A DNA stretch of 64,000 nt. Origin: Burkholderia sp. USMB20 (GTDB lineage Bacteria > Pseudomonadota > Gammaproteobacteria > Burkholderiales > Burkholderiaceae). Where the stretch lies: NCBI RefSeq assembly GCF_000949135.2, contig NZ_JTAN02000021.1, positions 682,001-746,000 of the forward strand. Reading direction: 5' to 3'. The stretch's first letter is position 1. Each line of letters begins with the position of its first letter. The notes under the pieces are model-generated. The model did not search any database, was not told where the DNA came from, and was given only the letters and a program-made list of their open reading frames with translations. The position numbers and the translations under genes are program-made. This document shows positions 1 through 64,000 of the stretch, piece by piece.

Positions 1-796
1 ACACGATGTCGATGCGCGTCATCGGCCGTGCCGTGAAGCGGCGCGCCGCGTGCGCGACGCGGAACATCCAGAACGAATTCGGCGCGGGCCGCGTGCCGAG
101 CACCGTGTGACCGACGACGTGCGACGGACGCACGACGACGAGCGGCAGCCCGAGCGCGCGCAGGCGCTGCTCCGTTTCCGCCTTCGCCTGCAGGTAGCCG
201 GCCGCGAGCACCGCGCCGTGCAGCCCGTCGCCGGCCTGCGCCGCGTCGCTCGCCGCCGCACCCGCCATTTCCTCGTAAACGATCCCGCCGCGGCCCGCAT
301 GCGCGTAAGCGGTGCCGACGTACACGAAACGCTGCAGTTGCGGTGCGTGCGCGAACCGCTCGGCAAAGCGCAGCGAATCGGCGAGGTCAGCCCGCAGATG
401 CGAACCGTCGGCCGGCGACGCGTGGCCCGCGCAGTGAATCACGTGCGTCGCGCCGGCGAGACGCGGCGCGTCGGCGCCCTGCCACACGTCGCCGAGTGTA
501 CCGACGACCACGTTCGCGTCGCCGAGTCGCGATGCCCAGTACGGCGCGAGCCCTGCGCGCAGCACCGCTTCACGCAAACGCGCGACCGCGTGGCCGCGAT
601 TCCCGGCGCGCACGACACACACGATGCGCTCGAGCAAGCCAGCGTTGACGAGCGCCGTCAGCACGGTACTGCCGATGAAGCCGGTGGCGCCGGTGAGCAC
701 CAGCCGCCCGACGTTGGCCGCCGCGACCGGCGCGCTGGCCGGCGACACGAGGCTCGTGCGCCAGTTGAGCGACAACGCGGTTTTCCAGATCAGCAC
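1..796 (-). CDS. NAD(P)-dependent SDR/thioester-reductase-like protein, 3' end outside window
   Basis: This gene runs off the left edge, leaving about 265 N-terminal codons. I place the start at a GTG (bases 796-794) preceded by AAGGAG eight bases upstream; no ATG fits. The protein has a Rossmann entry LTGATGFIGS near residue 35, then VYVGTAYAH and a YLQAK (YxxxK) catalytic pair followed by VVRPSHVVG. That pattern is typical of extended short-chain dehydrogenases, including the NAD_binding_4 group that reduces acyl thioesters or modifies sugars or lipids. The substrate cannot be told from the visible part. There is no close upstream partner: 640 bp without a gene follow. Confident as a coding region and as an SDR; the precise role is unknown. 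Confidence 0.8.
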   Translation of the reverse strand, partial: MLIWKTALSLNWRTSLVSPASAPVAAANVGRLVLTGATGFIGSTVLTALVNAGLLERIVCVVRAGNRGHAVARLREAVLRAGLAPYWASRLGDANVVVGTLGDVWQGADAPRLAGATHVIHCAGHASPADGSHLRADLADSLRFAERFAHAPQLQRFVYVGTAYAHAGRGGIVYEEMAGAAASDAAQAGDGLHGAVLAAGYLQAKAETEQRLRALGLPLVVVRPSHVVGHTVLGTRPAPNSFWMFRVAHAARRFTARPMTRIDIV

Positions 797-1438
797 GATA
801 GTCTCCTTCGAAGAATCGGCCGGACGGCGCGGCAGCCCCGGATCGCGGCGCTGCGCACGGCGGTCGGCCGGGCCGGGGCCGACGCTCGCCCCGACAGTCC
901 CGACCGGCTGCGGCCCGCGATCGCGTCGATCGCGTCTCTGACACGAGGTGGCGGCTTGCCACGGACGGGCCGTCCGCGGCCCAGGATCGGGAAAATCCAA
1001 GTGTGGGGCCGGATCGCCCGCAAGTCTGTCCTGAAAGTTTCGTGAAAGTGTGTGGATTTGTGCACGAATGTCGGGGTGTGTCGTGCCGGCCGGGTCGTCA
1101 ACTCGGTGAAACGCCGGGTCGAGCCAGCTTTCGACGGAGGTTCGTGGGCGTGCTGCGGGCCAGCGCTTCGGCGCGACACATCGACGCGCCCCGGCCTAGT
1201 CATCGCATATCCCGGGCCGACCCGGAGCGAGGCCGCGGCATGCGGATCGCGGTGTCGTCTGCGTTTGCACGCGGGGCCGGAATCCGCGCGTATCGTCAGA
1301 CGTCCTTTCATCCGAGACACCAATAGACACAATGCGGATTTATTGAGGATTATCGCTTGCGTTTCACTGCAGTCTATCTAGACTATCCAAACCAAATCGG
1401 TCGAATGTGTCATTTTCTACTTTCCAGGAGACGTTCCA
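797..1438. other. Gene-free stretch
   Basis: No convincing gene; open frames here are Arg/Cys-rich shadows. The right part becomes AT-richer and holds a perfect dyad, AGTCTA-TC-TAGACT (1371-1384), about 55 bp before the small gene at 1439, which may be its operator. Confidence 0.5.
1371..1384. promoter_or_regulatory. Perfect 6-bp dyad AGTCTA-N2-TAGACT
   Basis: A perfect inverted repeat with a 2-nt centre in the leader region of the small gene at 1439. It looks like a binding site for a dimeric repressor or activator. No matching regulator is encoded next to it, so the function is inferred from symmetry and position only. Confidence 0.35.
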
Positions 1439-1786
1439 ATGCGCCTCACTATCCGGATTAATGGCAGCGAATCGGCAACCCGGCACTCGTACGCGGTGTT
1501 GTGGGTCGATACCGACGAGCGGCTGTGGTCGCGCGAGGCACACCAGGGCATCGATCTCCCGGCCTGGGGCAAGGTTCGGGACGTGGAAGGCGCGATGGCC
1601 CTCTGCGCCGCCGACAGCGGGAATGCCGTGTGCCAGTTGAAGGGCCTGTCGTTCAGCGCGATGCAGCGCGAACAAGGTCCCGCGGTGCTCGCCGGCGAGC
1701 ACCCCGACGGCGCGTGGCGCCTGCAGGCGGTCGATCGCTCCACGGCGGAGCCGGAATACCACGAATTCATTTCCGTCGCGCGATAG
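1439..1786 (+). CDS. Small hypothetical protein (115 aa)
   Basis: I do not recognise this family. The protein starts MRLTIRINGSE and has no signal peptide, membrane segment or cysteine motif beyond two isolated cysteines; it looks like a small soluble beta-rich domain ending EYHEFISVAR. The ATG is supported by AGGAG nine bases upstream. It is a self-contained unit: a dyad lies upstream (1371-1384) and a good rho-independent terminator lies 80 bp downstream (1868-1894). Codon and residue use match the neighbouring genes, so I take it as real. Confidence 0.7.
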   Translation: MRLTIRINGSESATRHSYAVLWVDTDERLWSREAHQGIDLPAWGKVRDVEGAMALCAADSGNAVCQLKGLSFSAMQREQGPAVLAGEHPDGAWRLQAVDRSTAEPEYHEFISVAR

Positions 1787-1867
1787 GTATTTTTGACGGC
1801 AATCCTCTGCGGTTTTCGGGTTTATTCCGGTTTCCGCGATATTCATTTCGATATTCAGAAATAACGG

Positions 1868-1894
1868 CGCCTCTCTTCGAGGCGTTTTTATTTT
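1868..1894 (+). terminator. Rho-independent terminator
   Basis: Perfect 6-bp stem CGCCTC/GAGGCG with a TCTTC loop, followed by TTTTTATTTT. It sits 80 bp after the stop of the small gene at 1439-1786 and is read in the same direction. Confidence 0.8.
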
Positions 1895-2000
1895 CCGTCC
1901 CGAAAATAATCGGGGCCGGGTTGATTGAGTCGCGTCCCCGGTCACGACCCGCCGCGCCATTCCGATTCGTCGGCGACATCGGGCAATGCCCGCGCCGCCG

Positions 2001-2047
2001 TCCCCGCCTTCGTTCCCGCCTTCGTTCCCGCCTTCATCCCGCCTTTT
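2001..2047. repeat. 12-bp tandem repeat, about 3.5 copies
   Basis: The unit TTCCCGCCTTCG is repeated about three and a half times with few changes, on the pyrimidine-rich strand, roughly 140 bp before the PBP gene start. A candidate slippage site of unknown effect. Confidence 0.6.
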
Positions 2048-2184
2048 CCGCCCGAAGCCCGGTCGCCGACGCGCGTCTTTTACGGGGCCGAAGCACAGTT
2101 TCCCCACACGACGTTTACTCATTTATTACAATCACATTATTCCGATTGACTTGCCGCCGTCCGGCGGCCCGACCCGGCCCTTGC

Positions 2185-4077
2185 ATGCGCGTGAAAAAAA
2201 AGACCCACCCCGCCGATCCGTACGCCGCCGCGACCAAGCACCCGATGCTCGCGTCGCGCTTGCCGATGTGGCGCTCGAAGCTGGTCGTGATCATGGTGTC
2301 CCTCGGTTTCGCCGCGCTGATCGGACGCGCGTTCTGGGTGCAGGTCGCGAACCAGGATTTCTATGTCGGGGAAGGCCAGAAGCGGTACCAGCGCACGATC
2401 GAGCTCGACGCGATGCGCGGGCGCATCGTCGACCGCAACGGCGCGATGCTCGCGGTCAGCCTGTCGACCTATGAAATCTGGGCGAACCCGAAACAGGTCG
2501 CCGAAATCGACTATCCGCAGATCGCGAAACTGCTCGACATGCCGCTCGCGGAGGTGAAGCGCCGCCTGCGCAACGACCGTACGTTCGTGCTGCTCAAGCG
2601 GCAGATCGACGCCGAGACCGCAAGCCGGCTCGGCAAGCTCGAGATCGACGGCATCACGCAGATCGCCGATTCGAAGCGCTTCTATCCGGAGGGCGAATCG
2701 GCCGCGCACGTGGTCGGCTTCACCAACGTCGAGGACAAGGGCCAGGAAGGCGTCGAGCTCGCGGCGAACGGGCGGCTGTCGGGTACGTCCGGGCAGCGCG
2801 AGGTGATCCGCGACCGGCTCGGCCGCATCGTGTCCGACACGCGCCCGCTCGTGCCCGCCCAGCACGGCGCGACAATCGAACTGACGATCGACCGGCGGAT
2901 CCAGCAACTCGCGTTCAGCCAGCTCAAGGCCGCGGTGCTCGAGAACAACGCGGTGGCCGGCAGCGTCGTCGTGCTCGACGCGCAGAACGGCGAAATCCTC
3001 GCGCTCGCGAACTATCCGACCTTCGACCCGAACGACCGTGCACGCCTCACGGGCCAGCAGCTGCGCAACCGCGCGGTGATCGACACGTTCGAGCCGGGCT
3101 CGACGATCAAGCCGCTCGTCGTCGCGCTGTCGATCGACGAGCGCAAGGTCACGCCGAACACGATCATCAACACGTCGCCGGGCACCTACAAGATCGGCCC
3201 GGCCGTGATCCACGACACGTCGAACCACGGCTCGCTCACCGTCTCGCAGGCACTGCAGAAGTCGAGCAACGTCGCGCTCGCGAAGCTGGCGCTGAACCTG
3301 CCCGCCGAAACGATCTGGAACAAGTACCAGGAATACGGGATCGGCCGCGCGCCGGAACTGACGTTCCCGGGCGTCGCGTCGGGCCGCCTGCGCGGCTACA
3401 AGCGCTGGCGGCCGATCGAGCAGGCGACGATGGCGTACGGCTACGGGCTGTCGATGTCGCTGCTGCAGATCGCGCAGACCTACACCGCCTATGCGGGCGA
3501 CGGCACGCTGCACCCGGTGTCGCTGCTGAGGAACGGTTCCGACCCGCAGACGATCGAGGCCCATCGCGGCCATCGCGTGACGTCGCCGCAGACCGCGGCG
3601 GCGATCCGTTCGATGCTCGAGTCGGCCGTCGGCGAAGGCGGCACGGGGCGCCGCGCGCGCGTCGACGGCTACCGGATCGGCGGCAAGACGGGCACGGCGC
3701 GCAAGCAGGTCGGCGCAACCTATGCGAAGGGCAAGTACCGCGCCCTGTTCGCGGGGATGGCGCCGATGAGCAACCCCCGCCTGATCGTCGCGGTGATGAT
3801 CGACGAGCCGCGCGGCAAGGGTTATTACGGCGGCACGGTGGCCGGCCCGGTGTTCTCGTCGGTCACGAGCGGCTCGCTGCAGCTGCTCGGCGTGCCGCCG
3901 GACGCGCCGGTCGAGCCGACGCCGAATGCGCCGCTCAAGGGTGCCGTGCCGCAAAAGACGGTCGCGGCGCCGAAGGCCGCCGTGCAACCGAAGACGGCAG
4001 CCGGGCAACAGGCGTCGGCACCTGTGAAAACGGCCGCGCAAGCCGGCGCGGCCGTACAGACGAAGGCGGCGGGCTGA
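2185..4077 (+). CDS. ftsI: Class B penicillin-binding protein 3 (FtsI-like transpeptidase)
   Basis: A periplasmic, membrane-anchored transpeptidase that cross-links septal peptidoglycan. The 630-aa protein has a short basic cytoplasmic start, one membrane anchor (about residues 33-50), a PBP dimerisation domain beginning near ELDAMRGRIVDRNG, and the transpeptidase domain with all three active-site motifs: STIK (nucleophile Ser306), SSN (360-362) and KTGT (501-504). The frame is open far upstream, but residues before MRVKKK are low-complexity Arg-rich noise, so I start at 2185. No mur, mra or ftsW genes surround it, so this is not the dcw-cluster copy but a solitary paralogue. The last 45 residues are a Lys/Ala/Pro-rich tail that may bind cell wall or partners. 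Confidence 0.93.
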   Translation: MRVKKKTHPADPYAAATKHPMLASRLPMWRSKLVVIMVSLGFAALIGRAFWVQVANQDFYVGEGQKRYQRTIELDAMRGRIVDRNGAMLAVSLSTYEIWANPKQVAEIDYPQIAKLLDMPLAEVKRRLRNDRTFVLLKRQIDAETASRLGKLEIDGITQIADSKRFYPEGESAAHVVGFTNVEDKGQEGVELAANGRLSGTSGQREVIRDRLGRIVSDTRPLVPAQHGATIELTIDRRIQQLAFSQLKAAVLENNAVAGSVVVLDAQNGEILALANYPTFDPNDRARLTGQQLRNRAVIDTFEPGSTIKPLVVALSIDERKVTPNTIINTSPGTYKIGPAVIHDTSNHGSLTVSQALQKSSNVALAKLALNLPAETIWNKYQEYGIGRAPELTFPGVASGRLRGYKRWRPIEQATMAYGYGLSMSLLQIAQTYTAYAGDGTLHPVSLLRNGSDPQTIEAHRGHRVTSPQTAAAIRSMLESAVGEGGTGRRARVDGYRIGGKTGTARKQVGATYAKGKYRALFAGMAPMSNPRLIVAVMIDEPRGKGYYGGTVAGPVFSSVTSGSLQLLGVPPDAPVEPTPNAPLKGAVPQKTVAAPKAAVQPKTAAGQQASAPVKTAAQAGAAVQTKAAG

Positions 4078-4236
4078 AGCCGCCTGGGCGTTGGTGGAGT
4101 CGCCGGGGCGTGGCGCGGCGCCGCACAGGTCGGCTGACCGATCGAGATCGGCTGTTCGCTACGTAGAACCCGCCGCACGCGCCGTTCCGAGAGGCCGGCG
4201 CAATCCTGTAATCCCGGCGATCCGCGCAGTCGCGGC

Positions 4237-4299
4237 GATCCTATCGATCCTATCGATCCTATCGATCCGAGCGATCCTAGCGATCCGAGCGATCCCGGC
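4237..4299. repeat. 9-bp tandem repeat, seven copies
   Basis: Seven adjacent 9-mers of the form GATCCTATC, drifting to GATCCGAGC, GATCCTAGC and GATCCCGGC at the right end. The array fills the gap between the convergent PBP3 and antiporter genes and ends 9 bp before the antiporter stop codon. Copy number is likely to vary between strains. Confidence 0.9.
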
Positions 4300-4308
4300 C
4301 GCTAACCA

Positions 4309-6024
4309 TCAATGCGCGGCCGCCACCGGCTTCGCCATCCTGCCGAGCACGTGCTCGGTCATCCCGCGCGCGAGTTCGCTCTCCCCCATGAACACGATGC
4401 CGATGCCCTCGCTCGACAGCAGGTCGGCCTCGTCGCTGCTGTTCGTGCACAGCACGACCTCCAGCGCCGGATTGAGCGTGCGCGAGATCTCGACGATCTG
4501 CCGCACGTCGAATACGTCCGGCAGCGTGACGACCAGCATCCCGGCGCGCGCGATATGCGCCTGCACGAGCACGATCGGCTCGATCGCGTCGCCCGACACG
4601 GCCGCGACGCCGTCCGCGCGCAGCTTCTCGACGAGCTCGCGATTCTGCTCGACGACGACATAGGCGATCCCGCGCTCGTCCAGCGCATGCGCGATCCACG
4701 TGCCGACCTTGCCGTAGCCGACGATCACGACCTGGCCGGTCAGGTGCGTCTGCGGCGTCGACATCGGCAGCGCGGCGAGCGGATCGTCGCGTGCCTCGAG
4801 CTTGCGCGCGAACGCCGAATGCTTGCGGATCCATGCGAGCGCCGGATCGATCATCGCGAACAGCAGCGTGTTCATCGCGATCGAGATCAGCGCGACCGCG
4901 AGAATCAGGCTTTGCCCCTCGGCCGACAGCAGCCCGAGCGCACGGCCGAGCCCCGCGAGGATGAACGAGAACTCGCCGATCTGGGCGAGACCGGCCCCGA
5001 CCGTCAGCGCGGTGTTCAGCGGATAGCGGAACGCGATCACGAGCGCGACCGCCGCGAGCGTCTTGCCGATCAGCACGATCGCCGCGACCTCGATCACATG
5101 CAGCGGCTCGGCGAGCAGCACCTTCGGGTCGAACAGCATCCCGACCGAAATGAAGAACAGCACCGAGAACGCGTCGCGCAGCGGCAGCGTCTCGTCGGCC
5201 GCACGCCGGCTGAATTCCGACTCGCGCATCATCATCCCGGCGAAGAACGCGCCGAGCGCGAACGACACGTCGAACAGCTTTGCCGCGCCGAACGCGATGC
5301 CGACCGCCGCGGCGATCATGCACAGCGTGAACAGTTCGCGCGAACCGGTACGGGCGACGAGCCACAGGATGCGCGGGAACACGCGCTTGCCGACCACGAG
5401 CATCAGCGCGATGAACGCGGCGACCTTCAGCATCGTGACGCCGAGCGTGCCCCACACGCTGCCGCCGGCCGCGTGCGCGTCGCCGGGCGGCGTGCCGCCG
5501 AGCAGCCCCGCGACGGGCGGCAGCAGCACGAGCACGAGCACCATCACGAGATCCTCGACGACGAGCCAGCCGACCGCGATGCGTCCGTTGACGGTCTCGA
5601 CGAGCCCGCGCCCCTCGAGCGCCCGCAACAGCACGACCGTGCTCGCGACCGACAGCGCGAGCCCGAACACGAGCGCCGCGCCGAGGCTCCAGCCCCAGGT
5701 GAGCGCGAGCCCGCCGCCGAGCAGCGTCGCGACGGTAATCTGGACGACGGCCCCCGGCAGCGCGATCTTCCTCACCGCGAGCAGGTCGCCGAGCGAAAAA
5801 TGGAGGCCGACGCCGAACATCAGCAGCATCACGCCGACTTCCGCGAGCTGCTGCGCGAGCGACAGGTCGCCGACGAAACCGGGCGTGCCGGGGCCGATCA
5901 CGATCCCGGCGAGCAGATAGCCGACGAGCGGCGGCATTTTCAGCAGCGACGCGAGGTAACCGAAGATCATCGCGAGACCGAAACCGGCCGCGAGCAACGC
6001 AATCAGGCTGATGTCATGAGGCAT
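4309..6024 (-). CDS. CPA2 (Kef/YbaL-type) cation:proton antiporter with TrkA-N domain
   Basis: An inner-membrane monovalent cation/proton antiporter. The 571-aa protein has about 12 hydrophobic segments in residues 1-385 (start MPHDISLIALLAAGFGLAMI, with GYLLAGIVIGPGTPGF in the third region), then a cytosolic TrkA-N nucleotide-binding domain from about residue 410 with the Rossmann motif VIVGYGKVG. Length and order match E. coli YbaL and the Kef proteins; KefF/KefG partners are not encoded nearby. The start is supported by a strong purine-rich AGGGGGG site. It is transcribed alone, convergent with the PBP3 gene. Whether it is gated by glutathione adducts like KefB/C cannot be judged here. Confidence 0.9.
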   Translation of the reverse strand: MPHDISLIALLAAGFGLAMIFGYLASLLKMPPLVGYLLAGIVIGPGTPGFVGDLSLAQQLAEVGVMLLMFGVGLHFSLGDLLAVRKIALPGAVVQITVATLLGGGLALTWGWSLGAALVFGLALSVASTVVLLRALEGRGLVETVNGRIAVGWLVVEDLVMVLVLVLLPPVAGLLGGTPPGDAHAAGGSVWGTLGVTMLKVAAFIALMLVVGKRVFPRILWLVARTGSRELFTLCMIAAAVGIAFGAAKLFDVSFALGAFFAGMMMRESEFSRRAADETLPLRDAFSVLFFISVGMLFDPKVLLAEPLHVIEVAAIVLIGKTLAAVALVIAFRYPLNTALTVGAGLAQIGEFSFILAGLGRALGLLSAEGQSLILAVALISIAMNTLLFAMIDPALAWIRKHSAFARKLEARDDPLAALPMSTPQTHLTGQVVIVGYGKVGTWIAHALDERGIAYVVVEQNRELVEKLRADGVAAVSGDAIEPIVLVQAHIARAGMLVVTLPDVFDVRQIVEISRTLNPALEVVLCTNSSDEADLLSSEGIGIVFMGESELARGMTEHVLGRMAKPVAAAH

Positions 6025-6232
6025 CCCCCCTCCCGAGTTCTTGTAACGATTTAGTAAGGTTCAAGAATGGAAGGATAAGGGATGAGGCGAAAAATTGGCG
6101 CGCCACGGCGAAAAATTCACGCTCGGCGCGCCATTGCGGGGTACAACCCCGGGCGTGCGGAACACGCCCCGCGGGCCGGTGGGCGCCGCGAGGCGGATCG
6201 ATCGGGCGGGGCCGGATGCCCCGCCGGGTGCG

Positions 6233-7660
6233 TCAGCGCGACGCCTGCGGGAACCGCGCGCCCGGCGGCGGCTCGGGCCGCGTCGACGGCACGCTCTTGC
6301 GCACCTTCGCGACCTGCGCGGCCGTGATCGCCGTCCCCGTATTGCCCCAGCTCGTGCGCACGAAGTTCGACACGTCCGCGACTTCCTGGTCCGACAGGCG
6401 CCAACCGAACGGCGGCATCGTGAAGGTCGACGGCGCGGTGTGCGTGCCCTTCAGCGCGCTGCCCGACAGCACGACGTGGATCACCGAAGTCGGATCGTCG
6501 CCCTGCAGGACCGGGTTGCCGGCGAGCGCCGGGAACACCCGCGCGTAGCCGTGGCCGTCGCTGCGGTGGCAGGCCATGCAGTTGTCGCGATAGACCGCCG
6601 CGCCCGGCTTGCTCGCGTCGCCGGTCTGCAGCGCGTGCGCGGCCGTCGCGTCGTACGCGTACGGTGTCTCGCCCAGCACCTTTGGCGGCAGCGTCTTCAG
6701 GTAGCGTGCGATCGCCGTGAGATCGTCGTCGCTCATGTGCTGCATGCTGTGGCCGACCACGTCCGTCATCCCGCCGAACGCGGCCGTGCGCAGCGTGCGG
6801 CCGGTCTTCAGGAACTGCACGATCTCGGTTTCGTTCCACGTGCCGAACCCGGTGCGCGGCTCGCCGCGCAGGCTCGTCGGCACCCAGCCGTCGATCGCCG
6901 CGCCGCCGGCCAGGAAGTCGAGGCCGCCCGCGTCGGTCAGCGCGCGTTCCTGCATCGTCGCCGCGCGCGGCGTGTGGCACGCGCCGCAATGGCCGAGTCC
7001 CTGCACGAGATACGCGCCGCGCGCGACCACCGGATCGGTGTACGGCGCCGCATCGAACGGCTTCGGCGCCGGCGCGAACATCTTGCGCCAGAACGTCAGC
7101 GGCCAGCGCATCGACAGCGGCCACACGATGTCGACCGCGCGGTTCTCGTGCTCGACCGGCGCGACGCCGTGCATGAAGTACGCGTACAGCGCCTTCATGT
7201 CGTCGTCGGTCAGGCGCGCATAGGACGGGTACGGCATCGCCGGGTACATCGTGTCGCCGTTCTTGCGCACGCCCTCGCGCACCGCGCGGGTGAAGTCCTC
7301 ATACGTCCAGCCGCCGAGGCCCGTCTTCGGGTCCGGCGTGATGTTCGTCGAGTAGATGCCGCCGATCGGCGTGTCGAACTTCAGCCCGCCCGCGAACGGC
7401 TTGCCGCCGCTCGCGGTGTGGCACGCGATGCAGTCGCCCGCGCGGGCCAGATATTCGCCGCGCTTGACGAGGTTGGCGTCGGCAGACTGCGCGACCGGTG
7501 CGGCGGCCGGGCCCGAAGCCGCGGCGGGTGCGGATGCCGGCTGCGCGAACGCGGCGCCGCCCGCGAGACCGAACGCCGCCCATGCCGTGCCGATCGCCAG
7601 TGCGCGCCGCAGCGGAGAAATCCGGCGCGCGGCGTTGTGGTGGTTCACTGTCCTCTTCAT
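6233..7660 (-). CDS. Triheme cytochrome c subunit of a membrane-bound FAD dehydrogenase
   Basis: The electron-transfer subunit that passes electrons from the flavoprotein to ubiquinone or a terminal oxidase in the cytoplasmic membrane. The 475-aa product starts with a Sec signal peptide (a Lys-Arg start, then a hydrophobic run ending AAFAQ) and has three heme c sites: CIACH, CGACH and CMACH, spaced about 150 residues apart as in the alcohol/gluconate/sorbitol dehydrogenase cytochromes. It is the last gene of a three-gene operon; its ATG overlaps the flavoprotein stop (ATGA). The C-terminus is Pro-rich and may include a short anchor or loop rather than a clear membrane helix. Confidence 0.93.
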   Translation of the reverse strand: MKRTVNHHNAARRISPLRRALAIGTAWAAFGLAGGAAFAQPASAPAAASGPAAAPVAQSADANLVKRGEYLARAGDCIACHTASGGKPFAGGLKFDTPIGGIYSTNITPDPKTGLGGWTYEDFTRAVREGVRKNGDTMYPAMPYPSYARLTDDDMKALYAYFMHGVAPVEHENRAVDIVWPLSMRWPLTFWRKMFAPAPKPFDAAPYTDPVVARGAYLVQGLGHCGACHTPRAATMQERALTDAGGLDFLAGGAAIDGWVPTSLRGEPRTGFGTWNETEIVQFLKTGRTLRTAAFGGMTDVVGHSMQHMSDDDLTAIARYLKTLPPKVLGETPYAYDATAAHALQTGDASKPGAAVYRDNCMACHRSDGHGYARVFPALAGNPVLQGDDPTSVIHVVLSGSALKGTHTAPSTFTMPPFGWRLSDQEVADVSNFVRTSWGNTGTAITAAQVAKVRKSVPSTRPEPPPGARFPQASR

Positions 7661-9435
7661 ACGGTCACCAGCGGGGCGGGATTTTTCAGGTATTGCTCGC
7701 GGATCGCGCGCGCCGACCAGTAGGCCAGCGCCGCGATGATCCCGGTCGGGTTGTAGCCGATGCCCTGCGGCAGCGCCGACGCGCCCATCACGAACACGTT
7801 GTGCACGTCCCAGCACTGCAGGTAGCGGTTCAGCACGCTCGTCTTCGGGTCGGTGCCCATGATCGCGCCGCCGACCAGGTGGGTCGTCTGGTACGCGCGC
7901 GAATCGAAGTGCTTGCCGAACTCGCGCGTCGACACGCCGATCGCCTTCGGCCCCATCGCCTCCGCGATCTTCTTCATCTGTCCGGTCACGTATTGCGCCA
8001 TCTTGATGTCGTTGTCCTTCCAGTCGAACGTCATCCGCAACAGCGGCTGGCCGTACGAATCGCGATAGGTCGGATCGAGGTCGAGGTACACGTCGCGATA
8101 CGACATGTTCGTGCCGTGCGCGTCCATCGAGATCGTGTGCGCGTAGTTGTCCTTCACGGCCTTCTTCCACGCGGCGCCCCACTGCGGCGTGCCGGGCGGC
8201 GTCGCGATGCCGCTGATCGGCTTCACGCCGGCCTGGTTCACCCACAGCGGCGAGCCGCCGACGAAGCCGAGCGGGCCGTGGTCGAAGTTGTCGGCGTTGA
8301 AGTCGTCCACCGCGACGCCGTTGCCGCCCGCGCCGATGAACGGGTTCGTGTAGGTGTCCTTGTCGAAGAACGCCTTGATCGTCGACAGGTTCTGGTACGC
8401 GAAATTGCGGCCCACCACGCCTTCGCCCGAGATCGGGTCGTACGGCTTGCCGATGCCCGACAGCAGCAGCAGGTGCACGTTGTGATACTGGAACGCGGCG
8501 ACGATCACGAGATCGGCCGGCTGGTGCACTTCACGGCCGGCCGGGTCGACGTAGGTGACGCCCGTCGCGCGCTTCTTCGTGTCGTCGAGGTCCACGCGCA
8601 GCACGTGGCACTTCGAGCGCAGCTCGAAGTTCGGCACCTGCTTCAGCGCCGGGAGGATGTTCAGGTTCGGCGATGCCTTCGAATACATGTAGCACGCGTA
8701 GCCGCTGCAGTAGCCGCAGAAGTTGCACGGCCCCATCTGCACGCCGTACGGGTTCGTGTACGGACCCGACGTGTTCGCCGACGGCAGCCGGTACGGATGC
8801 AGCCCGAGCGACTTCGCGGCATCGGAGAAGCGCTGCGCCGAATACGTATTGAGCTGCGCGGGCAGCGGGAAGTTGTCGCTGCGGTTCGCCTCGAACACGT
8901 TGCCGTCGCCGACCACCTTGCCGCCGACCTTGTACGCCTGCCCCGACGTGCCGAACACCTTCTCGGCGAAGTCGAAATACGGCTCGAGTTCGTCGTAGGT
9001 AACGCCCGTGTCCTGGATCGTCATCCCTTCGGGGATGAACTTCTTGCCGTAGCGCTCTTCGTAGTGGCTGCGCAGGCGCAGTTCTTCCGGCGTGATCCGG
9101 AAATGCACGCCCGACCAGTGCAGCCCCGCGCCGCCGACGCCCTCGCCCGGCAGGAACGCGGCAAGCTGCCGGTACGGCAGCGCGGTGTCCTGCACGCCGT
9201 GGCGGATCGACACGGTCGTCTTCGACAGGTCGAGGAACAGCTTCTTGCGGACGTTGTAGGTCAGCTCGTCGATCGTGTTCGGATACGCGCCGTCCGGATA
9301 GGTGTCGCGATACTCGCCACGCTCGAGCGCGACGACGTTCAGGCCCGCTTCGGTCAGTTCCTTCGCGAGAATCGCGCCGGTCCAGCCGAAGCCGACGATC
9401 ACCGCATCGACGTGCGGCTTCTTTTCTGCAGCCAT
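7657..9435 (-). CDS. GMC-family flavoprotein dehydrogenase, large subunit
   Basis: The catalytic subunit of a periplasmic sugar or sugar-acid dehydrogenase (gluconate 2-dehydrogenase or FAD-glucose/sorbitol dehydrogenase type). The 592-aa product has the FAD Rossmann motif GFGWTG (residues 15-20) with ALERGE, and the GMC C-terminal signature ending in NPTGIIAALAYW. It has no signal peptide of its own, which fits export piggy-backed on the Tat-bearing small subunit. A cluster C-x2-C-x2-C-x4-C (CNFCGYCSGYAC) near residue 240 resembles the iron-sulfur ligands known in Burkholderia FAD-glucose dehydrogenase. Start and stop overlap both neighbours (TGATG and ATGA), so the three subunits are translationally coupled. 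Substrate is not certain. Confidence 0.92.
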   Translation of the reverse strand: MAAEKKPHVDAVIVGFGWTGAILAKELTEAGLNVVALERGEYRDTYPDGAYPNTIDELTYNVRKKLFLDLSKTTVSIRHGVQDTALPYRQLAAFLPGEGVGGAGLHWSGVHFRITPEELRLRSHYEERYGKKFIPEGMTIQDTGVTYDELEPYFDFAEKVFGTSGQAYKVGGKVVGDGNVFEANRSDNFPLPAQLNTYSAQRFSDAAKSLGLHPYRLPSANTSGPYTNPYGVQMGPCNFCGYCSGYACYMYSKASPNLNILPALKQVPNFELRSKCHVLRVDLDDTKKRATGVTYVDPAGREVHQPADLVIVAAFQYHNVHLLLLSGIGKPYDPISGEGVVGRNFAYQNLSTIKAFFDKDTYTNPFIGAGGNGVAVDDFNADNFDHGPLGFVGGSPLWVNQAGVKPISGIATPPGTPQWGAAWKKAVKDNYAHTISMDAHGTNMSYRDVYLDLDPTYRDSYGQPLLRMTFDWKDNDIKMAQYVTGQMKKIAEAMGPKAIGVSTREFGKHFDSRAYQTTHLVGGAIMGTDPKTSVLNRYLQCWDVHNVFVMGASALPQGIGYNPTGIIAALAYWSARAIREQYLKNPAPLVTV

Positions 9436-10169
9436 CAGGTGCGCTCCCCGTTGATCGAAACGGGGCCGTACGGATAGGGCTTGCCGTTCTGGTTGACGAA
9501 ATCCATGAAGTCGGCGCGCGCGCCCGGAAAACCGATCATCTTCCACGCGGCCATGTCGTGATTGCCGCCATGCACCGGATCGCAGAAGTAGCCTTCGCGC
9601 GTGTTCTGCAGCAACAGGCCGAAGAACACCGCGGACGGCACGTCGTCGATCTGCGCGCCGCCTTTTTCCAGTTCGCCGAGCACGGTGTCGCGAGTCGGCG
9701 CGTCGAGGTCGGCGAACGCCTTGCCGTGGGCCTTTTCGCAATAGCGGTTGACCGCCGCGATGCCGAGCCGGTAGATGTCGCGCGGCACGAGCTTGAGCTG
9801 GTAGCCGAGCTCGGGCACGCCCTGCTGGAACGGCCCCTGCATGTACCACGTCGCGCCGTGCGCGTACGGGGTTTCCATCTGGCGGTCGATGAATTCGGGC
9901 ACACCCGATTCGAGCGCGCCAGGGCCTTCGGCATCGGCCGGGATCAGCCGGTCGACGGCGGCCTGGACGAACGCCCACTCCTTCGCATCGAAGAAGGTCG
10001 GCTTGTACGGCGCGCGTTCGGCGCCGGTCGACGCGGTGGAGGCATTGCCGGCCGTGGTCGAGGACGACGAGCGCAGGTCGCAACCGGCGACCGACGCGAT
10101 CGGCACGAGCGCGACCGACGTGCGCAGGAAGCGGCGACGCGAGTTGGGTTTGTCGGGTGGCGTGGACAT
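9435..10169 (-). CDS. Gluconate 2-dehydrogenase subunit 3 family protein (Tat-exported small subunit)
   Basis: The chaperone-like gamma subunit that carries the flavoprotein through the Tat pathway. The 244-aa protein begins MSTPPDKPNSRRRFLRTS, a twin-arginine signal followed by a hydrophobic stretch and SVAGC, which could also be a lipobox. The mature part (from about residue 55) fits the subunit-3 fold, with YCEKAHGKAFADL and a conserved GYFCDPVHGGNHDMAAW segment. I start at 10169 because upstream in-frame residues are noise and the Tat motif follows at once. First gene of the operon; a promoter with a palindromic operator lies about 360 bp upstream. Confidence 0.9.
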   Translation of the reverse strand: MSTPPDKPNSRRRFLRTSVALVPIASVAGCDLRSSSSTTAGNASTASTGAERAPYKPTFFDAKEWAFVQAAVDRLIPADAEGPGALESGVPEFIDRQMETPYAHGATWYMQGPFQQGVPELGYQLKLVPRDIYRLGIAAVNRYCEKAHGKAFADLDAPTRDTVLGELEKGGAQIDDVPSAVFFGLLLQNTREGYFCDPVHGGNHDMAAWKMIGFPGARADFMDFVNQNGKPYPYGPVSINGERT

Positions 10170-10801
10170 GGTCGGATGTTGATCGTTGGGGAGCGTGATT
10201 CGGGAACCCGCATTCCGGATGCGGCATACCCGACACGGTAGCCATGCCGCGCGCGGCCGGCCGTCCTTTCTTGCGATGTTGCGAGCAGGCTCATGCAAGC
10301 GCCGGCCGCGCACTGCGCGGTGGCGCCCGTCATGCAGCCCGCGCGGCGCGCCGGTTCCGGCAGCCGCGCGGGGTCGACCTCTTCGCGGGTCTTATCGTCG
10401 GACAAATGCCGGCTTGCCGCCCGCATCTGCCCCTCATCGCCATGGCCTATTCAACTTAGACGCCGCGCCGGCCGACGGCAAGCGCAACGTGCACGACCCT
10501 CAATTTGGGCCCGGCGACAAACGCCGCGAATTATAAATGGAACCGGTTCTATTTCCAAAGGGTTCGGTGCAATTCATTACATCGAAAATCGCAATAATGA
10601 GGAAATCGTTTTCCGGAATACGCAAGAGCCGTGGCGCGGCCGCGGCGTCGATCGGCCGGACACACGCGCGGATGTCGCCCGATCGGCGTGGTTTTTCTGG
10701 GGTTGCCCTGCCCGCGCCGCTCGGCGCTTTCCGATGCGGCGCCTGCGACGCGCGTTACCGCCTCACTCTCGGCAAAACGGCCGTCCCGCTCGACGCGGTG
10801 C
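10170..10801. other. Gene-free stretch carrying the dehydrogenase promoter
   Basis: No convincing gene. It holds a near-consensus minus-strand promoter (10530-10558) directed at the dehydrogenase operon, leaving a leader of about 350 nt with no ORF I would support. An open plus-strand frame from 10537 overlaps the DUF3995 gene and looks non-coding. Confidence 0.5.
10530..10558 (-). promoter_or_regulatory. Sigma-70 promoter with palindromic operator in the spacer
   Basis: On the minus strand TTGGAA (10558-10553) and a perfect TATAAT (10535-10530) are separated by 17 bp. The spacer contains the perfect palindrome GAACCGGTTC (10540-10549), whose AACCGGTT core is typical of LacI/GalR-family operators, so a sugar-responsive repressor would occlude the polymerase. 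No LacI-type gene lies in the window. The likely target is the dehydrogenase operon starting at 10169. Confidence 0.6.
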
Positions 10802-11218
10802 TCACCACGGCCACAGCATCGACGCGATCGACAACGAAAGTGCCAAACACAGCGGCGAGTAACAGAGGCTGTCCATGCGCGCGAAACGCGACCCGCGAAC
10901 CCGCTTGAAGAAGCCGACGTAGCGGAAATCGCCGACCGCGCGCACCGCGAAGATCAGTGCGAGCGCAACGATCGCGAACGCGATCGCGCCAGGATACAGG
11001 TTCGGCCACAGCCAGCCCGCGCGCGACGCCACCGCGCTTGCGCCGGCCAGCAACGCCGCCGCGACGGCGAGCGTGCCGGGCACGGTCGGCCGCAGCAGCG
11101 GTACGCCGTCCTGTTCCGGAATGGCCGCATGCTTGCCGAGCCGTCCACCGAACGCCCAATAGACGTGAACGAGTGCGATCGCACAAAGCGTCGGCACGCT
11201 GAAATACGCGCCCGTCAT
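10802..11218 (-). CDS. DUF3995 family small membrane protein
   Basis: A 138-aa protein with four predicted membrane helices: FSVPTLCAIALVHVYWAF at the start, GTLAVAAALLAGASAVA, AIAFAIVALALIFAVRAVG, and a C-terminal segment after GFFKRVRGSRFARMDS. The arrangement, and the pattern of conserved small and aromatic residues, match the DUF3995 family, whose function is not known. The start ATG at 11218 has AAGGAAG nine bases upstream; the longer in-frame extension is low complexity. It appears to be a single-gene unit, divergent from alanine dehydrogenase. Confidence 0.8.
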   Translation of the reverse strand: MTGAYFSVPTLCAIALVHVYWAFGGRLGKHAAIPEQDGVPLLRPTVPGTLAVAAALLAGASAVASRAGWLWPNLYPGAIAFAIVALALIFAVRAVGDFRYVGFFKRVRGSRFARMDSLCYSPLCLALSLSIASMLWPW

Positions 11219-11570
11219 GTCGGTAAGCTTCCTTGTCTCATCGTGTCGTCGTGTCGTGATCCAGCCGGAAGGAATCCGGCGCGCGGCCCCGCTCCGCGCC
11301 ACCCGAGACGATACCCAAACCGCGTGCCGCATGCAGTGCGACGTCCGGTCGCAAGACGCCATGCCGCGTGTTGCGGTGCAGTGCGCGCGCACCGTCGCAT
11401 CGGGCCGCCGCTTGACTTCCCTCCGGCCACCGCTACCCTCTTATTCCAGTACGGCACGCGAACCGTGCATGCGCAACCGTCGCTCACGTGCCGTTCGCCG
11501 GCACGCACGATCGGACGATCGCGGCGCGCCCGGGCACGACAACCATAACGAATACCCATGGAGGCGACTC

Positions 11571-12686
11571 ATGCTGATCGGTGTGCCGAAGGAGATCAAG
11601 AATCACGAATACCGCGTCGGCCTCACGCCGGCCGGCGCACGTGAACTCACGCGACACGGCCATCGCGTGCTCGTGCAGCGCGGCGCGGGCACGGCAATCG
11701 GTCTGCTCGACGACGACTACACGGCCGCCGGCGCCGCACTGTGCGACGACCCGCGCGACCTCTTCGCGCGCGCCGACATGATCATCAAGGTCAAGGAGCC
11801 GCAGGCGGCCGAGTGCGCGATGCTGCGGCGCGGACAGATTCTTTATACGTATCTGCATCTCGCGCCCGATCCCGGGCAGGCGGCCGCGCTCGTGAAGTCC
11901 GGCGCGGTCTGCATCGCGTACGAAACCGTGACGGGCCCGGGCGGCGGACTGCCGCTGCTCGCGCCGATGAGCGAGGTCGCGGGGCGCATGTCGATCCAGG
12001 TCGCGGCAACGCACCTCGAAAGCCCGCGCGGCGGCCGCGGGGTGCTGATGGCCGGCGTGCCCGGCGTGCCGGCCGCGCACGTCGTGGTGCTCGGCGCGGG
12101 CGTGGTCGGCACCGGTGCGCTGCAGATGGCGGTCGGCCTCGGCGCGCGCGTCACCGTGCTCGACACGAACGTGGGCCGGTTGCGCCAGCTCGATCTGGTC
12201 TTCGCGAACCGGATCGCGACCGTCTGCTCGAACGCGCATACGATCGACGAAGCCGTGCGCGACGCCGACGTCGTGATCGGCGCGGTGCTCGTGCCGGGCG
12301 CGTCGGCGCCGCGGCTCGTCACGCGCGACATGATCGCGACGATGCGCACGGGCGCCGTCGTCGTCGACGTCGCGATCGACCAGGGCGGCTGTTTCGAGAC
12401 CTCGCATGCAACGACGCATGCGCAGCCGACCTTCGTCGTCGACGGCGTCGTGCATTACTGCGTCGCGAACATGCCTGGCGCGGTCGCGCGCACGTCGACG
12501 TTCGCGCTGAACAACGCGACGCTCGGCCATGCGCTCGCGCTCGCCGACAAGGGCTGGAAACGCGCGATGGCCGACGACCCGCATCTGCGCGCGGGCCTGA
12601 ACGTGTGCGACGGCCACATCACGTACGAGGCCGTCGCGCTGGCGCTCGGGCTGCCGTACGTACCGGCGGAAGACGTGCTGGCCTGA
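11571..12686 (+). CDS. ald: Alanine dehydrogenase
   Basis: Catalyses NAD-dependent oxidative deamination of L-alanine to pyruvate and ammonia (reversible). The 371-aa product matches the family length and shows the N-terminal signature MLIGVPKEIKNHEYRVGLTP, the substrate-site lysine in IIKVKEP, YLHLAPD with the catalytic histidine, the NAD motif VVLGAGVVGTGA (about residues 172-183), and the conserved NMPGAVARTSTFALNNATL near the C-terminus. GAGGCGACTC precedes the ATG. A strong hairpin at 12696-12725 separates it from the convergent polX gene. No Lrp/AsnC activator, common beside ald genes, lies adjacent. Confidence 0.96.
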   Translation: MLIGVPKEIKNHEYRVGLTPAGARELTRHGHRVLVQRGAGTAIGLLDDDYTAAGAALCDDPRDLFARADMIIKVKEPQAAECAMLRRGQILYTYLHLAPDPGQAAALVKSGAVCIAYETVTGPGGGLPLLAPMSEVAGRMSIQVAATHLESPRGGRGVLMAGVPGVPAAHVVVLGAGVVGTGALQMAVGLGARVTVLDTNVGRLRQLDLVFANRIATVCSNAHTIDEAVRDADVVIGAVLVPGASAPRLVTRDMIATMRTGAVVVDVAIDQGGCFETSHATTHAQPTFVVDGVVHYCVANMPGAVARTSTFALNNATLGHALALADKGWKRAMADDPHLRAGLNVCDGHITYEAVALALGLPYVPAEDVLA

Positions 12687-12695
12687 CTTCGGCAT

Positions 12696-12725
12696 GCGTG
12701 ACGGCGCGCACGTGCGCCGTCACGC
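12696..12725. terminator. Bidirectional hairpin between ald and polX
   Basis: A perfect 12-bp stem GCGTGACGGCGC / GCGCCGTCACGC with a 6-nt loop lies between the two convergent stop codons and includes the polX stop. There is no U-tract on either side, so it may act as a transcript-end stabiliser or a Rho-linked stop rather than a classic terminator. Confidence 0.6.
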
Positions 12726-14513
12726 GCGCTTCGGGCAGCCGCGCTTCGACGCGATGCTTGTGCCGGTTGTGCCGCTGGCACCACTCGCGCCCATCGTACG
12801 CGCCAGCAGCGGCCGCAGTTGCGCGAGCGTGCGCGTGTTGAGCACGTCCTGTCGCGTGAGCCAGCCGCGCCGCGCCTGGCCGATACCGTATCCGAGATTG
12901 TCCAGATCGTCCGCGCACCGCGCGTCCGAGCCGATCGCCACCGCGACGCCAGCCTTGGCGGCCTCGCGGCACCAGACGTCCGGCAGGTCGAGCCGCCGCG
13001 GGTCGCCGTCGAGTTCGACGAAGCAGTGGCGCGCGGCGGCCGCGGCGAGCACGCGCGGCACGTCGAGTTCGCATGCGTCGCGTTCGCCGAGCAGCCGGCC
13101 GGTCGGATGCGCGAGGATCGTGAAATGCGGGTGATCGATCGCGCGCAGCAGCCGCTCGGTCTGCACGTCGCCCGGCAGGTCGAAGCGGTCATGTACCGCG
13201 CCGACCACGAGATCGAGCCGGCCGAGCACGTCGTCGGGCACATCGAGGCTGCCATCCTCGCGAATGCCCGCCTCGACGCCCTTCAGCAGCACGAAGTCGT
13301 CGAACAACGCGTTGAGGCGGTCGATCTCGTCGCACTGCCGCACGAGCCAGTCGCAAGCGGCGCGGCCGCCGCCGGACTCCGGCGTGCGATCGGTGACGGC
13401 CAGATACGCGAGCCCGCGCGCACGCGCCGCGTCCGCCATCGCGCGCAGGCTGTCGCGCCCTGCCGACGCGTCGGTATGCGCATGCAGATCGCCATGAACG
13501 TGCTTGCGTTCGACCAGCGCCGGCAGCGCGCCGACGCGCGACGCGTCGATCTCGCCGCGGCCCTCGCGCAACTCGGGCGGCACCCAGTGAAGGCCGATCG
13601 CCTCGTAGACGGATGCCTCCGTCGCGCCCGCGATCCGCTCGTCGCCGCGGAATACGCCGTATTCGTTGATCTTCAGCCCGCCGGCCTGCGCGATCCGGCG
13701 CAGCGCGATGTTGTGCGCCTTCGATCCCGTGAAGTAGACGAGCGCCGCGCCGAACGCGTCGGCGTCGACGACGCGCAGGTCGACCTGCAGCCCGTTGCCG
13801 AGCACGACGCTCGAACGCGTCTTGCCGTTCGCGAGCACGCGTGCGACCTCGCCGTAGCCGACGAACGCGTCGGCCACGGCGGCCGGATCGCGTGCGGTCA
13901 CGAGGATGTCGAGATCACCGACCGTCTCGCGGCAGCGGCGAAAGCTGCCGGCCGGCACCGCTTCGCCGACGCCGGCCACCTTGCGCAAGCGCTCGAGCAA
14001 CGGCATCAGCGATTGCGCGGCATCCGGCAGCAGAAAGCGCTGCGGCTCGCGCTTCAGGCGCTCGTCGAGCGCGTCGAGCAGGTGCGCTTCGGTCTTCGCG
14101 CCGAAACCCGGCAGCGCGCGCACGTGCCCGCTCTTCGCTTCGACGCGCAGCTGCTCGAGCGAGTCGACGTGCAGTGCGTCATGCAGCGCCTTGACGCGTT
14201 TCGCGCCGAGCCCCGGCACGTCGAGCAGTTCGACGATCGCGCCCGGCAACGCATGGCGCAGCGTTTGCTGCAGTTCGCAGGTACCGGTCGCGGTGATCTC
14301 GCGCAGCTTCGCCGCGAGATCGGCACCGATCGATGGAATCCGGCCGAGATCGCTGCCGCTCTCGATCATCGCCGGAATGTCGCGCCCGTAGTCGGCGATC
14401 GTACGGGCCGCGTTGCGGTAGGCACGCACGCGGAACGGGTTGGCGCCCTGGATCTCGAGCATGTCGGCGATTTCGGTGAAGACGGCCGCGCACTCGGCAT
14501 TGTGGATCGGCAT
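12720..14513 (-). CDS. polX: DNA polymerase/3'-5' exonuclease PolX
   Basis: A bacterial family X DNA polymerase used in gap-filling base excision repair. Domain order in the 597-aa protein: an 8-kDa/HhH DNA-binding region (residues 1-140, with FRVRAYRNAARTI and two GxGxK-type loops), the nucleotidyltransferase palm with GSFRR and the metal-binding pair in GDLDILV (about 180-195), and a C-terminal PHP domain from about 339 beginning HGDLHAHTDAS with further His/Asp ligands (FTILAHPTGRLLGER, AIGSDAR). The PHP domain supplies the exonuclease and AP-endonuclease activities in homologues. Single gene, convergent with ald. Confidence 0.95.
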   Translation of the reverse strand: MPIHNAECAAVFTEIADMLEIQGANPFRVRAYRNAARTIADYGRDIPAMIESGSDLGRIPSIGADLAAKLREITATGTCELQQTLRHALPGAIVELLDVPGLGAKRVKALHDALHVDSLEQLRVEAKSGHVRALPGFGAKTEAHLLDALDERLKREPQRFLLPDAAQSLMPLLERLRKVAGVGEAVPAGSFRRCRETVGDLDILVTARDPAAVADAFVGYGEVARVLANGKTRSSVVLGNGLQVDLRVVDADAFGAALVYFTGSKAHNIALRRIAQAGGLKINEYGVFRGDERIAGATEASVYEAIGLHWVPPELREGRGEIDASRVGALPALVERKHVHGDLHAHTDASAGRDSLRAMADAARARGLAYLAVTDRTPESGGGRAACDWLVRQCDEIDRLNALFDDFVLLKGVEAGIREDGSLDVPDDVLGRLDLVVGAVHDRFDLPGDVQTERLLRAIDHPHFTILAHPTGRLLGERDACELDVPRVLAAAAARHCFVELDGDPRRLDLPDVWCREAAKAGVAVAIGSDARCADDLDNLGYGIGQARRGWLTRQDVLNTRTLAQLRPLLARTMGASGASGTTGTSIASKRGCPKRA

Positions 14514-14680
14514 GATCGGCGTGGCTCCCTTCCACGTGGATGGCGCCGTGCGCCGGCGTGCCGGCGTCGGCCCGCCCGGCGCCGCATGTCGACGGCGGCG
14601 GGTGCCCGTTGGTCATCCTGCGCCGATCGCCCGTGTCGTGCCGCGCGGGGCTCGCTGCTTGCGTGGCCCCTGCACCGGCG

Positions 14681-15073
14681 TCACAGCGATGCGCGCGGTG
14701 TCGTCGCGTAGCGCCGCTCGTATATCGACTGGCAATGCGTGCAACGCTCGGCGGTCGGGCGCGCGAGCAGTCGCTCGTAGCCGACCGGCGCATCGCAATC
14801 GATGCACTCGCCGTAGCTGCCGTCGCGCATGCGCTGCTGCGCGCGCCCGATCGCGCGCAACTCGGCCAGCTTCATCCCGATCAGCGCGTGATCCATGTCG
14901 ACGAACAGATCGGCATTGGCCTCGTCGCCCTCGTCCGGCGCCGCGCCGGCAAGCTCCGCATAGGACTCCGACGCGCGCTGGTCCTCGCTCGTCCGGATCT
15001 CCGCACGCAACGCCTGCTCGCTCTCGGTCAGCCGTCGCTGCAGCGTCTGCCGTTGTTCTCGATCGAGCGCCAT
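14681..15073 (-). CDS. DksA/TraR-family zinc finger regulator
   Basis: A small (130 aa) RNA-polymerase secondary-channel type protein. The N-terminal half is an Arg/Glu-rich coiled coil (LTESEQALRAEIRTSEDQ), and the C-terminal half holds a four-cysteine zinc finger, CIDC followed 20 residues later by CTHC. It lacks the exact DxxDxA acidic tip of E. coli DksA (it has DEGDEANADLF), so it may be a DksA paralogue rather than the stringent-response DksA. The ATG at 15073 is set by AAGGAGG eight bases upstream; the long open frame upstream is noise. Confidence 0.88.
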   Translation of the reverse strand: MALDREQRQTLQRRLTESEQALRAEIRTSEDQRASESYAELAGAAPDEGDEANADLFVDMDHALIGMKLAELRAIGRAQQRMRDGSYGECIDCDAPVGYERLLARPTAERCTHCQSIYERRYATTPRASL

Positions 15074-15415
15074 CGCCGTCCCTCCTTTTCCGGGTTCCGC
15101 GCAATGAGGCATGCGGCGCGCGGTTGTCGCGCCGGTGCACGGCGGGCCGGGATGCCCGGCTCGTCGTGCCCGGATGCGCGTCCGGCCACATGAAGTGCGG
15201 GACGCATTCGACGCAGCATAAACCCAATGCACACGCATGTGTTGACCGGCGTCAGCGCCCCCATCGCGCATCAGAAACCGGGGACTGATGCGAAAACCTC
15301 GCGGGGCAGCATTCGTCTGACGCAGCCCCCGTTGAGGTCGATCAATCCCCTGTAAAAAGTTGCGTCGTAGATTGAGAGCATGCGCGGCGAATCCGCGGCT
15401 TTCCGGGAGAACGTC
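15074..15415. other. Gene-free stretch between divergent genes
   Basis: Leader and promoter region of the DksA-type gene (minus) and of the small membrane protein (plus). No clear promoter hexamers, dyads or RNA structure were found. Confidence 0.3.
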
Positions 15416-15589
15416 ATGTTGTTCGGCGTCGTCATCTGGGTGGCCCTTGCGGCCCTGTTCCCGACAATGGTCGTGCCGACGATCCAGCACGCCATCCAGC
15501 CGTCGAGCGCGCAGGCCGCGCCCGACGCCAGCCCCGCCGTCTCGCCCGCTGCGTTGCCGGCAGCCGCTCAGCCGCCGGCGCACAGCTGA
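15416..15589 (+). CDS. Putative small membrane protein (57 aa)
   Basis: Starting at MLFGVVIWVALAALFPTMVV the product has one hydrophobic N-terminal helix, then an Ala/Pro/Ser-rich tail ending PPAHS. GGGAGA lies six bases before this ATG, which is why I prefer it to the upstream in-frame ATG at 15380 (69 aa). No family recognised. It could be a secreted or single-span membrane peptide. Moderate doubt remains because it is short and Ala-rich. Confidence 0.45.
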   Translation: MLFGVVIWVALAALFPTMVVPTIQHAIQPSSAQAAPDASPAVSPAALPAAAQPPAHS

Positions 15590-15662
15590 AGCGCGGTTGC
15601 GGGACGCGTCGTATCGAGGCCGGAAGCGCGAGTCGACGCTCGATACTTCGCAATCCTCTTCA

Positions 15663-17084
15663 TCAAAACGCGTTGCGCCCGACGAAGCCGCGCACGACCG
15701 TCATCAGGATGATCTTCATGTCGAACCAGAAGCTCCAGTTCTGCATGTAGAACAGGTCGAACTTCACGCGCGCGGCCATCGCCTCGACCTTGCGTGTCTC
15801 GCCGCGATAGCCGTTCACCTGCGCCCATCCCGTGATTCCCGGCCGGACGCGATAGCGATACATGTAGCAGTCGATCAGTTGCCGGTAGAAGTCGTCGTGT
15901 TCGATCGCGTGCGGACGCGGGCCGACCACCGACATCTGGCCGAACAGCACGTTGAAGAACTGCGGCAACTCGTCGAGCGACGTGCGTCGCAGGAACGCGC
16001 CGACCGGCGTGATGCGCGCATCGTTGCGCGAGGCCTGTCGCACGACACCGGGCTGTACGCGATGCACGCGCATCGTCCTGAACTTGAGGATATGGAACTC
16101 GCGCCCGTCGGCGCCCTTGCGGCGCTGCCTGAACAAGACGGGCCCCGGCGACGACAGCTTCACCGCGATCGCCAGCGCCGCGAGCAGCGGCAGCAGCGGA
16201 ATCAGTACGGCGCCGGCGAACAGCCGGTCGAACGCGAACTTCGCCCACAGTTCCGGCGCGGAACGCGGCGTGGTCGCGAGGTTGATGGCCGGCATGCCGA
16301 GCACATCGGTCGCGGATCGCTCGACGACCGCCATCTGCCGCACGTCCGGCAACAGCCGCAGCTCGACGAACTCGTCGCGCAGTTCGCGCACGATGCGCTG
16401 GATGCGTGACTCGTGCGACATCGGCAGCGTGAGCCACACTTCGTCGATCTCGCCGCCGCGGATCATGCGCCGCAACGCGACCCAGTCGTCGATCACCGGC
16501 ACGCCGCCGATCCCGTCAGCCGTGGCCGCGGCCGGTGCATCGTCGTCGAATACGCAGGCAGCCGCGAACGGCCCGGCCGGTTCGAGCTGCATGCGCTCGA
16601 TCGCCACCCGTCCGTAAGCGGTCGCCCCGACGACCGCAACCCGCCGCTGCCGCGCGCGCGGATCGCCACGCTTCATCGCCAGCGCGCAGAGTGCCAGCCT
16701 GCCGAGCAGCAGTGCCGCGTCGCCGGACAGCACCGTCCGCGCGATCCAGCGCGTCGTGACCGTGCCGCCGCGGTTCATGATCCACATCGTGCCGGCCACC
16801 GTCAGCGTACCCACGCACACGACGGCCACCACCGTGCGCGTCAGCACGGCACCGCCGTCGTGCGGCGACGCCGCGCCGCGCGTCACGCGCACGCTGCGCG
16901 GCAACAGCGCGACGGTCAGCACGCACAGCAATGCGACCGTGCCGCGCTGCGCGTCCGACAGATCGTGCCACGCGAGCCCCATCGCAGCCTGCGCGGCGAG
17001 CGCACCTGCCAGCACCAGCGCAACATCGACCGCGGCGATCGCGGCGCGTCGCATCGCATTCGTTCCACCCGCCATCGCATGCAT
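15663..17084 (-). CDS. Undecaprenyl-phosphate hexose-1-phosphate transferase (WcaJ/PssY-like)
   Basis: Starts assembly of an EPS repeat unit by moving a sugar-1-phosphate (usually glucose) from UDP-sugar to undecaprenyl phosphate at the inner membrane. The 473-aa protein has four or five N-terminal membrane helices, a CoA-binding-like Rossmann segment (VAVVGATAYGRVAIERM, about residue 155), one further helix (FAGAVLIPLLPLLAALAIAV) and the C-terminal bacterial sugar-transferase domain with KFRTMRV, DELPQFFNVLFGQMSVVGPRP and YRVRPGITGWAQVNGYRGET. The ATG lies 2 bp after the stop of the upstream CRP/FNR gene, so both form an operon. The EPS cluster at 28-47 kb lacks its own priming transferase, so this gene may serve it. 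Confidence 0.92.
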   Translation of the reverse strand: MHAMAGGTNAMRRAAIAAVDVALVLAGALAAQAAMGLAWHDLSDAQRGTVALLCVLTVALLPRSVRVTRGAASPHDGGAVLTRTVVAVVCVGTLTVAGTMWIMNRGGTVTTRWIARTVLSGDAALLLGRLALCALAMKRGDPRARQRRVAVVGATAYGRVAIERMQLEPAGPFAAACVFDDDAPAAATADGIGGVPVIDDWVALRRMIRGGEIDEVWLTLPMSHESRIQRIVRELRDEFVELRLLPDVRQMAVVERSATDVLGMPAINLATTPRSAPELWAKFAFDRLFAGAVLIPLLPLLAALAIAVKLSSPGPVLFRQRRKGADGREFHILKFRTMRVHRVQPGVVRQASRNDARITPVGAFLRRTSLDELPQFFNVLFGQMSVVGPRPHAIEHDDFYRQLIDCYMYRYRVRPGITGWAQVNGYRGETRKVEAMAARVKFDLFYMQNWSFWFDMKIILMTVVRGFVGRNAF

Positions 17085-17086
17085 CG

Positions 17087-17869
17087 TCACACACCGTGCG
17101 CGGGGAAACCGCCGTGCAGGTCCTGCATGCGCGGCCGCACCGGCACCGCACGCGCGCCGGCCCGCGTGCCGAGCAGCCGGCGATAGTCCGCGCGAATCAG
17201 CTCGTAGCACTCGCATGCCTGGCGCTCGAGACCGTCGCGATCGAGCACGGTGATGCGGCCGCGACGCTGACGGATCAGCCCGGCTTCCTGCAGGTTGCCG
17301 GCCGCTTCCGTCACGCCTTCGCGACGCACGCCGAGCATGTTCGCGATCGTCTGCTGCGTGACGGCCAGTTCGTCGCCGTCGATCCGGTCATGCGCGAGCA
17401 GCAGCCAGCGGCTCAACTGCTCGCTGACCGAGTGATGCCGGTTGCACAACGCGCTGCGCGAAATCTGCGCCATCGTCGCCTGGCAGTAGTTCAGCAGCAG
17501 CCGATACGTCGCCGGCGAACGTTCGAATTCCGAGCGCATCACGCAGGTCGGCACGCGGTAGGCCATCCCGCCGATCCGGACTTCGACGCGATTCGATACC
17601 GCGGTGCCGCCGACGAGCGTCGCCAGGCCGACCACACCTTCGCGGCCGACCACGGCGACCTCGACCATCGCTCCGTCCTCCATCAGGTGCTGCACCGACA
17701 TCATGGCGGTGGTCGGGAAATGCAGGTGGCGCATCGGTTCCCCGACACGGTCGAGCATGCCGGCCTTGATCCGGACCAGTTCGAGGTGCGGTGCGATGGC
17801 ACGGATGCTGTCCTCCGGAAGGGCATCGAGGATGGCATTCGCCGAATAGCTCGAGTGAAGATGAAGCAT
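17087..17869 (-). CDS. CRP/FNR-family transcriptional regulator (first of two)
   Basis: A 260-aa regulator with an N-terminal cyclic-nucleotide-binding-like beta-roll (LHFPTTAMMSVQHL, then VEVAVVGREGVVG) and a C-terminal winged helix with recognition segment QTIANMLGVRREGVTEAAG. The cNMP phosphate-binding residues of E. coli CRP are not evident. In B. cenocepacia a related CRP/FNR protein (Bcam1349/BerA) is a c-di-GMP effector controlling biofilm EPS; this gene or its neighbour at 18774 could be the counterpart, but I cannot decide which. Start at MLHLHSS with AAAGGGA upstream. It is co-transcribed with the polyprenyl-phosphate sugar transferase and divergent from the second regulator across an AT-rich island. 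Confidence 0.88.
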   Translation of the reverse strand: MLHLHSSYSANAILDALPEDSIRAIAPHLELVRIKAGMLDRVGEPMRHLHFPTTAMMSVQHLMEDGAMVEVAVVGREGVVGLATLVGGTAVSNRVEVRIGGMAYRVPTCVMRSEFERSPATYRLLLNYCQATMAQISRSALCNRHHSVSEQLSRWLLLAHDRIDGDELAVTQQTIANMLGVRREGVTEAAGNLQEAGLIRQRRGRITVLDRDGLERQACECYELIRADYRRLLGTRAGARAVPVRPRMQDLHGGFPAHGV

Positions 17870-18773
17870 GTCTGTATCCCTTTTATCGTCCGCGCCGCAT
17901 GCAGCCGCGTCAGCGGAATTCGTTATCGCGATGCGCGCCCGGACGGCGACGCGGGTTGCGGCCCACAACCCTCGATCCAATCGACCCACGGCGTCTCGCC
18001 GCTGGATCGAATCGGCCGTCCCGTTTCGACACGCCCGTTTCGATAAGCGATTTACGTGCCAATACCCGCTCCATCCTTAATATATAAATGACTTGCGATT
18101 TAGCGCCCCCGAATAGCCGATCGAAAACCGCAAAAAACGTCTCATTTCCGGACACCCGCTTGCGTCGCGGACGCAGCCGGCAATTCGACTGATCATTGAG
18201 CGCGGGGCCGGCAGTGGAACCGGCAGCGGCGCGGGAGTCTTATCGTTCAATAACTTACACCCGGTTTTCAATTGTTTCCATGATGTCTCAAACGGGCCAG
18301 AGTCGCGTGCCGCACGCTCGAATGGTCGTTTGAAACTGTCTCAAATATGAATCGCCGGATTAATTTACAACACTGTAATCAAACGCACATATCTCACGCA
18401 ACACCATGATTTAATTAATAAATCATACCCGCGAATCTCAATTGTCAAATAATGTTCAATGCATTCTAGATATTTTTCTTGTACGATGCACTTCGTTGCC
18501 GGATTGATTCTCGATCAGCACCGAATTCGCGATTCACCCTCCAGTGCAATTAATTCATACGAAGACGATCTTCAAATACCTATAACCTTTTCATTTACCC
18601 CGAATCGTCAAACATTGTGAAGTGACGTAATGCGCAATTTATCGAATTGAATTGCGTGCTAGCCTTTTTCGCCATCGGCATTCGAATTTCTATGAACACG
18701 AATCCGCACGTGCGTGCTAAATCCCCGTGGATGGCGCCGCGCGATGTGCGATCGCTCCCTACGAGGATCCGCC
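17870..18773. promoter_or_regulatory. 900-bp AT-rich regulatory island between two CRP/FNR genes
   Basis: No gene is visible. The stretch 18240-18690 is much richer in A+T than its surroundings, and it contains TGTCTCAAA twice as a direct repeat (18284-18292, 18337-18345) plus an inverted pair TCAAACG (18288-18294) / CGTTTGA (18327-18333). The genes on both sides are transcribed outward. This looks like a large shared control region, possibly H-NS-bound, for the two regulators. Confidence 0.5.
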
Positions 18774-19556
18774 GTGACCCACCAGGCCAATGACGCCGTC
18801 GCCCACGCGAGCGGCATGATCGAGCTTTCCCACAGCTTCGACGCCAACCGGTTCGTCGCGGCCCTCGACCGCGACGAACGCGCGACGCTGATTGCCAACC
18901 TCCAACTCGTTCACCTGAAATCGGGCCAGGTGCTGTGCGAACCGGGTGAAATGCTCAACGCGGTCTACCTGCCCGTCACGACGGCGATTTCGCTGCAGTA
19001 CGTGTCGTCCGGCGGCATGACGCTGGAAGTGGCCGAGATCGGCAGCGAGAGCGTCGTCTGCGACGACGTGATCGGCGGCAGCGGCCGGATGCCGTGCCGT
19101 GCCGTCGCCTGCCGCGACGGCTTCGTCTACCGGCTCGACCGGCGCATCTTCGCCGCCGCGTTCGACGCGTCGCCGGTGATTCGCCATCTGGTGTTCGTCT
19201 GCGTGCGGCTGCTGATGGCCCAGGTCTCGCAGATCACGTTCTGCAGCCGACATCACGTGCTCAAACATCAGTTATGCAGATGGTTCCTGCTCGCGTACGA
19301 CCGGTCGCGCAGCATCGAGATCCAGATCACCCACAGCATGCTCGCGCAGATGCTCGGCGTGCGGCGCGAGACGGTCACGGATGCGGCCGGGGAGATCCAG
19401 AAACTCGGCCTGATCCGTCAGTACCGGAGCTCGATCGAGCTTGCCGACCTTGCGGGCCTCGAGAAAATGTCGTGCGGCTGCCGCGCGATCGTGCGCGACG
19501 AGATGAAGCGCATCCTGTCGGCCGACTCGGGCGTGAGCGCCGCGGCACGCGCGTGA
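18774..19556 (+). CDS. CRP/FNR-family transcriptional regulator (second of two)
   Basis: A 260-aa paralogue of the 17087 regulator with the same layout: an effector-binding roll (YLPVTTAISLQYV, LEVAEIGSESVV), a dimer helix, and a winged helix with LAQMLGVRRETVTDAAGEIQ and a C-terminal CGCRAIVRDEM segment. I chose the GTG at 18774 because GAGGA sits eight bases upstream; alignment with the paralogue would also allow the ATG at 18816. It lies 168 bp before, and in the same direction as, the carrier-protein operon, so it may control that operon, the EPS genes, or both. It is a candidate for the BerA-type c-di-GMP-responsive activator. Confidence 0.85.
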   Translation: MTHQANDAVAHASGMIELSHSFDANRFVAALDRDERATLIANLQLVHLKSGQVLCEPGEMLNAVYLPVTTAISLQYVSSGGMTLEVAEIGSESVVCDDVIGGSGRMPCRAVACRDGFVYRLDRRIFAAAFDASPVIRHLVFVCVRLLMAQVSQITFCSRHHVLKHQLCRWFLLAYDRSRSIEIQITHSMLAQMLGVRRETVTDAAGEIQKLGLIRQYRSSIELADLAGLEKMSCGCRAIVRDEMKRILSADSGVSAAARA

Positions 19557-19601
19557 TGCGCACGGCGTGTCGGCGCACGCGTGCGACGCGAGTCAGCCGA
19601 T

Positions 19602-19644
19602 TGTAGGGTGGCGAACAGAACGCCGGGCGTGCGAATGGTCTACT
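19602..19644 (+). promoter_or_regulatory. Possible third copy of the EPS promoter element, before the carrier-protein operon
   Basis: TGTAGGGTGGCGAAC (19602-19616) matches 12 of 15 bases of the block GGTAGGCTCGCGAAC found before two EPS genes (32212 and 45305). A weak -10-like TCTACT follows after 22 nt, against 21 nt to TATCAT in the other two copies. Twelve of fifteen would occur about once or twice by chance in the whole window, so its placement just before this operon is the main support. Confidence 0.4.
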
Positions 19645-19724
19645 GATGCCGGACTGCCGGGGGGATGTCAGCGCGCTGCGCGCGTCCGCCCTTGCGGACG
19701 ACACCTCACACGCCGGAGCAGCAC

Positions 19725-19976
19725 GTGAAAAACGAAATCAGAACCATCCTCAAGCACGTCGCCCACCTCGAAGCCGCGATCGACTCGATCGGTGACGGGG
19801 ATGACCTCTACGAAGCGGGCCTCTCCTCGCTCGATACGATCCAGCTGATGCTCGCGATCGAGAAGCAGTTCAACATCGAGATTCCCGACGAGATGCTGAA
19901 CCGCAATCTGTTCCGCAGCGTCGACGCGCTCGCGGACACGATCGCGACCCTGCAACGCGCCGAGCATTCCGCATGA
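19725..19976 (+). CDS. Acyl/peptidyl carrier protein
   Basis: An 83-aa carrier protein of the four-helix ACP fold. The phosphopantetheine attachment serine is Ser35 in GLSSLDTIQLM, followed by the usual acidic helix II (LAIEKQFNIEIPDEM). Start is GTG with CCGGAG seven bases upstream; no suitable ATG exists. It is first in a five-gene operon in which every junction overlaps by four bases (ATGA, GTGA, ATGA, GTGA). Next to a seryl-tRNA-synthetase-like ligase, it most likely carries an amino acid rather than a fatty acid, as in the Bradyrhizobium amino acid:carrier protein ligase systems. The phosphopantetheinyl transferase is not in the window. Confidence 0.92.
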   Translation: MKNEIRTILKHVAHLEAAIDSIGDGDDLYEAGLSSLDTIQLMLAIEKQFNIEIPDEMLNRNLFRSVDALADTIATLQRAEHSA

Positions 19977-21169
19977 GCGCGCTGCTTCCCGAACTCGCGG
20001 CCGACGACGAACCACGCCGGCTCGACGAGGCCGCGCACGCCGTCGCGCAAATCGCCGCCCAGCACGCGGATGCGGTCGACCGGGACGCGCGCTGCCCTGT
20101 CGAGGCGATCGAGGCCATGCGTGCGCGCCGCCTGCTGAGCGCAATGGTCCCGACCCGGCTCGGCGGCGCCGGCGCGTCGCTGGCCGACGTCGCATCGGCA
20201 TGCTCGATCCTCGGCCAGGCCTGCGCATCGTCGGCGATGGTGTTCGCGATGCACCAGATCCAGGTGGCCTGCATCGTCAATCACGCGGCCGACCAGGGCT
20301 GGCACAAGCTGTTCCTGCAACAGCTCGTGCGCCATCAGTGGCTGCTCGCGTCGGCGACGTCGGAGGACGGCGTCGGCGGCAACCTGCGCGCGAGCCAGTG
20401 CGCGCTCGAGACCAACGGCGGCGAATTCCGGCTGCACAAATCCGCGCCGACGATCTCGTACGGCGACTACGCGGACGGCATCCTCGCGACCGCGCGGCGC
20501 GACGCCGACGCGCCGGCGTCCGAGCAGGTGCTCGTCACGGTGCTGCGCGACGGCTATACGCTCACGCGCCGCGGCGAATGGGACACGCTCGGCATGCGCG
20601 GCACGTGCAGCAACGGCTTCGTGCTCGATGCACAGGGCACGACCGTGCAGTGCCTGCCCGTGCCGTTCGCGCAGATCGCCGAACAGACGATGGTGCCGGT
20701 TTCGCACATCCTGTGGGCGGCGGTGTGGATCGGCGTGGCCGGCGACGCGTTCCATCGCGCGCACCAGTTCTTCCGCATGCAGGCGCGCCAGACCGACGGT
20801 GCACCGTCGCCCGCGTCGCGGCGCATCGCCGAATCGCTTGCGCTGATGCAGGCGATGCAGGCCCGCGTCGACAGCGTGCTGCGCCTCTACGCCAGCGCAT
20901 CGCCCCGCTCGTGGTCGGCCGGCATGGCCTGGGCCGCCGAGATCAACACGCTGAAGACCTATGTGTCGTCGACCGCGCTCGAAGTCGTCCAGCAGGCGAT
21001 GATGATCTGCGGGATGGCCGGCTACAAGCACGGCACACCGTTCAGCATCGGCCGCCACCTGCGCGACCTGCACGCGGCGCCGCTGATGATCAGCAACGAC
21101 CGCATTGCCGCCAATACCTCGAGCCTGCTGCTCGCACTGCGTCCCGCGACGCTGGAGAAACATTCGTGA
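19973..21169 (+). CDS. Acyl-CoA dehydrogenase-like flavoprotein
   Basis: A 398-aa protein of the acyl-CoA dehydrogenase fold: an N-terminal helical part with MVPTRLGGAGASLADVASACSIL, a central beta domain (SATSEDGVGGN, then SYGDYADGILATAR), and a C-terminal four-helix bundle. It probably oxidises, or simply binds, a substrate held on the carrier protein encoded just upstream, with FAD as cofactor. The usual catalytic Glu cannot be placed with certainty, so a hydroxylase or non-catalytic role is possible. ATGA overlap with the carrier gene and GTGA overlap with the ligase gene show tight coupling. Confidence 0.88.
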   Translation: MSALLPELAADDEPRRLDEAAHAVAQIAAQHADAVDRDARCPVEAIEAMRARRLLSAMVPTRLGGAGASLADVASACSILGQACASSAMVFAMHQIQVACIVNHAADQGWHKLFLQQLVRHQWLLASATSEDGVGGNLRASQCALETNGGEFRLHKSAPTISYGDYADGILATARRDADAPASEQVLVTVLRDGYTLTRRGEWDTLGMRGTCSNGFVLDAQGTTVQCLPVPFAQIAEQTMVPVSHILWAAVWIGVAGDAFHRAHQFFRMQARQTDGAPSPASRRIAESLALMQAMQARVDSVLRLYASASPRSWSAGMAWAAEINTLKTYVSSTALEVVQQAMMICGMAGYKHGTPFSIGRHLRDLHAAPLMISNDRIAANTSSLLLALRPATLEKHS

Positions 21170-22137
21170 ACGATCGCCTCTCCGTGCCTTCCGCCGCCAC
21201 CCCGTCCGACGCGCCGCTCGACCGCGCGGGCGTCAATCCGCTGCGCGACGAGCTGATCGATGCGGGCCTGCTCGTGTCGACCGGCATCCAGGGCCTGTTC
21301 GGCCGCAGCGAGCGGTTCGAGCGCGTCGTCGAAGCGCTCGACGCCTTCGTCACGCGCCTCGGCGCCGACCAGCAGGCCGAAGTGCTGCGCTTCCCGCCGG
21401 CGATGAGCCGCACCGAATTCGAGCGCAGCGAATACATGAAGAGCTTCCCGCAACTCGCGGGCAGCGTGCATGCGTTCTGCGGCGACGAACAGCGGCACCA
21501 GCGCGTGCTGCAGTGCCTCGACCGCGGCGAGGACTGGACCGAAAGCCAAAAGCCGACCTACGTCGTGATGACGCCGGCCGCCTGCTATCCGGTCTATCCG
21601 GTCGTCGCGCGTGCCGGTGCCCTGCCCGGCGACGGCCGCATCGTCGACGTGTTCTCGTATTGCTTCCGCCACGAGCCGTCGCTCGACCCGACCCGCATGC
21701 AGCTGTTCCGGATGCGCGAATACATACGCATCGGCACGCCCGAGCAGATCGTCGCGTTCCGCGCGACGTGGATGGAGCGCGGCACACGGATGATCGAGGC
21801 GCTGCAACTGCCGAACGCGATCGATCTCGCGAACGATCCGTTCTTCGGGCGCGGCGGCAAGATCGTCGCGAACAGCCAGCGCGAGCAGAACCTGAAGTTC
21901 GAGCTGCTGATCCCGATCGAGCACGACGACCGCCAGACCGCGTGCCTGAGCTTCAACTACCACATGGATCACTTCGGGCTGCTGTGGGACATCCGCACCG
22001 CGACGGGCGACGTCGCGCACACGGGCTGCGTCGGCTTCGGCCTCGAGCGGCTGACGCTCGCGCTGTTCCGTCATCACGGTTTCGACCTCGACGCATGGCC
22101 GGCCGACGTTCGCGACGTGCTGTGGGGTACGCGATGA
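21166..22137 (+). CDS. Amino acid:[carrier protein] ligase (class-II seryl-tRNA synthetase homologue)
   Basis: Activates a small amino acid (glycine or alanine in characterised relatives) as aminoacyl-AMP and loads it on the phosphopantetheine of a carrier protein instead of tRNA. The 323-aa protein equals a SerRS catalytic core with no N-terminal tRNA-binding arm. Class-II motif 2 is seen as SYCFRHEPSLDPTRMQLFRM and motif 3 as GFGLERLTLALF. The three zinc ligands of this family are present: Cys140 (TPAACYP), Glu185 (FRMREYIRIG) and Cys288 (HTGCVGFG). The GTG start overlaps the preceding stop. Its carrier protein is three genes' worth of coupling away in the same operon. Confidence 0.93.
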   Translation: MNDRLSVPSAATPSDAPLDRAGVNPLRDELIDAGLLVSTGIQGLFGRSERFERVVEALDAFVTRLGADQQAEVLRFPPAMSRTEFERSEYMKSFPQLAGSVHAFCGDEQRHQRVLQCLDRGEDWTESQKPTYVVMTPAACYPVYPVVARAGALPGDGRIVDVFSYCFRHEPSLDPTRMQLFRMREYIRIGTPEQIVAFRATWMERGTRMIEALQLPNAIDLANDPFFGRGGKIVANSQREQNLKFELLIPIEHDDRQTACLSFNYHMDHFGLLWDIRTATGDVAHTGCVGFGLERLTLALFRHHGFDLDAWPADVRDVLWGTR

Positions 22138-23188
22138 AATTCGTGTCCCGCGACGGCGAGGACGCGTCGTTCGAGGACGTGCGCCACCGCGCACGCCACT
22201 ATCGGCCGCACCCGCTGCACAGTCAGGAGATGGTCTGGAAACAGACCAACTGCTATGTCGACATGTGGCTCGAGGTGCTCCGCTGGTGGGGCCTCAACCC
22301 GTACGCGGCGCTGCCGTTTACGATCGCGCTCGACTTCGAGGGCGACCAGTTCACGTTCTTCAAGTTTCCGCACGACGAACTGGAGCGGCTGTACGGCATC
22401 GTCGTGCAGGAACACTCGATCTACGAGCCGCTCGACCAGCACATCGAGACGCAGGTCGCGCGCGGTCACCTGATGATCGTCGAGGTCGACGCGTGGTTCC
22501 TGCCGGACACGCGCGGCAGCAGCTACCGCACGCAGCATACGAAGACGACGATCGGCATCGACTCGATCGATCGCACGCGCCGCCAGATCGGCTACTTCCA
22601 CAACAGCGGCTATTACGTGGCCGAGGACTTCGACTACAACGGGCTCGTCGGCGGCTGTTCGCCGATGCCGCTGCCGCCGTACGTCGAGTGCGCGAAGCGG
22701 CGTTTCGCACCGCTCGACGAGCGCGCGCTGTGCGAAGTCTCGCTCGCGTCGCTGCAGCGGCATCTGCGCCGGCTGCCGGTCGTCAATCCGGTCACGGCGT
22801 TCCGGCGCCAGTTGCAGCTCGATGCGAAATCGCTCGCCGATTCCCCGCTCGAACGCTTCCACGCGTACTCGTTCAATTCGGTGCGGCAACTCGGCGCGAA
22901 CTTCGAACTGTTCGGCCATTACGCGCGCTGGCTGCAGGCGAGCGGCTGCGTCGGGCCGTTCGCCGAGATTCGTACCGCCTGCGACCGCATCGCGTCCGAG
23001 GCGATGGTGCTGGAGTTCCGGCTGGCGCGGGCGTGTGCGCGCGGCAAGGAAGAGCGCGGCGACGCGACGCTCGAAGCGATCGAAGCGGCTTACGCCGACC
23101 TGATCGACTGCGCGCGGCAGATCGCCCGCCGCTGCAGCACGCGGCGCCCGTGCGCGTCGACGCGGCCGCCGCGCCGTTGCTGCGGTGA
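22134..23188 (+). CDS. DUF1839 family protein with apparent -1 frameshift near its 3' end
   Basis: Protein of unknown function that recurs beside amino acid:carrier-protein ligases. Conserved-looking segments include WKQTNCYVDMWLEVL, the acidic DFEGDQFTFFKFP, YRTQHTKTTIGIDSID and YFHNSGYYVAEDFDYNG. The frame begun at 22134 runs past the end without a stop into the next gene's shadow frame, turning Arg/Cys-rich after about 23125. The other frame there reads LQHAAPVRVDAAAAPLLR and stops at TGA 23186-23188, exactly forming the GTGA overlap with the next gene. I infer one missing base around 23121-23135 (mutation or sequencing error). With it restored the protein would be about 350 aa. A methyltransferase- or transferase-like fold is possible but not shown. 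Confidence 0.8.
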
Positions 23189-25659
23189 CGCGCGCGCATG
23201 CCGCGCTCGCGTGGTCGCTGCTCGCCACGGCCGCGGGTGCCGCGCGCGGGCCGCTCGATCTTCCGGCCGACGGCTGGATCGCCGCCCCCGTCCCCGGCAC
23301 GGTCGCGCAGGCGCTCGCGCTGGCCGGCCGGGCCGACGACACCGCGTCGCTCGACGAGCGCGACCACTGGTATCGCGTCGAACTGCACGGGCACGGGCCG
23401 CGCGTGCTGCGCTTTCACGGCCTCGCGACGCTCGCCGAGGCATGGCTCGACGACACGCCGATCCTGCGCTCGGACAGCATGTTCGTCGCGCACGACGTGC
23501 CCGTGTCGCTCGACGGCACGCACCGGCTGACCGTCTGCTTCCGCGCCCTCGCGCCGCACCTGCGCGATGTGCGCGCACCGCGCCGCGCACGCTGGCGCAC
23601 GCGGCTCGCCGAACCGGCGACGTTGCGCACCGTTCGCACGTCGCTGCTCGGGCACATGCCCGGCTGGTTTCCGCGCTGCGTGCCGACCGGTCCGTGGCGG
23701 CCCGTCGACGTGCTGGACCCTGCCGACGGTCCCGTTCTCGTCCACTGCGACCTGCACGCCCGCATCGACGGCGATACCGGCTGGCTCGATGCGGAACTCG
23801 CGTTCGCCGGGCCGCTGCCCGATGCGTTTGCAGCCCGGCTGTCGTGCGGCGAGCACCACGCGACGCTCGAACGCCGCGGCGCCGACCGGCTGCATGCGAC
23901 CGTCGCCGTGCCGAACGTGCGCCGCTGGTGGCCGCACACGCATGGCGAACCGGTGCTTTACGAGGTCGCATTGCACATCGGTGCCGAACGGCGGCCGCTC
24001 GGCGCGACGGGCTTTCGCACGATCGAACCGGACGCGGGCGACGACGGCAAGGGGTTCGGGTTGCGCGTCAACGGCGTGCGCGTGTTCGCGCGCGGCGCAT
24101 GCTGGAGCAGCGCCGCACCGCTCGCGCTGCACGCGGACGACGCGACCTATGGCCGGCTGCTCGGATACGCGCGCGACGCCGGCTTCAACATGATTCGCGT
24201 CGGTGGCACGATGACCTACGAGGCCGACGCATTCCATGCGTGGTGCGACCGGCTCGGACTGCTCGTCTGGCAGGACTTCATGTTCGCGAACTTCGACTAT
24301 GCGCTCGACGATCGCACCTTCGCGGACGCCGTCGGTCGCGAAGCCGAACAGTTCCTCACGCGCGTACGCGCGTCGCCGTCGCTCGCGGTGCTGTGCGGCG
24401 GCAGCGAGATTGCGCAGCAGGGCGCGATGTCGGGGCTCGGGCCGAAGCAGCGCTTCCTCGAACTGACCGCCGAGCGCCTCGCCGACCACGCGGCGGCACG
24501 GCGGCCCGACGCGCTGTACGTCCCCGACTCGCCCGACGGCGGCGTGCTGCCGTTCATGCCGCGCGAGCGCGTGTCGCACTATTACGGTGTCGGCGCGTAC
24601 CTTCGCCCGCTCGACGACGCGCGTCGCGCCGACGTGCGCTTCGCGAGCGAATGCCTCGCGTTCGCGAACGTGCCGTGCGATGCGATGCTCGCCAGCCTCG
24701 GCTGGCCGGGCGTGCACGAGCCGCGGTGGAAAGCGGCCGTGCCGCGCGACCCCGGCACGTCGTGGGATTTCGACGATATTCGCGATCATTATCTGCAGAC
24801 GTTGTACGACGTGGCGCCCGACCGCCTGCGGCGCGAGGATCCGTCGCGCTACTTCGAGCTGTCGCGCGCGGTGATCGCGGACCTGATGCGGGACACGTTC
24901 TCGGAGTGGCGGCGCACCGGCTCACGCTGCGCGGGTGCGCTCGTCTGGCAGTTCCAGGATGTGATGGCGGGCGCCGGATGGGGCTTGCTCGATGCGGCGC
25001 ATCGGCCGAAATCGGCGTGGTATGCGCTGCGCCAGGTACTTCAGCCCGTGCAGGTCCTGCTCGTCGACGAAGGGCTGAACGGGCTCGACGTGCACGTGAT
25101 CAACGAGCGGCCGGCGCCGCTGTCGGCGGCCGTCGAGCTGGTCGCGCTGCGCGACGGCCGCACGCCGCTCGCGCGTGCCGGCGCTCCGGTCCGGATCGCC
25201 GCGCACGACACGGTGCGGCTCGATTCGGCCGAATTGCTCGGCCGCTTCTTCGACTGGACCTACGCGTATCGCTTCGGCCCGTGCGAGCACGATACCGTCG
25301 TCGCGACACTGCGCGCCGACGACGGCACGCTGCTGTCGCAGGCGTTCTACTTCCCGTCCCGCACGCACCCGGCCGTGTTCGCCCGCCGTGAACCCGGCAT
25401 CGAGGCATGCGTGTCGCGCACCGGCGACACGTGGCACGTCGACATCGGCACGCGCCACGTCGCACGTCACGTGCAGATCGATGCACCGGGCTTCGTGCCG
25501 CGCGACGACTGGTTCGATCTCGCGCCTGGCACGCCGGCGCGTGTCGCGCTCGTGCCGCTCCCGAACACCGGCGGCCAAGCTGCCGCCGGCGCGCCCCCGA
25601 CCGTCGAAATCCGCGCGGTCAACGCCGCGCGAACCGTGCGTGCGGCGTTGACCGGCTGA
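23185..25659 (+). CDS. Glycoside hydrolase family 2 (beta-mannosidase-like) protein
   Basis: An 824-aa protein with the GH2 layout: an N-terminal jelly roll (RFHGLATLAEAWLDDTPIL with the usual DVPVSLDGTHRLTVCF), an immunoglobulin-like domain (VRRWWPHTHGEPVLYEV), then a TIM barrel with GFNMIRVGG, LLVWQDFMFANFDY, a likely acid/base Glu in LCGGSE (about 407) and a likely nucleophile Glu in FASECLAF (about 488). Related enzymes cut beta-mannosides or glucosaminides. There is no signal peptide, so it would act in the cytoplasm. It is the last gene of the carrier-protein operon (GTG start in GTGA), an unexpected partner for an aminoacyl carrier system, and hints at a glycan-linked product. Confidence 0.85.
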   Translation: MTRAHAALAWSLLATAAGAARGPLDLPADGWIAAPVPGTVAQALALAGRADDTASLDERDHWYRVELHGHGPRVLRFHGLATLAEAWLDDTPILRSDSMFVAHDVPVSLDGTHRLTVCFRALAPHLRDVRAPRRARWRTRLAEPATLRTVRTSLLGHMPGWFPRCVPTGPWRPVDVLDPADGPVLVHCDLHARIDGDTGWLDAELAFAGPLPDAFAARLSCGEHHATLERRGADRLHATVAVPNVRRWWPHTHGEPVLYEVALHIGAERRPLGATGFRTIEPDAGDDGKGFGLRVNGVRVFARGACWSSAAPLALHADDATYGRLLGYARDAGFNMIRVGGTMTYEADAFHAWCDRLGLLVWQDFMFANFDYALDDRTFADAVGREAEQFLTRVRASPSLAVLCGGSEIAQQGAMSGLGPKQRFLELTAERLADHAAARRPDALYVPDSPDGGVLPFMPRERVSHYYGVGAYLRPLDDARRADVRFASECLAFANVPCDAMLASLGWPGVHEPRWKAAVPRDPGTSWDFDDIRDHYLQTLYDVAPDRLRREDPSRYFELSRAVIADLMRDTFSEWRRTGSRCAGALVWQFQDVMAGAGWGLLDAAHRPKSAWYALRQVLQPVQVLLVDEGLNGLDVHVINERPAPLSAAVELVALRDGRTPLARAGAPVRIAAHDTVRLDSAELLGRFFDWTYAYRFGPCEHDTVVATLRADDGTLLSQAFYFPSRTHPAVFARREPGIEACVSRTGDTWHVDIGTRHVARHVQIDAPGFVPRDDWFDLAPGTPARVALVPLPNTGGQAAAGAPPTVEIRAVNAARTVRAALTG

Positions 25660-25726
25660 CGCGAGCGGGCGCGAGCGGGCGCGGGACCCGGATCACGCAC
25701 ACGCTCGCACGGCCGCACCGCGAGCG

Positions 25727-27118
25727 TCAGTCCGACGAGCCCGTGCCGCGCGGCCGCTCGATGCCGTACGCTTCCATCCAGCGATAGAGCGTTGCACGCG
25801 ACACGCCGAGCTCGCGCGCGGATGCGGCGACGCGTCCGCGCGTGCGCAGCAGCGCGGTTTCGATCGCTTCGCGCTCGATCGACTTGCGGATGTCGGCCAC
25901 CGACGGCGACGCCGCGTCGAGACAGTATTCGAGCTCGAGGTCCTGCGCGGTGATCAGGCGCCCTTCCGTCATCACGACCGCGCGCCGCACGCGGTTGATC
26001 AGTTCGCGCACGTTGCCCGGCCAGTCATGCTTGTAGAGCGCCGTGATCGCATCCGTCGAAAAGCCGCGCACGCGATGGCGCGCGTCGCCGCGAAAGCGTT
26101 CGAGCATGTGATGCGCGAGCAGCTCGATGTCCTTGCCGCGCGCGCGCAGCGGCGGCTGGTCGATGCGCATCACGCAAAGACGGTGGAACAGGTCCGCGCG
26201 GAAACGCCCTTCTTCCATCGCTTCGCGCAGGTCGACGTGCGTCGCGGAGACGATCCGCACGTCGACCGGCACCGGGTCGCTGCCGCCGAGGCGATGAATC
26301 GCGCGCTCCTGCAGGAAGCGCAGCAGGCTCGCCTGGCTCTCGTGCGGCAGGTCGCCGATTTCGTCGAGCAGCAGCGTGCCGCCGTTTGCGGCCTCGACGT
26401 AGCCGATCTTGCGCGCGTTCGCGCCGGTAAACGCGCCGCGCTCATAGCCGAACAGTTCCGATTGCAGCAGGTGAGGCGGGATCGCTCCGCAGTTGACCGC
26501 GACGAACGGGCCGCTACGCCGTTCCGAATGACGATGGATCGCGACGGCCGTCAGTTCCTTGCCGGTGCCCGTCTCGCCGAACACGAACACGGGCGCGTCG
26601 GTGCGCGCGAAGCGCCGCACCGTATCGAACAGCCGCAACATCGCGCTGCAGGTGCCGACGATACCGTTCTCCTGCGATTCGAGGCGTTCCCGATCGCGCG
26701 CGAACAGGCATTCCATTCCGTACGCATGGCCGACCGTATCGGCAATGCGTTGGTGCGACGCGGGCAACGTGATGTAGTCGAAGCAATAGTCGCGCAACAG
26801 CGCGCGCACGTTCGGCGAGGCGGTCTGGCCGGTCTCGACGAGTGCGACCCACACGACGTCGCGCATCGACGCGCAGGTCGACGCGATGCTGCCGATCGCG
26901 TCGGCGTGACCGCCGCTCAGGTCGAGGATGCCGCAGGTGATTTCGCCGGAGGTATCGCGCAATTCGCTCGCGTGCGCGACGACCGTCACTTTCCAGTCGC
27001 GTCGCGCGAGTTCCTTGCGCAGCATGACGGACGGCGTCTGGGTCCAGTAAATCAGAGGACGCTGCCCGGTAATCCTCTCCCCGCCGGCGCTCTTATCGCG
27101 CGTTATTGGCATATTCAT
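25727..27118 (-). CDS. Sigma-54 enhancer-binding protein of the VpsR/BerB type
   Basis: A 463-aa RpoN-dependent activator. Residues 20-135 form a degenerate receiver-like domain (GILDLSGG with Asp66, DYITLPASHQRIADTVGHAYGM), the AAA+ domain follows with Walker A GETGTGKE (181-188), the sigma-54 contact loop GAFTGA (228-233) and Walker B LLLDEIGD (249-256), and a Fis-type HTH ends the protein (ASARELGVSRATLYRW). The layout matches c-di-GMP-binding EPS activators such as VpsR and B. cenocepacia BerB. It lies between the carrier operon (convergent) and the EPS locus, so control of EPS promoters is likely. A perfect dyad at 27143-27157 may be an autoregulatory site. An ATG two codons later is also possible. 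Confidence 0.92.
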   Translation of the reverse strand: MNMPITRDKSAGGERITGQRPLIYWTQTPSVMLRKELARRDWKVTVVAHASELRDTSGEITCGILDLSGGHADAIGSIASTCASMRDVVWVALVETGQTASPNVRALLRDYCFDYITLPASHQRIADTVGHAYGMECLFARDRERLESQENGIVGTCSAMLRLFDTVRRFARTDAPVFVFGETGTGKELTAVAIHRHSERRSGPFVAVNCGAIPPHLLQSELFGYERGAFTGANARKIGYVEAANGGTLLLDEIGDLPHESQASLLRFLQERAIHRLGGSDPVPVDVRIVSATHVDLREAMEEGRFRADLFHRLCVMRIDQPPLRARGKDIELLAHHMLERFRGDARHRVRGFSTDAITALYKHDWPGNVRELINRVRRAVVMTEGRLITAQDLELEYCLDAASPSVADIRKSIEREAIETALLRTRGRVAASARELGVSRATLYRWMEAYGIERPRGTGSSD

Positions 27119-27142
27119 AGCGAACCATCACTTTCTCCACTC

Positions 27143-27157
27143 CGCGAACCGTTCGCG
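27143..27157. promoter_or_regulatory. Perfect dyad CGCGAAC-C-GTTCGCG before the sigma-54 activator gene
   Basis: A 7-bp inverted repeat with one central base, 25 bp upstream of the enhancer-binding protein start. The half-site CGCGAAC also ends the conserved block before EPS genes at 32212 and 45305, which would fit one regulator binding all three. The half-site is GC-rich and not rare in this genome, so the link is tentative. Confidence 0.4.
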
Positions 27158-28203
27158 TGCGCTGCGGTCGGCGGCGCATGGCCACCTGTCCGCGCCGCGT
27201 TTCCGCAGCTTTGGCGAAGATCGAAACTGCACACGGCGAGAGCCCCCGGAGGTCGAGCCGGATGTCATCCGGCCTCGTTGTCATCGAACTCGAAGGGAAC
27301 GCGCGGCCGCGGGAGCCGCGGCGTTCCGGCTTTCATACGACGCGCCGTCAGGCGGAGCGCGTCGGCAAACGGGATTTCCGTCCGCATTTGCGTCGCGTCG
27401 TACACGACAGCCGCGCCCGATGCTGAACCGGATGGCCGCCAACCCGCTTTCGGAATGGTGGCCTCATTTCATCCGTTCCTGAATCTACACCCCGTATCGA
27501 GATGGCCTTGTTACCAAAAGATAAAATCGATTCAGCCGATTACGCTGCCGCCCCGGCGCGCGCAGCGCGCGTTTAGCGCCTCAGATTTGATTATCCACGA
27601 CCATTCCCGTCAATCAGTGCCAAATACCACTTTTCTGCAAGATCGGCGCCTTCCATTGCCCGCGATTCTCGCTTGAATCGCGCAAATAATCCGGGAAGCG
27701 TTTTGCATCCGTGGATAATCGCGCGCCCCTGCGACACCGCCATCACGCATCGAACGCGGGCGAACCGCGCGTGTTCGTTACAACATCGTAACGAAGCAGC
27801 CGGTCGTGCCGTCCGTCTCCTGACGCGATGCAGCATGGCGTCCATGCGTGTCGCGCCGCCAACGATCGCTGCCGACAGGCCGGCGCGACGGGCACTGTGC
27901 TGGTGCAGGGCCGCATGCAGCGCGAAAGCATCGGGCAGCGCACCGTCGCAAGTATGCGCGTGTTGGCCGGCGCGTCGAAACGATCGCGTCCGGATGAAGG
28001 ATGCGCGCATCGCGAGGACATCGACGATGCGGCAGATGCTGGCCTGCGAGCAACCGGTCGCGATGCGCGGCCGACCCGCCGTGAACGATCGCAATCTCAA
28101 GTACAGCCCCCGATTCTTCAATCGCGTTCGATGCAGACTGCCCGCTGCGCGGTTCGCAGCGGACAGTCGCGACGAATCAATTATGGGAAAGCCGGCATGC
28201 GGC

Positions 28204-28225
28204 CACTGTGTGATACCGCACAGTG
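28204..28225. promoter_or_regulatory. CRP-like operator CACTGTG-N8-CACAGTG
   Basis: A perfect 7-bp inverted repeat with an 8-nt centre, which gives the TGTG-N8-CACA geometry of CRP-family sites. It lies about 190 bp before the GNAT-manC start, in a locus next to two CRP/FNR genes. Binding by one of those proteins is an inference. Confidence 0.5.
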
Positions 28226-28241
28226 CCCCGCTCACATCACG

Positions 28242-28281
28242 GCCCGTTTCGCGCTGCCGGCATCGCCCGCACGAAACGGGC
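28242..28281 (+). other. Long-loop inverted repeat in the GNAT-manC leader
   Basis: GCCCGTTTCG (28242-28251) and its exact complement CGAAACGGGC (28272-28281) are separated by 20 nt. The position, between the CRP-like site and the GNAT gene, suggests either a second operator pair or an RNA hairpin in the leader. No U-tract follows. Confidence 0.35.
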
Positions 28282-28414
28282 ATAACGAGAGTGTGAGTAT
28301 GCTTTCGAACAGACCGGCGCGCCCCGCATCCGCATCATGGACATCGGCGAGCCGCACCGGACGAACGCGTTCATGCGGCTCGGCGTGCTGAAGGCTTCAC
28401 ACGAGGACCGCATC

Positions 28415-28999
28415 ATGGAATGGCATTGTTGTGAATTCGAACATCTGAGCGCCGTCGATCTCTATGCAATCCTGCGCTCGCGCAACGCAGTGCTGGTGGT
28501 CGAGGATGCGCATACGCATCTCGACATCGACGGCAAGGATGCGCATGCGCTGCACGTGTTCGCGTGCATGCACAAGGGTGACACGACGGAAGTCGTCGCC
28601 TACGCGCGCGTGCTGCCCGGCGACGACGCCGATCCGGACGTCGTGATCGACAAGGTGCTGACGAGCGAGGCATGTCGCGACGACCGCACCCTCGAGCAAC
28701 TCATGCAGCGCGCGCTCACGGCCGCGCAGGCCGCATGGCCCGACGTGGCGGTTCGCACGCACGTTCCCGCACAACGCCAGGACTTCTATAAGCGTTTCGG
28801 ATTCCGAAAGGCATACGGTCCCTATCTCGAACAGGGCGCGCCGTTCGTCGGTCTCGTCCGGCCCGCCGACCGCGCCGCCGGCGCGCTGCGTCAGCTGCTG
28901 TCCCGGACCGTCGCGGCGCCGCGATCGCGCAACGAGGACGCGCGCGTCGACGGCCGCGCACACAACCGGCTGCCTGCCGATACCGGAGCCAATCGATGA
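28415..28999 (+). CDS. ElaA-like GNAT N-acetyltransferase
   Basis: A 194-aa protein of the GNAT superfamily closest in pattern to E. coli ElaA: MEWHCCEFEHLSAVDLYAIL, RSRNAVLVVEDAH, then the conserved HVFACMHKGDTTEVVAYARVLP and a C-terminal FYKRFGFRKAYGPYLEQGAPFVGL. It would transfer an acetyl group from acetyl-CoA to an amine. Start chosen at 28415 (GAGGA eight bases upstream); an in-frame extension from 28337 is possible. The last 35 residues, after the GNAT fold, are Arg-rich and family-untypical. It overlaps manC by ATGA, so it belongs to the EPS locus, where it might acetylate an amino sugar. Confidence 0.82.
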   Translation: MEWHCCEFEHLSAVDLYAILRSRNAVLVVEDAHTHLDIDGKDAHALHVFACMHKGDTTEVVAYARVLPGDDADPDVVIDKVLTSEACRDDRTLEQLMQRALTAAQAAWPDVAVRTHVPAQRQDFYKRFGFRKAYGPYLEQGAPFVGLVRPADRAAGALRQLLSRTVAAPRSRNEDARVDGRAHNRLPADTGANR

Positions 29000-30570
29000 A
29001 CGCCAACCTTCGCCCGGTTCCCGATCCCGAGCTGCCCTGCGTCCTGCCCGTCATACTCGCCGGTGGTTCCGGCACGCGCCTCTGGCCGCTGTCGCGCGAG
29101 CAGTATCCGAAACAGCTGATCGAGCTGACCTCGAACGAATCGCCGCTGTCGGCGACCGCGCGCCGCCTGAACGGCATCGCGAACGCGGCGCTCGGCGACA
29201 CGCTGCTGCTGGTGTGCGGCGAACAGCATCGCATCATGAGCGCCGCGCAGGTGCTCGGGCGCGCGGCCCCCGCCCGCATCCTGCTCGAACCGGCCGCGCG
29301 CAATACGGCGCCCGCGCTGACGCTCGCGGCGCTCGACGCCAGCGTGCTCGCGGACGATCCCATCCTCGCGGTCATGCCGGCCGATCACGTGATCGGCGAC
29401 GTCGCCGCATTCCAGGAAGCGGTCGGGCGCGCGGCGCGCTACGCGCAGGAAGGCGCGATCGTCACGCTCGGCGTGCTGCCGCGCCGCGCGGAAACCGGCT
29501 ACGGCTACATCCAGGTCGGCGAGCCGCGCGCCGGCCGCCTCGGCGGACAAGGCGGCTATGCGATCGGGCGCTTCGTCGAGAAGCCGAACGCGGCGCTCGC
29601 CGAGCGCTACCTGCATTCGGGCGATTACTGGTGGAACAGCGGGATTTTCGTCACGCGCGCATCGACCTGGCTGAAGGCGATCCGCGCGCTCGCACCCGAC
29701 ATCCATGCGGCCTGCGACGCGGCATGGCGCGCGGGCACCGCCGAGCATCCGTTCTTCCGGATCGACGCGGCGGCCTTCGACGCGTGCCCGTCCGACTCGA
29801 TCGACTACGCGGTCATGGAGCGCCTCGCGGAGCACCCCGAACTCGGCATCGAAGGGATCGTGGTGCCGCTGTCCGCAGGCTGGTCGGACGTCGGCACCTG
29901 GGATGCGATCTGGGAAATCATGCCGAAGGACGATCAGGGCAACGTCGCGCGCGGCCCGATCGTGTTCGAGGACACGCAGGACAGTCTCGTGCGCTCGGAG
30001 GGCCGGCTGATCGCGTGCGTCGGGATGAAGGACGTCGTCGTGATCGAGACGCCCGATGCGGTGCTGGTCGCGAACAAGCACGACGTGCAGCGCGTGAAGA
30101 ACATCGTCGCGCGCCTGAAGACCGAGCAGCGCCCGCAGGCGAGCGAACACCGCAAGGTGCAGCGGCCGTGGGGCCACTACGATTCGATCGATCTCGGCGA
30201 GCGGTTCCAGGTGAAGCGGATCGTCGTCGAACCCGGCAAGCGGCTGTCGCTGCAGATGCACTATCACCGCGCCGAGCACTGGATCGTCGTGCGCGGCACC
30301 GCGAAGGTCACGCGCGGCAACGAGACCTTCCTGCTCAGCGAAAACGAATCGACTTATATCGCCGTCGGCGAGGTCCACCGCCTCGAGAATCCCGGCCGGA
30401 TTCCGCTCGAGATCATCGAGGTGCAGTCGGGTGATTATCTCGGCGAAGACGATATCGTGCGGTATGATGATCAGTATGGAAGGCCGGTCGTCGAGAGCGT
30501 GCGGCAGCGCCCGTCGATCGCCTCGCGCGAACCGGACGAGGAAGCCTCGGAACGCAACGTCATCCGGTAA
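28996..30570 (+). CDS. manC: Mannose-1-phosphate guanylyltransferase / mannose-6-phosphate isomerase
   Basis: Bifunctional cytosolic enzyme that supplies GDP-mannose for EPS assembly. In the 524-aa protein the N-terminal nucleotidyltransferase carries the pyrophosphorylase signature GGSGTRLWPLSREQYPKQ (residues 23-40) and FVEKPN (about 195), and the C-terminal cupin isomerase domain has RPWGHYDSID, VEPGKRLSLQMHYHRAEHW with metal-binding His residues, and the closing GDYLGEDDIVRYDDQYGR. Length is slightly above the usual 470-480 because of a C-terminal tail of about 30 residues. It is coupled to the upstream GNAT gene. GDP-mannose is the base sugar donor in related Burkholderia EPS systems. 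Confidence 0.96.
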   Translation: MNANLRPVPDPELPCVLPVILAGGSGTRLWPLSREQYPKQLIELTSNESPLSATARRLNGIANAALGDTLLLVCGEQHRIMSAAQVLGRAAPARILLEPAARNTAPALTLAALDASVLADDPILAVMPADHVIGDVAAFQEAVGRAARYAQEGAIVTLGVLPRRAETGYGYIQVGEPRAGRLGGQGGYAIGRFVEKPNAALAERYLHSGDYWWNSGIFVTRASTWLKAIRALAPDIHAACDAAWRAGTAEHPFFRIDAAAFDACPSDSIDYAVMERLAEHPELGIEGIVVPLSAGWSDVGTWDAIWEIMPKDDQGNVARGPIVFEDTQDSLVRSEGRLIACVGMKDVVVIETPDAVLVANKHDVQRVKNIVARLKTEQRPQASEHRKVQRPWGHYDSIDLGERFQVKRIVVEPGKRLSLQMHYHRAEHWIVVRGTAKVTRGNETFLLSENESTYIAVGEVHRLENPGRIPLEIIEVQSGDYLGEDDIVRYDDQYGRPVVESVRQRPSIASREPDEEASERNVIR

Positions 30571-30684
30571 GCGCATGCGGATCGAGGCGGCGTGCGCGAT
30601 GGCGATGCGCGCCGCCGCGCGAACAAGGGGTGGCCGCCTGTTCACTGCATGGCGTCGCCGACCGGCGGCCCACGCGACGCACGA

Positions 30685-31974
30685 TCAGTCGATGCCGCCT
30701 TGCGACCAGCGCGCTTGCCTGACCGATTCGCGCACGCGCGGCAACAACGACGTATCCGCGCCGATCGCGTCACCTGCCGCCGACAACGGCTGACGCGCGG
30801 CCGCACACGGCGCGCCCCTCGCCGGCCCACCCGACGCTCCCGCCGGTCGGCCGGTCGCGCAATCGTGCGCGGGGTCGACCCGGACCGGCATTCCGCCGAT
30901 CCCCGACAGTTGATTGTCCGCGAGCCGCACGCCCGACACGTTTCCCCACAGGCGAATGCCGTCGAATCGCGCATGCGACACACGGTTGCCGATCACGGTC
31001 ACGCGCGACACCGAACCCGACCACGTGCTGACCTCGATCGCCGCCTGCTGCGTGACCGGACGAGGATCGGCCCGGCCCGTCGCTGTCTGGATATCCGCGA
31101 TCGAGTTGCCCTCGATGCGGATGTCGGACGAGCCGGCAGTTCGATTGCTGTCTTCCTGCGCGACGAGAATGCCCGAGCTCACCTGTACGTTGCGCACGAT
31201 ATTGTTCGAGATGGTGACGTTCGAACCGCCGACCACCGTGATGCCCCGGCCCCACGGGTTGCCCTCCAGCGAGTTGCCGGTAATCAGCACGTTGCGCGTC
31301 AGCACGCCTTCCGCCTGGTAACTCACCACGGCGATCATGTCGTCGCCGGTCCCGCGCACGACGTTGCCCTGCACGAGCACGTTGTGCGAGCCGTGCGTCA
31401 TGTGAATGCCGTCGGCCAGCGTCGACAGCACCTCGTTGCCGACGATCGCGACGTCAGCGCCGCCGAACACGAAGATCCCGCCGCCCGCGCCACCGTCGAT
31501 GACATTGTCGAGCACCTGCACGCCGCGCCCCGTCACCTCGACCTTCGAAGACTCCGGCGTCGTGAGGCGTGTCGTGCCGGTTCCGGTGAGCCGAAAGCCG
31601 ACGAGCGTCGTACCCGCGCCGCGCATCTCGACCGTCTGGTCGCCCGGGGTTGTCGCGATCAGCGTCGCGCCGTAGCCCGACAACACCACATTCCGCTGCC
31701 GCACGACCAGCGACCGGCCGACCACGTACCGCCCCGGCGCGAACACCAGTCGCTGGCCAGGCTGCAACGCGTCCAGCGCATGTTGCAGCATGTCGGCCTG
31801 ATCGGCCGCGTCCGCAGCGGGACGAACGTACGCATCCGGTACAGCCGAATGAAACGCACCAGGCGCAGGCGTGCCGGATGCTGCCGCGGCACTGCCCGGC
31901 CAAGCCAGTCCGCCTGCCACGCACATCGCGGCAAGCGCCACACGCGCAAGAAACGGGCCGTGTGATCTATGCAT
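30685..31974 (-). CDS. Secreted right-handed parallel beta-helix protein
   Basis: A periplasmic or secreted 429-aa protein. MHRSHGPFLARVALAAMCVAGGLAW and the following AAA form a signal peptide. The body has a pectate-lyase-3-like start (DMLQHALDALQPGQRLVFAPGRY) and then many beta-helix coils with N-[IV]-x-x-N-x-[IV] steps, for example VTISNNIVRNV and IEGNSIADI. Such proteins in EPS operons act as polysaccharide lyases, epimerases or scaffold proteins; no catalytic residue set could be recognised, so the activity is open. Start at 31974, with GGGAG ten bases upstream; the longer in-frame N-terminus lacks a signal peptide context. Transcribed divergently from the GT2 gene across the shared element at 32212. 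Confidence 0.85.
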   Translation of the reverse strand: MHRSHGPFLARVALAAMCVAGGLAWPGSAAAASGTPAPGAFHSAVPDAYVRPAADAADQADMLQHALDALQPGQRLVFAPGRYVVGRSLVVRQRNVVLSGYGATLIATTPGDQTVEMRGAGTTLVGFRLTGTGTTRLTTPESSKVEVTGRGVQVLDNVIDGGAGGGIFVFGGADVAIVGNEVLSTLADGIHMTHGSHNVLVQGNVVRGTGDDMIAVVSYQAEGVLTRNVLITGNSLEGNPWGRGITVVGGSNVTISNNIVRNVQVSSGILVAQEDSNRTAGSSDIRIEGNSIADIQTATGRADPRPVTQQAAIEVSTWSGSVSRVTVIGNRVSHARFDGIRLWGNVSGVRLADNQLSGIGGMPVRVDPAHDCATGRPAGASGGPARGAPCAAARQPLSAAGDAIGADTSLLPRVRESVRQARWSQGGID

Positions 31975-32344
31975 GTCGAGTCGACTCCCTGGAATGACTT
32001 CGCGCGCGTCCGCCGGCGCGCCCGAATCGCTGCATGCCGGCCGAGTTGTCGGCCCGCGATACCGCCGAAACAGGCGGTGTACTACGTTCGATTGGATCAT
32101 TCGAACCCGCCGCGTTTCAGTGCGTCAACAGACCAATACATCCCGCCTGCGCGGCGGATCCGACATGCCGTTGACGATTCATCGCGCTTCCAATGAAGCG
32201 AATCGCGGAACGGTAGGCTCGCGAACCGAGTGCCGGTCTGCGACACGTATCATGGCCACCATGCGACGCGACCGTGCGCCGGGGCACCGCACCTGCGCGC
32301 CGGCCCCCCGGATCGTCCGCACTTCGCTCGTCCAGAATCCGTTC
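31975..32344. promoter_or_regulatory. Divergent EPS promoter region
   Basis: Separates the beta-helix gene (minus) and the GT2 gene (plus). It holds the two-block element (32212-32266), a dyad GTTCGA-N9-TCGAAC (32086-32106), and on the minus strand TTGACG (32128-32123) with TCGAAT (32104-32099) at 18-bp spacing, which overlaps that dyad and could drive the beta-helix gene. Confidence 0.5.
32212..32266 (+). promoter_or_regulatory. Two-block EPS promoter element, copy A
   Basis: Block 1 GGTAGGCTCGCGAAC (32212-32226) and block 2 (32246-32266, beginning CGTATCATGGCC and ending CCATGCGA) are separated by 19 nt. The same two blocks with the same 19-nt gap occur at 45305-45359 before the flippase gene: block 1 is identical (15/15) and block 2 matches 19/21, while the gap sequence differs. 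Block 2 holds TATCAT, a good -10, so block 1 would lie just upstream of the -35 position, as expected for an activator site. Confidence 0.7.
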
Positions 32345-33394
32345 ATGACCGACCTGACCATCGCAATCTGCAACTACAACCACGGCGCATACCTGCGCGA
32401 CGCGATCGATTCGGCGCTCTCGCAGGGCGCGCACGGTGTACGCGTGCTGGTCGTCGACGACGGTTCGACCGACGATTCGCGCGACATCATTCGCTCGTAC
32501 GGCGAGCGCGTGACGGCGGTGTTCCAGGAGAATCGCGGTCAGGTCGCCGCATACAACCGCGCGCTCGAACATGTCACGACGCGCTACGTGATCCTGCTCG
32601 ACGCTGACGACCTGCTCTATGCCGACGCCGCGGCCCGCGTGCTCGCCGCATTCGCGTCCGGCGACTTCGTGAAGGTGCATTTCCGGCTCGACGTGATCGC
32701 GCGGGACGGGGCGATGACCGGGGCCAGCGTGCCGCAGTCGGCCGTCGACACCGATTGCGGCCGCCTGTTGCGCGCGGGCTGGCTGTACCCGTCGCCGCCC
32801 GCATCGGGCAACGCGTATCGGGTCGATGCGCTCAAGCGCATCTTTCCGGTACCCGTCACCCCGGACAACCTGCATGGCGCGGATTTCTATGCGATCTACG
32901 GTATCGCGTTGCTCGGTGCCGTACACATGATCGATGCAACGCTCGGCGGCTATCGCGTCCATCAGCAGCCGGGGACGCGCCCGTCCGCCGACACGCCGGC
33001 CCTCGCCCTCACCAATTCGGAAGACGCCGCGACGGGCGCGCTGAAAGCCGAACGCCGATGGGCGACGCTGCGCATGCTTGCCGGCACACGGCTGCACGAA
33101 GCATTGCCGATCGCGCCGCTCGACTTCGCGATCGAGAAGGCCCGCTTCGCAAGCACGCTCTATCACGCCCCACTCGTGCGGCGCTGGCGCTGGTTCCTGT
33201 GCGAATCCGGGCGCTACTGGCAAACCGTGCTGCGCAACCCGTTCTGGGGGCCCGCCAAGAAAGCGGCCGTGGCCGGGCTGTCGCTCGCATGCTTGCTGCC
33301 GTCGGCAACGCTCAGCAACCGTGCGATTCGCTATATCTCCAATCCGCTCGCGCGCGTGCGGAAGTCGTCCGGCCATCACGCCGACGCTCGATAG
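32345..33394 (+). CDS. Family 2 glycosyltransferase
   Basis: A cytosolic GT-A glycosyltransferase adding one sugar to the lipid-linked EPS repeat unit. The 349-aa protein starts MTDLTIAICNYNHGAYL, followed by VLVVDDGSTDDS and the metal-binding DADD in VILLDADDLLY. The acceptor part contains NLHGADFYAIYGIALLG. A C-terminal hydrophobic region (AVAGLSLACLLPSATL) may sit on the membrane. The start is the first ATG before the canonical first beta strand; a clear ribosome site is lacking. It is the first plus-strand gene after element A and is followed by 440 bp without a gene. Confidence 0.92.
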   Translation: MTDLTIAICNYNHGAYLRDAIDSALSQGAHGVRVLVVDDGSTDDSRDIIRSYGERVTAVFQENRGQVAAYNRALEHVTTRYVILLDADDLLYADAAARVLAAFASGDFVKVHFRLDVIARDGAMTGASVPQSAVDTDCGRLLRAGWLYPSPPASGNAYRVDALKRIFPVPVTPDNLHGADFYAIYGIALLGAVHMIDATLGGYRVHQQPGTRPSADTPALALTNSEDAATGALKAERRWATLRMLAGTRLHEALPIAPLDFAIEKARFASTLYHAPLVRRWRWFLCESGRYWQTVLRNPFWGPAKKAAVAGLSLACLLPSATLSNRAIRYISNPLARVRKSSGHHADAR

Positions 33395-33833
33395 CGTCGC
33401 CGAGTCGCGCCTTCGGTAAGCCATCGCACCCAGCGGGTCGCGCATGCGCTGCACAATGATCCGGACCAGTGGATTCACGCGCACTGACCGGATTTCGTCG
33501 TTGTCTCGTCTCCAGTCGTCGTAGTCGAACGCCGGTATCCGATGTTCGGAGGAATCGAGCCGACACGTAGAACGCGGCATTGATTCGTCACGCTGCGTCG
33601 TGTTCGGCACGCTCCGGCAACGTCGACCCGATATTCCATCGGCGGAAACCATCCGGCTGCCTCGTCAGCTCGAACAAGCGACTGCGACAGCAGGATCCAA
33701 TGGCCACGGCAGCCATGCATTTATCAATCAGGAATGCATAGTTTAACGAACTCGACACCGAGACAACACGATTCGCGGGCGGCTCATCGTCACGACGGGC
33801 GATGAATGTGCGATCGGATCGCTAGACCGAAAG
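33395..33833. other. Gene-free stretch before the GT4 pair
   Basis: No supportable ORF. An AT-richer segment (33705-33760) probably carries the promoter for the two downstream glycosyltransferases; the two-block element seen at 32212 is not present in recognisable form. Confidence 0.35.
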
Positions 33834-34982
33834 ATGACCCAAGAAAAGATCGTTCATATCGCCGAAGCGTTTGGTGGCGGCGTGCTTTCGATGCTGACCC
33901 ATCTCGCCAACCATGCCGCGGCGACCGGCGTCGACGTGACGGTTCTGCATTCGATCCGACCGGAAACCCCGACCGATTTTTCAACGCTATTCCTGCCTGA
34001 CGTGAAGCTCGTTTACGTCGACATGGCGCGCGAGGTGAGCGTCAAACAGGATCTGAGGAGCTTGCGTGCGCTGGTCCGGAACCTGCGCGACTGCAAGCCG
34101 ACCGCGATTCATCTGCACTCGTCGAAGGCCGGCGTGCTGGGGCGAATCGCCGCACGGATCGCCGCCCCGAATGCGAAGGTCCTCTACTCGCCGCACGGAC
34201 TCTCGTTCCTGCGCCGCGACGTGTCGCGCATGAAGCAGTACGCCTATCTGAGCTTCGAGCGCATCGCGGCGCACATCGGCGGAACCATCGTCGCGTGCTC
34301 CGGCAGCGAACTCGCCGAGATCCGGGGAAAGGTCCGGGCAAAGTCGGCAGTCCTGGTGGAAAACGGCGTCAATGCGGCGGAGATCCCACCGCGTCGAACG
34401 CGCGACGATCGCAAAGTCGTCATCGGGATGAGCGGCCGGGCGTCGTTCCAGAAAAATCATGAAGCATTCGTGCGCCTTGCCGACACGCTGCACGGCGCGG
34501 ACGTCGAGTTTCTCTGGATCGGCGGCGATGCCGCCGAGATTCCGGACCCCGGCCAGCGCCGGGCAGTCGTCTGCAGCGGCTGGGTCACCCGCGCACGCGC
34601 GCTCGCGCTGACGTCGGAACTGGATATCTACGTCCAGACCTCCCGATGGGAAGGCATGCCGGTCGCGTTGATCGAAGCGCAGGTCGCCGGCATACCGGCC
34701 GTGGTGACGGACGTCGTGGGCAATCGCGACGTGGTGATTCACGGCGTGACCGGCTATGTCGCGTCGAGCGCTGACGAGATGGCCGCATATCTGACCCTGC
34801 TGCGCGACGACCGACAGCTTCGCGAGGAAATGGGCGCGGCAGCCCGAAAACGGGCGATTCAGCGGTTTTCGATGAGCGCGATTTTCCGGCAGTGGAATGC
34901 GCTTTACGGACTCGATACCGAAGAGCCGCGTGTCGACACGCGCGACTTCAAGCCGGTTGCACCGGATCACGTCAAAGCCTGA
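33834..34982 (+). CDS. Family 4 glycosyltransferase (first)
   Basis: A 382-aa GT-B glycosyltransferase. The N-terminal domain begins VHIAEAFGGGVLSMLTHLA and has IHLHSSKAGVLGRIAA, typical of glycosyltransferases acting on polyprenyl-linked sugars (PF13439 type). The C-terminal donor domain shows GMSGRASFQKNHEAF and the EX7E-like pair in SRWEGMPVALIEAQVAGIPAVVTDV. It would use a nucleotide-sugar donor at the cytoplasmic face of the inner membrane. Followed after 27 bp by another GT4 gene, so the two are probably co-transcribed. Confidence 0.93.
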   Translation: MTQEKIVHIAEAFGGGVLSMLTHLANHAAATGVDVTVLHSIRPETPTDFSTLFLPDVKLVYVDMAREVSVKQDLRSLRALVRNLRDCKPTAIHLHSSKAGVLGRIAARIAAPNAKVLYSPHGLSFLRRDVSRMKQYAYLSFERIAAHIGGTIVACSGSELAEIRGKVRAKSAVLVENGVNAAEIPPRRTRDDRKVVIGMSGRASFQKNHEAFVRLADTLHGADVEFLWIGGDAAEIPDPGQRRAVVCSGWVTRARALALTSELDIYVQTSRWEGMPVALIEAQVAGIPAVVTDVVGNRDVVIHGVTGYVASSADEMAAYLTLLRDDRQLREEMGAAARKRAIQRFSMSAIFRQWNALYGLDTEEPRVDTRDFKPVAPDHVKA

Positions 34983-35009
34983 CTCCGATTTCGATATCTC
35001 CTTATTGAC

Positions 35010-36089
35010 ATGATCGCTTTCAAGAAACCGAAGCAACTCGTATACAACGGCCGCTTCACCACGCAGAAGACAACCGGCGTGCAGCGCGTCGCGCGCGAGC
35101 TGATCGCCGCATTGATCAAGTTTCAGCCGCAGGATCCGGTGACCGTGCTGGTGCCTCCGCAGCCCGGCGTCGAGGTAAGCGGTGCGAGGACGGTCAAGGT
35201 CGGTTTTTTCAAGGGCGTGGTCTGGGAACAGCTGGTGCTCCCGCTGTTCGCTCGCCGCGGACGCATCGTCAATCTCAGCAATTCGGCATCCATTTTCATC
35301 GGCAACCAGATCATCTACATGCACGATGCGGCGGTGTTCGACACGCCCGCGCATTTCTCCCGGCCATTTCGCGTGTGGTACCGGATCATGTTCTGGATCC
35401 TGGCGCGAACCTCCGTTTGCGTGCTGACCAACTCCTATTTCTCGCGGGATCGCCTCGCGCATCACTGCGGCGTCTCCGCGGAGAAGATCAGCGTCGTGCC
35501 GCTCGGTGCGGATCATCTCGATGCCCTGGAAGCGGACACGAGCGTGCTCGACAAGCATGCGCTGACGCACGGCCGCTTCGTGCTCGCGGTCAGCAGCATG
35601 AATCCGACCAAGAACTTCGGGCGGCTGATCGCGGCATTCCGGCAGATCGACGATCCGTCGGTCGATCTCGTCATCGTCGGCATGCAGAACGCCACCGTGT
35701 TCGGCAAGCAGGATCATCTCTCGGCATCCGAGCCGAACATCAAGTACGCGGGCTACATCAGCGACGAGCAATTGAAGGCGCTGTATCAGAACGCAGCGTG
35801 CTTCCTTTATCCGTCGATCTACGAAGGGTTCGGCATACCGCCTCTCGAGGCGATGCGCTACGGCTGTCCGGCGGTTGTCGGCAAATCGGCCGCACTGCCG
35901 GAAGTCTGTGCCGATGCGGCGCTGTACTGCGATCCGTATTCGCATGACGACATCGCGCAGAAATTGCGGAGCCTGCTCGATTCCGCCGAGCTCAGGGCCG
36001 AGCTCAAACGCAAGGGAAGCCTGCACGCGGAGAAATATCGCTGGAGCCGAAGCGCCGAGATGATGACGGAAATCTTCGAGAGTCTGTAA
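35010..36089 (+). CDS. Family 4 glycosyltransferase (second), mannosyltransferase-like
   Basis: A 359-aa GT-B enzyme. The N-terminal region has NGRFTTQKTTGVQRVARELI and WEQLVLPL, and the donor domain has VSSMNPTKNFGRLIAAF, then YPSIYEGFGIPPLEAM with the EX7E motif and GCPAVVGKSAALPEVC. This pattern is common among mannosyl- and rhamnosyltransferases, which fits the GDP-mannose enzyme in the same locus. It lies 27 bp after the first GT4 gene and is convergent with the acyltransferase gene. Confidence 0.93.
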   Translation: MIAFKKPKQLVYNGRFTTQKTTGVQRVARELIAALIKFQPQDPVTVLVPPQPGVEVSGARTVKVGFFKGVVWEQLVLPLFARRGRIVNLSNSASIFIGNQIIYMHDAAVFDTPAHFSRPFRVWYRIMFWILARTSVCVLTNSYFSRDRLAHHCGVSAEKISVVPLGADHLDALEADTSVLDKHALTHGRFVLAVSSMNPTKNFGRLIAAFRQIDDPSVDLVIVGMQNATVFGKQDHLSASEPNIKYAGYISDEQLKALYQNAACFLYPSIYEGFGIPPLEAMRYGCPAVVGKSAALPEVCADAALYCDPYSHDDIAQKLRSLLDSAELRAELKRKGSLHAEKYRWSRSAEMMTEIFESL

Positions 36090-36148
36090 GAGCAACTCCC
36101 GCATTCCGGCGCCGCAACGACGCCGGTGTGCTCCGCGAACTGCTCCGG

Positions 36149-37318
36149 TTACCCGACGTTGACCGGGTTGCCGGTCGCGGCCCGATGATTTCCGAACATG
36201 CGCTTGCCCAGATACGACCTGATCGGTTCTTCAACAAATTTCGCCAGGATGGCGGCGGACACGATCGAAAGAAACGCGGCGATCATCGCGGTTCGGACAA
36301 CGTGGATGTCGGCCTGTGGCGCATACGCGAACACCAGCCTTCCGATCGGATAGTGCACGCAATAAAGCGGATACGAGATCCAGCCGAGGAACGCGCTGAG
36401 CCTTGCAATCGTCTTGCCGCTGGGCGCGAGCATGGCCCCCCGGTAAACCAGCGCAGGTGCGACGAACAGCAGGATAGCCACTGAATACATCCCCTTGATC
36501 GACGACGGAAACGCGACGACCAGCAGGAAAACGACAAACAGCATGTAGTCGTTCTTCACGAGCCCGGCGACGAACCAATGCGGCCTGGCCGAGACACTAG
36601 CGTCATGCATCTTCCCGATCGCCACTCCCAGCAGGAACCCGTAGCCGACCCTGAAGAATCCGCCGATGAAATTATCGGCCGACCAACCCTGATTCAGGAT
36701 CACCGTCAACTTGTCGTTGTCGAGGCCCACGAGCCATCCATACACGACGAAGGCACCGAGGCTCGCATATGCCAGTCGCAGCAGACTCTGCGTCGTCATC
36801 TTGATCGCCGCGATCAGGACCACACTCGCGAACAGCTCGAAGAAGAGCGACCATGCGGGAGGGTTCAGAGGAAACACGCCCGGGTCGTCGACTGCCGGCA
36901 AGCCGTGATTCGCTGCGCCGACAAAGCCTGCCACTGAAAAACGACCGAGATACGGAACTAGAAAGTAGTTCTGGCCGGTGGCTGCCGCCAGGTTACCCAG
37001 CGAAAAGGCCGCCGACGAGTGCATACGCATGACGACGAGGCTCGCGAACCCGATCGTGAACCCGATGCATATCATCGGATACAGGCGCATCACGCGTCGC
37101 TTCAAATACTCGCCCCACCACGACTCCTGACGCAGTCTTTCGCCATAAGAGTAGGTCAGGATGAATCCACTCAGCATGAAAAAAACGTCTACCGAAAGAT
37201 ATGCACTCTGCAATATCGGAATCGGCAGGTCCTGAAGGAAATGCATGAACATCACGCTGATGGCTGCAATGCCGCGCAACCCGTCCAGAATTTCGAACTT
37301 CTGCTTGTGAGTAGCCAT
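36149..37318 (-). CDS. OafA-type acyltransferase 3 membrane protein
   Basis: An integral membrane O-acyltransferase that decorates the EPS, usually with acetyl. The 389-aa protein opens with FEILDGLRGIAAISVMFMHF, the family hallmark with the catalytic histidine, followed by VDVFFMLSGFILTYSYG and the RRVMRLYPM segment; about ten hydrophobic helices follow and the end is KFVEEPIRSYLGKRMFG. No SGNH extension is present. Start set at the ATG at 37318 (MATHKQK); upstream in-frame sequence is noise. It is the last gene of the minus-strand wza-wzc-wzy run, after a gap of 128 bp. Confidence 0.93.
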   Translation of the reverse strand: MATHKQKFEILDGLRGIAAISVMFMHFLQDLPIPILQSAYLSVDVFFMLSGFILTYSYGERLRQESWWGEYLKRRVMRLYPMICIGFTIGFASLVVMRMHSSAAFSLGNLAAATGQNYFLVPYLGRFSVAGFVGAANHGLPAVDDPGVFPLNPPAWSLFFELFASVVLIAAIKMTTQSLLRLAYASLGAFVVYGWLVGLDNDKLTVILNQGWSADNFIGGFFRVGYGFLLGVAIGKMHDASVSARPHWFVAGLVKNDYMLFVVFLLVVAFPSSIKGMYSVAILLFVAPALVYRGAMLAPSGKTIARLSAFLGWISYPLYCVHYPIGRLVFAYAPQADIHVVRTAMIAAFLSIVSAAILAKFVEEPIRSYLGKRMFGNHRAATGNPVNVG

Positions 37319-37446
37319 GAAAGGTAGTGGCTCCGGGAAATATTGATTTTTGGGACCCGGCAATCTACAAAGTGGTCGCATGCCCCGTACCGCACGACCC
37401 TTGCTGTTATCGCGACAAGACCGGATCGACGTCCGTGGCCCGATTC

Positions 37447-38808
37447 TCAGGCGACGGCACGCCCGCCTCCATCTCCACCGGATCCGGCGCCGGCGGCATC
37501 GGGCGCAGCACATGCCCGAGCTTTTGCGAACCAGTGGAACACGGCGATCAGCAGTACGACCGGCACGAAATTCCGCCCGCTGAACAGATTCGGGGTCCGC
37601 ATGATTTCCATTACCGACACGAACAACACCGCGTGTGCGCAGCACCAGAACCCGTTCCCGCTCCGCCAGCCCGCATAACTGCGACCCACCACCCAGCCGA
37701 GCACGAGTGCGTCGAACAGGCCGAACCAGCCCCACTCGTAGAAGTGGACGAAAATCCCCGACGGGTTATTGAACTCCGGATCGGCGTAGCCGTTCAGGAA
37801 CAGGTTGATGCTGTCGCCCGAGTCGAGCCACGGCTGCAACGTCGCTCCGATGATCGGGAAGCGCAGCAGCCAGTCGAACGTGAACATCGGGTGGCCCTGG
37901 TCCCAGCCCAGCACACTCAGTATTCCCGCGCCGTTGTTCAACGACGTCGAGTAGTACAGACCCAGGCGTTCGAGCGCGAAATCGAACAGGTTGTCGTAGA
38001 TGTTGACGTAATAGGCTTCCCACGACCGGTTGTACTCGTTGGCGATGAACAGCCCGAACAACAGCGGGATCGCCGCATACGGACCGAGCGTCAACAACCT
38101 CGAATACCTGCCGCCGAGCCGGAATCGAACGACCATGAGCGCAAGCGGCATCATCATTTCAATCAGCGCAAGCCGCTCGGCGAAGATGAAGCTGCGCAGC
38201 AGCGTCAGCGCCGCGAGCACGGCAAAGTAGATCTTGTAGCGATTCAGTCCCTTTACCGGTGTCCTGAACACATAGAAATACAGTACGACGTACGGTGCGG
38301 TCGCCTGCGTGAACGTGCTGAGGCCCGTAATGCGCCCTTTCAGATCGAGCATGTCGTACGCATTCGCTTCGCCCCGGACGAACGCGACCAGCAGTGCCGG
38401 ATGCGTGACGATGCCGCTCAACAACAGGGCATAGCCGAACAGAGCGAGCGCGAACACGAAATCGAGCACGCGAGGCGACAGTTCGACTGTGGCGGGCGGC
38501 GGACCCCGCCGCGTCTGCACTTCGGTCGTCGCGAGCCATGCCGTGGCCATCACCACCACCAGGAACAGCGCGCCGACGAACGCGTAGTAGCCGTCGAAGT
38601 AGATCCGCGCAATCGACTTCTGGTCGCCCAGCAGGCTGAGCGACAGCAATCCATACAGCGGCAGGATGAACATCAGCACGAGGCGTGCCGGGTCCTCCCA
38701 CCAATATCCCGTATACCCGCCCGCGGGACCGCGCACGCGCGCCATCCGGCGCATCGTCGCCGGGCCCTGTCGCGGCCCGGCCCCTGCTCCGCCCGCTCGC
38801 CAGTTCAT
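37447..38808 (-). CDS. Wzy-like EPS polymerase / membrane protein
   Basis: A 453-aa polytopic inner-membrane protein with about 11-12 helices (for example LVLMFILPLYGLLSLSLLG and YAFVGALFLVVVMATAW) and a large periplasmic-type loop in the second half (NEYNRSWEAYYVNIYDNLFDF through FNNPSGIFVHFYEWGWFGLF). Its place directly after the Wzc gene (ATGA overlap) and its topology fit the polymerase that joins repeat units. Wzy proteins have little sequence conservation, so the call rests mainly on topology and context. The C-terminal tail is Ala/Gly-rich and cytoplasmic. Confidence 0.8.
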   Translation of the reverse strand: MNWRAGGAGAGPRQGPATMRRMARVRGPAGGYTGYWWEDPARLVLMFILPLYGLLSLSLLGDQKSIARIYFDGYYAFVGALFLVVVMATAWLATTEVQTRRGPPPATVELSPRVLDFVFALALFGYALLLSGIVTHPALLVAFVRGEANAYDMLDLKGRITGLSTFTQATAPYVVLYFYVFRTPVKGLNRYKIYFAVLAALTLLRSFIFAERLALIEMMMPLALMVVRFRLGGRYSRLLTLGPYAAIPLLFGLFIANEYNRSWEAYYVNIYDNLFDFALERLGLYYSTSLNNGAGILSVLGWDQGHPMFTFDWLLRFPIIGATLQPWLDSGDSINLFLNGYADPEFNNPSGIFVHFYEWGWFGLFDALVLGWVVGRSYAGWRSGNGFWCCAHAVLFVSVMEIMRTPNLFSGRNFVPVVLLIAVFHWFAKARACAAPDAAGAGSGGDGGGRAVA

Positions 38809-41078
38809 GACGCCCGTTCCACCCGTTGCCGCGGCGCCATCGCCTCTGCATATCCGGACGCGGCCTGATGCGTGTTCGTATCCGCATAGCCGTAGTCGTA
38901 CCGTCCCGGCGCGCCCTTGTAATCGTTCAGGACCACGCCGCGCACGTCGATATGCGCGTGTTCGAGCCGTCGTGCGCTTTCGTCGAGTTCCGCCAGTGTC
39001 GTCACGCCGCTGCGCGCGACGAGGAACACGGTTCCCGCGAGGCGGCCGAGCACAAGCGCATCGGCCACCGGCAGCAACGGCGGGCCGTCGATCACGACCA
39101 TGTCGTAGCGCGATGCGACCTGCTCGATCAGTTCGGCGAGCGCGGGCTGCAGCAGCAGCTCGCCCGGATCGGGCACGACGCTGCCCATCGCGATGAAATC
39201 GAGGCCCGGCACGATGCCGCGCTTGATCGCCTCGTCGAGCCGGTGGGTGCCAGCCACCACGTCCGACAGGCCCGGTGCGCGGCTGTAGCGGAATCGTTCG
39301 TGCAGCGACCCCTTGCGCAGGTCGGCATCGATCAGCAGGACTCGCCGTTTCGCCGCGCCGACGAGCGACGCGATATTCGCGGCGACGAACGACTTGCCGA
39401 CACCCGTCGTCGGCCCGGAAATCAACACGACGGGATTCGACGCGTGCGGCATCGACAGTTGCAGTGCCGCACGGAAATTGCGCAGGCTTTCGAGCGCCGC
39501 GTCCTGCACGGCGACGGGCGGCACCGGCGCGCGCGCGCCGCGCCGTCCGGCCTTCGAGCCCAGCTCCGCTTGCGCCACGCCCGGGCTGTGCGGCACGGTC
39601 GCGAACACCGGCAGTCCCGTCGTCCATTCGATTTCCTCGGCATCGCCGATCGTGCCGACGATGCGCTGCCGGACGATCACGATTGCCGCGCCTGCCAGCA
39701 GGCCCACCATCAGCAGGGCGATCACGGCGACCCCGCGATGCGGGCCGATCGGCTGCTCGGCGACCTTCGCCGTATCGACGATCCGCACGGTGCCGGTCTT
39801 GCTGGCCCGCGCGAGGATCATCTGCTGGCGTGTGTTGAGCAGGTTCGTGTACAGCGCCGTGTCGACGGCCACGTCGCGCTGCAACTGCAGCACGCCCTGT
39901 TCGACGGTCGGCAGTTGCTGGATCTGCTTGCGTGTCGTGTCGAGCGAACGCTGCGCGTCGGAGAGCTGAGCATCGACGGCCACCACGGCCGGATGCTTCG
40001 GCATGAAGCGCGTCAGCAATTCCTCGCGCCGCTGCTGCAGCGTCTGCACGCGCGTCTCGATGTCGACCGACTGCTGGCGCAACGCCAGCGCCTCGTCGCT
40101 CGTATTGACCGTCCCGTGCGAGGCCCGGAACGCGTTGAAGCGGCTTTCCGCCTTTTCGAGCTGCGCCTTGAGCTGCGGCAACTGGGCGTCCATGAAGCGG
40201 ATCAGCTTGTCGGCCGCCTCGGACTTGCGCTGCGTGTTCTGCGCCAGGTATGCGTCGCCGATCGCGTTCAGCACACGGCTGTCGTGCACGGGATCGGTGC
40301 CGTCAAGCGTCACGCCGACCATGTTCGACTGCTTGCCGCGCTCCGAGATCAGCGCGTTCTTCTGCAGCCAGGCCGTCGCCTCCTCGTCGCTGTAGCGCGT
40401 CAGGTCGAAGCGTGCGCCGGGCTTGCCGGCCACGCCGCGCACGAAGATGTCGAGCGGCCCCTGCGGCGTCTCGACATGTAGCGGCTGCCCGATGCGGCCC
40501 TGCCATGCCGGCCCCTTGCGGCCGAACCAGCCCGTACGCTGCAGCGTGTAGGCGCCATCGTCGCCGACGGTCAGCGCGAACCGCTTGCCGAGCAGGCGCT
40601 TCGGCACGTCGAAGGTCGGCACGTCGATGCGCTCGGTGCCGTACACATAGCCGCCCGGCAACGGCGACGACAGCCCGTCGGCCGCGTTCACGAACCGCCA
40701 GCCGATCAGCGGCAGGTAATGCGGCCGGGCGTCGACGGCCAGATTGGTGCTGTCGATCGCGCGATCGAGCACCGCGCGGGATTTCAGCACTTCGATCTCG
40801 GTCGACGCATCCGTCTTCAGGTCGAATACCGACGACGGATCACCGGTCGGCGACGTCGATTTCGAGTCGGTCGGGCTTTGCTCGACCTGGAACAGGATGT
40901 CGGTCCGGTAGACGGGGGCCGCACACAGCGCATACACGGCGCCAACGAGCGCGCCCGCGAGCGCCGTGCCCAGGATCAGGCGCCGGCCGCCGTACAGCAT
41001 GCCCCAGTAGCGGCGCACCGGATAGGACGGCCGCAGGGCGGGCCCGCTGTGCGGGTCGGGCAGGGTCGAGGAAGTCAT
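38805..41078 (-). CDS. Wzc-type polysaccharide co-polymerase and tyrosine autokinase
   Basis: Inner-membrane BY-kinase that controls chain length and export of EPS. The 757-aa protein has an N-terminal Wzz domain between two helices (RLILGTALAGALVGAVYAL and GVAVIALLMVGLLAGAAIVIV), a long periplasmic coiled coil with a GNVR-like end (NTRQQMILARASKTGTVRIVD), and a cytosolic kinase: Walker A GPTTGVGKS (about 554), Walker A' VLLIDADLRKGS (about 578) and Walker B MVVIDGPPLLP (about 660). The C-terminus carries a tyrosine cluster (YKGAPGRYDYGYAD) used for autophosphorylation. It follows the Wza gene by 58 bp. A dedicated low-molecular-weight tyrosine phosphatase is not in the locus. Confidence 0.95.
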   Translation of the reverse strand: MTSSTLPDPHSGPALRPSYPVRRYWGMLYGGRRLILGTALAGALVGAVYALCAAPVYRTDILFQVEQSPTDSKSTSPTGDPSSVFDLKTDASTEIEVLKSRAVLDRAIDSTNLAVDARPHYLPLIGWRFVNAADGLSSPLPGGYVYGTERIDVPTFDVPKRLLGKRFALTVGDDGAYTLQRTGWFGRKGPAWQGRIGQPLHVETPQGPLDIFVRGVAGKPGARFDLTRYSDEEATAWLQKNALISERGKQSNMVGVTLDGTDPVHDSRVLNAIGDAYLAQNTQRKSEAADKLIRFMDAQLPQLKAQLEKAESRFNAFRASHGTVNTSDEALALRQQSVDIETRVQTLQQRREELLTRFMPKHPAVVAVDAQLSDAQRSLDTTRKQIQQLPTVEQGVLQLQRDVAVDTALYTNLLNTRQQMILARASKTGTVRIVDTAKVAEQPIGPHRGVAVIALLMVGLLAGAAIVIVRQRIVGTIGDAEEIEWTTGLPVFATVPHSPGVAQAELGSKAGRRGARAPVPPVAVQDAALESLRNFRAALQLSMPHASNPVVLISGPTTGVGKSFVAANIASLVGAAKRRVLLIDADLRKGSLHERFRYSRAPGLSDVVAGTHRLDEAIKRGIVPGLDFIAMGSVVPDPGELLLQPALAELIEQVASRYDMVVIDGPPLLPVADALVLGRLAGTVFLVARSGVTTLAELDESARRLEHAHIDVRGVVLNDYKGAPGRYDYGYADTNTHQAASGYAEAMAPRQRVERAS

Positions 41079-41136
41079 ACGGCATCAGTCCCGTAGGCGC
41101 GACGCGCGGTCGCGATGACGAAATGGGTCATGAGGG

Positions 41137-42363
41137 TCACGGCGAAATCGCCTTGGCCGTCAGCGCACCCTGCGCGGACGACGGAATCAGCAGGTTGACG
41201 ACGCGGCTCCAGCGCACCAGCGACGACGCATCGACGAACACGACGTCGCGACGCTCGAGCGAAAACTGGTCGGCCAGCGCGAACGACGCGGGCGAACTGC
41301 CGTCGAGGTGGTACACCCGCGGGCGGTTGTCCGGGCCACGACGCACGACGAACACCTGGCGCGCGTCCGACGTGTACTGGCTCGCGCCGCCCGTGTCGCC
41401 GAGCGCTTCGCCGAGGCTCATCCGGCCGTCGGTCAGCGTCAGCGTCGCGGGCCGCGACACCTCGCCGAGCACGAACACCTTCGCGTCGCTCGCCGCGCGC
41501 ACGCGCACGAGATCGCCGTCGCGCAGCAGGATGTTCGACGGGTTCACGCCCGCGGCGATCAGCGCCGGCAGGCTCACGTTCACGGTCTTGTCGCCGCGCG
41601 TCACCGAGACCTGCGAGCGATCGGCCGTCGGGGTAAAGCCGCCCGCGCGGTCGATCGCCTCGGGCAACGTCATCGGCATGTCGTTGACGATCTGTAGACC
41701 CGGCGTGCGCACCTCGCCATCGAGATAGACACGCTTGCTGCGATAGGTCTGCACGCGCAGCGCGATCTGCGGCTTGCGCACGTATTCGCCGAGCCGCTTC
41801 GTCAGCAGCGCGCGCGCCTGCGCCTCGGTCAGCCCCGCCACGTGCACGAGGCCGGCATACGCGAACTGCACGTTGCCGTTTGCGTCGACCGTGTAGCCGG
41901 TCGCGACCGAACTGGCACCGACACCGTCGCCGCCCGCCGTCGTCTGCGTCGTCGGCAGGTTCAGTTCGGGGTGGTCCCATACGACGATGCCGAGCACGTC
42001 GCCGGGGCCGATCGTGTACGGCTTCGGCTTGCCGAACAGCTGGCGGATTTCCGCATCGACATCGGGCGGCCGGCTCGCATGCTGCTGCGCGACGAACGCC
42101 GGCGTGATTTCGATCAGCTCCTCGCTCGACACGTTCTGCACACCGTCGAGGCCGCCCGCGCCCGATGCATCGGCGCTCACGCGCGCATTCGCGTCACGGT
42201 CGGCAGGCGCCCGGTACGTCATGCCCGGCGACAACGCACATGCGCTCAATGCGCACGCGGCCGCCACGATCGCCATGCGCGACAGCCACGGTGCGCGACG
42301 GGTGCCGGCCATGCGTGGCTGCAGCGCTCCGTGCGTCGATTCGGGTTGCGTGGTGATTGACAT
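41137..42363 (-). CDS. Wza-type outer-membrane polysaccharide export lipoprotein
   Basis: Forms the outer-membrane channel for EPS. The 408-aa precursor has a signal peptide with lipobox LSAC (lipidated Cys42), then the Poly_export domain (YTIGPGDVLGIVVWDHPELN) and SLBB domains (VYLDGEVRTPGLQIVNDMPMT and KVFVLGEVSRPATLTL). It ends with a short helix-forming region rather than the long amphipathic helix of E. coli Wza. Start at MSITTQ with GGAAGGG seven bases upstream. First gene of the wza-wzc-wzy-acyltransferase run. A possible sigma-54 promoter lies 50-65 bp upstream. Confidence 0.95.
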   Translation of the reverse strand: MSITTQPESTHGALQPRMAGTRRAPWLSRMAIVAAACALSACALSPGMTYRAPADRDANARVSADASGAGGLDGVQNVSSEELIEITPAFVAQQHASRPPDVDAEIRQLFGKPKPYTIGPGDVLGIVVWDHPELNLPTTQTTAGGDGVGASSVATGYTVDANGNVQFAYAGLVHVAGLTEAQARALLTKRLGEYVRKPQIALRVQTYRSKRVYLDGEVRTPGLQIVNDMPMTLPEAIDRAGGFTPTADRSQVSVTRGDKTVNVSLPALIAAGVNPSNILLRDGDLVRVRAASDAKVFVLGEVSRPATLTLTDGRMSLGEALGDTGGASQYTSDARQVFVVRRGPDNRPRVYHLDGSSPASFALADQFSLERRDVVFVDASSLVRWSRVVNLLIPSSAQGALTAKAISP

Positions 42364-42411
42364 CGTGCCCTTCCAAAACTGTGCGGTAACCCGCCGAACG
42401 CGGCGAATTCC

Positions 42412-42427
42412 GGCATTACGCTTGCCG
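42412..42427 (-). promoter_or_regulatory. Candidate sigma-54 (RpoN) promoter of the wza operon
   Basis: On the minus strand CGGCAAG-N4-ATGCC has the obligatory GG (-24) and GC (-12) with correct spacing (compare TGGCACG-N4-TTGCW), though several other positions differ. It would start transcription about 40 nt before the wza ATG. Presence of an RpoN-dependent activator gene at 25.7 kb makes such a promoter expected here. Confidence 0.35.
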
Positions 42428-42490
42428 GCGCGGCTCGCATCGCGGTGCCGCACCTCCCTCTACACCGCACGTCAAACCGTACGATTCGTC

Positions 42491-42910
42491 ATGAACTGCT
42501 CTTCGTCGCTTTCGTTACTCGTCTGCATCGCCTCGGCCGGCATCGTCTGCGCCGTCGATGCGCAGACGTTGCCCGCCGTCCCGGCCGACGCGCCGACGTT
42601 CGCATCGGCGGCGGCGCTCCCGCCCGTACCGTTGCAGCGTTCGGCGCAAGTCGCCGCGACAAGCGACGGCGTCGAACCCGCTGCAGCCGCCTCCGGAGTC
42701 GCGATGTCCGCTTCCGCGCGTCCCATCGCCAGCACCGCCGTCCAGCCCGAAACGCGCGCCCGCGGCGCGCTGCGCCGGCCGCTCGTGCCGGGGCGGCCGC
42801 ATCGCCCGCAAGCGGCCAGTGCACCCGCCGACGACGTATGGCGCAGCGACAGGTTGTATGCGTCGCCCTACGCGAAGTCGCCCTATGAGCAACCGGACGA
42901 TCCGGACTGA
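42491..42910 (+). CDS. Small secreted Ala/Pro-rich protein (139 aa)
   Basis: No recognised family. The start MNCSSSLSLLVCIASAGIVCAVDA has signal-peptide character. The mature part is rich in Ala, Pro and Val, and ends in a polar segment DRLYASPYAKSPYEQPDDPD. It is divergent from wza and lies in the EPS locus, so a role in EPS assembly or as a periplasmic accessory is possible. No clear ribosome site precedes the ATG. The ordered N-terminus and polar C-terminus argue for a real gene, with some doubt. Confidence 0.6.
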   Translation: MNCSSSLSLLVCIASAGIVCAVDAQTLPAVPADAPTFASAAALPPVPLQRSAQVAATSDGVEPAAAASGVAMSASARPIASTAVQPETRARGALRRPLVPGRPHRPQAASAPADDVWRSDRLYASPYAKSPYEQPDDPD

Positions 42911-42920
42911 AGCATCCCGG

Positions 42921-42944
42921 CCGGTCATGCCTCGGCATGACCGG
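42921..42944. terminator. Hairpin between convergent genes
   Basis: CCGGTCATGC-CTCG-GCATGACCGG, a perfect 10-bp stem and 4-nt loop, lies 10 bp after the stop of the small secreted protein gene and before the convergent hydrolase stop (43072). No U-tract follows, so it may terminate weakly or with Rho in both directions. Confidence 0.6.
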
Positions 42945-43071
42945 CGATGCACCGATACGGAATTGGACACCACGGCGAACGGCACGTCTGTGAGGGACCC
43001 CACCGAACGCCGATCTTCATGCGTAGAGGGGATCGCACCCCGATGCGCCGCCGCGTGCGACGCGGCGCGCA

Positions 43072-44928
43072 TCACGACCGGCCAACGGACACGCTCGTGT
43101 ACGATCGCGCGGCCGCTTCGGGTGCGGCCGGATCGGCGACGCGCGCGACCGGCCGGATCGAGTCGCGACCGAGCGCCTGCATGCACCGGTCGATCACGAT
43201 GTCCGTGCCCACCGCGCCGTACACCGCATGGTCGACCTGCGGCTCGAGGTACAGACGCACGTGACGCGAGCACCGGAACGCGCGCTCGATTGCACCGAAG
43301 TGACGCCGGACATCGTCGATACCGGGATCGAGCGCGCCGTACACCAGCGTCGTCCATACGTTGCGCTGCGCAAGCTCGTGCATCACGCCGCGCGGCGTGC
43401 CGATGCCGGGCTTCCAGCCGACGCGTGCTGCAAGCGCCTTCGCCGGCACACTGACCCGCGCGATCGCATTCGCGGCCACCGCCCGCACGATCGGCCGCAG
43501 GTCGCGCCGATCCCGCACGAGGCGCTTCCATTTCTGCCAGTCGCGCACCGACAGCCAGTAACCGCGCACCGAGTTGTTCCGCTGCTTCTGCACTGCCTCG
43601 AGCGAGAGTCCGGCCGGCCACACGAAGCGGGCGAGATTGATCGCGATCACGCCGCCGAGCGACGGCGTCTTCACGGCCGCATGCAACGCCGCATAGGCGC
43701 CGGAACAAATGCCCGCCGCGGCCACCTCGGGGTGACCGAGCGCGCGCAGCCAGTCCGCGGCACCGGCCACGTCGTCGCTCGATCGCGCCGAATACACGAC
43801 GCCAGACTGGTCGTCCAGCGCGGCGGGCCCGCTATCGCCGACGCCATGCACGTCGATCCGCAGTGTCGTCACGCCGGTGCGTGCCAGCGCACGCGCGAGG
43901 CGCACGCTGAAGCGCCCTTCGCCGCTGCGCGGGTTCGTCGACGTGTTCGCGATCACGAGCGCCGGGCCGACCGGATTCGCCGGCCGCGTGTCGGCGGGAC
44001 GGCACAGCACGCCGACGAGCCGGTCCGGACCGACCGCGACGACCTGCTCGGTCATGTCGTGCAGGTCCAGCGCGACGGCCGACTCGCCATTCCACGCCGA
44101 ATCCGTTTGCATCGGGGTTTCGGCGCCAGCCGACATACGCGGCGCGCGTTCGGCGATCCAGTTCGCGAGCGTGTCGATCGCCGCGAGCGGCAAGCGCGAG
44201 CGCGTGCCGTCCAGCATCGTCGTCGGCCATTCGCGGAATGCATCGCTCGCCACGTCCACACCGCGCTCGAACAGCGCTTCGCGCAATGCCGGCCCGTCGC
44301 CCTGATCGGGCTGGATCAGCAGCATCGCGCCAGGCAACGTCGGCGCATCGCGCACGACGTCGCACAGATCGACCGCCTTCAACGCATCGACGAAGTCGTC
44401 GGGAAACCGGTGTCCGAGCACGTTCATGCACGGTTCGTCGCGATGCGCGGCGCGGATCGCGGGCGACGTGATATCGAGCCACTGGCGATGCACGAACGAC
44501 AGCTCGCGCAGGTAGGCGCGACCGCGCACGACCGGCGCCAGCGCCACCAGTGCGTCGACGCGCGGCGCCGGGCGCGGGCCCACGCCCGCGGCGGCCAGCA
44601 TCGCGAACAACGCGCCCGCGCGGATCCCGACGAGCGTCAGCGTGGTTACGCCAACCTGATCGCGCAACAGGTCGATCGCGTCGTGAATGCTGGCGATGCT
44701 CGCGACATACCGACCGGCGTCGCGATCGTCTCCCGCCGAGTCGCCGGTGCACGGGTAGTTGAATCGCAATACCGTGACACCCTCGCGGGCCAGCCGCTCC
44801 GCGATCGCCCGCATGAGCTTGTGCGTCCACGATGCCTCGTGACCCAGCGATTCGCACAGGATCACGCCTTGTGTCGTATGTCCTTCGTGCAGCCACCCCA
44901 CGCAGCTGCCGAACGTTATCGGCTTCAA
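43072..44928 (-). CDS. Tandem alpha/beta hydrolase (exosortase-system-associated hydrolase-like)
   Basis: A 618-aa protein made of two alpha/beta hydrolase domains in one chain. Domain 1 (residues 1-300) has RFNYPCTGDSAGDD and the elbow GIRAGA, with Arg where the nucleophile should be. Domain 2 (from about 320) has RIDVHGVGDSG and GICSGAY, with Cys at the nucleophile position. Both patterns are like the hydrolase 1/2 genes found with exosortases and NRPS clusters. I start at TTG (44928), which has GAGGAG seven bases upstream and removes a family-untypical extension from the ATG at 45024. It is divergent from the flippase gene. No exosortase gene is present. Possible role: EPS-linked esterase or thioesterase. 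Confidence 0.82.
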   Translation of the reverse strand: MKPITFGSCVGWLHEGHTTQGVILCESLGHEASWTHKLMRAIAERLAREGVTVLRFNYPCTGDSAGDDRDAGRYVASIASIHDAIDLLRDQVGVTTLTLVGIRAGALFAMLAAAGVGPRPAPRVDALVALAPVVRGRAYLRELSFVHRQWLDITSPAIRAAHRDEPCMNVLGHRFPDDFVDALKAVDLCDVVRDAPTLPGAMLLIQPDQGDGPALREALFERGVDVASDAFREWPTTMLDGTRSRLPLAAIDTLANWIAERAPRMSAGAETPMQTDSAWNGESAVALDLHDMTEQVVAVGPDRLVGVLCRPADTRPANPVGPALVIANTSTNPRSGEGRFSVRLARALARTGVTTLRIDVHGVGDSGPAALDDQSGVVYSARSSDDVAGAADWLRALGHPEVAAAGICSGAYAALHAAVKTPSLGGVIAINLARFVWPAGLSLEAVQKQRNNSVRGYWLSVRDWQKWKRLVRDRRDLRPIVRAVAANAIARVSVPAKALAARVGWKPGIGTPRGVMHELAQRNVWTTLVYGALDPGIDDVRRHFGAIERAFRCSRHVRLYLEPQVDHAVYGAVGTDIVIDRCMQALGRDSIRPVARVADPAAPEAAARSYTSVSVGRS

Positions 44929-45508
44929 TCGGTACTCCTCGGCTCGGTATTTGTTATCGGATGCGGACACGCGTCCGGCGGCTCCACCGGAATCGGCCAC
45001 TCCACGGTCATGTGACTGCTCCACGACGCACAGCCTTCACGCAACGGACCTCCGCCGCGCCCCTGCGCAACCCGTCCGCCCTTCGCGATGCGTTGTCCTG
45101 CCCCCGCTGCCTGGCGGCGGCAGGTCGCCGGCCCGAGTCATCGTCAAGCCATTTCCTCCGCACACCCAAACAGTCGTTCGATTAGAGCACTCGGCCCGAG
45201 CGCCCTTCGGTGCGCCAGCTTACAAATGCATTCATTACCGTGGCGATACAACGAGGCGCCCGCTGTTCCGATTCGCGCCGCGCGTGTGCGCCTAATCCGC
45301 GAAAGGTAGGCTCGCGAACACAGTCGTCCCGCTCGCCCCGTATCATGACCGCCATGCGATGTGGCCGTGTCCGGCATCGCCGGACGAAACCGGCGCCAGC
45401 CGGAACGGGCCGCGAACCCACGCAGCCGGGTCAGCGCCGACCGGCCGCGCGAGCGCACGGCGGCCCGCACCTCGCCGCCCTGCGACACCCACGGCGCCGA
45501 CCAAGCGA
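44929..45508. promoter_or_regulatory. Divergent promoter region of hydrolase and flippase genes
   Basis: A 580-bp gap with no supportable ORF. It contains copy B of the two-block element (45305-45359), 150 bp before the flippase start, in the same relation as copy A to the GT2 gene. Confidence 0.5.
45305..45359 (+). promoter_or_regulatory. Two-block EPS promoter element, copy B
   Basis: Block 1 GGTAGGCTCGCGAAC (45305-45319) is identical to copy A; block 2 (45339-45359, CGTATCATGACC to CCATGCGA) differs at two positions; both copies have a 19-nt gap of unrelated sequence. TATCAT (45341-45346) is a likely -10 box. Conservation of the blocks and the gap length, but not the gap sequence, is what a protein-bound promoter would show. 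Confidence 0.7.
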
Positions 45509-46768
45509 ATGTCAAACCTCAAGAAGAATTTCCTGCTGCTGCTGACGCTGCAGATTTCGATGTATGCGGTGCCGCTGCTGATCGCACCGTTGCTCACGCA
45601 CGCGCTGGGCCCGGAAGGCTACGGGCAGCTCGCGTTCTCGCTCGCGGTCATCGCGTACCTCACCAACTGCACGAGCTACAGCTTCGACCTGACCGCCACG
45701 CCGCGCATCGCGCTCGCGCGCGACGACCGCGCCGAACGCTCCCGCATCTTCTGGGCGACGCTGTATGCGCAGATCGGCATCGCGGTGATCTGTTTCATCG
45801 TGCTGGTCGGGCTGATCGTGCTGGTCGGCCGCTTTGGCGAAGACCGCGACCTGCTGCTGATCGGCTTCGGGATGGTGGCCGGCGTGGCGTTCACGCCGGG
45901 CTGGTATTTCCAGGGCATGGAGAAGTTGCGCGCGCTGAGCGTGATCCTGTTCGTCGGCCGCATCCTGAGCCTGCCCGCGATGTTCGCGCTCGTGCACAGC
46001 CCCGCGGACATCGACCGCGCGATGATCGTCAACGCGGCCGTCCCGACGCTGTCAGCGCTCGTACTGGCCGTCTATCTGTATGCCCAGCGCGAAATCGACT
46101 TCGTTCGCGTAGGTTTCGCCGACATCGCCGAATCGCTGAAAGGCGGCTGGCAGGTGTTCCTCGCATCGACGTCGATCGCGTTCTATGCGTCGACCAACAC
46201 TGTGCTGCTCGGCTTCGTGTCGGGCAACGTCGCGGCCGGCTACTTCGCCGCCGGCGACAAGCTGATCCGCGCGGCGCTCAGCATGCTCCAGCCGCTGAAG
46301 GCCGCCACCTATCCTCGCATCAGCTATCTGATGCGGCATGCGCGAAACGACGCGTTCTCGTTCCTGCGCAAGCTGTTCGTCGTGCAGGTCGCGATGGTGC
46401 TCGGCATCTCGCTCGCGATCTTCTTCAGCGCGCCGCTCGCCGTGCGCATCCTGTACGGCCCTTCGTACGAACCGACGGTCCAGGTGCTGCGCTGGATGGC
46501 CTTCATTCCATTCATGGCCGGGATGACCGATCTCTTCGGTGTGCAGACGATGCTGCCGCTCGGAATGAAGTCCGAATTCACGCGTGTCCTGATGTCATCG
46601 GGCATTCTGAATATCGTGCTCGTGCCGGTGCTCGCGAAGTACTTCGCCGAACTGGGCGCCGCCGCCGCCGTGCTGACGGCCGAGGCTGCGGTCGCAGCGG
46701 CGCTCGCGACCGTCGTCTATCGTGCCGGGATTCCGCTGCCGGGCAGTCCTGTCGCTCGGCGCGGTTAG
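45509..46768 (+). CDS. Wzx-like flippase (MATE/PST family)
   Basis: A 419-aa membrane protein with about 12 helices of the polysaccharide-transporter (oligosaccharide flippase) family, moving the undecaprenyl-linked repeat unit across the inner membrane. Recognisable parts are MSNLKKNFLLLLTLQISMYA, PLLTHALGPEGYGQLAFSLAV, FTPGWYFQGMEKLRALS and SIAFYASTNTVLLGFVSG. Start at MSNLKKN because residues from the upstream in-frame ATG (45359) are Pro/Arg-rich noise. It is transcribed from the element B region and is the right-hand end of the EPS locus. Confidence 0.93.
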   Translation: MSNLKKNFLLLLTLQISMYAVPLLIAPLLTHALGPEGYGQLAFSLAVIAYLTNCTSYSFDLTATPRIALARDDRAERSRIFWATLYAQIGIAVICFIVLVGLIVLVGRFGEDRDLLLIGFGMVAGVAFTPGWYFQGMEKLRALSVILFVGRILSLPAMFALVHSPADIDRAMIVNAAVPTLSALVLAVYLYAQREIDFVRVGFADIAESLKGGWQVFLASTSIAFYASTNTVLLGFVSGNVAAGYFAAGDKLIRAALSMLQPLKAATYPRISYLMRHARNDAFSFLRKLFVVQVAMVLGISLAIFFSAPLAVRILYGPSYEPTVQVLRWMAFIPFMAGMTDLFGVQTMLPLGMKSEFTRVLMSSGILNIVLVPVLAKYFAELGAAAAVLTAEAAVAAALATVVYRAGIPLPGSPVARRG

Positions 46769-47272
46769 CTGGCGCAGCGTCCGTGCTGCCGGTTTTCCCC
46801 GAGGCGACCGGAATTCGACGGGGTTCCATTCGATGCACACGCAACGACTCCCCCACACGCCCCGTCGCCAGCACCGATCCGCCTCCCCTCGAAACGACCG
46901 CCCGCGGGTACTTCTTACCCTGCTGCACACGCACAATCAGGAACGCTTACCGCCTTTTCCCCGCACCGCACAGCCGCATCGGAAAAAGATCATACGTATC
47001 AGTAGAAACACCGATGCTGTAGTCAAACTACATTCGTACGATTGGCCACTGCAGAGAATCGCTACATCCGATTCAGCAGTGTCGGACGGTCCGCGTCGCC
47101 GTCCGCGTTGTTCGATCGGGCCCAACCGGCCGTAACGATTCCCCGCCTGGCCTGGCATGCCGACGCGCAACCACCCTGCATCGCCAGCCGAATGCGTCCG
47201 GTGCGAATCCACCGGACGTGCGCAGCTCCAGACATCATCCGAACAACCGGCAATACGATCATGGAGAGCAAC
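46769..47272. other. Gene-free stretch with a dyad before the GH3 gene
   Basis: Begins with a weak terminator-like hairpin for the flippase gene (GCAGC-GTCCGT-GCTGC, then CGGTTTT, 46774-46796). It also holds the perfect dyad TGTAGT-CAA-ACTACA (47018-47032). No supportable ORF. Confidence 0.45.
47018..47032. promoter_or_regulatory. Perfect dyad TGTAGT-N3-ACTACA
   Basis: A 6-bp inverted repeat with a 3-nt centre in an AT-richer patch 240 bp before the GH3 glucosidase gene. It looks like a regulator binding site. No regulator gene lies beside it. Confidence 0.4.
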
Positions 47273-49474
47273 ATGCGGGACAAACACTGGCCGGCCGTCG
47301 TGCTGGCAGCGACCCTCTGCACCACCGCCTACGCAGGCAACGCCGATTTCAATTCGCAGGGCGACGCCGCCGACGCATTCGCGTCGTCCGCCGCGCAGCG
47401 GCGCGCCGACCTCCTCGTGCGCAAGATGACGCTCGACGAGAAACTGCAGTTCATCCATTCGCAATACGAAATGTCGAAGGTGCCGAACGGCGGTGCCGGC
47501 TACATCCAGGGCGTGCCGCGGCTCGGCATTCCCGATCTCAACATGGTCGACTCCGCGACCGGCTCCGGCAGCACGTCGCTCGCGAGCACGACCTTCCCCG
47601 CCACGATCGCCGTCGCCGCGAGCTGGGATCGCCGCCTGTCGTACGACTACGGCAAGCAGGTCGCGATCCAGTTGCGCGCGCAAGGGTTCGGCATGGGTCT
47701 CGGCGGCGGCACCAACCTCGCGCGCGAGCCGCGCGGCGGCCGGCTGTTCGAGTATCTCGGCGAGGATCCGCTGCTCGCAGGCGACCTGCTCGCGGAGCGC
47801 ACGCTCGCCACGCAGCGGCAGAAGGTCATCGCGACCATCAAGCACTATGCCGGCAACGAACAGGAGCATGGCCGGATGGGCGGCAACACGCAGATCGACG
47901 AACGCACGCTGCGCGAGCTCTACCTGCTGCCGTTCGAGATCGCCGCGAAGCGCGGGCATCCAGGCAGCGTGATGTGCAGCTACAACCGCCTGAACGGCGC
48001 GTACGCGTGCGAGAACACGCATCTGCTGAACGACGTGCTGAAGAACGAATGGGGCTTCCAGGGCCAGGTGCAATCCGACTGGGGTGCCACGCACAGCACG
48101 GCCGCCGCGATCAACGCCGGGCTCGACGAGGAAGAAGACGTCGGCCCGTCGGTCTACCTGACGCCGGCGGCCGTCAAGCAGGCGATCGCGAACGGCTCGG
48201 TATCGACCGCGCGCCTCGACGACATGGTGCGCCGCAAGCTCGCGGTGATGATCCGCGTCGGCGTGATGGACGATCCGGCCAAGGGCGGCGGTACGATCGA
48301 TTTCGCGGCCGCGAACCGGTTCGCGCAGAGCGTCGCCGAACAGTCGATCGTACTGCTGAAGAACGACGGCAACCAGTTGCCGTTGGCGGCCGCGGCCTTG
48401 TCGCGCATCGCGGTGATCGGCGGCCACGCCGACGCGGCCGTGCTGTCGGGCGGCGGCTCGGGCAACACGCGCGATCCGGTCACCGGTTCGTTCGCGGGCT
48501 GCGGCGGCCTGACGTTCGGGGCGTCGACCGGCTGCAGCTGGTGGCGCAATCCGTGGCTCAAGGTCGACGTGCCGATCGTCGCGGCGATCCGCGCGCTCGC
48601 GCCGGCGGCACAGGTCACGTTCGCGGGCAACAGCGACCAGCAGTCGCCGTTCCGCGCGTACACGCAGCAGGAAATCGACCAGGCCGCGGCGCTCGCGGGC
48701 CGCTCGGACGTCGCGATCGTCGTGGTCGCGCAGCCGGCCGGCGAGGATTTCGGCGATCTGCAAAGCCTGAGTCTCGCGAATCCGTCGAATCAGGATGCGC
48801 TCGTCGAAGCGGTCGCGCGGGCGAACCCGCACACGATCGTCGTCGTCCAGAGCGGCAATCCGGTGCTGATGCCGTGGAAGGACAACGTGTCGGCAATCGT
48901 CGAGGCGTGGTATCCGGGCGAAGGCGGCGGCAAGGCTATCGCGAACGTGCTGTTCGGCGCGGTCAACCCGTCCGGCAAGCTGCCCGTCACGTTCCCGGCG
49001 CGCGACCAGGACACGCCGACGTGGGGGCAAGGCGGCGCGTTCGACAACGACCCCGTCTACGCGGAGAAGCTGAACATGGGCTACCGCTGGTACGACGCGC
49101 GCAACATCAAGCCGATGTTCGAATTCGGCCACGGGCTGTCGTACACGCACTTCGCGTATTCCGGGTTGTCGGTGTCGCGGCAACGGGACGGCTCGCTGAG
49201 CGTCGCGTTTACCGTACGCAACGACGGCCGCGTCGCCGGCGCGGAAACGCCGCAGGTCTATCTCGGCGTGCCGTACAAGGACGAGCCGCCGAAGCGGCTG
49301 GTCGGCTGGGAAAAGATCCGGCTGAACCCGGGCGAGGCACGGCATGTCCGCGTGACCGTGTCGCCGCGGATGCAGAGCGTGTGGGATACGTCGCGCAATG
49401 GCTGGAAGGTCGTGCCGGGCGGGACGGTGTATGTCGGCGCGTCGTCGCGCGATATCCGGCTGCAGGGTAGCTAG
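47273..49474 (+). CDS. Secreted GH3 beta-glucosidase
   Basis: A 733-aa exported family 3 glycosidase that releases glucose (or a related sugar) from beta-glucosides. MRDKHWPAVVLAATLCTTAYAGN is the signal peptide. The N-terminal barrel has KVIATIKHYAGNEQEHGR and the catalytic nucleophile Asp in VQSDWGATHS (about 269). The second sandwich domain starts NRFAQSVAEQSIVLLKNDG, and a fibronectin-III-like domain ends the protein (FEFGHGLSYTHFAYSGL). I prefer the ATG at 47273, since GGAG lies six bases before it; the ATG at 47261 is in frame. Being next to the EPS locus it might trim EPS, but it is transcribed separately. Confidence 0.93.
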   Translation: MRDKHWPAVVLAATLCTTAYAGNADFNSQGDAADAFASSAAQRRADLLVRKMTLDEKLQFIHSQYEMSKVPNGGAGYIQGVPRLGIPDLNMVDSATGSGSTSLASTTFPATIAVAASWDRRLSYDYGKQVAIQLRAQGFGMGLGGGTNLAREPRGGRLFEYLGEDPLLAGDLLAERTLATQRQKVIATIKHYAGNEQEHGRMGGNTQIDERTLRELYLLPFEIAAKRGHPGSVMCSYNRLNGAYACENTHLLNDVLKNEWGFQGQVQSDWGATHSTAAAINAGLDEEEDVGPSVYLTPAAVKQAIANGSVSTARLDDMVRRKLAVMIRVGVMDDPAKGGGTIDFAAANRFAQSVAEQSIVLLKNDGNQLPLAAAALSRIAVIGGHADAAVLSGGGSGNTRDPVTGSFAGCGGLTFGASTGCSWWRNPWLKVDVPIVAAIRALAPAAQVTFAGNSDQQSPFRAYTQQEIDQAAALAGRSDVAIVVVAQPAGEDFGDLQSLSLANPSNQDALVEAVARANPHTIVVVQSGNPVLMPWKDNVSAIVEAWYPGEGGGKAIANVLFGAVNPSGKLPVTFPARDQDTPTWGQGGAFDNDPVYAEKLNMGYRWYDARNIKPMFEFGHGLSYTHFAYSGLSVSRQRDGSLSVAFTVRNDGRVAGAETPQVYLGVPYKDEPPKRLVGWEKIRLNPGEARHVRVTVSPRMQSVWDTSRNGWKVVPGGTVYVGASSRDIRLQGS

Positions 49475-49873
49475 GCAGCCGGCCTGACGATGCCGGTGTC
49501 GGGTGGAACGCCGCCCGGCACCCGCGGACAACACGTCGATTCGTGCGATGAATGAGGCGCCACCGGCCGGCAAACAATGCGCAATCGCGGTGTTTCGTTC
49601 GCATTGTCGACCAGGTGTCGGCAATGCGTGCGCGATGCGCACATGAATGAAAACCGGGAATGCCATCGATGCCCGGATTGACTTGCTCGTGCGATCCGTT
49701 CGGGTAGGATGTGAACGTGCGATTTACCGGACTTCGTACCGGCCGCCCACCGCACGAATGTGATAGCGTAGTGAAGCCGCAGCACGGTCTCGTCGCCGAT
49801 GTTTGGGGTAGAACATGTCGGCAGGTCCGCGGGCGCGCTTCGTCGTCAGTCGTCATTGCAAAGGAGTTCTCCT
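49475..49873. promoter_or_regulatory. Leader of the pqq operon
   Basis: Starts with a hairpin after the GH3 stop (GGTGTCGGG / CCCGGCACC, 49495-49522, no U-tract). The right part contains the pqqA promoter, which I could not fix; a weak TTGCTC/TAGGAT pair lies at 49683-49710. The pqqA ribosome site is within AGGA-GTTC-TCCT (49862-49873). Confidence 0.45.
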
Positions 49874-49945
49874 ATGTGGACCAAACCTGCCTACACTGAT
49901 CTGCGACTCGGTTTCGAAGTCACGATGTACGTGTCGAATCGCTGA
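49874..49945 (+). CDS. pqqA: PQQ precursor peptide PqqA
   Basis: A 23-residue peptide, [20 protein letters not shown] plus SNR, that is the substrate for PQQ synthesis. The conserved Glu15 and Tyr19, whose side chains are joined by PqqE to build the cofactor, are in place (FEVTMY). AAGGAG precedes the ATG. A strong terminator-like hairpin follows it (49970-49995), as is usual for pqqA, so the short transcript is made in excess of the downstream enzymes. Confidence 0.97.
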
Positions 49946-49969
49946 TTCGGGCACGCCATCCGGTAAGGA

Positions 49970-49995
49970 AAGCCTCGGCCTGCCGAGGCTTTTTC
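49970..49995 (+). terminator. Attenuator/terminator between pqqA and pqqB
   Basis: A perfect 9-bp stem AAGCCTCGG-CCTG-CCGAGGCTT followed by TTTTCTTT. It lies 24 nt after the pqqA stop and 35 nt before pqqB. Partial read-through would explain high PqqA and low enzyme levels. Confidence 0.85.
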
Positions 49996-50029
49996 TTTGC
50001 TTCGCACCCCGGCCCCTCGTCGCACCGTC

Positions 50030-50941
50030 ATGCTCATACACATCCTCGGATCCGCCGCGGGCGGCGGCTTTCCGCAATGGAACTGCAACTGTGCGAACTG
50101 CGCGGGTTTTCGCGCGGGCACGATCGACGCGCAGGCCCGCACCCAGTCGTCGATCGCGCTGTCCGACGACGGCGCGAACTGGGTGTTGTGCAACGCGTCC
50201 CCCGACATTCGCGCGCAACTGCAAGCCTTCCCGCCGTTGCAGCCGGGCCGTGCGCTGCGCGACACCGGCATCGCCGCCGTCGTGCTGATGGACAGCCAGA
50301 TCGACCATACCGCCGGCCTGCTCAGCCTGCGCGAAGGCTGTCCGCTGCAGCTGTGGTGTACCGACATGGTCCACCATGACCTCATCAGCGGCTTTCCGCT
50401 GTTCAACATGCTCGCGCACTGGAACGGCGGGCTGGTCTGGAACCGCATCGTGCTCGGCGACAGCTTCACCGTGCCGGCCTGCCCGAACCTGCGCTTCACG
50501 CCGCTGCCGCTGAGCAGTGCGGCGCCACCCTACTCGCCGCATCGCTTCGATCCGCATCCCGGCGACAACATCGGCCTGCTCGTCGAGGATCGCCGCACCG
50601 GCGGCACGTTGTTCCATGCACCCGGGCTCGGCACGGTGGACGACGCGCTGCTGCAACGGATGAACGACGCGGACTGCGTGCTCGTGGACGGCACGCTGTG
50701 GGACGACGACGAGATGCTGCGACGCGGCGTCGGTGTACGCACCGGCCGCGAAATGGGTCATCTCGCACTGAACGGTCCGGGCGGCATGCTCGACGTGCTG
50801 GCCCGGGTGCCGGGCCCGCGCAAGGTATTGATTCACGTCAACAACACCAATCCGATCCTCGACGAAGGTTCTCCCGAACGCGCGGAATTGCGGCAGCGCG
50901 GGATCGAGGTCGCCTTTGACGGGATGGACATCGTGCTATAA
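50030..50941 (+). CDS. pqqB: PQQ biosynthesis protein PqqB
   Basis: A 303-aa metallo-beta-lactamase-fold protein that acts as a hydroxylase/oxygenase on the crosslinked Glu-Tyr intermediate. The start [21 protein letters not shown] with CANC and later [24 protein letters not shown] and HVNNTNPIL are typical PqqB signatures. ATG at 50030 was chosen because the family starts at this strand. Second gene of pqqABCDE. Confidence 0.97.
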
Positions 50942-51044
50942 AAAACGCATGGTCCCGCTGCCGCGACGCGCATCGTGATGCATACGACGTCGATTGCGGT
51001 ACGACGCACGCCCTTCCACTGTCCCCAACGTCATGGAACCGTCG

Positions 51045-51797
51045 ATGAGCCAACCCGCTCTCACTCCCGCCCAGTTCGAGCAGGCGCTGCGTGCCAAGGG
51101 CGCCTTCTATCACATCCACCACCCGTACCACGTCGCGATGTTCGAAGGCCGCGCGACCCGGGAGCAGATCCAGGGCTGGGTCGCGAACCGCTTCTACTAT
51201 CAGGTCAGCATTCCGCTGAAGGACGCGGCGATCCTCGCGAATTGCCCGGACCGCGAGGTTCGCCGCCAGTGGGTCCAGCGCCTGATCGATCATGACGGAA
51301 CCGCCGGCGACGAAGGCGGCATCGAGGCGTGGCTGAGGCTCGGTGAAGCGGTCGGGCTGGACCGCGCGCAGTTGCGCTCGCAGGAACGCGTGCTGCCCGG
51401 CGTGCGTTTCGCCGTGGACGCCTACGTGAATTTCGCGCGCCGCGCGAACTGGCAAGAAGCTGCGAGCAGCTCGCTCACCGAGCTGTTTGCGCCACAGATC
51501 CACCAGTCGCGCCTCGACACCTGGCCGCGGCACTATCCGTGGATCGATCCGGACGGCTACGCGTATTTCCGCACGCGCCTCGGTCAGGCGCGCCGCGACG
51601 TCGAGCACGGGCTCGACATCACGCTGCGGCATTACACGACCTACGAGAGCCAGCAGCGGATGCTGGATATCCTGCAGTTCAAGCTCGACGTGCTGTGGAC
51701 GATGCTCGACGCGATGTCGATGGCCTACGAACTGCATCGGCCGCCTTATCACACCGTCACCGACCAGCCGGTCTGGCACAAGGGAATCGCACCATGA
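51045..51797 (+). CDS. pqqC: Pyrroloquinoline-quinone synthase PqqC
   Basis: Cofactor-less oxidase that performs the last ring closure and eight-electron oxidation to PQQ. The 250-aa protein has [30 protein letters not shown] and the active-site [20 protein letters not shown] and [10 protein letters not shown]. An in-frame ATG 12 bases upstream (51033) is possible; I chose 51045, which has GGAA six bases before it and gives the usual N-terminal length. It overlaps pqqD by ATGA. Confidence 0.97.
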
Positions 51798-52069
51798 ATT
51801 TCGACAGGAATCGCGTGCCGCGCTGGCGGCCGGGTTTTCGCTTCCAGTTCGAGCCGGCCCAGCATGCGCACGTGCTGCTGTACCCCGAAGGCATGGTCAG
51901 ATTCAACGAAAGCGCGAGTGCGATCGGCGGGCTGATCGATGGCACGCGCACCGTCGCGGACATCGTTGCGCATCTCGAACGGCAATTCCCCGACGTGCCC
52001 GAACTCGGTACCGACGTCGAGGATTTCATGGAGACCGCCCGTGCCCAACACTGGATCGAACTCGCGTGA
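51794..52069 (+). CDS. pqqD: PqqA-binding chaperone PqqD
   Basis: A 91-aa RRE-type protein that binds PqqA and presents it to PqqE. It shows [39 protein letters not shown] and a C-terminal [15 protein letters not shown], all standard. Start codon shared with the pqqC stop (ATGA). Confidence 0.97.
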
Positions 52070-53213
52070 ACCGGTGACGCCCGACGCCGCGCGGCCGGCA
52101 ACCGGATTGCCGCTGTGGCTGCTGGCCGAACTGACGTACCGGTGCCCGCTGCAGTGCCCATACTGCTCGAATCCGCTCGATTTCTCGCGCCAGGGCGCGG
52201 AGCTCGACACGGCACAATGGTTCAGGGTCATGGCCGAAGCGCGCGAGATGGGCGCCGTGCAGATCGGCTTCTCGGGCGGCGAACCGCTCGCGCGTCCGGA
52301 TCTTGCCGCACTGATCGGCGAGGCGCGCCGCCTCGGTTACTACACGAACCTGATCACGTCGGGTATCGGCCTGACCGAGCAGAAGATCGAGGCGTTTCGC
52401 CAAGCCGGCCTCGATCACATCCAGATCAGCTTCCAGGCGAGCGACGCGACGGTCAACGACATGCTGGCCGGATCGGAAAAGGCATTCGCCCACAAGCTCG
52501 CGATGGCCCGCGCGGTCAAGGCGCACGGCTATCCGATGGTGCTGAACTTCGTCACGCACCGGCACAACATCGACGACATCGACCGCATCATCGAGCTGTG
52601 CATCGCGCTCGACGCGGACTACGTCGAGCTCGCGACGTGCCAGTATTACGGATGGGCCTACCTGAACCGTCAGGCGCTGCTCCCCACCCGCGCGCAGCTC
52701 GAGCGCGCGGAGCGCATCACGAACGCGTATCGGGCGAAGCTCGCCGCCGCGAACAACCCATGCAGGCTGATCTTCGTCACGCCCGACTACTACGAGGAGC
52801 GGCCGAAGCCCTGCATGAGCGGCTGGGGCAGCCTGTTCCTGATCGTCACGCCGGACGGCACCGCACTGCCGTGCCACGGCGCGCGGCAGCTGCCGATCGC
52901 CTTTCCGAACGTGCGCGATCACGACCTGCGACACATCTGGTACGAATCGTTCGGCTTCAACCGCTTCCGCGGCGACGACTGGATGCCCGAACCCTGCAGG
53001 TCGTGCGACGAGAAGAAGAAGGACTTCGGCGGTTGCCGATGCCAGGCGTATCTGATGACGGGCGACGCAAGCCTCACCGATCCTGTCTGCGGCAAGTCGC
53101 CTCATCACGGCCTGATCGAGAAAGCACGCGAGGCCGCGCTCGCGCCGCTGCAACCCATGACGCAACTCGTGTTTCGCAACGTACGCAATTCGCGTGAATT
53201 GACGAAGACCTGA
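52041..53213 (+). CDS. pqqE: Radical SAM/SPASM enzyme PqqE
   Basis: Forms the Glu-Tyr carbon-carbon crosslink in PqqA. The 390-aa protein has the radical SAM motif CPLQCPYC (CX3CX2C) near residue 38, [14 protein letters not shown] for SAM binding, and the SPASM auxiliary-cluster cysteines in [22 protein letters not shown] and the final DPVCG. The only plausible start is GTG 52041 with GGAG eight bases upstream, which overlaps pqqD by 29 bp. Residues 1-20 are a loose Pro/Arg-rich leader. Last gene of the pqq operon; no pqqF follows. Confidence 0.96.
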
Positions 53214-53346
53214 ACGGCGCCGCGCGCTCGCCGCCGATCGCCGGTGTTTCCTGATTTGGAACGCAATGTTCGCGCATCGCGTCGGGCCGGCTCACTATAA
53301 TTCGTTCGATCGGATCCGATCGTCAGACCCATTACCGGAGCAGACC

Positions 53347-53640
53347 ATGAACGACCTTCATATCGTCGCCGTGCTGTACGCCAAGGCGGGGCAGGAGGCG
53401 CAATTGCGCGAAGACCTGATCGCCCTTGCCGGTCCGTCGCAGAACGAGGAAGGCAATCTGCGCTATGAGGTGCATGTCGACCGCGAAGATCCGCGCCGGT
53501 TCGTTTTTGTCGAACATTGGGCTGATCCCGCCCTGCGCGAAAAGCATCACACGCAAGGCGAACACATCCTGAATTTCCACGCCAATGGCGTGAAGAATGT
53601 CGAGCGCTCGGAAGTCTTCAAACTGTCTCGCCTCGCCTGA
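53347..53640 (+). CDS. Putative quinol monooxygenase (ABM domain, YgiN-like)
   Basis: A 97-aa ferredoxin-like dimeric domain of the antibiotic-biosynthesis-monooxygenase family. Typical segments are HIVAVLYAKAGQEAQLREDL, GNLRYEVHVDREDPRRFVFVEHW and the final EVFKLSRLA. It probably oxidises a quinol or small aromatic, or acts as a stress protein. CCGGAG lies eight bases before the ATG. It stands alone, convergent with a LysR gene. Confidence 0.9.
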   Translation: MNDLHIVAVLYAKAGQEAQLREDLIALAGPSQNEEGNLRYEVHVDREDPRRFVFVEHWADPALREKHHTQGEHILNFHANGVKNVERSEVFKLSRLA

Positions 53641-53796
53641 TCCTCCCTTCCCGCGCTGACCACCGTTTCATGCGCGTGCGCGCAACGCCGAATATCTCCC
53701 GCGCGCCGCGTCATCGCCCCGGATTCAGCGGGGAGCGACGCGGTGTCCGGCAACCCGTGGAATCCGTTTTTTGCGACGTTGCGCACCGCCGGCCCG

Positions 53797-54717
53797 TCAC
53801 GCGCCGGCTACCGCCCATGGCGCGGCAGCGAGGCGCTCCGCCAGATAGTCCAGGAACGCGGTCACGCGCAACGGCCGCAAGCTGCTCGGCGGCGTCACGA
53901 GATTCACGCCCACCGGATCGATCCGCCACTCGGGCAATACGTCCACCAGTTCGCCTCGCATCAACGCGTCCCTGACGACGAACTCGGGTTGCAACGCGAC
54001 GCCCCGGCCAGCCAGCAGCGCGGGAACGATCACGTCGGCGCTGTTGCTGCGAATGATGCCGCGCACCGTGACCGCGAACGCGTCTCCGCACGCATGACGG
54101 AATTGCCATAACTCGGGCGTCGCCAACCCCGTGTAGACGAGACACGCATGCCGGGCCAGGTCGCGAGGATGCGTCGGTCGCCCCCAACGTTTCAGATAGG
54201 CCGGCGAAGCCACCAGTGGATGATTCACCGCGCAGAGCCGGCGCGCCCGCAGCGACGAGTCGGCGAGTTCCGCGATGAGCACCGCCACGTCGAACCCGCC
54301 GCCCACCACATCGACGATGCGGTCGGTGACGCAAAGGTCGATCTCCACCTGCGGATAGCGTTCGAGAAAGGCGGGGATCAGCGGCGCGACGTGGCGGCTC
54401 GCGAACGACATCGGCACGGCAACGCGCACCAGACCGCGCAGTTCCGTCGCGTGCGACGACGCCTCGTTCTCCGCCGCCGCGGCTTCGCTGAGAATGCGAA
54501 TCGCTCGCGATTTGGCGATTTCGCCGGCGGCCGTCAGCGAAACCTGACGCGAGTTTCGATAAAAGAGCGCCGTGCCGAGCCGGCGCTCGAGTCGGGAAAT
54601 GGCTTTCGACACGGTCGGCTGCGAGAGGTCGAGCGCCTCCGCGGCCCTGACGAAAGAGCCCGTTTCGAGCACGTGCGCGAAAATCGCCCACGCCTCGAGG
54701 TCAGGAAGTATCTGCAT
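53797..54717 (-). CDS. LysR-family transcriptional regulator
   Basis: A 306-aa LysR protein: winged HTH at residues 1-65 (AIFAHVLETGSFVRAAEALDLSQPTVSKAISRLE) and an effector-binding domain with the usual VRVAVPMSFASRHVAPLIPAFLERYPQVEI. Its closest type is the AaeR/DmlR-like subgroup. It lies 120 bp downstream of the porin gene in the same direction, so it may be co-transcribed with it, rather than controlling a divergent target. The effector is not known. Confidence 0.92.
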   Translation of the reverse strand: MQILPDLEAWAIFAHVLETGSFVRAAEALDLSQPTVSKAISRLERRLGTALFYRNSRQVSLTAAGEIAKSRAIRILSEAAAAENEASSHATELRGLVRVAVPMSFASRHVAPLIPAFLERYPQVEIDLCVTDRIVDVVGGGFDVAVLIAELADSSLRARRLCAVNHPLVASPAYLKRWGRPTHPRDLARHACLVYTGLATPELWQFRHACGDAFAVTVRGIIRSNSADVIVPALLAGRGVALQPEFVVRDALMRGELVDVLPEWRIDPVGVNLVTPPSSLRPLRVTAFLDYLAERLAAAPWAVAGA

Positions 54718-54837
54718 CAGACAGCAAGCCTCCGGTTGGCCGATCCGGCCGGTTCCTGCCGATACCGGTGCCGCGCCCTGCAGCGTTCGCGCTGCATGAG
54801 CACCGCCGCCGATACCGGCTGCGCGATGTGCACACCG

Positions 54838-55935
54838 CTAGAAAAGCGTATGAAGGCCGATGCGGGCAATGGCCTGGTTCGCGCCGGACGACGCGCCATC
54901 CGGATCCATCACACCGTTGATTTGCGCCCGGGCACCGCTGCTTGCCCGCTGCCACACACCGGTCGCGTACACCATCGTTCGCTTCGACAGCGTGTACTGC
55001 ACCGTCGCCGTGACCTGGTGAGCGTGGTCGTTGTCGAGCGCCGCATTGCCCTTCATGTACAGGTAATCCGCGCCGATCCTGACCGGACCGGAGAGTTGCC
55101 AGGTACCGCCCGACTCGGCCATCCACACCGAGCCACCGGACGCAGCGTTGTGAACGGTCGTCACCAGCGCGCTCAGGTTCGCCCGTCCGATCCGGTAGTG
55201 CGCCCCTGCGCCCCAGTTACGCACACTCGTCGCGACGGAGCCCGGCTGTGCGCCATATTTCTCGTTGGTGTACGCGGCGGCGGCGCCGAACGGTCCGGCC
55301 TCGTAGTCGAGACTGGCGCTCACCGTATTGCCCGCGCCGATCGAGCCCGGCACGCCGCCGAACGCATAAAGCGCGCCCGCCTTCAGCCCATGGATGACCG
55401 GGCTCACGAACTTGACGGCGTTCGCTACACGCTGACTGCCCGCCATCCGGTCCCAGTCGAACGCGCCGGTCGGGTTGCCGGGCAGCGCGAGCTTGCGAAA
55501 GGGTCCGTTGCGCAGGTTGTACAGTCCGGCGACATCGGCCGCCGCGTCGGTGCCGCTGAAGAACAGCGTATCGGCCATGAATTCATACTGGTTGCCGAAC
55601 GTCAGCGTGCCCAGCCGGTCGTTCTGCACACCGACGTAAGCGGTACGCGCGAACAGGCCATTGCCGATCAGCGCGCCGGTACCCGGTGAAATCTGGCTGA
55701 CCAGCTGGAAAATGACCTTTGAGCCGCCGCCGCCATCTTCGCTTCCGCGCAAGCCGAGCAGGCTCGGCGTAAAAATCCCGTCGTCGAATTTCGCATTGCC
55801 GTGGCCACCTTCGTTACTGACGTAACTCAGTCCCACGTCGAGCGCGCCGAACAACGTGACGCTGCTCTGCGCGCACGCGATCGGCACGTGCGCAACCATC
55901 AACAGGGCCGGGACATAGAAACGCTTTCCGAACAT
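54838..55935 (-). CDS. Gram-negative porin (Porin_4 family)
   Basis: A 365-aa outer-membrane beta-barrel channel. MFGKRFYVPALLMVAHVPIACAQ is the signal peptide, SSVTLFGALDVGLSYVSN is the standard first strand, and the C-terminus ends in LHTLF with the terminal Phe needed for barrel assembly. Loop 3 is present with FSGTDAAADVAGLYN. Burkholderia genomes have many such porins with small differences in specificity. Positioned before the LysR gene. No regulated promoter was identified. Confidence 0.95.
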   Translation of the reverse strand: MFGKRFYVPALLMVAHVPIACAQSSVTLFGALDVGLSYVSNEGGHGNAKFDDGIFTPSLLGLRGSEDGGGGSKVIFQLVSQISPGTGALIGNGLFARTAYVGVQNDRLGTLTFGNQYEFMADTLFFSGTDAAADVAGLYNLRNGPFRKLALPGNPTGAFDWDRMAGSQRVANAVKFVSPVIHGLKAGALYAFGGVPGSIGAGNTVSASLDYEAGPFGAAAAYTNEKYGAQPGSVATSVRNWGAGAHYRIGRANLSALVTTVHNAASGGSVWMAESGGTWQLSGPVRIGADYLYMKGNAALDNDHAHQVTATVQYTLSKRTMVYATGVWQRASSGARAQINGVMDPDGASSGANQAIARIGLHTLF

Positions 55936-56667
55936 GAACCGCCTTCTTCATTGCTTCGCAATCCGAATCACAACGACCGGACCTTCCAATCATCCCGCGC
56001 AATGCAGGTACGCACACGCACGCCGCCGTCATACCCGATCGCACGACAGGCGGCGCGCATCGACGGCACGAGTCTAGCGCATGGAATGACGCTTCGACGT
56101 TCGGCCTGCGAGAACACAATGTTCTGCATCTCCCGGCTACGCAACGCATCGCGGTTCACCTACACTCGTTCGGTGCATCGGCAGATGCGCCGCCATCCGA
56201 GCCGCGATTCGAGCCACGATCCGTGGCCGACGAGAATCGATTGCGCCTGCGATCGCGACACCCTCCGCCGCGCCCGATGCTTCGCGCTCACGTCGAGCCA
56301 ACCGGCGCACGCGAGGTCGCCACTTGCCAGGCACGGAACCCCTTCTTCCGGATTTTCCGCTTTCGTCCTCCGGAAAGTCCCGACCGCGCTTCACGTCCGA
56401 TGTTTGAACCCGGGCGAAGCGCTCCGCTGATCGATCGTCACCCGGCGGTCGCGTTCATCGCACGCGTTTTCACGCTCCGGAGCGGCCGGCGCGGCGACCG
56501 CGCCGAATCCCTCGACGCGCCACGGTAAAATTCCGTCGTGACCCGTTGCTCATCCCGTTCAGGCGCCCTGCCGGGCTTGACTGCGGCATGCATCGCCTGC
56601 CATCAGGAGCGCGCCGCACAGGAGCCCCTATCTCCTTGATTCTTATACATTCACCGTTTCCCGGAAC
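55936..56667. other. 730-bp gene-free stretch
   Basis: Leader region of the porin (minus) and of the YigZ-type gene (plus). The visible frames are Arg-rich shadows. I see no dyad, repeat or RNA structure to report. A short AT-rich patch (56640-56665) probably holds the YigZ ribosome site region. Confidence 0.4.
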
Positions 56668-57255
56668 ATGACTTACTCGCTTGCCACCCTCTACACCCGG
56701 GAACTCGAGATCCGCAAGAGCCGCTTCATCGCGTTCGCGATCCCCGTCGAGGACCGCGATGCCGCGATGCAGGCGCTGCAGCGCCTGCGCGACGAACACC
56801 CGGCGGCCACCCACGTGTGCTGGGCCCTGCTCGCCGGCGGCCAGTCCGGCATGTCCGACGACGGCGAACCGTCGGGCACTGCCGGCCGACCGATCCTCGA
56901 AGTGCTGCGTCATCACGATCTCGACGGCGTGCTCGGCGCGGTGGTCCGCTACTACGGCGGCGTGAAGCTCGGCGCGGGCGGCCTGGTGCGCGCCTATACC
57001 GATGCGATCGCGTCGGCGCTGCTCGATGCCGAGCGCGTCGAACGCATTCGCCACACGCGGTTCGCGATCGAAATCGGCTACCCGGACGAGGCGCGGGTGC
57101 GCCGCTGGATCGAGCAGGCGGGTTACGCGCTGGTGGACAGCGCGTACGGGATGACGGTGAAGCTCGTGATCAAGCTGCCGGAAACGGCCGAGGCGGCGGC
57201 GAAGACCGAACTGTTCGACCTGACGCAGGGGCGCTCGGGCTTCCCCGACCTGTGA
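56668..57255 (+). CDS. YigZ/IMPACT family protein
   Basis: A 195-aa protein with an N-terminal UPF0029/IMPACT domain (RKSRFIAFAIPVEDRDAAMQ, SDDGEPSGTAGRPILEVL, VVRYYGGVKLGAGGLVRAYT) and a C-terminal DUF1949 domain (IEIGYPDEARVRRWIEQAG). Members bind RNA or ribosomes and are linked to stress translation control; the exact task in bacteria is not settled. Single gene. Confidence 0.95.
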   Translation: MTYSLATLYTRELEIRKSRFIAFAIPVEDRDAAMQALQRLRDEHPAATHVCWALLAGGQSGMSDDGEPSGTAGRPILEVLRHHDLDGVLGAVVRYYGGVKLGAGGLVRAYTDAIASALLDAERVERIRHTRFAIEIGYPDEARVRRWIEQAGYALVDSAYGMTVKLVIKLPETAEAAAKTELFDLTQGRSGFPDL

Positions 57256-57476
57256 GGATCGGGCAACCCGCCCGGCCTCGTCGCCACGGGTTTCACACAG
57301 ATTCCCGTGAAAATTCAGATGCGTCCGATAGAAAACCCGCGCGCCGAAACTTAATCTCCTCCGTGTTCCTCGCGACGCGTCCTGCAAACGCCTGGCCGGG
57401 CGTGCAGACATGCGGCACACCGCGCGTCGCCAACGATCGCCAACAATCAGAATTCAGCTACGGGGATATCGGACGC

Positions 57477-57764
57477 ATGCAACTGCAAAAACTGCAAGCC
57501 CAGCTCGCGGAACTCGATCGACGCATCCGGGCGGCGCGCCGCCATGAACGCCAAGCGGCACTGGTGCAGGTACGCCAGCTCGTGACGGACCATGCGCTGA
57601 CCGCGCGGGAAATCTTCGGGCAGGGTTACAGCGATCGCGCAAAGCTGTTCACGATGGGCACCAAATATCGCGATCCGGCGACGGGCGCGACCTGGAGCGG
57701 CCGCGGCCGTGCGCCCGCCTGGATCGCCGGGCGCGACCGCGCCGCGTTCCTGATCCGGGAGTAA
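57477..57764 (+). CDS. H-NS-family nucleoid-associated protein
   Basis: A 95-aa H-NS/BpH3-type DNA-binding protein: an N-terminal coiled coil for oligomerisation (LQAQLAELDRRIRAARRHERQAALVQV) and the C-terminal DNA-binding loop YRDPATGATWSGRGRAPAWI, with the Gly-Arg-Gly core that reads AT-rich minor grooves. A weak GGGGA lies 12 bases upstream of the chosen ATG, so a slightly longer start is possible. Such proteins silence AT-rich DNA like the island at 18.2-18.7 kb. A hairpin separates it from the convergent PPK2 gene. Confidence 0.88.
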   Translation: MQLQKLQAQLAELDRRIRAARRHERQAALVQVRQLVTDHALTAREIFGQGYSDRAKLFTMGTKYRDPATGATWSGRGRAPAWIAGRDRAAFLIRE

Positions 57765-57765
57765 C

Positions 57766-57788
57766 GCGCGCCGCGTTGCACGGCGCGC
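57766..57788. terminator. Hairpin between the H-NS-type and PPK2 genes
   Basis: GCGCGCCG-CGTTGCA-CGGCGCGC, an 8-bp perfect stem with a 7-nt loop, 2 bp after the stop of the H-NS-type gene and 31 bp before the convergent PPK2 stop. No U-tract. Confidence 0.55.
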
Positions 57789-57819
57789 CTGCGTGGTCGA
57801 TGCAGTCGACCCGAACCGC

Positions 57820-58770
57820 TCAATAAACGTCCGGGACGATCATGCTGTCCGGCGTCGGACGGCGAATGTAGTCCTCGTGATGCTCGCGCTGCGGCAGATC
57901 GATCGTCGGCCGCGGCACCTCGTGATACGGCACCTGGGTCAGCAGGTGATGGATGCAGTTCAGGCGCGCGCGCTTCTTGTCGACCGCCTGCACGACCCAC
58001 CACGGCGCCTCGGGGATGTGCGTGCGCAGCATCATCTCTTCCTTCGCGGCCGTATACGCTTCCCAGCGGCGGCGGCTCTCGAGATCCATCGGGCTCAGCT
58101 TCCACTGCTTCAGCGGATCCTCGATCCGGCTCTGGAAGCGCAGCTCCTGCTCGTGGTCGGTGATCGAGAACCAGTACTTGACGATCTGGATCCCGCTGCG
58201 CACGAGCATTTTCTCGAACTCGGGTACCGAGCGGAAAAACTCCTCGTATTCGTCGTCGGTGCAGAAATTCATCACGCGCTCGACGCCTGCGCGGTTGTAC
58301 CAGCTGCGATCGAACAGCACGATCTCGCCGCCGGCCGGCAGATGCGCGACATAGCGCTGGAAATACCATTGCGTGCGTTCGCGATTGTTCGGTGCCGGCA
58401 GCGCCGCCACGCGGCACACGCGCGGATTCAGGCGCTGCGTGATGCGCTTGATCGCACCGCCCTTGCCTGCCGCGTCGCGCCCCTCGAAAATCACGACGAG
58501 CCGGTGCCCCGTGCTCACGACCCAGTCCTGCAGCTTCACGAGTTCGCCCTGCAGCCGGAACAGCTCGCGGAAATACTGCTTGCGCGCTTCGCGGCGCTCC
58601 GGCGAGAACAGCAGATCCTCGTCGTTGTCGAAGCGGCGGTCGTCGAGCTCCATTTCGAGTTCTTCGTCGTACGCGTCGACGAGGTCTTCCTCAAAACGGC
58701 GCTGGCGCGATTCGAGCGATGCCGTATCGGTGAAGTCGTCGGTCTCGGTGCGGGTATCGTTATCGCCCAT
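57820..58770 (-). CDS. ppk2: Polyphosphate kinase 2
   Basis: Uses polyphosphate to phosphorylate nucleoside diphosphates (or the reverse). The 316-aa protein has a long acidic N-terminal extension (to about residue 55), then the P-loop kinase core: Walker A FEGRDAAGKGGAIKR, the lid motif APNNRERTQWYFQRY and Walker B with DRSWYNRAGVERVM. This is the one-domain PPK2 class. AAGGAGG precedes the ATG at 58770. Single gene. Confidence 0.96.
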   Translation of the reverse strand: MGDNDTRTETDDFTDTASLESRQRRFEEDLVDAYDEELEMELDDRRFDNDEDLLFSPERREARKQYFRELFRLQGELVKLQDWVVSTGHRLVVIFEGRDAAGKGGAIKRITQRLNPRVCRVAALPAPNNRERTQWYFQRYVAHLPAGGEIVLFDRSWYNRAGVERVMNFCTDDEYEEFFRSVPEFEKMLVRSGIQIVKYWFSITDHEQELRFQSRIEDPLKQWKLSPMDLESRRRWEAYTAAKEEMMLRTHIPEAPWWVVQAVDKKRARLNCIHHLLTQVPYHEVPRPTIDLPQREHHEDYIRRPTPDSMIVPDVY

Positions 58771-58989
58771 GGGGCCTCCTTCCTTCAATTGACGCAGCCA
58801 AACACCGCCATTATCCCAGCGTCTCGCGTCAAATTGATGAAAAAGGGGTCGATCCGCCCCTCAGAAGCGGAATCCGGGCCGCCGCGCGCTCGCCGAGATC
58901 GTACGCGAACGCAATCGAACCGCTCCCGAGCGGATCGGGCACGCACATGCGCCGCTGGCGCGGTGACGCCCGCCCGCTCTGGCGATGCG

Positions 58990-59439
58990 TCAACCGGGCG
59001 GCGGCAGCACGACCGTGTCCTCGGGCCCGAGCACGCGGCCGTCCTGCGAGCGAAGCTCCAGTTTCCTGACGGGCAAGCCGGTCTTGCGGTCGACGAGAAG
59101 CACGTGCGCCTCGTCCGGCTCGAAGAAGAAATCCTCGCCCCACTGCCGCAGCGCGACGAGCAGCGGAAACAGGCCTCGCCCCTTTTCGGTCAGTACGTAT
59201 TCGTGATGCGCGCCGCCGTCCGCGGCCGGCACCATGTCCATGATTCCGTGCGCGACGAGGTTGCGCAAACGCGCGGCGAGGATGTTCTTCGCCAGGCCGA
59301 GATTTTTCTGGAATTCGCCGAAACGGCGCAGCCCGTCGAATGCGTCGCGGACGATCAGCAGCGACCACCAGTCGCCAATCGCATCCAGCGGGCGGGCAAC
59401 GCCGCAAAAGGAATCTTCGTGGGTGGTTCGTCTGGTCAT
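58990..59439 (-). CDS. HxlR-family transcriptional regulator
   Basis: A 149-aa winged-helix (HxlR/MarR-like) regulator. The conserved cysteine and first helix appear as CGVARPLDAIGDWWSLLIVRD, followed by FGEFQKNLGLAKNILAARL and the wing HHEYVLTEKGRGLFP. Such Cys residues sense thiol-reactive or aldehyde stress in relatives. Start at MTRRTTHE (59439); an ATG ten codons upstream is also in frame. It is divergent from the alpha/beta hydrolase at 59776, and three dyads of the form GTTTCA-N3-TGAAAC lie between the two genes, one by its own promoter and two before the hydrolase. Confidence 0.9.
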   Translation of the reverse strand: MTRRTTHEDSFCGVARPLDAIGDWWSLLIVRDAFDGLRRFGEFQKNLGLAKNILAARLRNLVAHGIMDMVPAADGGAHHEYVLTEKGRGLFPLLVALRQWGEDFFFEPDEAHVLLVDRKTGLPVRKLELRSQDGRVLGPEDTVVLPPPG

Positions 59440-59480
59440 CGATGGAAGTCGAACGGCGGATGGTGCCATGGGCAATGAAG

Positions 59481-59495
59481 GTTTCAATATAAAAC
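59481..59495. promoter_or_regulatory. HxlR operator 1: GTTTCA-ATA-TAAAAC
   Basis: An imperfect copy of the dyad GTTTCA-N3-TGAAAC, located just upstream of the hxlR-type gene. Likely the autoregulatory site. Confidence 0.55.
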
Positions 59496-59692
59496 CAACA
59501 ATACTGAAAATCAATCGCCGTGCGTCCATTGTTCGAGGAGCACGAACGAAACTGCGTTCCTCATCGAAATTGGTTAGTCGGGGTTAGTCGGCTCATTCAT
59601 TTCGATGCCGAAAAATTGCCGAATTTCCGATTTTTCCTACCTGAAGTCATCCCGTCGTCGAGGCGTTCGATCGTGTCCTGATCATTCATTCA

Positions 59693-59707
59693 GTTGCAAC
59701 TTGAAAC
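59693..59707. promoter_or_regulatory. HxlR operator 2: GTTGCA-ACT-TGAAAC
   Basis: Second copy of the dyad, one mismatch in the left arm, centred 83 bp before the hydrolase start. Its 12-mer CAACTTGAAACC is repeated as CAACATGAAACC in operator 3. Confidence 0.6.
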
Positions 59708-59729
59708 CTCATGTCATACGCTTCAAATA

Positions 59730-59744
59730 GTTTCAACATGAAAC
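59730..59744. promoter_or_regulatory. HxlR operator 3: GTTTCA-ACA-TGAAAC (perfect)
   Basis: A perfect 6-bp dyad with a 3-nt centre, 31 bp before the hydrolase start and 37 bp (centre to centre) from operator 2, so two dimers could bind cooperatively over this promoter. Confidence 0.65.
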
Positions 59745-59775
59745 CACTATCCACGACCATACGAAGGAGCGCTCG

Positions 59776-60699
59776 ATGATTCCGTCCGATGCCACGTTCG
59801 ACGGCACCTTTCCATTCGCCCCGCGCTTCAGCGACGCACCCGGTTTCCGGATGCACTACGTGGATGAAGGCCCGCGCGACGGCGAAACCGTTCTGTGCCT
59901 GCATGGCGAGCCCACCTGGGGTTACCTGTTCCGTCACCTGATCGCGGCGCTGAGCCCGACGCACCGCATCGTCGTGCCCGACCACATGGGATTCGGCAAA
60001 AGCGCGACGCCGCAGGATCGCAGCTACGGGTTGCAGGACCATATCGACAACCTGGAGCGCTTCGTTCTCGCGCTTGGCCTCGAGCGCTTGACGCTCGTGA
60101 TGCACGACTTCGGCGGCCCGGTCGGCATGGGGCTCGCCGCGCGGCACCCTGACCGGATCCGGCGCATCGTGTCGGCGAACGGGCCGACGCCGTTCGGCCA
60201 GCCCGATCTGGTCGAGCGCGTGACCGCGAACGGTCGCGACGCACCGTGGTTCCAGTGGATCGTGCGCGCGGCAACGGACGGCTCGCTCGAAACCGTGCTC
60301 GGCCAGCTCGGCTTCAATATCCTGAGCACGCTGAAGCTGAACGGCTTCGAGAATCACGCCATCGTCACCGAGACATGGATTGCCGCGTACGGCGCGCCGT
60401 TCGCGCGGCCGGCCGATTGCCTGGGCGCAATCGGATGGGCGCGCGGATTTGCCGACGGCACGCATCGATTCGAGGAGCCCGATGCGGCAGCGAGACGCGC
60501 GATACGCGACAAGCCCGCGCTCGCGATCTGGGGAGACGCCGACCGCACCCTCGGCGCCGAGCACTTCCTGCCGCTGTTCACTGCGCTGTTTCCGTCGGCG
60601 CCCGTCGAGCGGCTGGCCGGCGTCGGGCACTATTGCTTCGAGGATGCGCCCGACGCGGTGACCGACCGGATCGCCGGATTCATCCGCGCCACCGCCTGA
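59776..60699 (+). CDS. Alpha/beta hydrolase, haloalkane dehalogenase-like
   Basis: A 307-aa hydrolase with the dehalogenase/epoxide hydrolase layout: oxyanion motif HGEPTW (43-48), nucleophile Asp111 in VMHDFGGPVGMGLAARHP, a cap domain in the middle (about 140-215) and a catalytic His in VGHYCFEDAP. The Trp next to the nucleophile that binds halide in haloalkane dehalogenases (HDW) is Phe here (HDF), so the true substrate may differ. It is divergent from the HxlR regulator and preceded by two operator dyads, so it is probably induced by a chemical signal. GAAGGAG lies upstream of the ATG. Confidence 0.88.
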   Translation: MIPSDATFDGTFPFAPRFSDAPGFRMHYVDEGPRDGETVLCLHGEPTWGYLFRHLIAALSPTHRIVVPDHMGFGKSATPQDRSYGLQDHIDNLERFVLALGLERLTLVMHDFGGPVGMGLAARHPDRIRRIVSANGPTPFGQPDLVERVTANGRDAPWFQWIVRAATDGSLETVLGQLGFNILSTLKLNGFENHAIVTETWIAAYGAPFARPADCLGAIGWARGFADGTHRFEEPDAAARRAIRDKPALAIWGDADRTLGAEHFLPLFTALFPSAPVERLAGVGHYCFEDAPDAVTDRIAGFIRATA

Positions 60700-60775
60700 G
60701 CGCGTTGCACCGCACGCGCGAGCGCTCCGACGCGGCTGCCCGCCCGGCACCGGACTGCATGCCGGCCGCGCAACC

Positions 60776-60801
60776 GCGTGCGCGACCGCTTTCGCGCACG
60801 C
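60776..60801. terminator. Hairpin between the hydrolase and ggt genes
   Basis: GCGTGCGCGA-CCGCTT-TCGCGCACGC, a perfect 10-bp stem with a 6-nt loop between two convergent stops (60699 and 60824). No U-tract. Confidence 0.6.
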
Positions 60802-60823
60802 GCCACTCACCCGCTACTCGACG

Positions 60824-62545
<1,722 letters not shown>

Positions 62546-62945
62546 TGCATGTCCCCCATGTAGGTCTCCGGCGGGCTGGAAATAGCCCCTGATCCGCTTA
62601 TAGCCGCTGGCGCACGGTCAGCCCTATGCCGGTTTCGTAGTGAATCGGGGAATGCGGCCGGAAAACTCGCCGCACACTACGAATTGCCGTGGATCGTGTG
62701 CGGTCGGTCACACGGCGGAGCAAAAAATGAGCCGGCGGATCAGTCGAAATGGCATGCGGCGGATTCGCAGCGCACCCGCGCGATCGGAAATCACGGCACG
62801 CGCCGCTTGCGCGGCTCCGGCACATGTAAAAAAATGCGATCGAACCGCCCGCTGAGCAGGCCGATCTGAGAAGATAGCGCCCCGCTTTCACGCCCGATCG
62901 TTCCCGCTCGCCGCGGCCGCTTCACGCTTCTTCGTCTCGTTTCCT
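62546..62945. other. Gene-free stretch between divergent ggt and ydjM-like genes
   Basis: Holds the promoters of both neighbours. No confident promoter hexamers, dyads or ORFs; the short plus-strand frames are basic and Cys-rich shadows. Confidence 0.35.
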
Positions 62946-63470
62946 ATGGCATCACACAATGCGCATCACGCGTCCGGCTTCGCGGCCGGCGTCGCCGCCG
63001 CCGTCCTCGTCGCGCAAACCGGCGCGACCGGCCCCTGGCACGCGGGCCTGCTCGCCGCGTTCGCGGCCGGCGTCGCGGGCGGCACCGCGCCCGACTGGCT
63101 CGAAGTCGCGTGGTGGACCCGCAAGCGCCGCTTGTGGATCACGCACCGCACCATCACGCACTGGGGCATCGGCTGGATCGCGCTGCTTGCGCTGGGCTGG
63201 CACGGCCTCACGCATCATCCGCATCCGCTGTGGGCCGCGCCGCTGTTCGGCTTCGCGTGCGGCGGCGTGATGCACCTGCTCGCCGACTGGCCGAATCCGC
63301 TCGGCGTGCCGTGGATCTGGCGGCGCCATTCGCTGAACCTGTGGAACAGCGGACATTGCGACCTGATCGTCGTGGCCGCCGCCTGGGGCGGCACGCTGTG
63401 GCTCGCGCAATCGCTGTGGACGCGCGCGCCGTTCCTCGAACACTGGCTCGGCTGGCTGCATCGCGTGTAG
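62946..63470 (+). CDS. YdjM-family membrane-bound metal-dependent hydrolase-like protein
   Basis: A 174-aa integral membrane protein of the YdjM (PF04307) family with about five helices and conserved metal-ligand candidates: HHASGFAAGVAAAV at the start, GGTAPDWLEV, THRTITHWGIGW and GGVMHLLADWPNPLGVPW. In E. coli ydjM is LexA-controlled; no SOS box was recognised here. The function is not well established. It lies 290 bp before the Lhr-type helicase gene in the same direction. Confidence 0.88.
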   Translation: MASHNAHHASGFAAGVAAAVLVAQTGATGPWHAGLLAAFAAGVAGGTAPDWLEVAWWTRKRRLWITHRTITHWGIGWIALLALGWHGLTHHPHPLWAAPLFGFACGGVMHLLADWPNPLGVPWIWRRHSLNLWNSGHCDLIVVAAAWGGTLWLAQSLWTRAPFLEHWLGWLHRV

Positions 63471-63760
63471 TGACACGTCGTAGCGCATAGTCGCGCGCCG
63501 ATACATGTCGTCACGCCTCGTGCTCCGCACCCGCCCGGCGCGCGTCGAACCCGACGTCCTTCTCTCCCCCATCCGGCACCCGTGAACGAGCAGGTGCCGC
63601 TGCGCGCGCACGCCCGTTGAAATGCCGGCGCCGCGCCTCATCTGAATCTCCGGCGCGCGCGTTCCCCCGCGCGCGGTGCCCGGCACGCGCACGCGACGTC
63701 TGGCACACTGACGATTCGCGCGCGGCCGCCCGCGCGCTCGCACCCCATTTCAACGCTCCG

Positions 63761-64000
63761 ATGGACGTCACAGCCACCCGCCCCGCCCACGCGCTCGACG
63801 TGTTCCACCCGGCCGTCGCCGCGTGGTTCCGCCGCACGTTTGCCGCGCCGACCGGCGCGCAGGCACTCGCATGGCCGCACATCAAGGCCGGCCGGTCGAC
63901 GCTCGTCGCCGCACCGACCGGCTCCGGCAAAACGCTCACCGCGTTCCTGTGCGCGCTCGACGACCTCGTGCGCGATGCGCTCGCGCACGACGGCGCGCTG
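63761..64000 (+). CDS. Lhr-like DEAD/DEAH helicase, 5' part
   Basis: Only the first 80 codons are in the window. The start [23 protein letters not shown] followed by [28 protein letters not shown] gives the Q-motif region and Walker A of large Lhr-type ATP-dependent helicases, which act in DNA repair. The rest lies beyond the right edge. Confidence 0.85.

Follow-up and report, generated by a model that had tools for sequence, protein, structure and literature searches.

A SerRS-like amino acid:carrier protein ligase cassette in the bep exopolysaccharide locus of Burkholderia and a candidate route for joining an amino acid to a sugar amine

Gene Content of the Locus

The DNA analyzed here, referred to as the window, is a stretch of 64,000 nucleotides from Burkholderia sp. 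USMB20 (contig NZ_JTAN02000021.1, positions 682,001 to 746,000 of the forward strand). It contains a cassette of five open reading frames in which every neighboring pair has four bases in common. The families of these five genes and their overlaps were all found as a preliminary description of the window had claimed; a sixth partner, a tandem α/β-hydrolase located 17 kb from the cassette within the same polysaccharide locus, was overlooked.

15663..17216, - strand: undecaprenyl-phosphate sugar transferase (PF02397, 219 bits)
17087..17989, - strand: Crp/Fnr-type regulator, BerA counterpart by position (PF13545)
18714..19556, + strand: Crp/Fnr-type regulator directly upstream of the cassette (PF13545, PF00027)
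19725..19976, + strand: carrier protein (CP), GTG start, 83 aa (PF00550, PP-binding), phosphopantetheine site Ser35
19973..21169, + strand: flavoprotein of predicted acyl-CoA dehydrogenase (ACAD) fold (PF02771/PF00441, Acyl-CoA_dh), putatively acting on aminoacyl-CP
21166..22137, + strand: SerRS-like amino acid:CP ligase, GTG start (NF005479)
22134..23188, + strand: DUF1839 (PF08893, 424 bits), putative papain-like condensing enzyme with nucleophile Cys40, His156 and Asp167 or Glu185
23185..25659, + strand: GH2 glycosidase, GTG start (Glyco_hydro_2_N2, PF22666), SE motif S407-E408, nucleophile E489
25727..27118, - strand: sigma-54 activator with VpsR domain, BerB counterpart (PF00158, PF20161)
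28337..28999, + strand: bep GNAT-like acyltransferase
28996..30570, + strand: bep mannose-1-phosphate guanylyltransferase
36149..37735, - strand: bep membrane acyltransferase (Acyl_transf_3, PF01757)
38805..41078, - strand: bep Wzc kinase
41137..42453, - strand: bep Wza export protein
43072..45024, - strand: tandem α/β-hydrolase, sixth partner, Bcam1334 counterpart, second domain with GxCxG nucleophile elbow

One region thus holds Wza, Wzc, Wzx, glycosyltransferases, ManC, an acyltransferase, a TIGR03100 hydrolase, a beta-helix protein, berB and berA, and the cassette sits inside the published bep biofilm-polysaccharide locus. The regulator of exopolysaccharide (EPS) synthesis noted earlier as adjacent is indeed present, and has to be seen as part of this already published locus. 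The bep assignment compares the kind of gene with Table 2 of PMC3584217 and Table 2 of PMC9684580, as far as these texts are accessible, and not the sequence of the published strain. The corresponding region of B. cenocepacia (the bep locus, BCAM1330-1349, with BerA and BerB) holds matching kinds of genes, and in the B. cenocepacia locus of our sample the queried genes follow an identical order. The published bep cluster is given as BCAM1330-1341 together with berB and berA, while the five cassette genes correspond, by count, to BCAM1343-1347. The published bep descriptions leave BCAM1343-1347 undiscussed in their accessible parts: these tags do not occur in the available text of PMC3584217, and no mention of them was found in the open PMC literature. 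A sigma-54-like site with one mismatch (18046-18061, - strand) precedes the BerA counterpart rather than the cassette. Candidate promoters of the cassette itself were discarded, since the sigma-54 pattern does not exceed chance in the window (20 versus 22.7 expected) and a search of 17900-25900 gave no sigma-70-like site.

Conservation and Distribution

The 80 loci compared, mostly from Burkholderiaceae, are the top scorers among at least 533 and were collected through DUF1839, so that loci that have lost this gene cannot appear. The locus architecture covers the query genes only, such that other genes may intervene, and short loci (L001-L010) were excluded from the architecture count. From 28 genomes with a ligase above the cut-off, 20 places were taken at 14-18 kb and two (G001, G018) as short loci only, with six left out. 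The 4-bp overlap is only partly conserved across relatives, being found at 99/110 CP-flavoprotein, 34/117 flavoprotein-ligase, 71/104 ligase-DUF1839 and 37/92 DUF1839-GH2 junctions; these and the residue counts below include eight loci in both short and long form (L106-L113 and L114-L121, respectively), and the pairs L025/L105 and L073/L122 are identical in DUF1839. The gene order is maintained across distant proteobacteria, and the per-gene median dN/dS within Burkholderia is low (0.09-0.17; 15 comparisons per gene), so that the cassette is not a chance arrangement. The extremes of single comparisons, 0.043 and 0.426, both stem from the short CP gene. The earlier view of an undescribed, conserved system around a CP ligase is therefore upheld by the gene order and by the silence of the open PMC literature on BCAM1343-1347; for DUF1839 that literature yielded a single paper. 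Of the 75 DUF1839 loci with a retained ligase, 72 carry GH2, and two of the remaining three reach the end of the contig, in agreement with the proposed membership of GH2 in the operon. Likewise, the suggested tie to EPS loci across genomes was recovered, with an EPS gene within 10 kb of DUF1839 in 65 of these 75 mostly Burkholderiaceae loci.

Ligase, Carrier Protein and Flavoprotein

By sequence, the ligase belongs to the amino acid--[acyl-carrier-protein] ligase family NF005479 (558.2 bits, curated cut-off 357). In SerRS models, the 323-aa protein aligns only with the part that follows about position 306 of 518, indicating a class II core that lacks the tRNA-binding domain. The family is shared with Bradyrhizobium amino acid:CP ligase 1 (Bll0957), whose structures are found by phmmer at 4e-94 (4h2w) and 2e-91 (3mey). 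Cys140, Glu185 and Cys288, which we take to be the zinc ligands, are retained as previously noted, being invariant in 119/119 ligases and aligning each with an identical residue in the solved Bradyrhizobium ligase; the ligase match of one genome (G256) contains one stop. The CP matches NF005480 with 147 bits, and its phosphopantetheine serine (Ser35; position 55 in the alignment with the longer frame) is invariant in 115/115 CPs. No readout of glycine versus alanine specificity of the ligase was obtainable from the sequence. According to the accessible part of a 2022 review, the biological role of CP aminoacylation by such ligases is still unknown (PMC9437257).

The flavoprotein has an acyl-CoA dehydrogenase fold in its AlphaFold model (pLDDT 86), the best structure matches of which are tied between acyl-CoA dehydrogenases and FMN monooxygenases. 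Among the former is ColB1, titled as dehydrogenating an assembly-line-tethered cysteine. The catalytic glutamate is absent from its usual places, presumably the MCAD and IVD positions, which are occupied by Ile373 and Ser244, so that of the acyl-CoA dehydrogenase-like protein described earlier the fold stands but the usual catalytic residue does not. A plain acyl-CoA dehydrogenase step was set aside on account of this missing residue and the tied matches, and no choice was made between the two enzyme classes. The missing glutamate does not exclude dehydrogenation, because 7p98, a solved dehydrogenase in the same alignment, also has no glutamate at the first of these places; an oxidized amino acid formed via dehydrogenation is thus only one option.

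DUF1839, the Glycosidase and the Tandem Hydrolase

The predicted fold of DUF1839 resembles the condensing enzymes CcbD, LmbD, CtaG and AziU3 over its whole length, with CcbD as a close fold neighbor. Identification by sequence failed, as nothing useful was matched in the PDB and neither CcbD, CtaG nor AziU3 was among the matches at E-values up to 10; DUF1839 is therefore described as a papain-like enzyme that probably works like the CcbD-type condensing enzymes, rather than filed as a member. Cys40 is conserved in 111/119, His156 and Asp167 in 119/119 and Glu185 in 118/119 sequences. The linear spacing from Cys to His, compared independently of any 3D mapping, is 116 in DUF1839, 117 in CtaG (C11, H128, from variant names) and 112 in CcbD (C19, H131). 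In the accessible part of a 2023 survey the fold is likewise papain-like, but the triad is assigned differently, as C-(T/S)-H (PMC10318531). DUF1839 may have another job: in 5/80 loci (L052, L053, L063, L079, L099) it is present while the ligase is absent genome-wide, in genomes of unstated completeness, and in Cupriavidus the operon-internal copy has no Cys (eight rows, one clade), with a second copy retaining it. In L079, which was left out of residue counts and trees, the DUF1839 reading frame is open and the Cys is present.

In the GH2 protein S407 (96/98), E408 (97/98) and E489 (97/98) are conserved, and SE replaces NE ahead of the acid/base, as in GH2 subfamily 14. Position 340, judged from the alignment, is Gly in 74/98 sequences, Ser in 15, Pro in 6 and Ala in 2, with one gap, and never His or Trp. 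The SE motif and Gly instead of His/Trp near C2/C3 are given as traits of GH2_14 in the accessible text of PMC12243196, and the SE motif together with a small residue at the probable His/Trp position is common to the cassette enzyme, BmGH2_14 and SdGH2_14. The nearest solved relatives are beta-mannosidases, but this assignment was set aside because the cassette enzyme departs from them in its SE motif and its lack of the Trp, and because the GH2_14 enzymes assayed are described as having no detectable activity on mannobiose. BmGH2_14 of B. mallei, a probable relative of the cassette GH2, is described as cleaving pNP-beta-galactoside slowly, an activity that says nothing for amino-sugar substrates.

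In exosortase loci, TIGR03100 and TIGR03101 hydrolases occur together with genes for a CP and an acyl ligase. The tandem hydrolase of this locus is a fusion whose two domains hit these models (exosortase A-associated hydrolases 1 and 2) at 71 and 74 bits, far under the cut-offs of 168 and 203. Among relatives, 17/50 hydrolase matches have one or two stops inside the aligned stretch.

Proposed Pathway and Alternatives

We propose, at about even odds (0.5), that five contiguous genes and one further gene of the bep locus form a CP pathway for activating an amino acid and attaching it to a sugar amine. As in the characterized family, the ligase would charge the phosphopantetheine at CP Ser35 with an amino acid (probably glycine or alanine), which the flavoprotein may then oxidize in its tethered form. 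Cys40 of DUF1839, judging from fold and conserved residues, would accept the aminoacyl group from the CP as a thioester and hand it to an amine with formation of an amide, in the way CcbD acts on an amino sugar. In the weakest step, GH2 might free or trim the acceptor or the product by acting on a substituted or 2-amino glycoside. The tandem hydrolase, with its Cys nucleophile, would release or pass on CP-bound acyl groups, and the bep membrane acyltransferase may attach the group to the exported glycan. The basis of the pathway is the genes, their order and co-occurrence, conserved residues and predicted folds.

The transfer to an amine or glycan suggested earlier gains from the predicted DUF1839 fold, but the published data on Bep count against it. 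In the accessible text of PMC3584217, the ten transposon insertions reported to abolish wrinkling hit six of the 12 genes in the bep cluster, lending no support to a requirement of the cassette for wrinkled colonies, and the repeat is published as neutral Gal-Glc-Gal-Man, with neither an amino acid nor an amino sugar. A more specific form of the proposal, which we advance tentatively as short of an even chance, is that the aaRS relative, the CP and the CcbD-like enzyme form a lincosamide-synthetase-like line making an (oxidized) aminoacyl amino-sugar for biofilm matrix or rhizosphere, c-di-GMP-switched in Burkholderia, plasmid-spread among root-associated alphaproteobacteria, and missed in Bep owing to alkaline extraction or as a separate product. 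Somewhat less probable is a secreted small molecule, i.e., a free aminoacyl-amino-sugar or dipeptide-like compound (signal, siderophore-like or antibiotic), in which case the EPS location would reflect shared c-di-GMP control only. It is favored by the cassettes on plasmids of Azospirillum and Rhizobium, which have no EPS genes in view (L011 and L012 have none within the stretch examined), by MFS transporters annotated within about 10 kb of the CP in 4/8 annotated cassette loci (L011, L015, L018, L019; directly upstream in L018), and by a ligase-flavoprotein-CP module in Priestia with a thioesterase, an ATP-grasp dipeptide-ligase relative, an alanine permease and a racemase as neighbors. AziU3, CcbD and CtaG, all described from antibiotic pathways, point in the same direction, whereas the frequent, mostly Burkholderiaceae, neighborhood of EPS genes argues against it.

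The Dlt system decorates an exported polymer with esters, and aminoacyl esters are alkali-labile. A similar decoration, in which the aminoacyl group passes via the Cys hydrolase and the membrane acyltransferase to hydroxyls of Bep sugars, with DUF1839 and GH2 serving editing or salvage, appears unlikely. The Acyl_transf_3 gene of bep, and another immediately ahead of the CP in Mycetohabitans, would fit it, as would an adenylation protein in L134 resembling DltA (271 bits, under the cut-off of 560) and the retention of DUF1839 in the five ligase-free genomes. Bep is described as having been obtained by 0.3 M NaOH extraction and examined at 50 C in 0.3 M NaOD, conditions that would strip esters. 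By contrast, CcbD is described as forming amides. Still less probable is that DUF1839 acts as a papain-like cell-wall hydrolase processing glycans, a role consistent with its fold and guessed from gene context in the accessible text of PMC10318531.

If the proposed joining to a sugar amine holds, amino acid:CP ligases and DUF1839 would get a first biological role, and an aaRS-derived enzyme would be tied to glycan or amino-sugar chemistry. It might also explain the odd pocket of GH2_14 glycosidases, and alkali-extracted Bep may miss a natural group. The candidates are a six-gene partner set and a likely transfer enzyme, for which a look-alike exists whose structure is solved and whose mechanism is known; the regulated, well-studied bep locus is a place to seek the product.

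Comparison with Known Systems

The Bradyrhizobium-type arrangement differs from the cassette in six alphaproteobacterial loci (L127, L128, L130-L133), where the flavoprotein adjoins the ligase and neither DUF1839 nor GH2 was found among the query genes. The ligases of these loci are placed outside the DUF1839-linked set, and a CP gene match lies near the ligase in all of them except L133. A further parallel is lincosamide synthetase, although we know of no counterpart of the flavoprotein, GH2 or tandem hydrolase in lincosamide clusters, and no amino-octose or amino-sugar genes were seen in the cassette. Unlike lincosamide synthetase, the cassette has a Gram-negative host and mostly lies in an EPS locus, and its loading enzyme is a SerRS relative rather than an adenylation domain. 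Both systems combine a stand-alone amino acid loading enzyme (LmbC/CcbC) with a small CP, and the papain-like condensing enzyme LmbD/CcbD, which works through a Cys acyl-enzyme on an amino-sugar acceptor, would find its counterpart, by predicted fold, in DUF1839.

Conservation of the cassette

The five-gene cassette is a real, conserved and undescribed pathway of a recognisable kind. Within it, the condensing role of the DUF1839 protein, which would join the aminoacyl group to an amine, is likely judging from its predicted fold, and the proposed scheme as a whole has a probability of about 0.5.

19725..25659 (+): carrier protein, ACAD-fold flavoprotein, SerRS-like amino acid:carrier ligase, DUF1839 protein and GH2 enzyme, in this order

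The five open reading frames lie exactly where the preliminary description placed them, and each adjacent pair has 4 bases in common. The window is Burkholderia DNA, and the cassette shows 87-89% identity to B. cenocepacia, B. arboris and B. multivorans (blastn). Median dN/dS values against 15 Burkholderia loci (carrier protein 0.090, flavoprotein 0.139, ligase 0.109, DUF1839 0.134, GH2 0.170) show that all five genes are under purifying selection. A blastn search of plasmids with the cassette returned 71 records, 13 of them at ≥80% query coverage, including Mycetohabitans, in which the five genes are likewise annotated; coverage is 75-76% for those Azospirillum records that carry all five. 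The order is the same in all eight annotated cassette loci (L011-L015, L018, L019, L022). Among the best-scoring 80 of at least 533 DUF1839 loci, from named and mostly Burkholderiaceae genomes, the ligase is found in 75, and 71 of these 75 have all five genes. GH2, proposed earlier as an operon partner, is likewise retained in most relatives, being present in 72 of these 75 loci; the remaining three are L101 and two loci that run into a contig end, L026 and L034. An exopolysaccharide (EPS) gene lies within 10 kb in 65 of the 75, a BerA-like regulator in 64. In the ligase tree, the DUF1839-linked ligases (100 rows) lie on one side of a branch with support 96/85, apart from nine ligases without DUF1839.

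Cupriavidus-type loci (L020 19446-20642, L075, L084, L096, L059, L126) have two DUF1839 genes, the in-operon copy with Arg or Gln in place of the Cys and the second, stand-alone copy retaining it. Five loci (L052, L053, L063, L079, L099) have decayed or deleted cassettes with an open DUF1839 gene remaining, and no ligase was found genome-wide in these genomes. In Mycetohabitans, a membrane acyltransferase gene (Acyl_transf_3; L013 12047-13288) directly precedes the carrier protein.

Related modules and the tandem hydrolase

DUF1839 and GH2 are absent from some loci that contain the carrier protein, flavoprotein and ligase, namely one in Priestia and six in alphaproteobacteria (L127, L128, L130-L133; a carrier protein was matched in five of the six). 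The cassette would thus combine a module for loading and oxidation with an amide-forming exit. The Priestia plasmid cluster (L016 808-16695), in which the module is accompanied by a thioesterase, an ATP-grasp ligase related to dapdiamide synthase, an alanine permease and a racemase, resembles a gene cluster for a dipeptide natural product. On a Tsukamurella plasmid (L017 6731-16900) the carrier protein and ligase are located among EPS glycosyltransferases, with no match to the flavoprotein or DUF1839.

A sixth gene, encoding a tandem alpha/beta-hydrolase of 590-650 residues, lies immediately after GH2 in Azospirillum, in Mycetohabitans and in a Burkholderia (L137); in R. rhizoryzae and Phyllobacterium the two genes face each other. 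The corresponding gene in the window is:

43072-45024: tandem alpha/beta-hydrolase, the Bcam1334 gene

DUF1839 is present in 34 of 37 Burkholderia genomes and the hydrolase in the same 34, the other three having neither; all 11 alphaproteobacterial cassette genomes searched contain the hydrolase, nine on the same contig. A stop lies inside the aligned stretch in 17 of 50 hydrolase matches. Of 398 Pseudomonadota genomes, 16 encode DUF1839, 17 a full-length hydrolase (65 have any match at E up to 0.001, 48 of them partial) and 28 a ligase over the cut-off. All 16 DUF1839 genomes fall inside both other sets (p 1.2e-27 for the hydrolase and 2.2e-21 for the ligase; Fisher, relatedness ignored). The only genome with a full-length hydrolase and no DUF1839 (G379) encodes in a row, beside Wzc, an amino acid adenylation protein (TIGR01733 above cut-off), a carrier protein and the tandem hydrolase (L134 6514-10309); this carrier protein and that of the window belong to one family (NF005480, score above cut-off) and share 36 of 76 residues. 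At L135 (7792-17749) a two-module NRPS is followed by hydrolases 2 and 1 as separate genes, adjoined by a polysaccharide flippase, and the Tsukamurella EPS cluster has a weaker tandem-hydrolase match (30% over 485 columns, 65 bits). Judging from these contexts, the hydrolase is associated with amino acids bound to carrier proteins. All 32 rows carry GxCxG in its second domain, and 24 of the 32 carry GxRxG in the first, suggesting that one domain may form an acyl-enzyme through Cys and that the other is inactive.

The bep locus and the product

The surroundings of the cassette are the bep exopolysaccharide locus known from B. cenocepacia. Table 2 of PMC3584217 lists Bcam1330-1341 as Wza, Wzc, an Acyl_transf_3 protein, a TIGR03100 hydrolase, glycosyltransferases, Wzx, a beta-helix protein, ManC and a predicted acyltransferase, and Table 2 of PMC9684580 gives berB, as BCAM1342, and berA, as BCAM1349; BerB and BerA are described as c-di-GMP effectors. 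Counterparts of these kinds of gene, and of berB and berA, are present in the window, matched by kind. Six locus tags remain between berB and berA, and B. cenocepacia NCTC13227 (L035, where only query genes are visible) has a second Crp regulator and the five cassette genes there, so that by count the cassette should be BCAM1343-1347. No mention of these tags was found in open PMC papers. A sigma-54-like -24/-12 site with one mismatch (18046-18061, -) is located immediately upstream of the BerA counterpart, which agrees with the published control by BerB.

The published Bep repeat consists of neutral Gal, Glc and Man (2:1:1). The material had been extracted with 0.3 M NaOH over 3 h, and the measurement was made in 0.3 M NaOD at 50 C. 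Esters would be lost under such alkaline conditions. A stoichiometric amide on Bep should have shown in that analysis; the cassette may have been silent in the BerA-overproducing strain used, or may make a separate compound. Wrinkling was lost in ten transposon mutants, whose reported insertions fall in six of the 12 genes that form the bep cluster (PMC3584217). The link between cassette and EPS therefore comes from gene neighbourhood and the shared sixth gene.

The nearest solved relatives of the cassette GH2 are beta-mannosidases. In 96 of 98 sequences SE takes the place of NE ahead of the acid/base, and, as judged from the alignment, the Trp typical of beta-mannosidases is replaced by Gly, Ser, Pro or Ala. 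If its substrate were a substituted or 2-amino sugar, this would fit a DUF1839 enzyme that accepts amines. The SE motif and the missing Trp correspond to features described for subfamily GH2_14, whose B. mallei member is reported to cleave pNP-beta-galactoside at 2.8 per minute, but not mannobiose, whose wider pocket was proposed to accommodate substituted sugars, and whose Ser change is common to glucosaminidases (PMC12243196).
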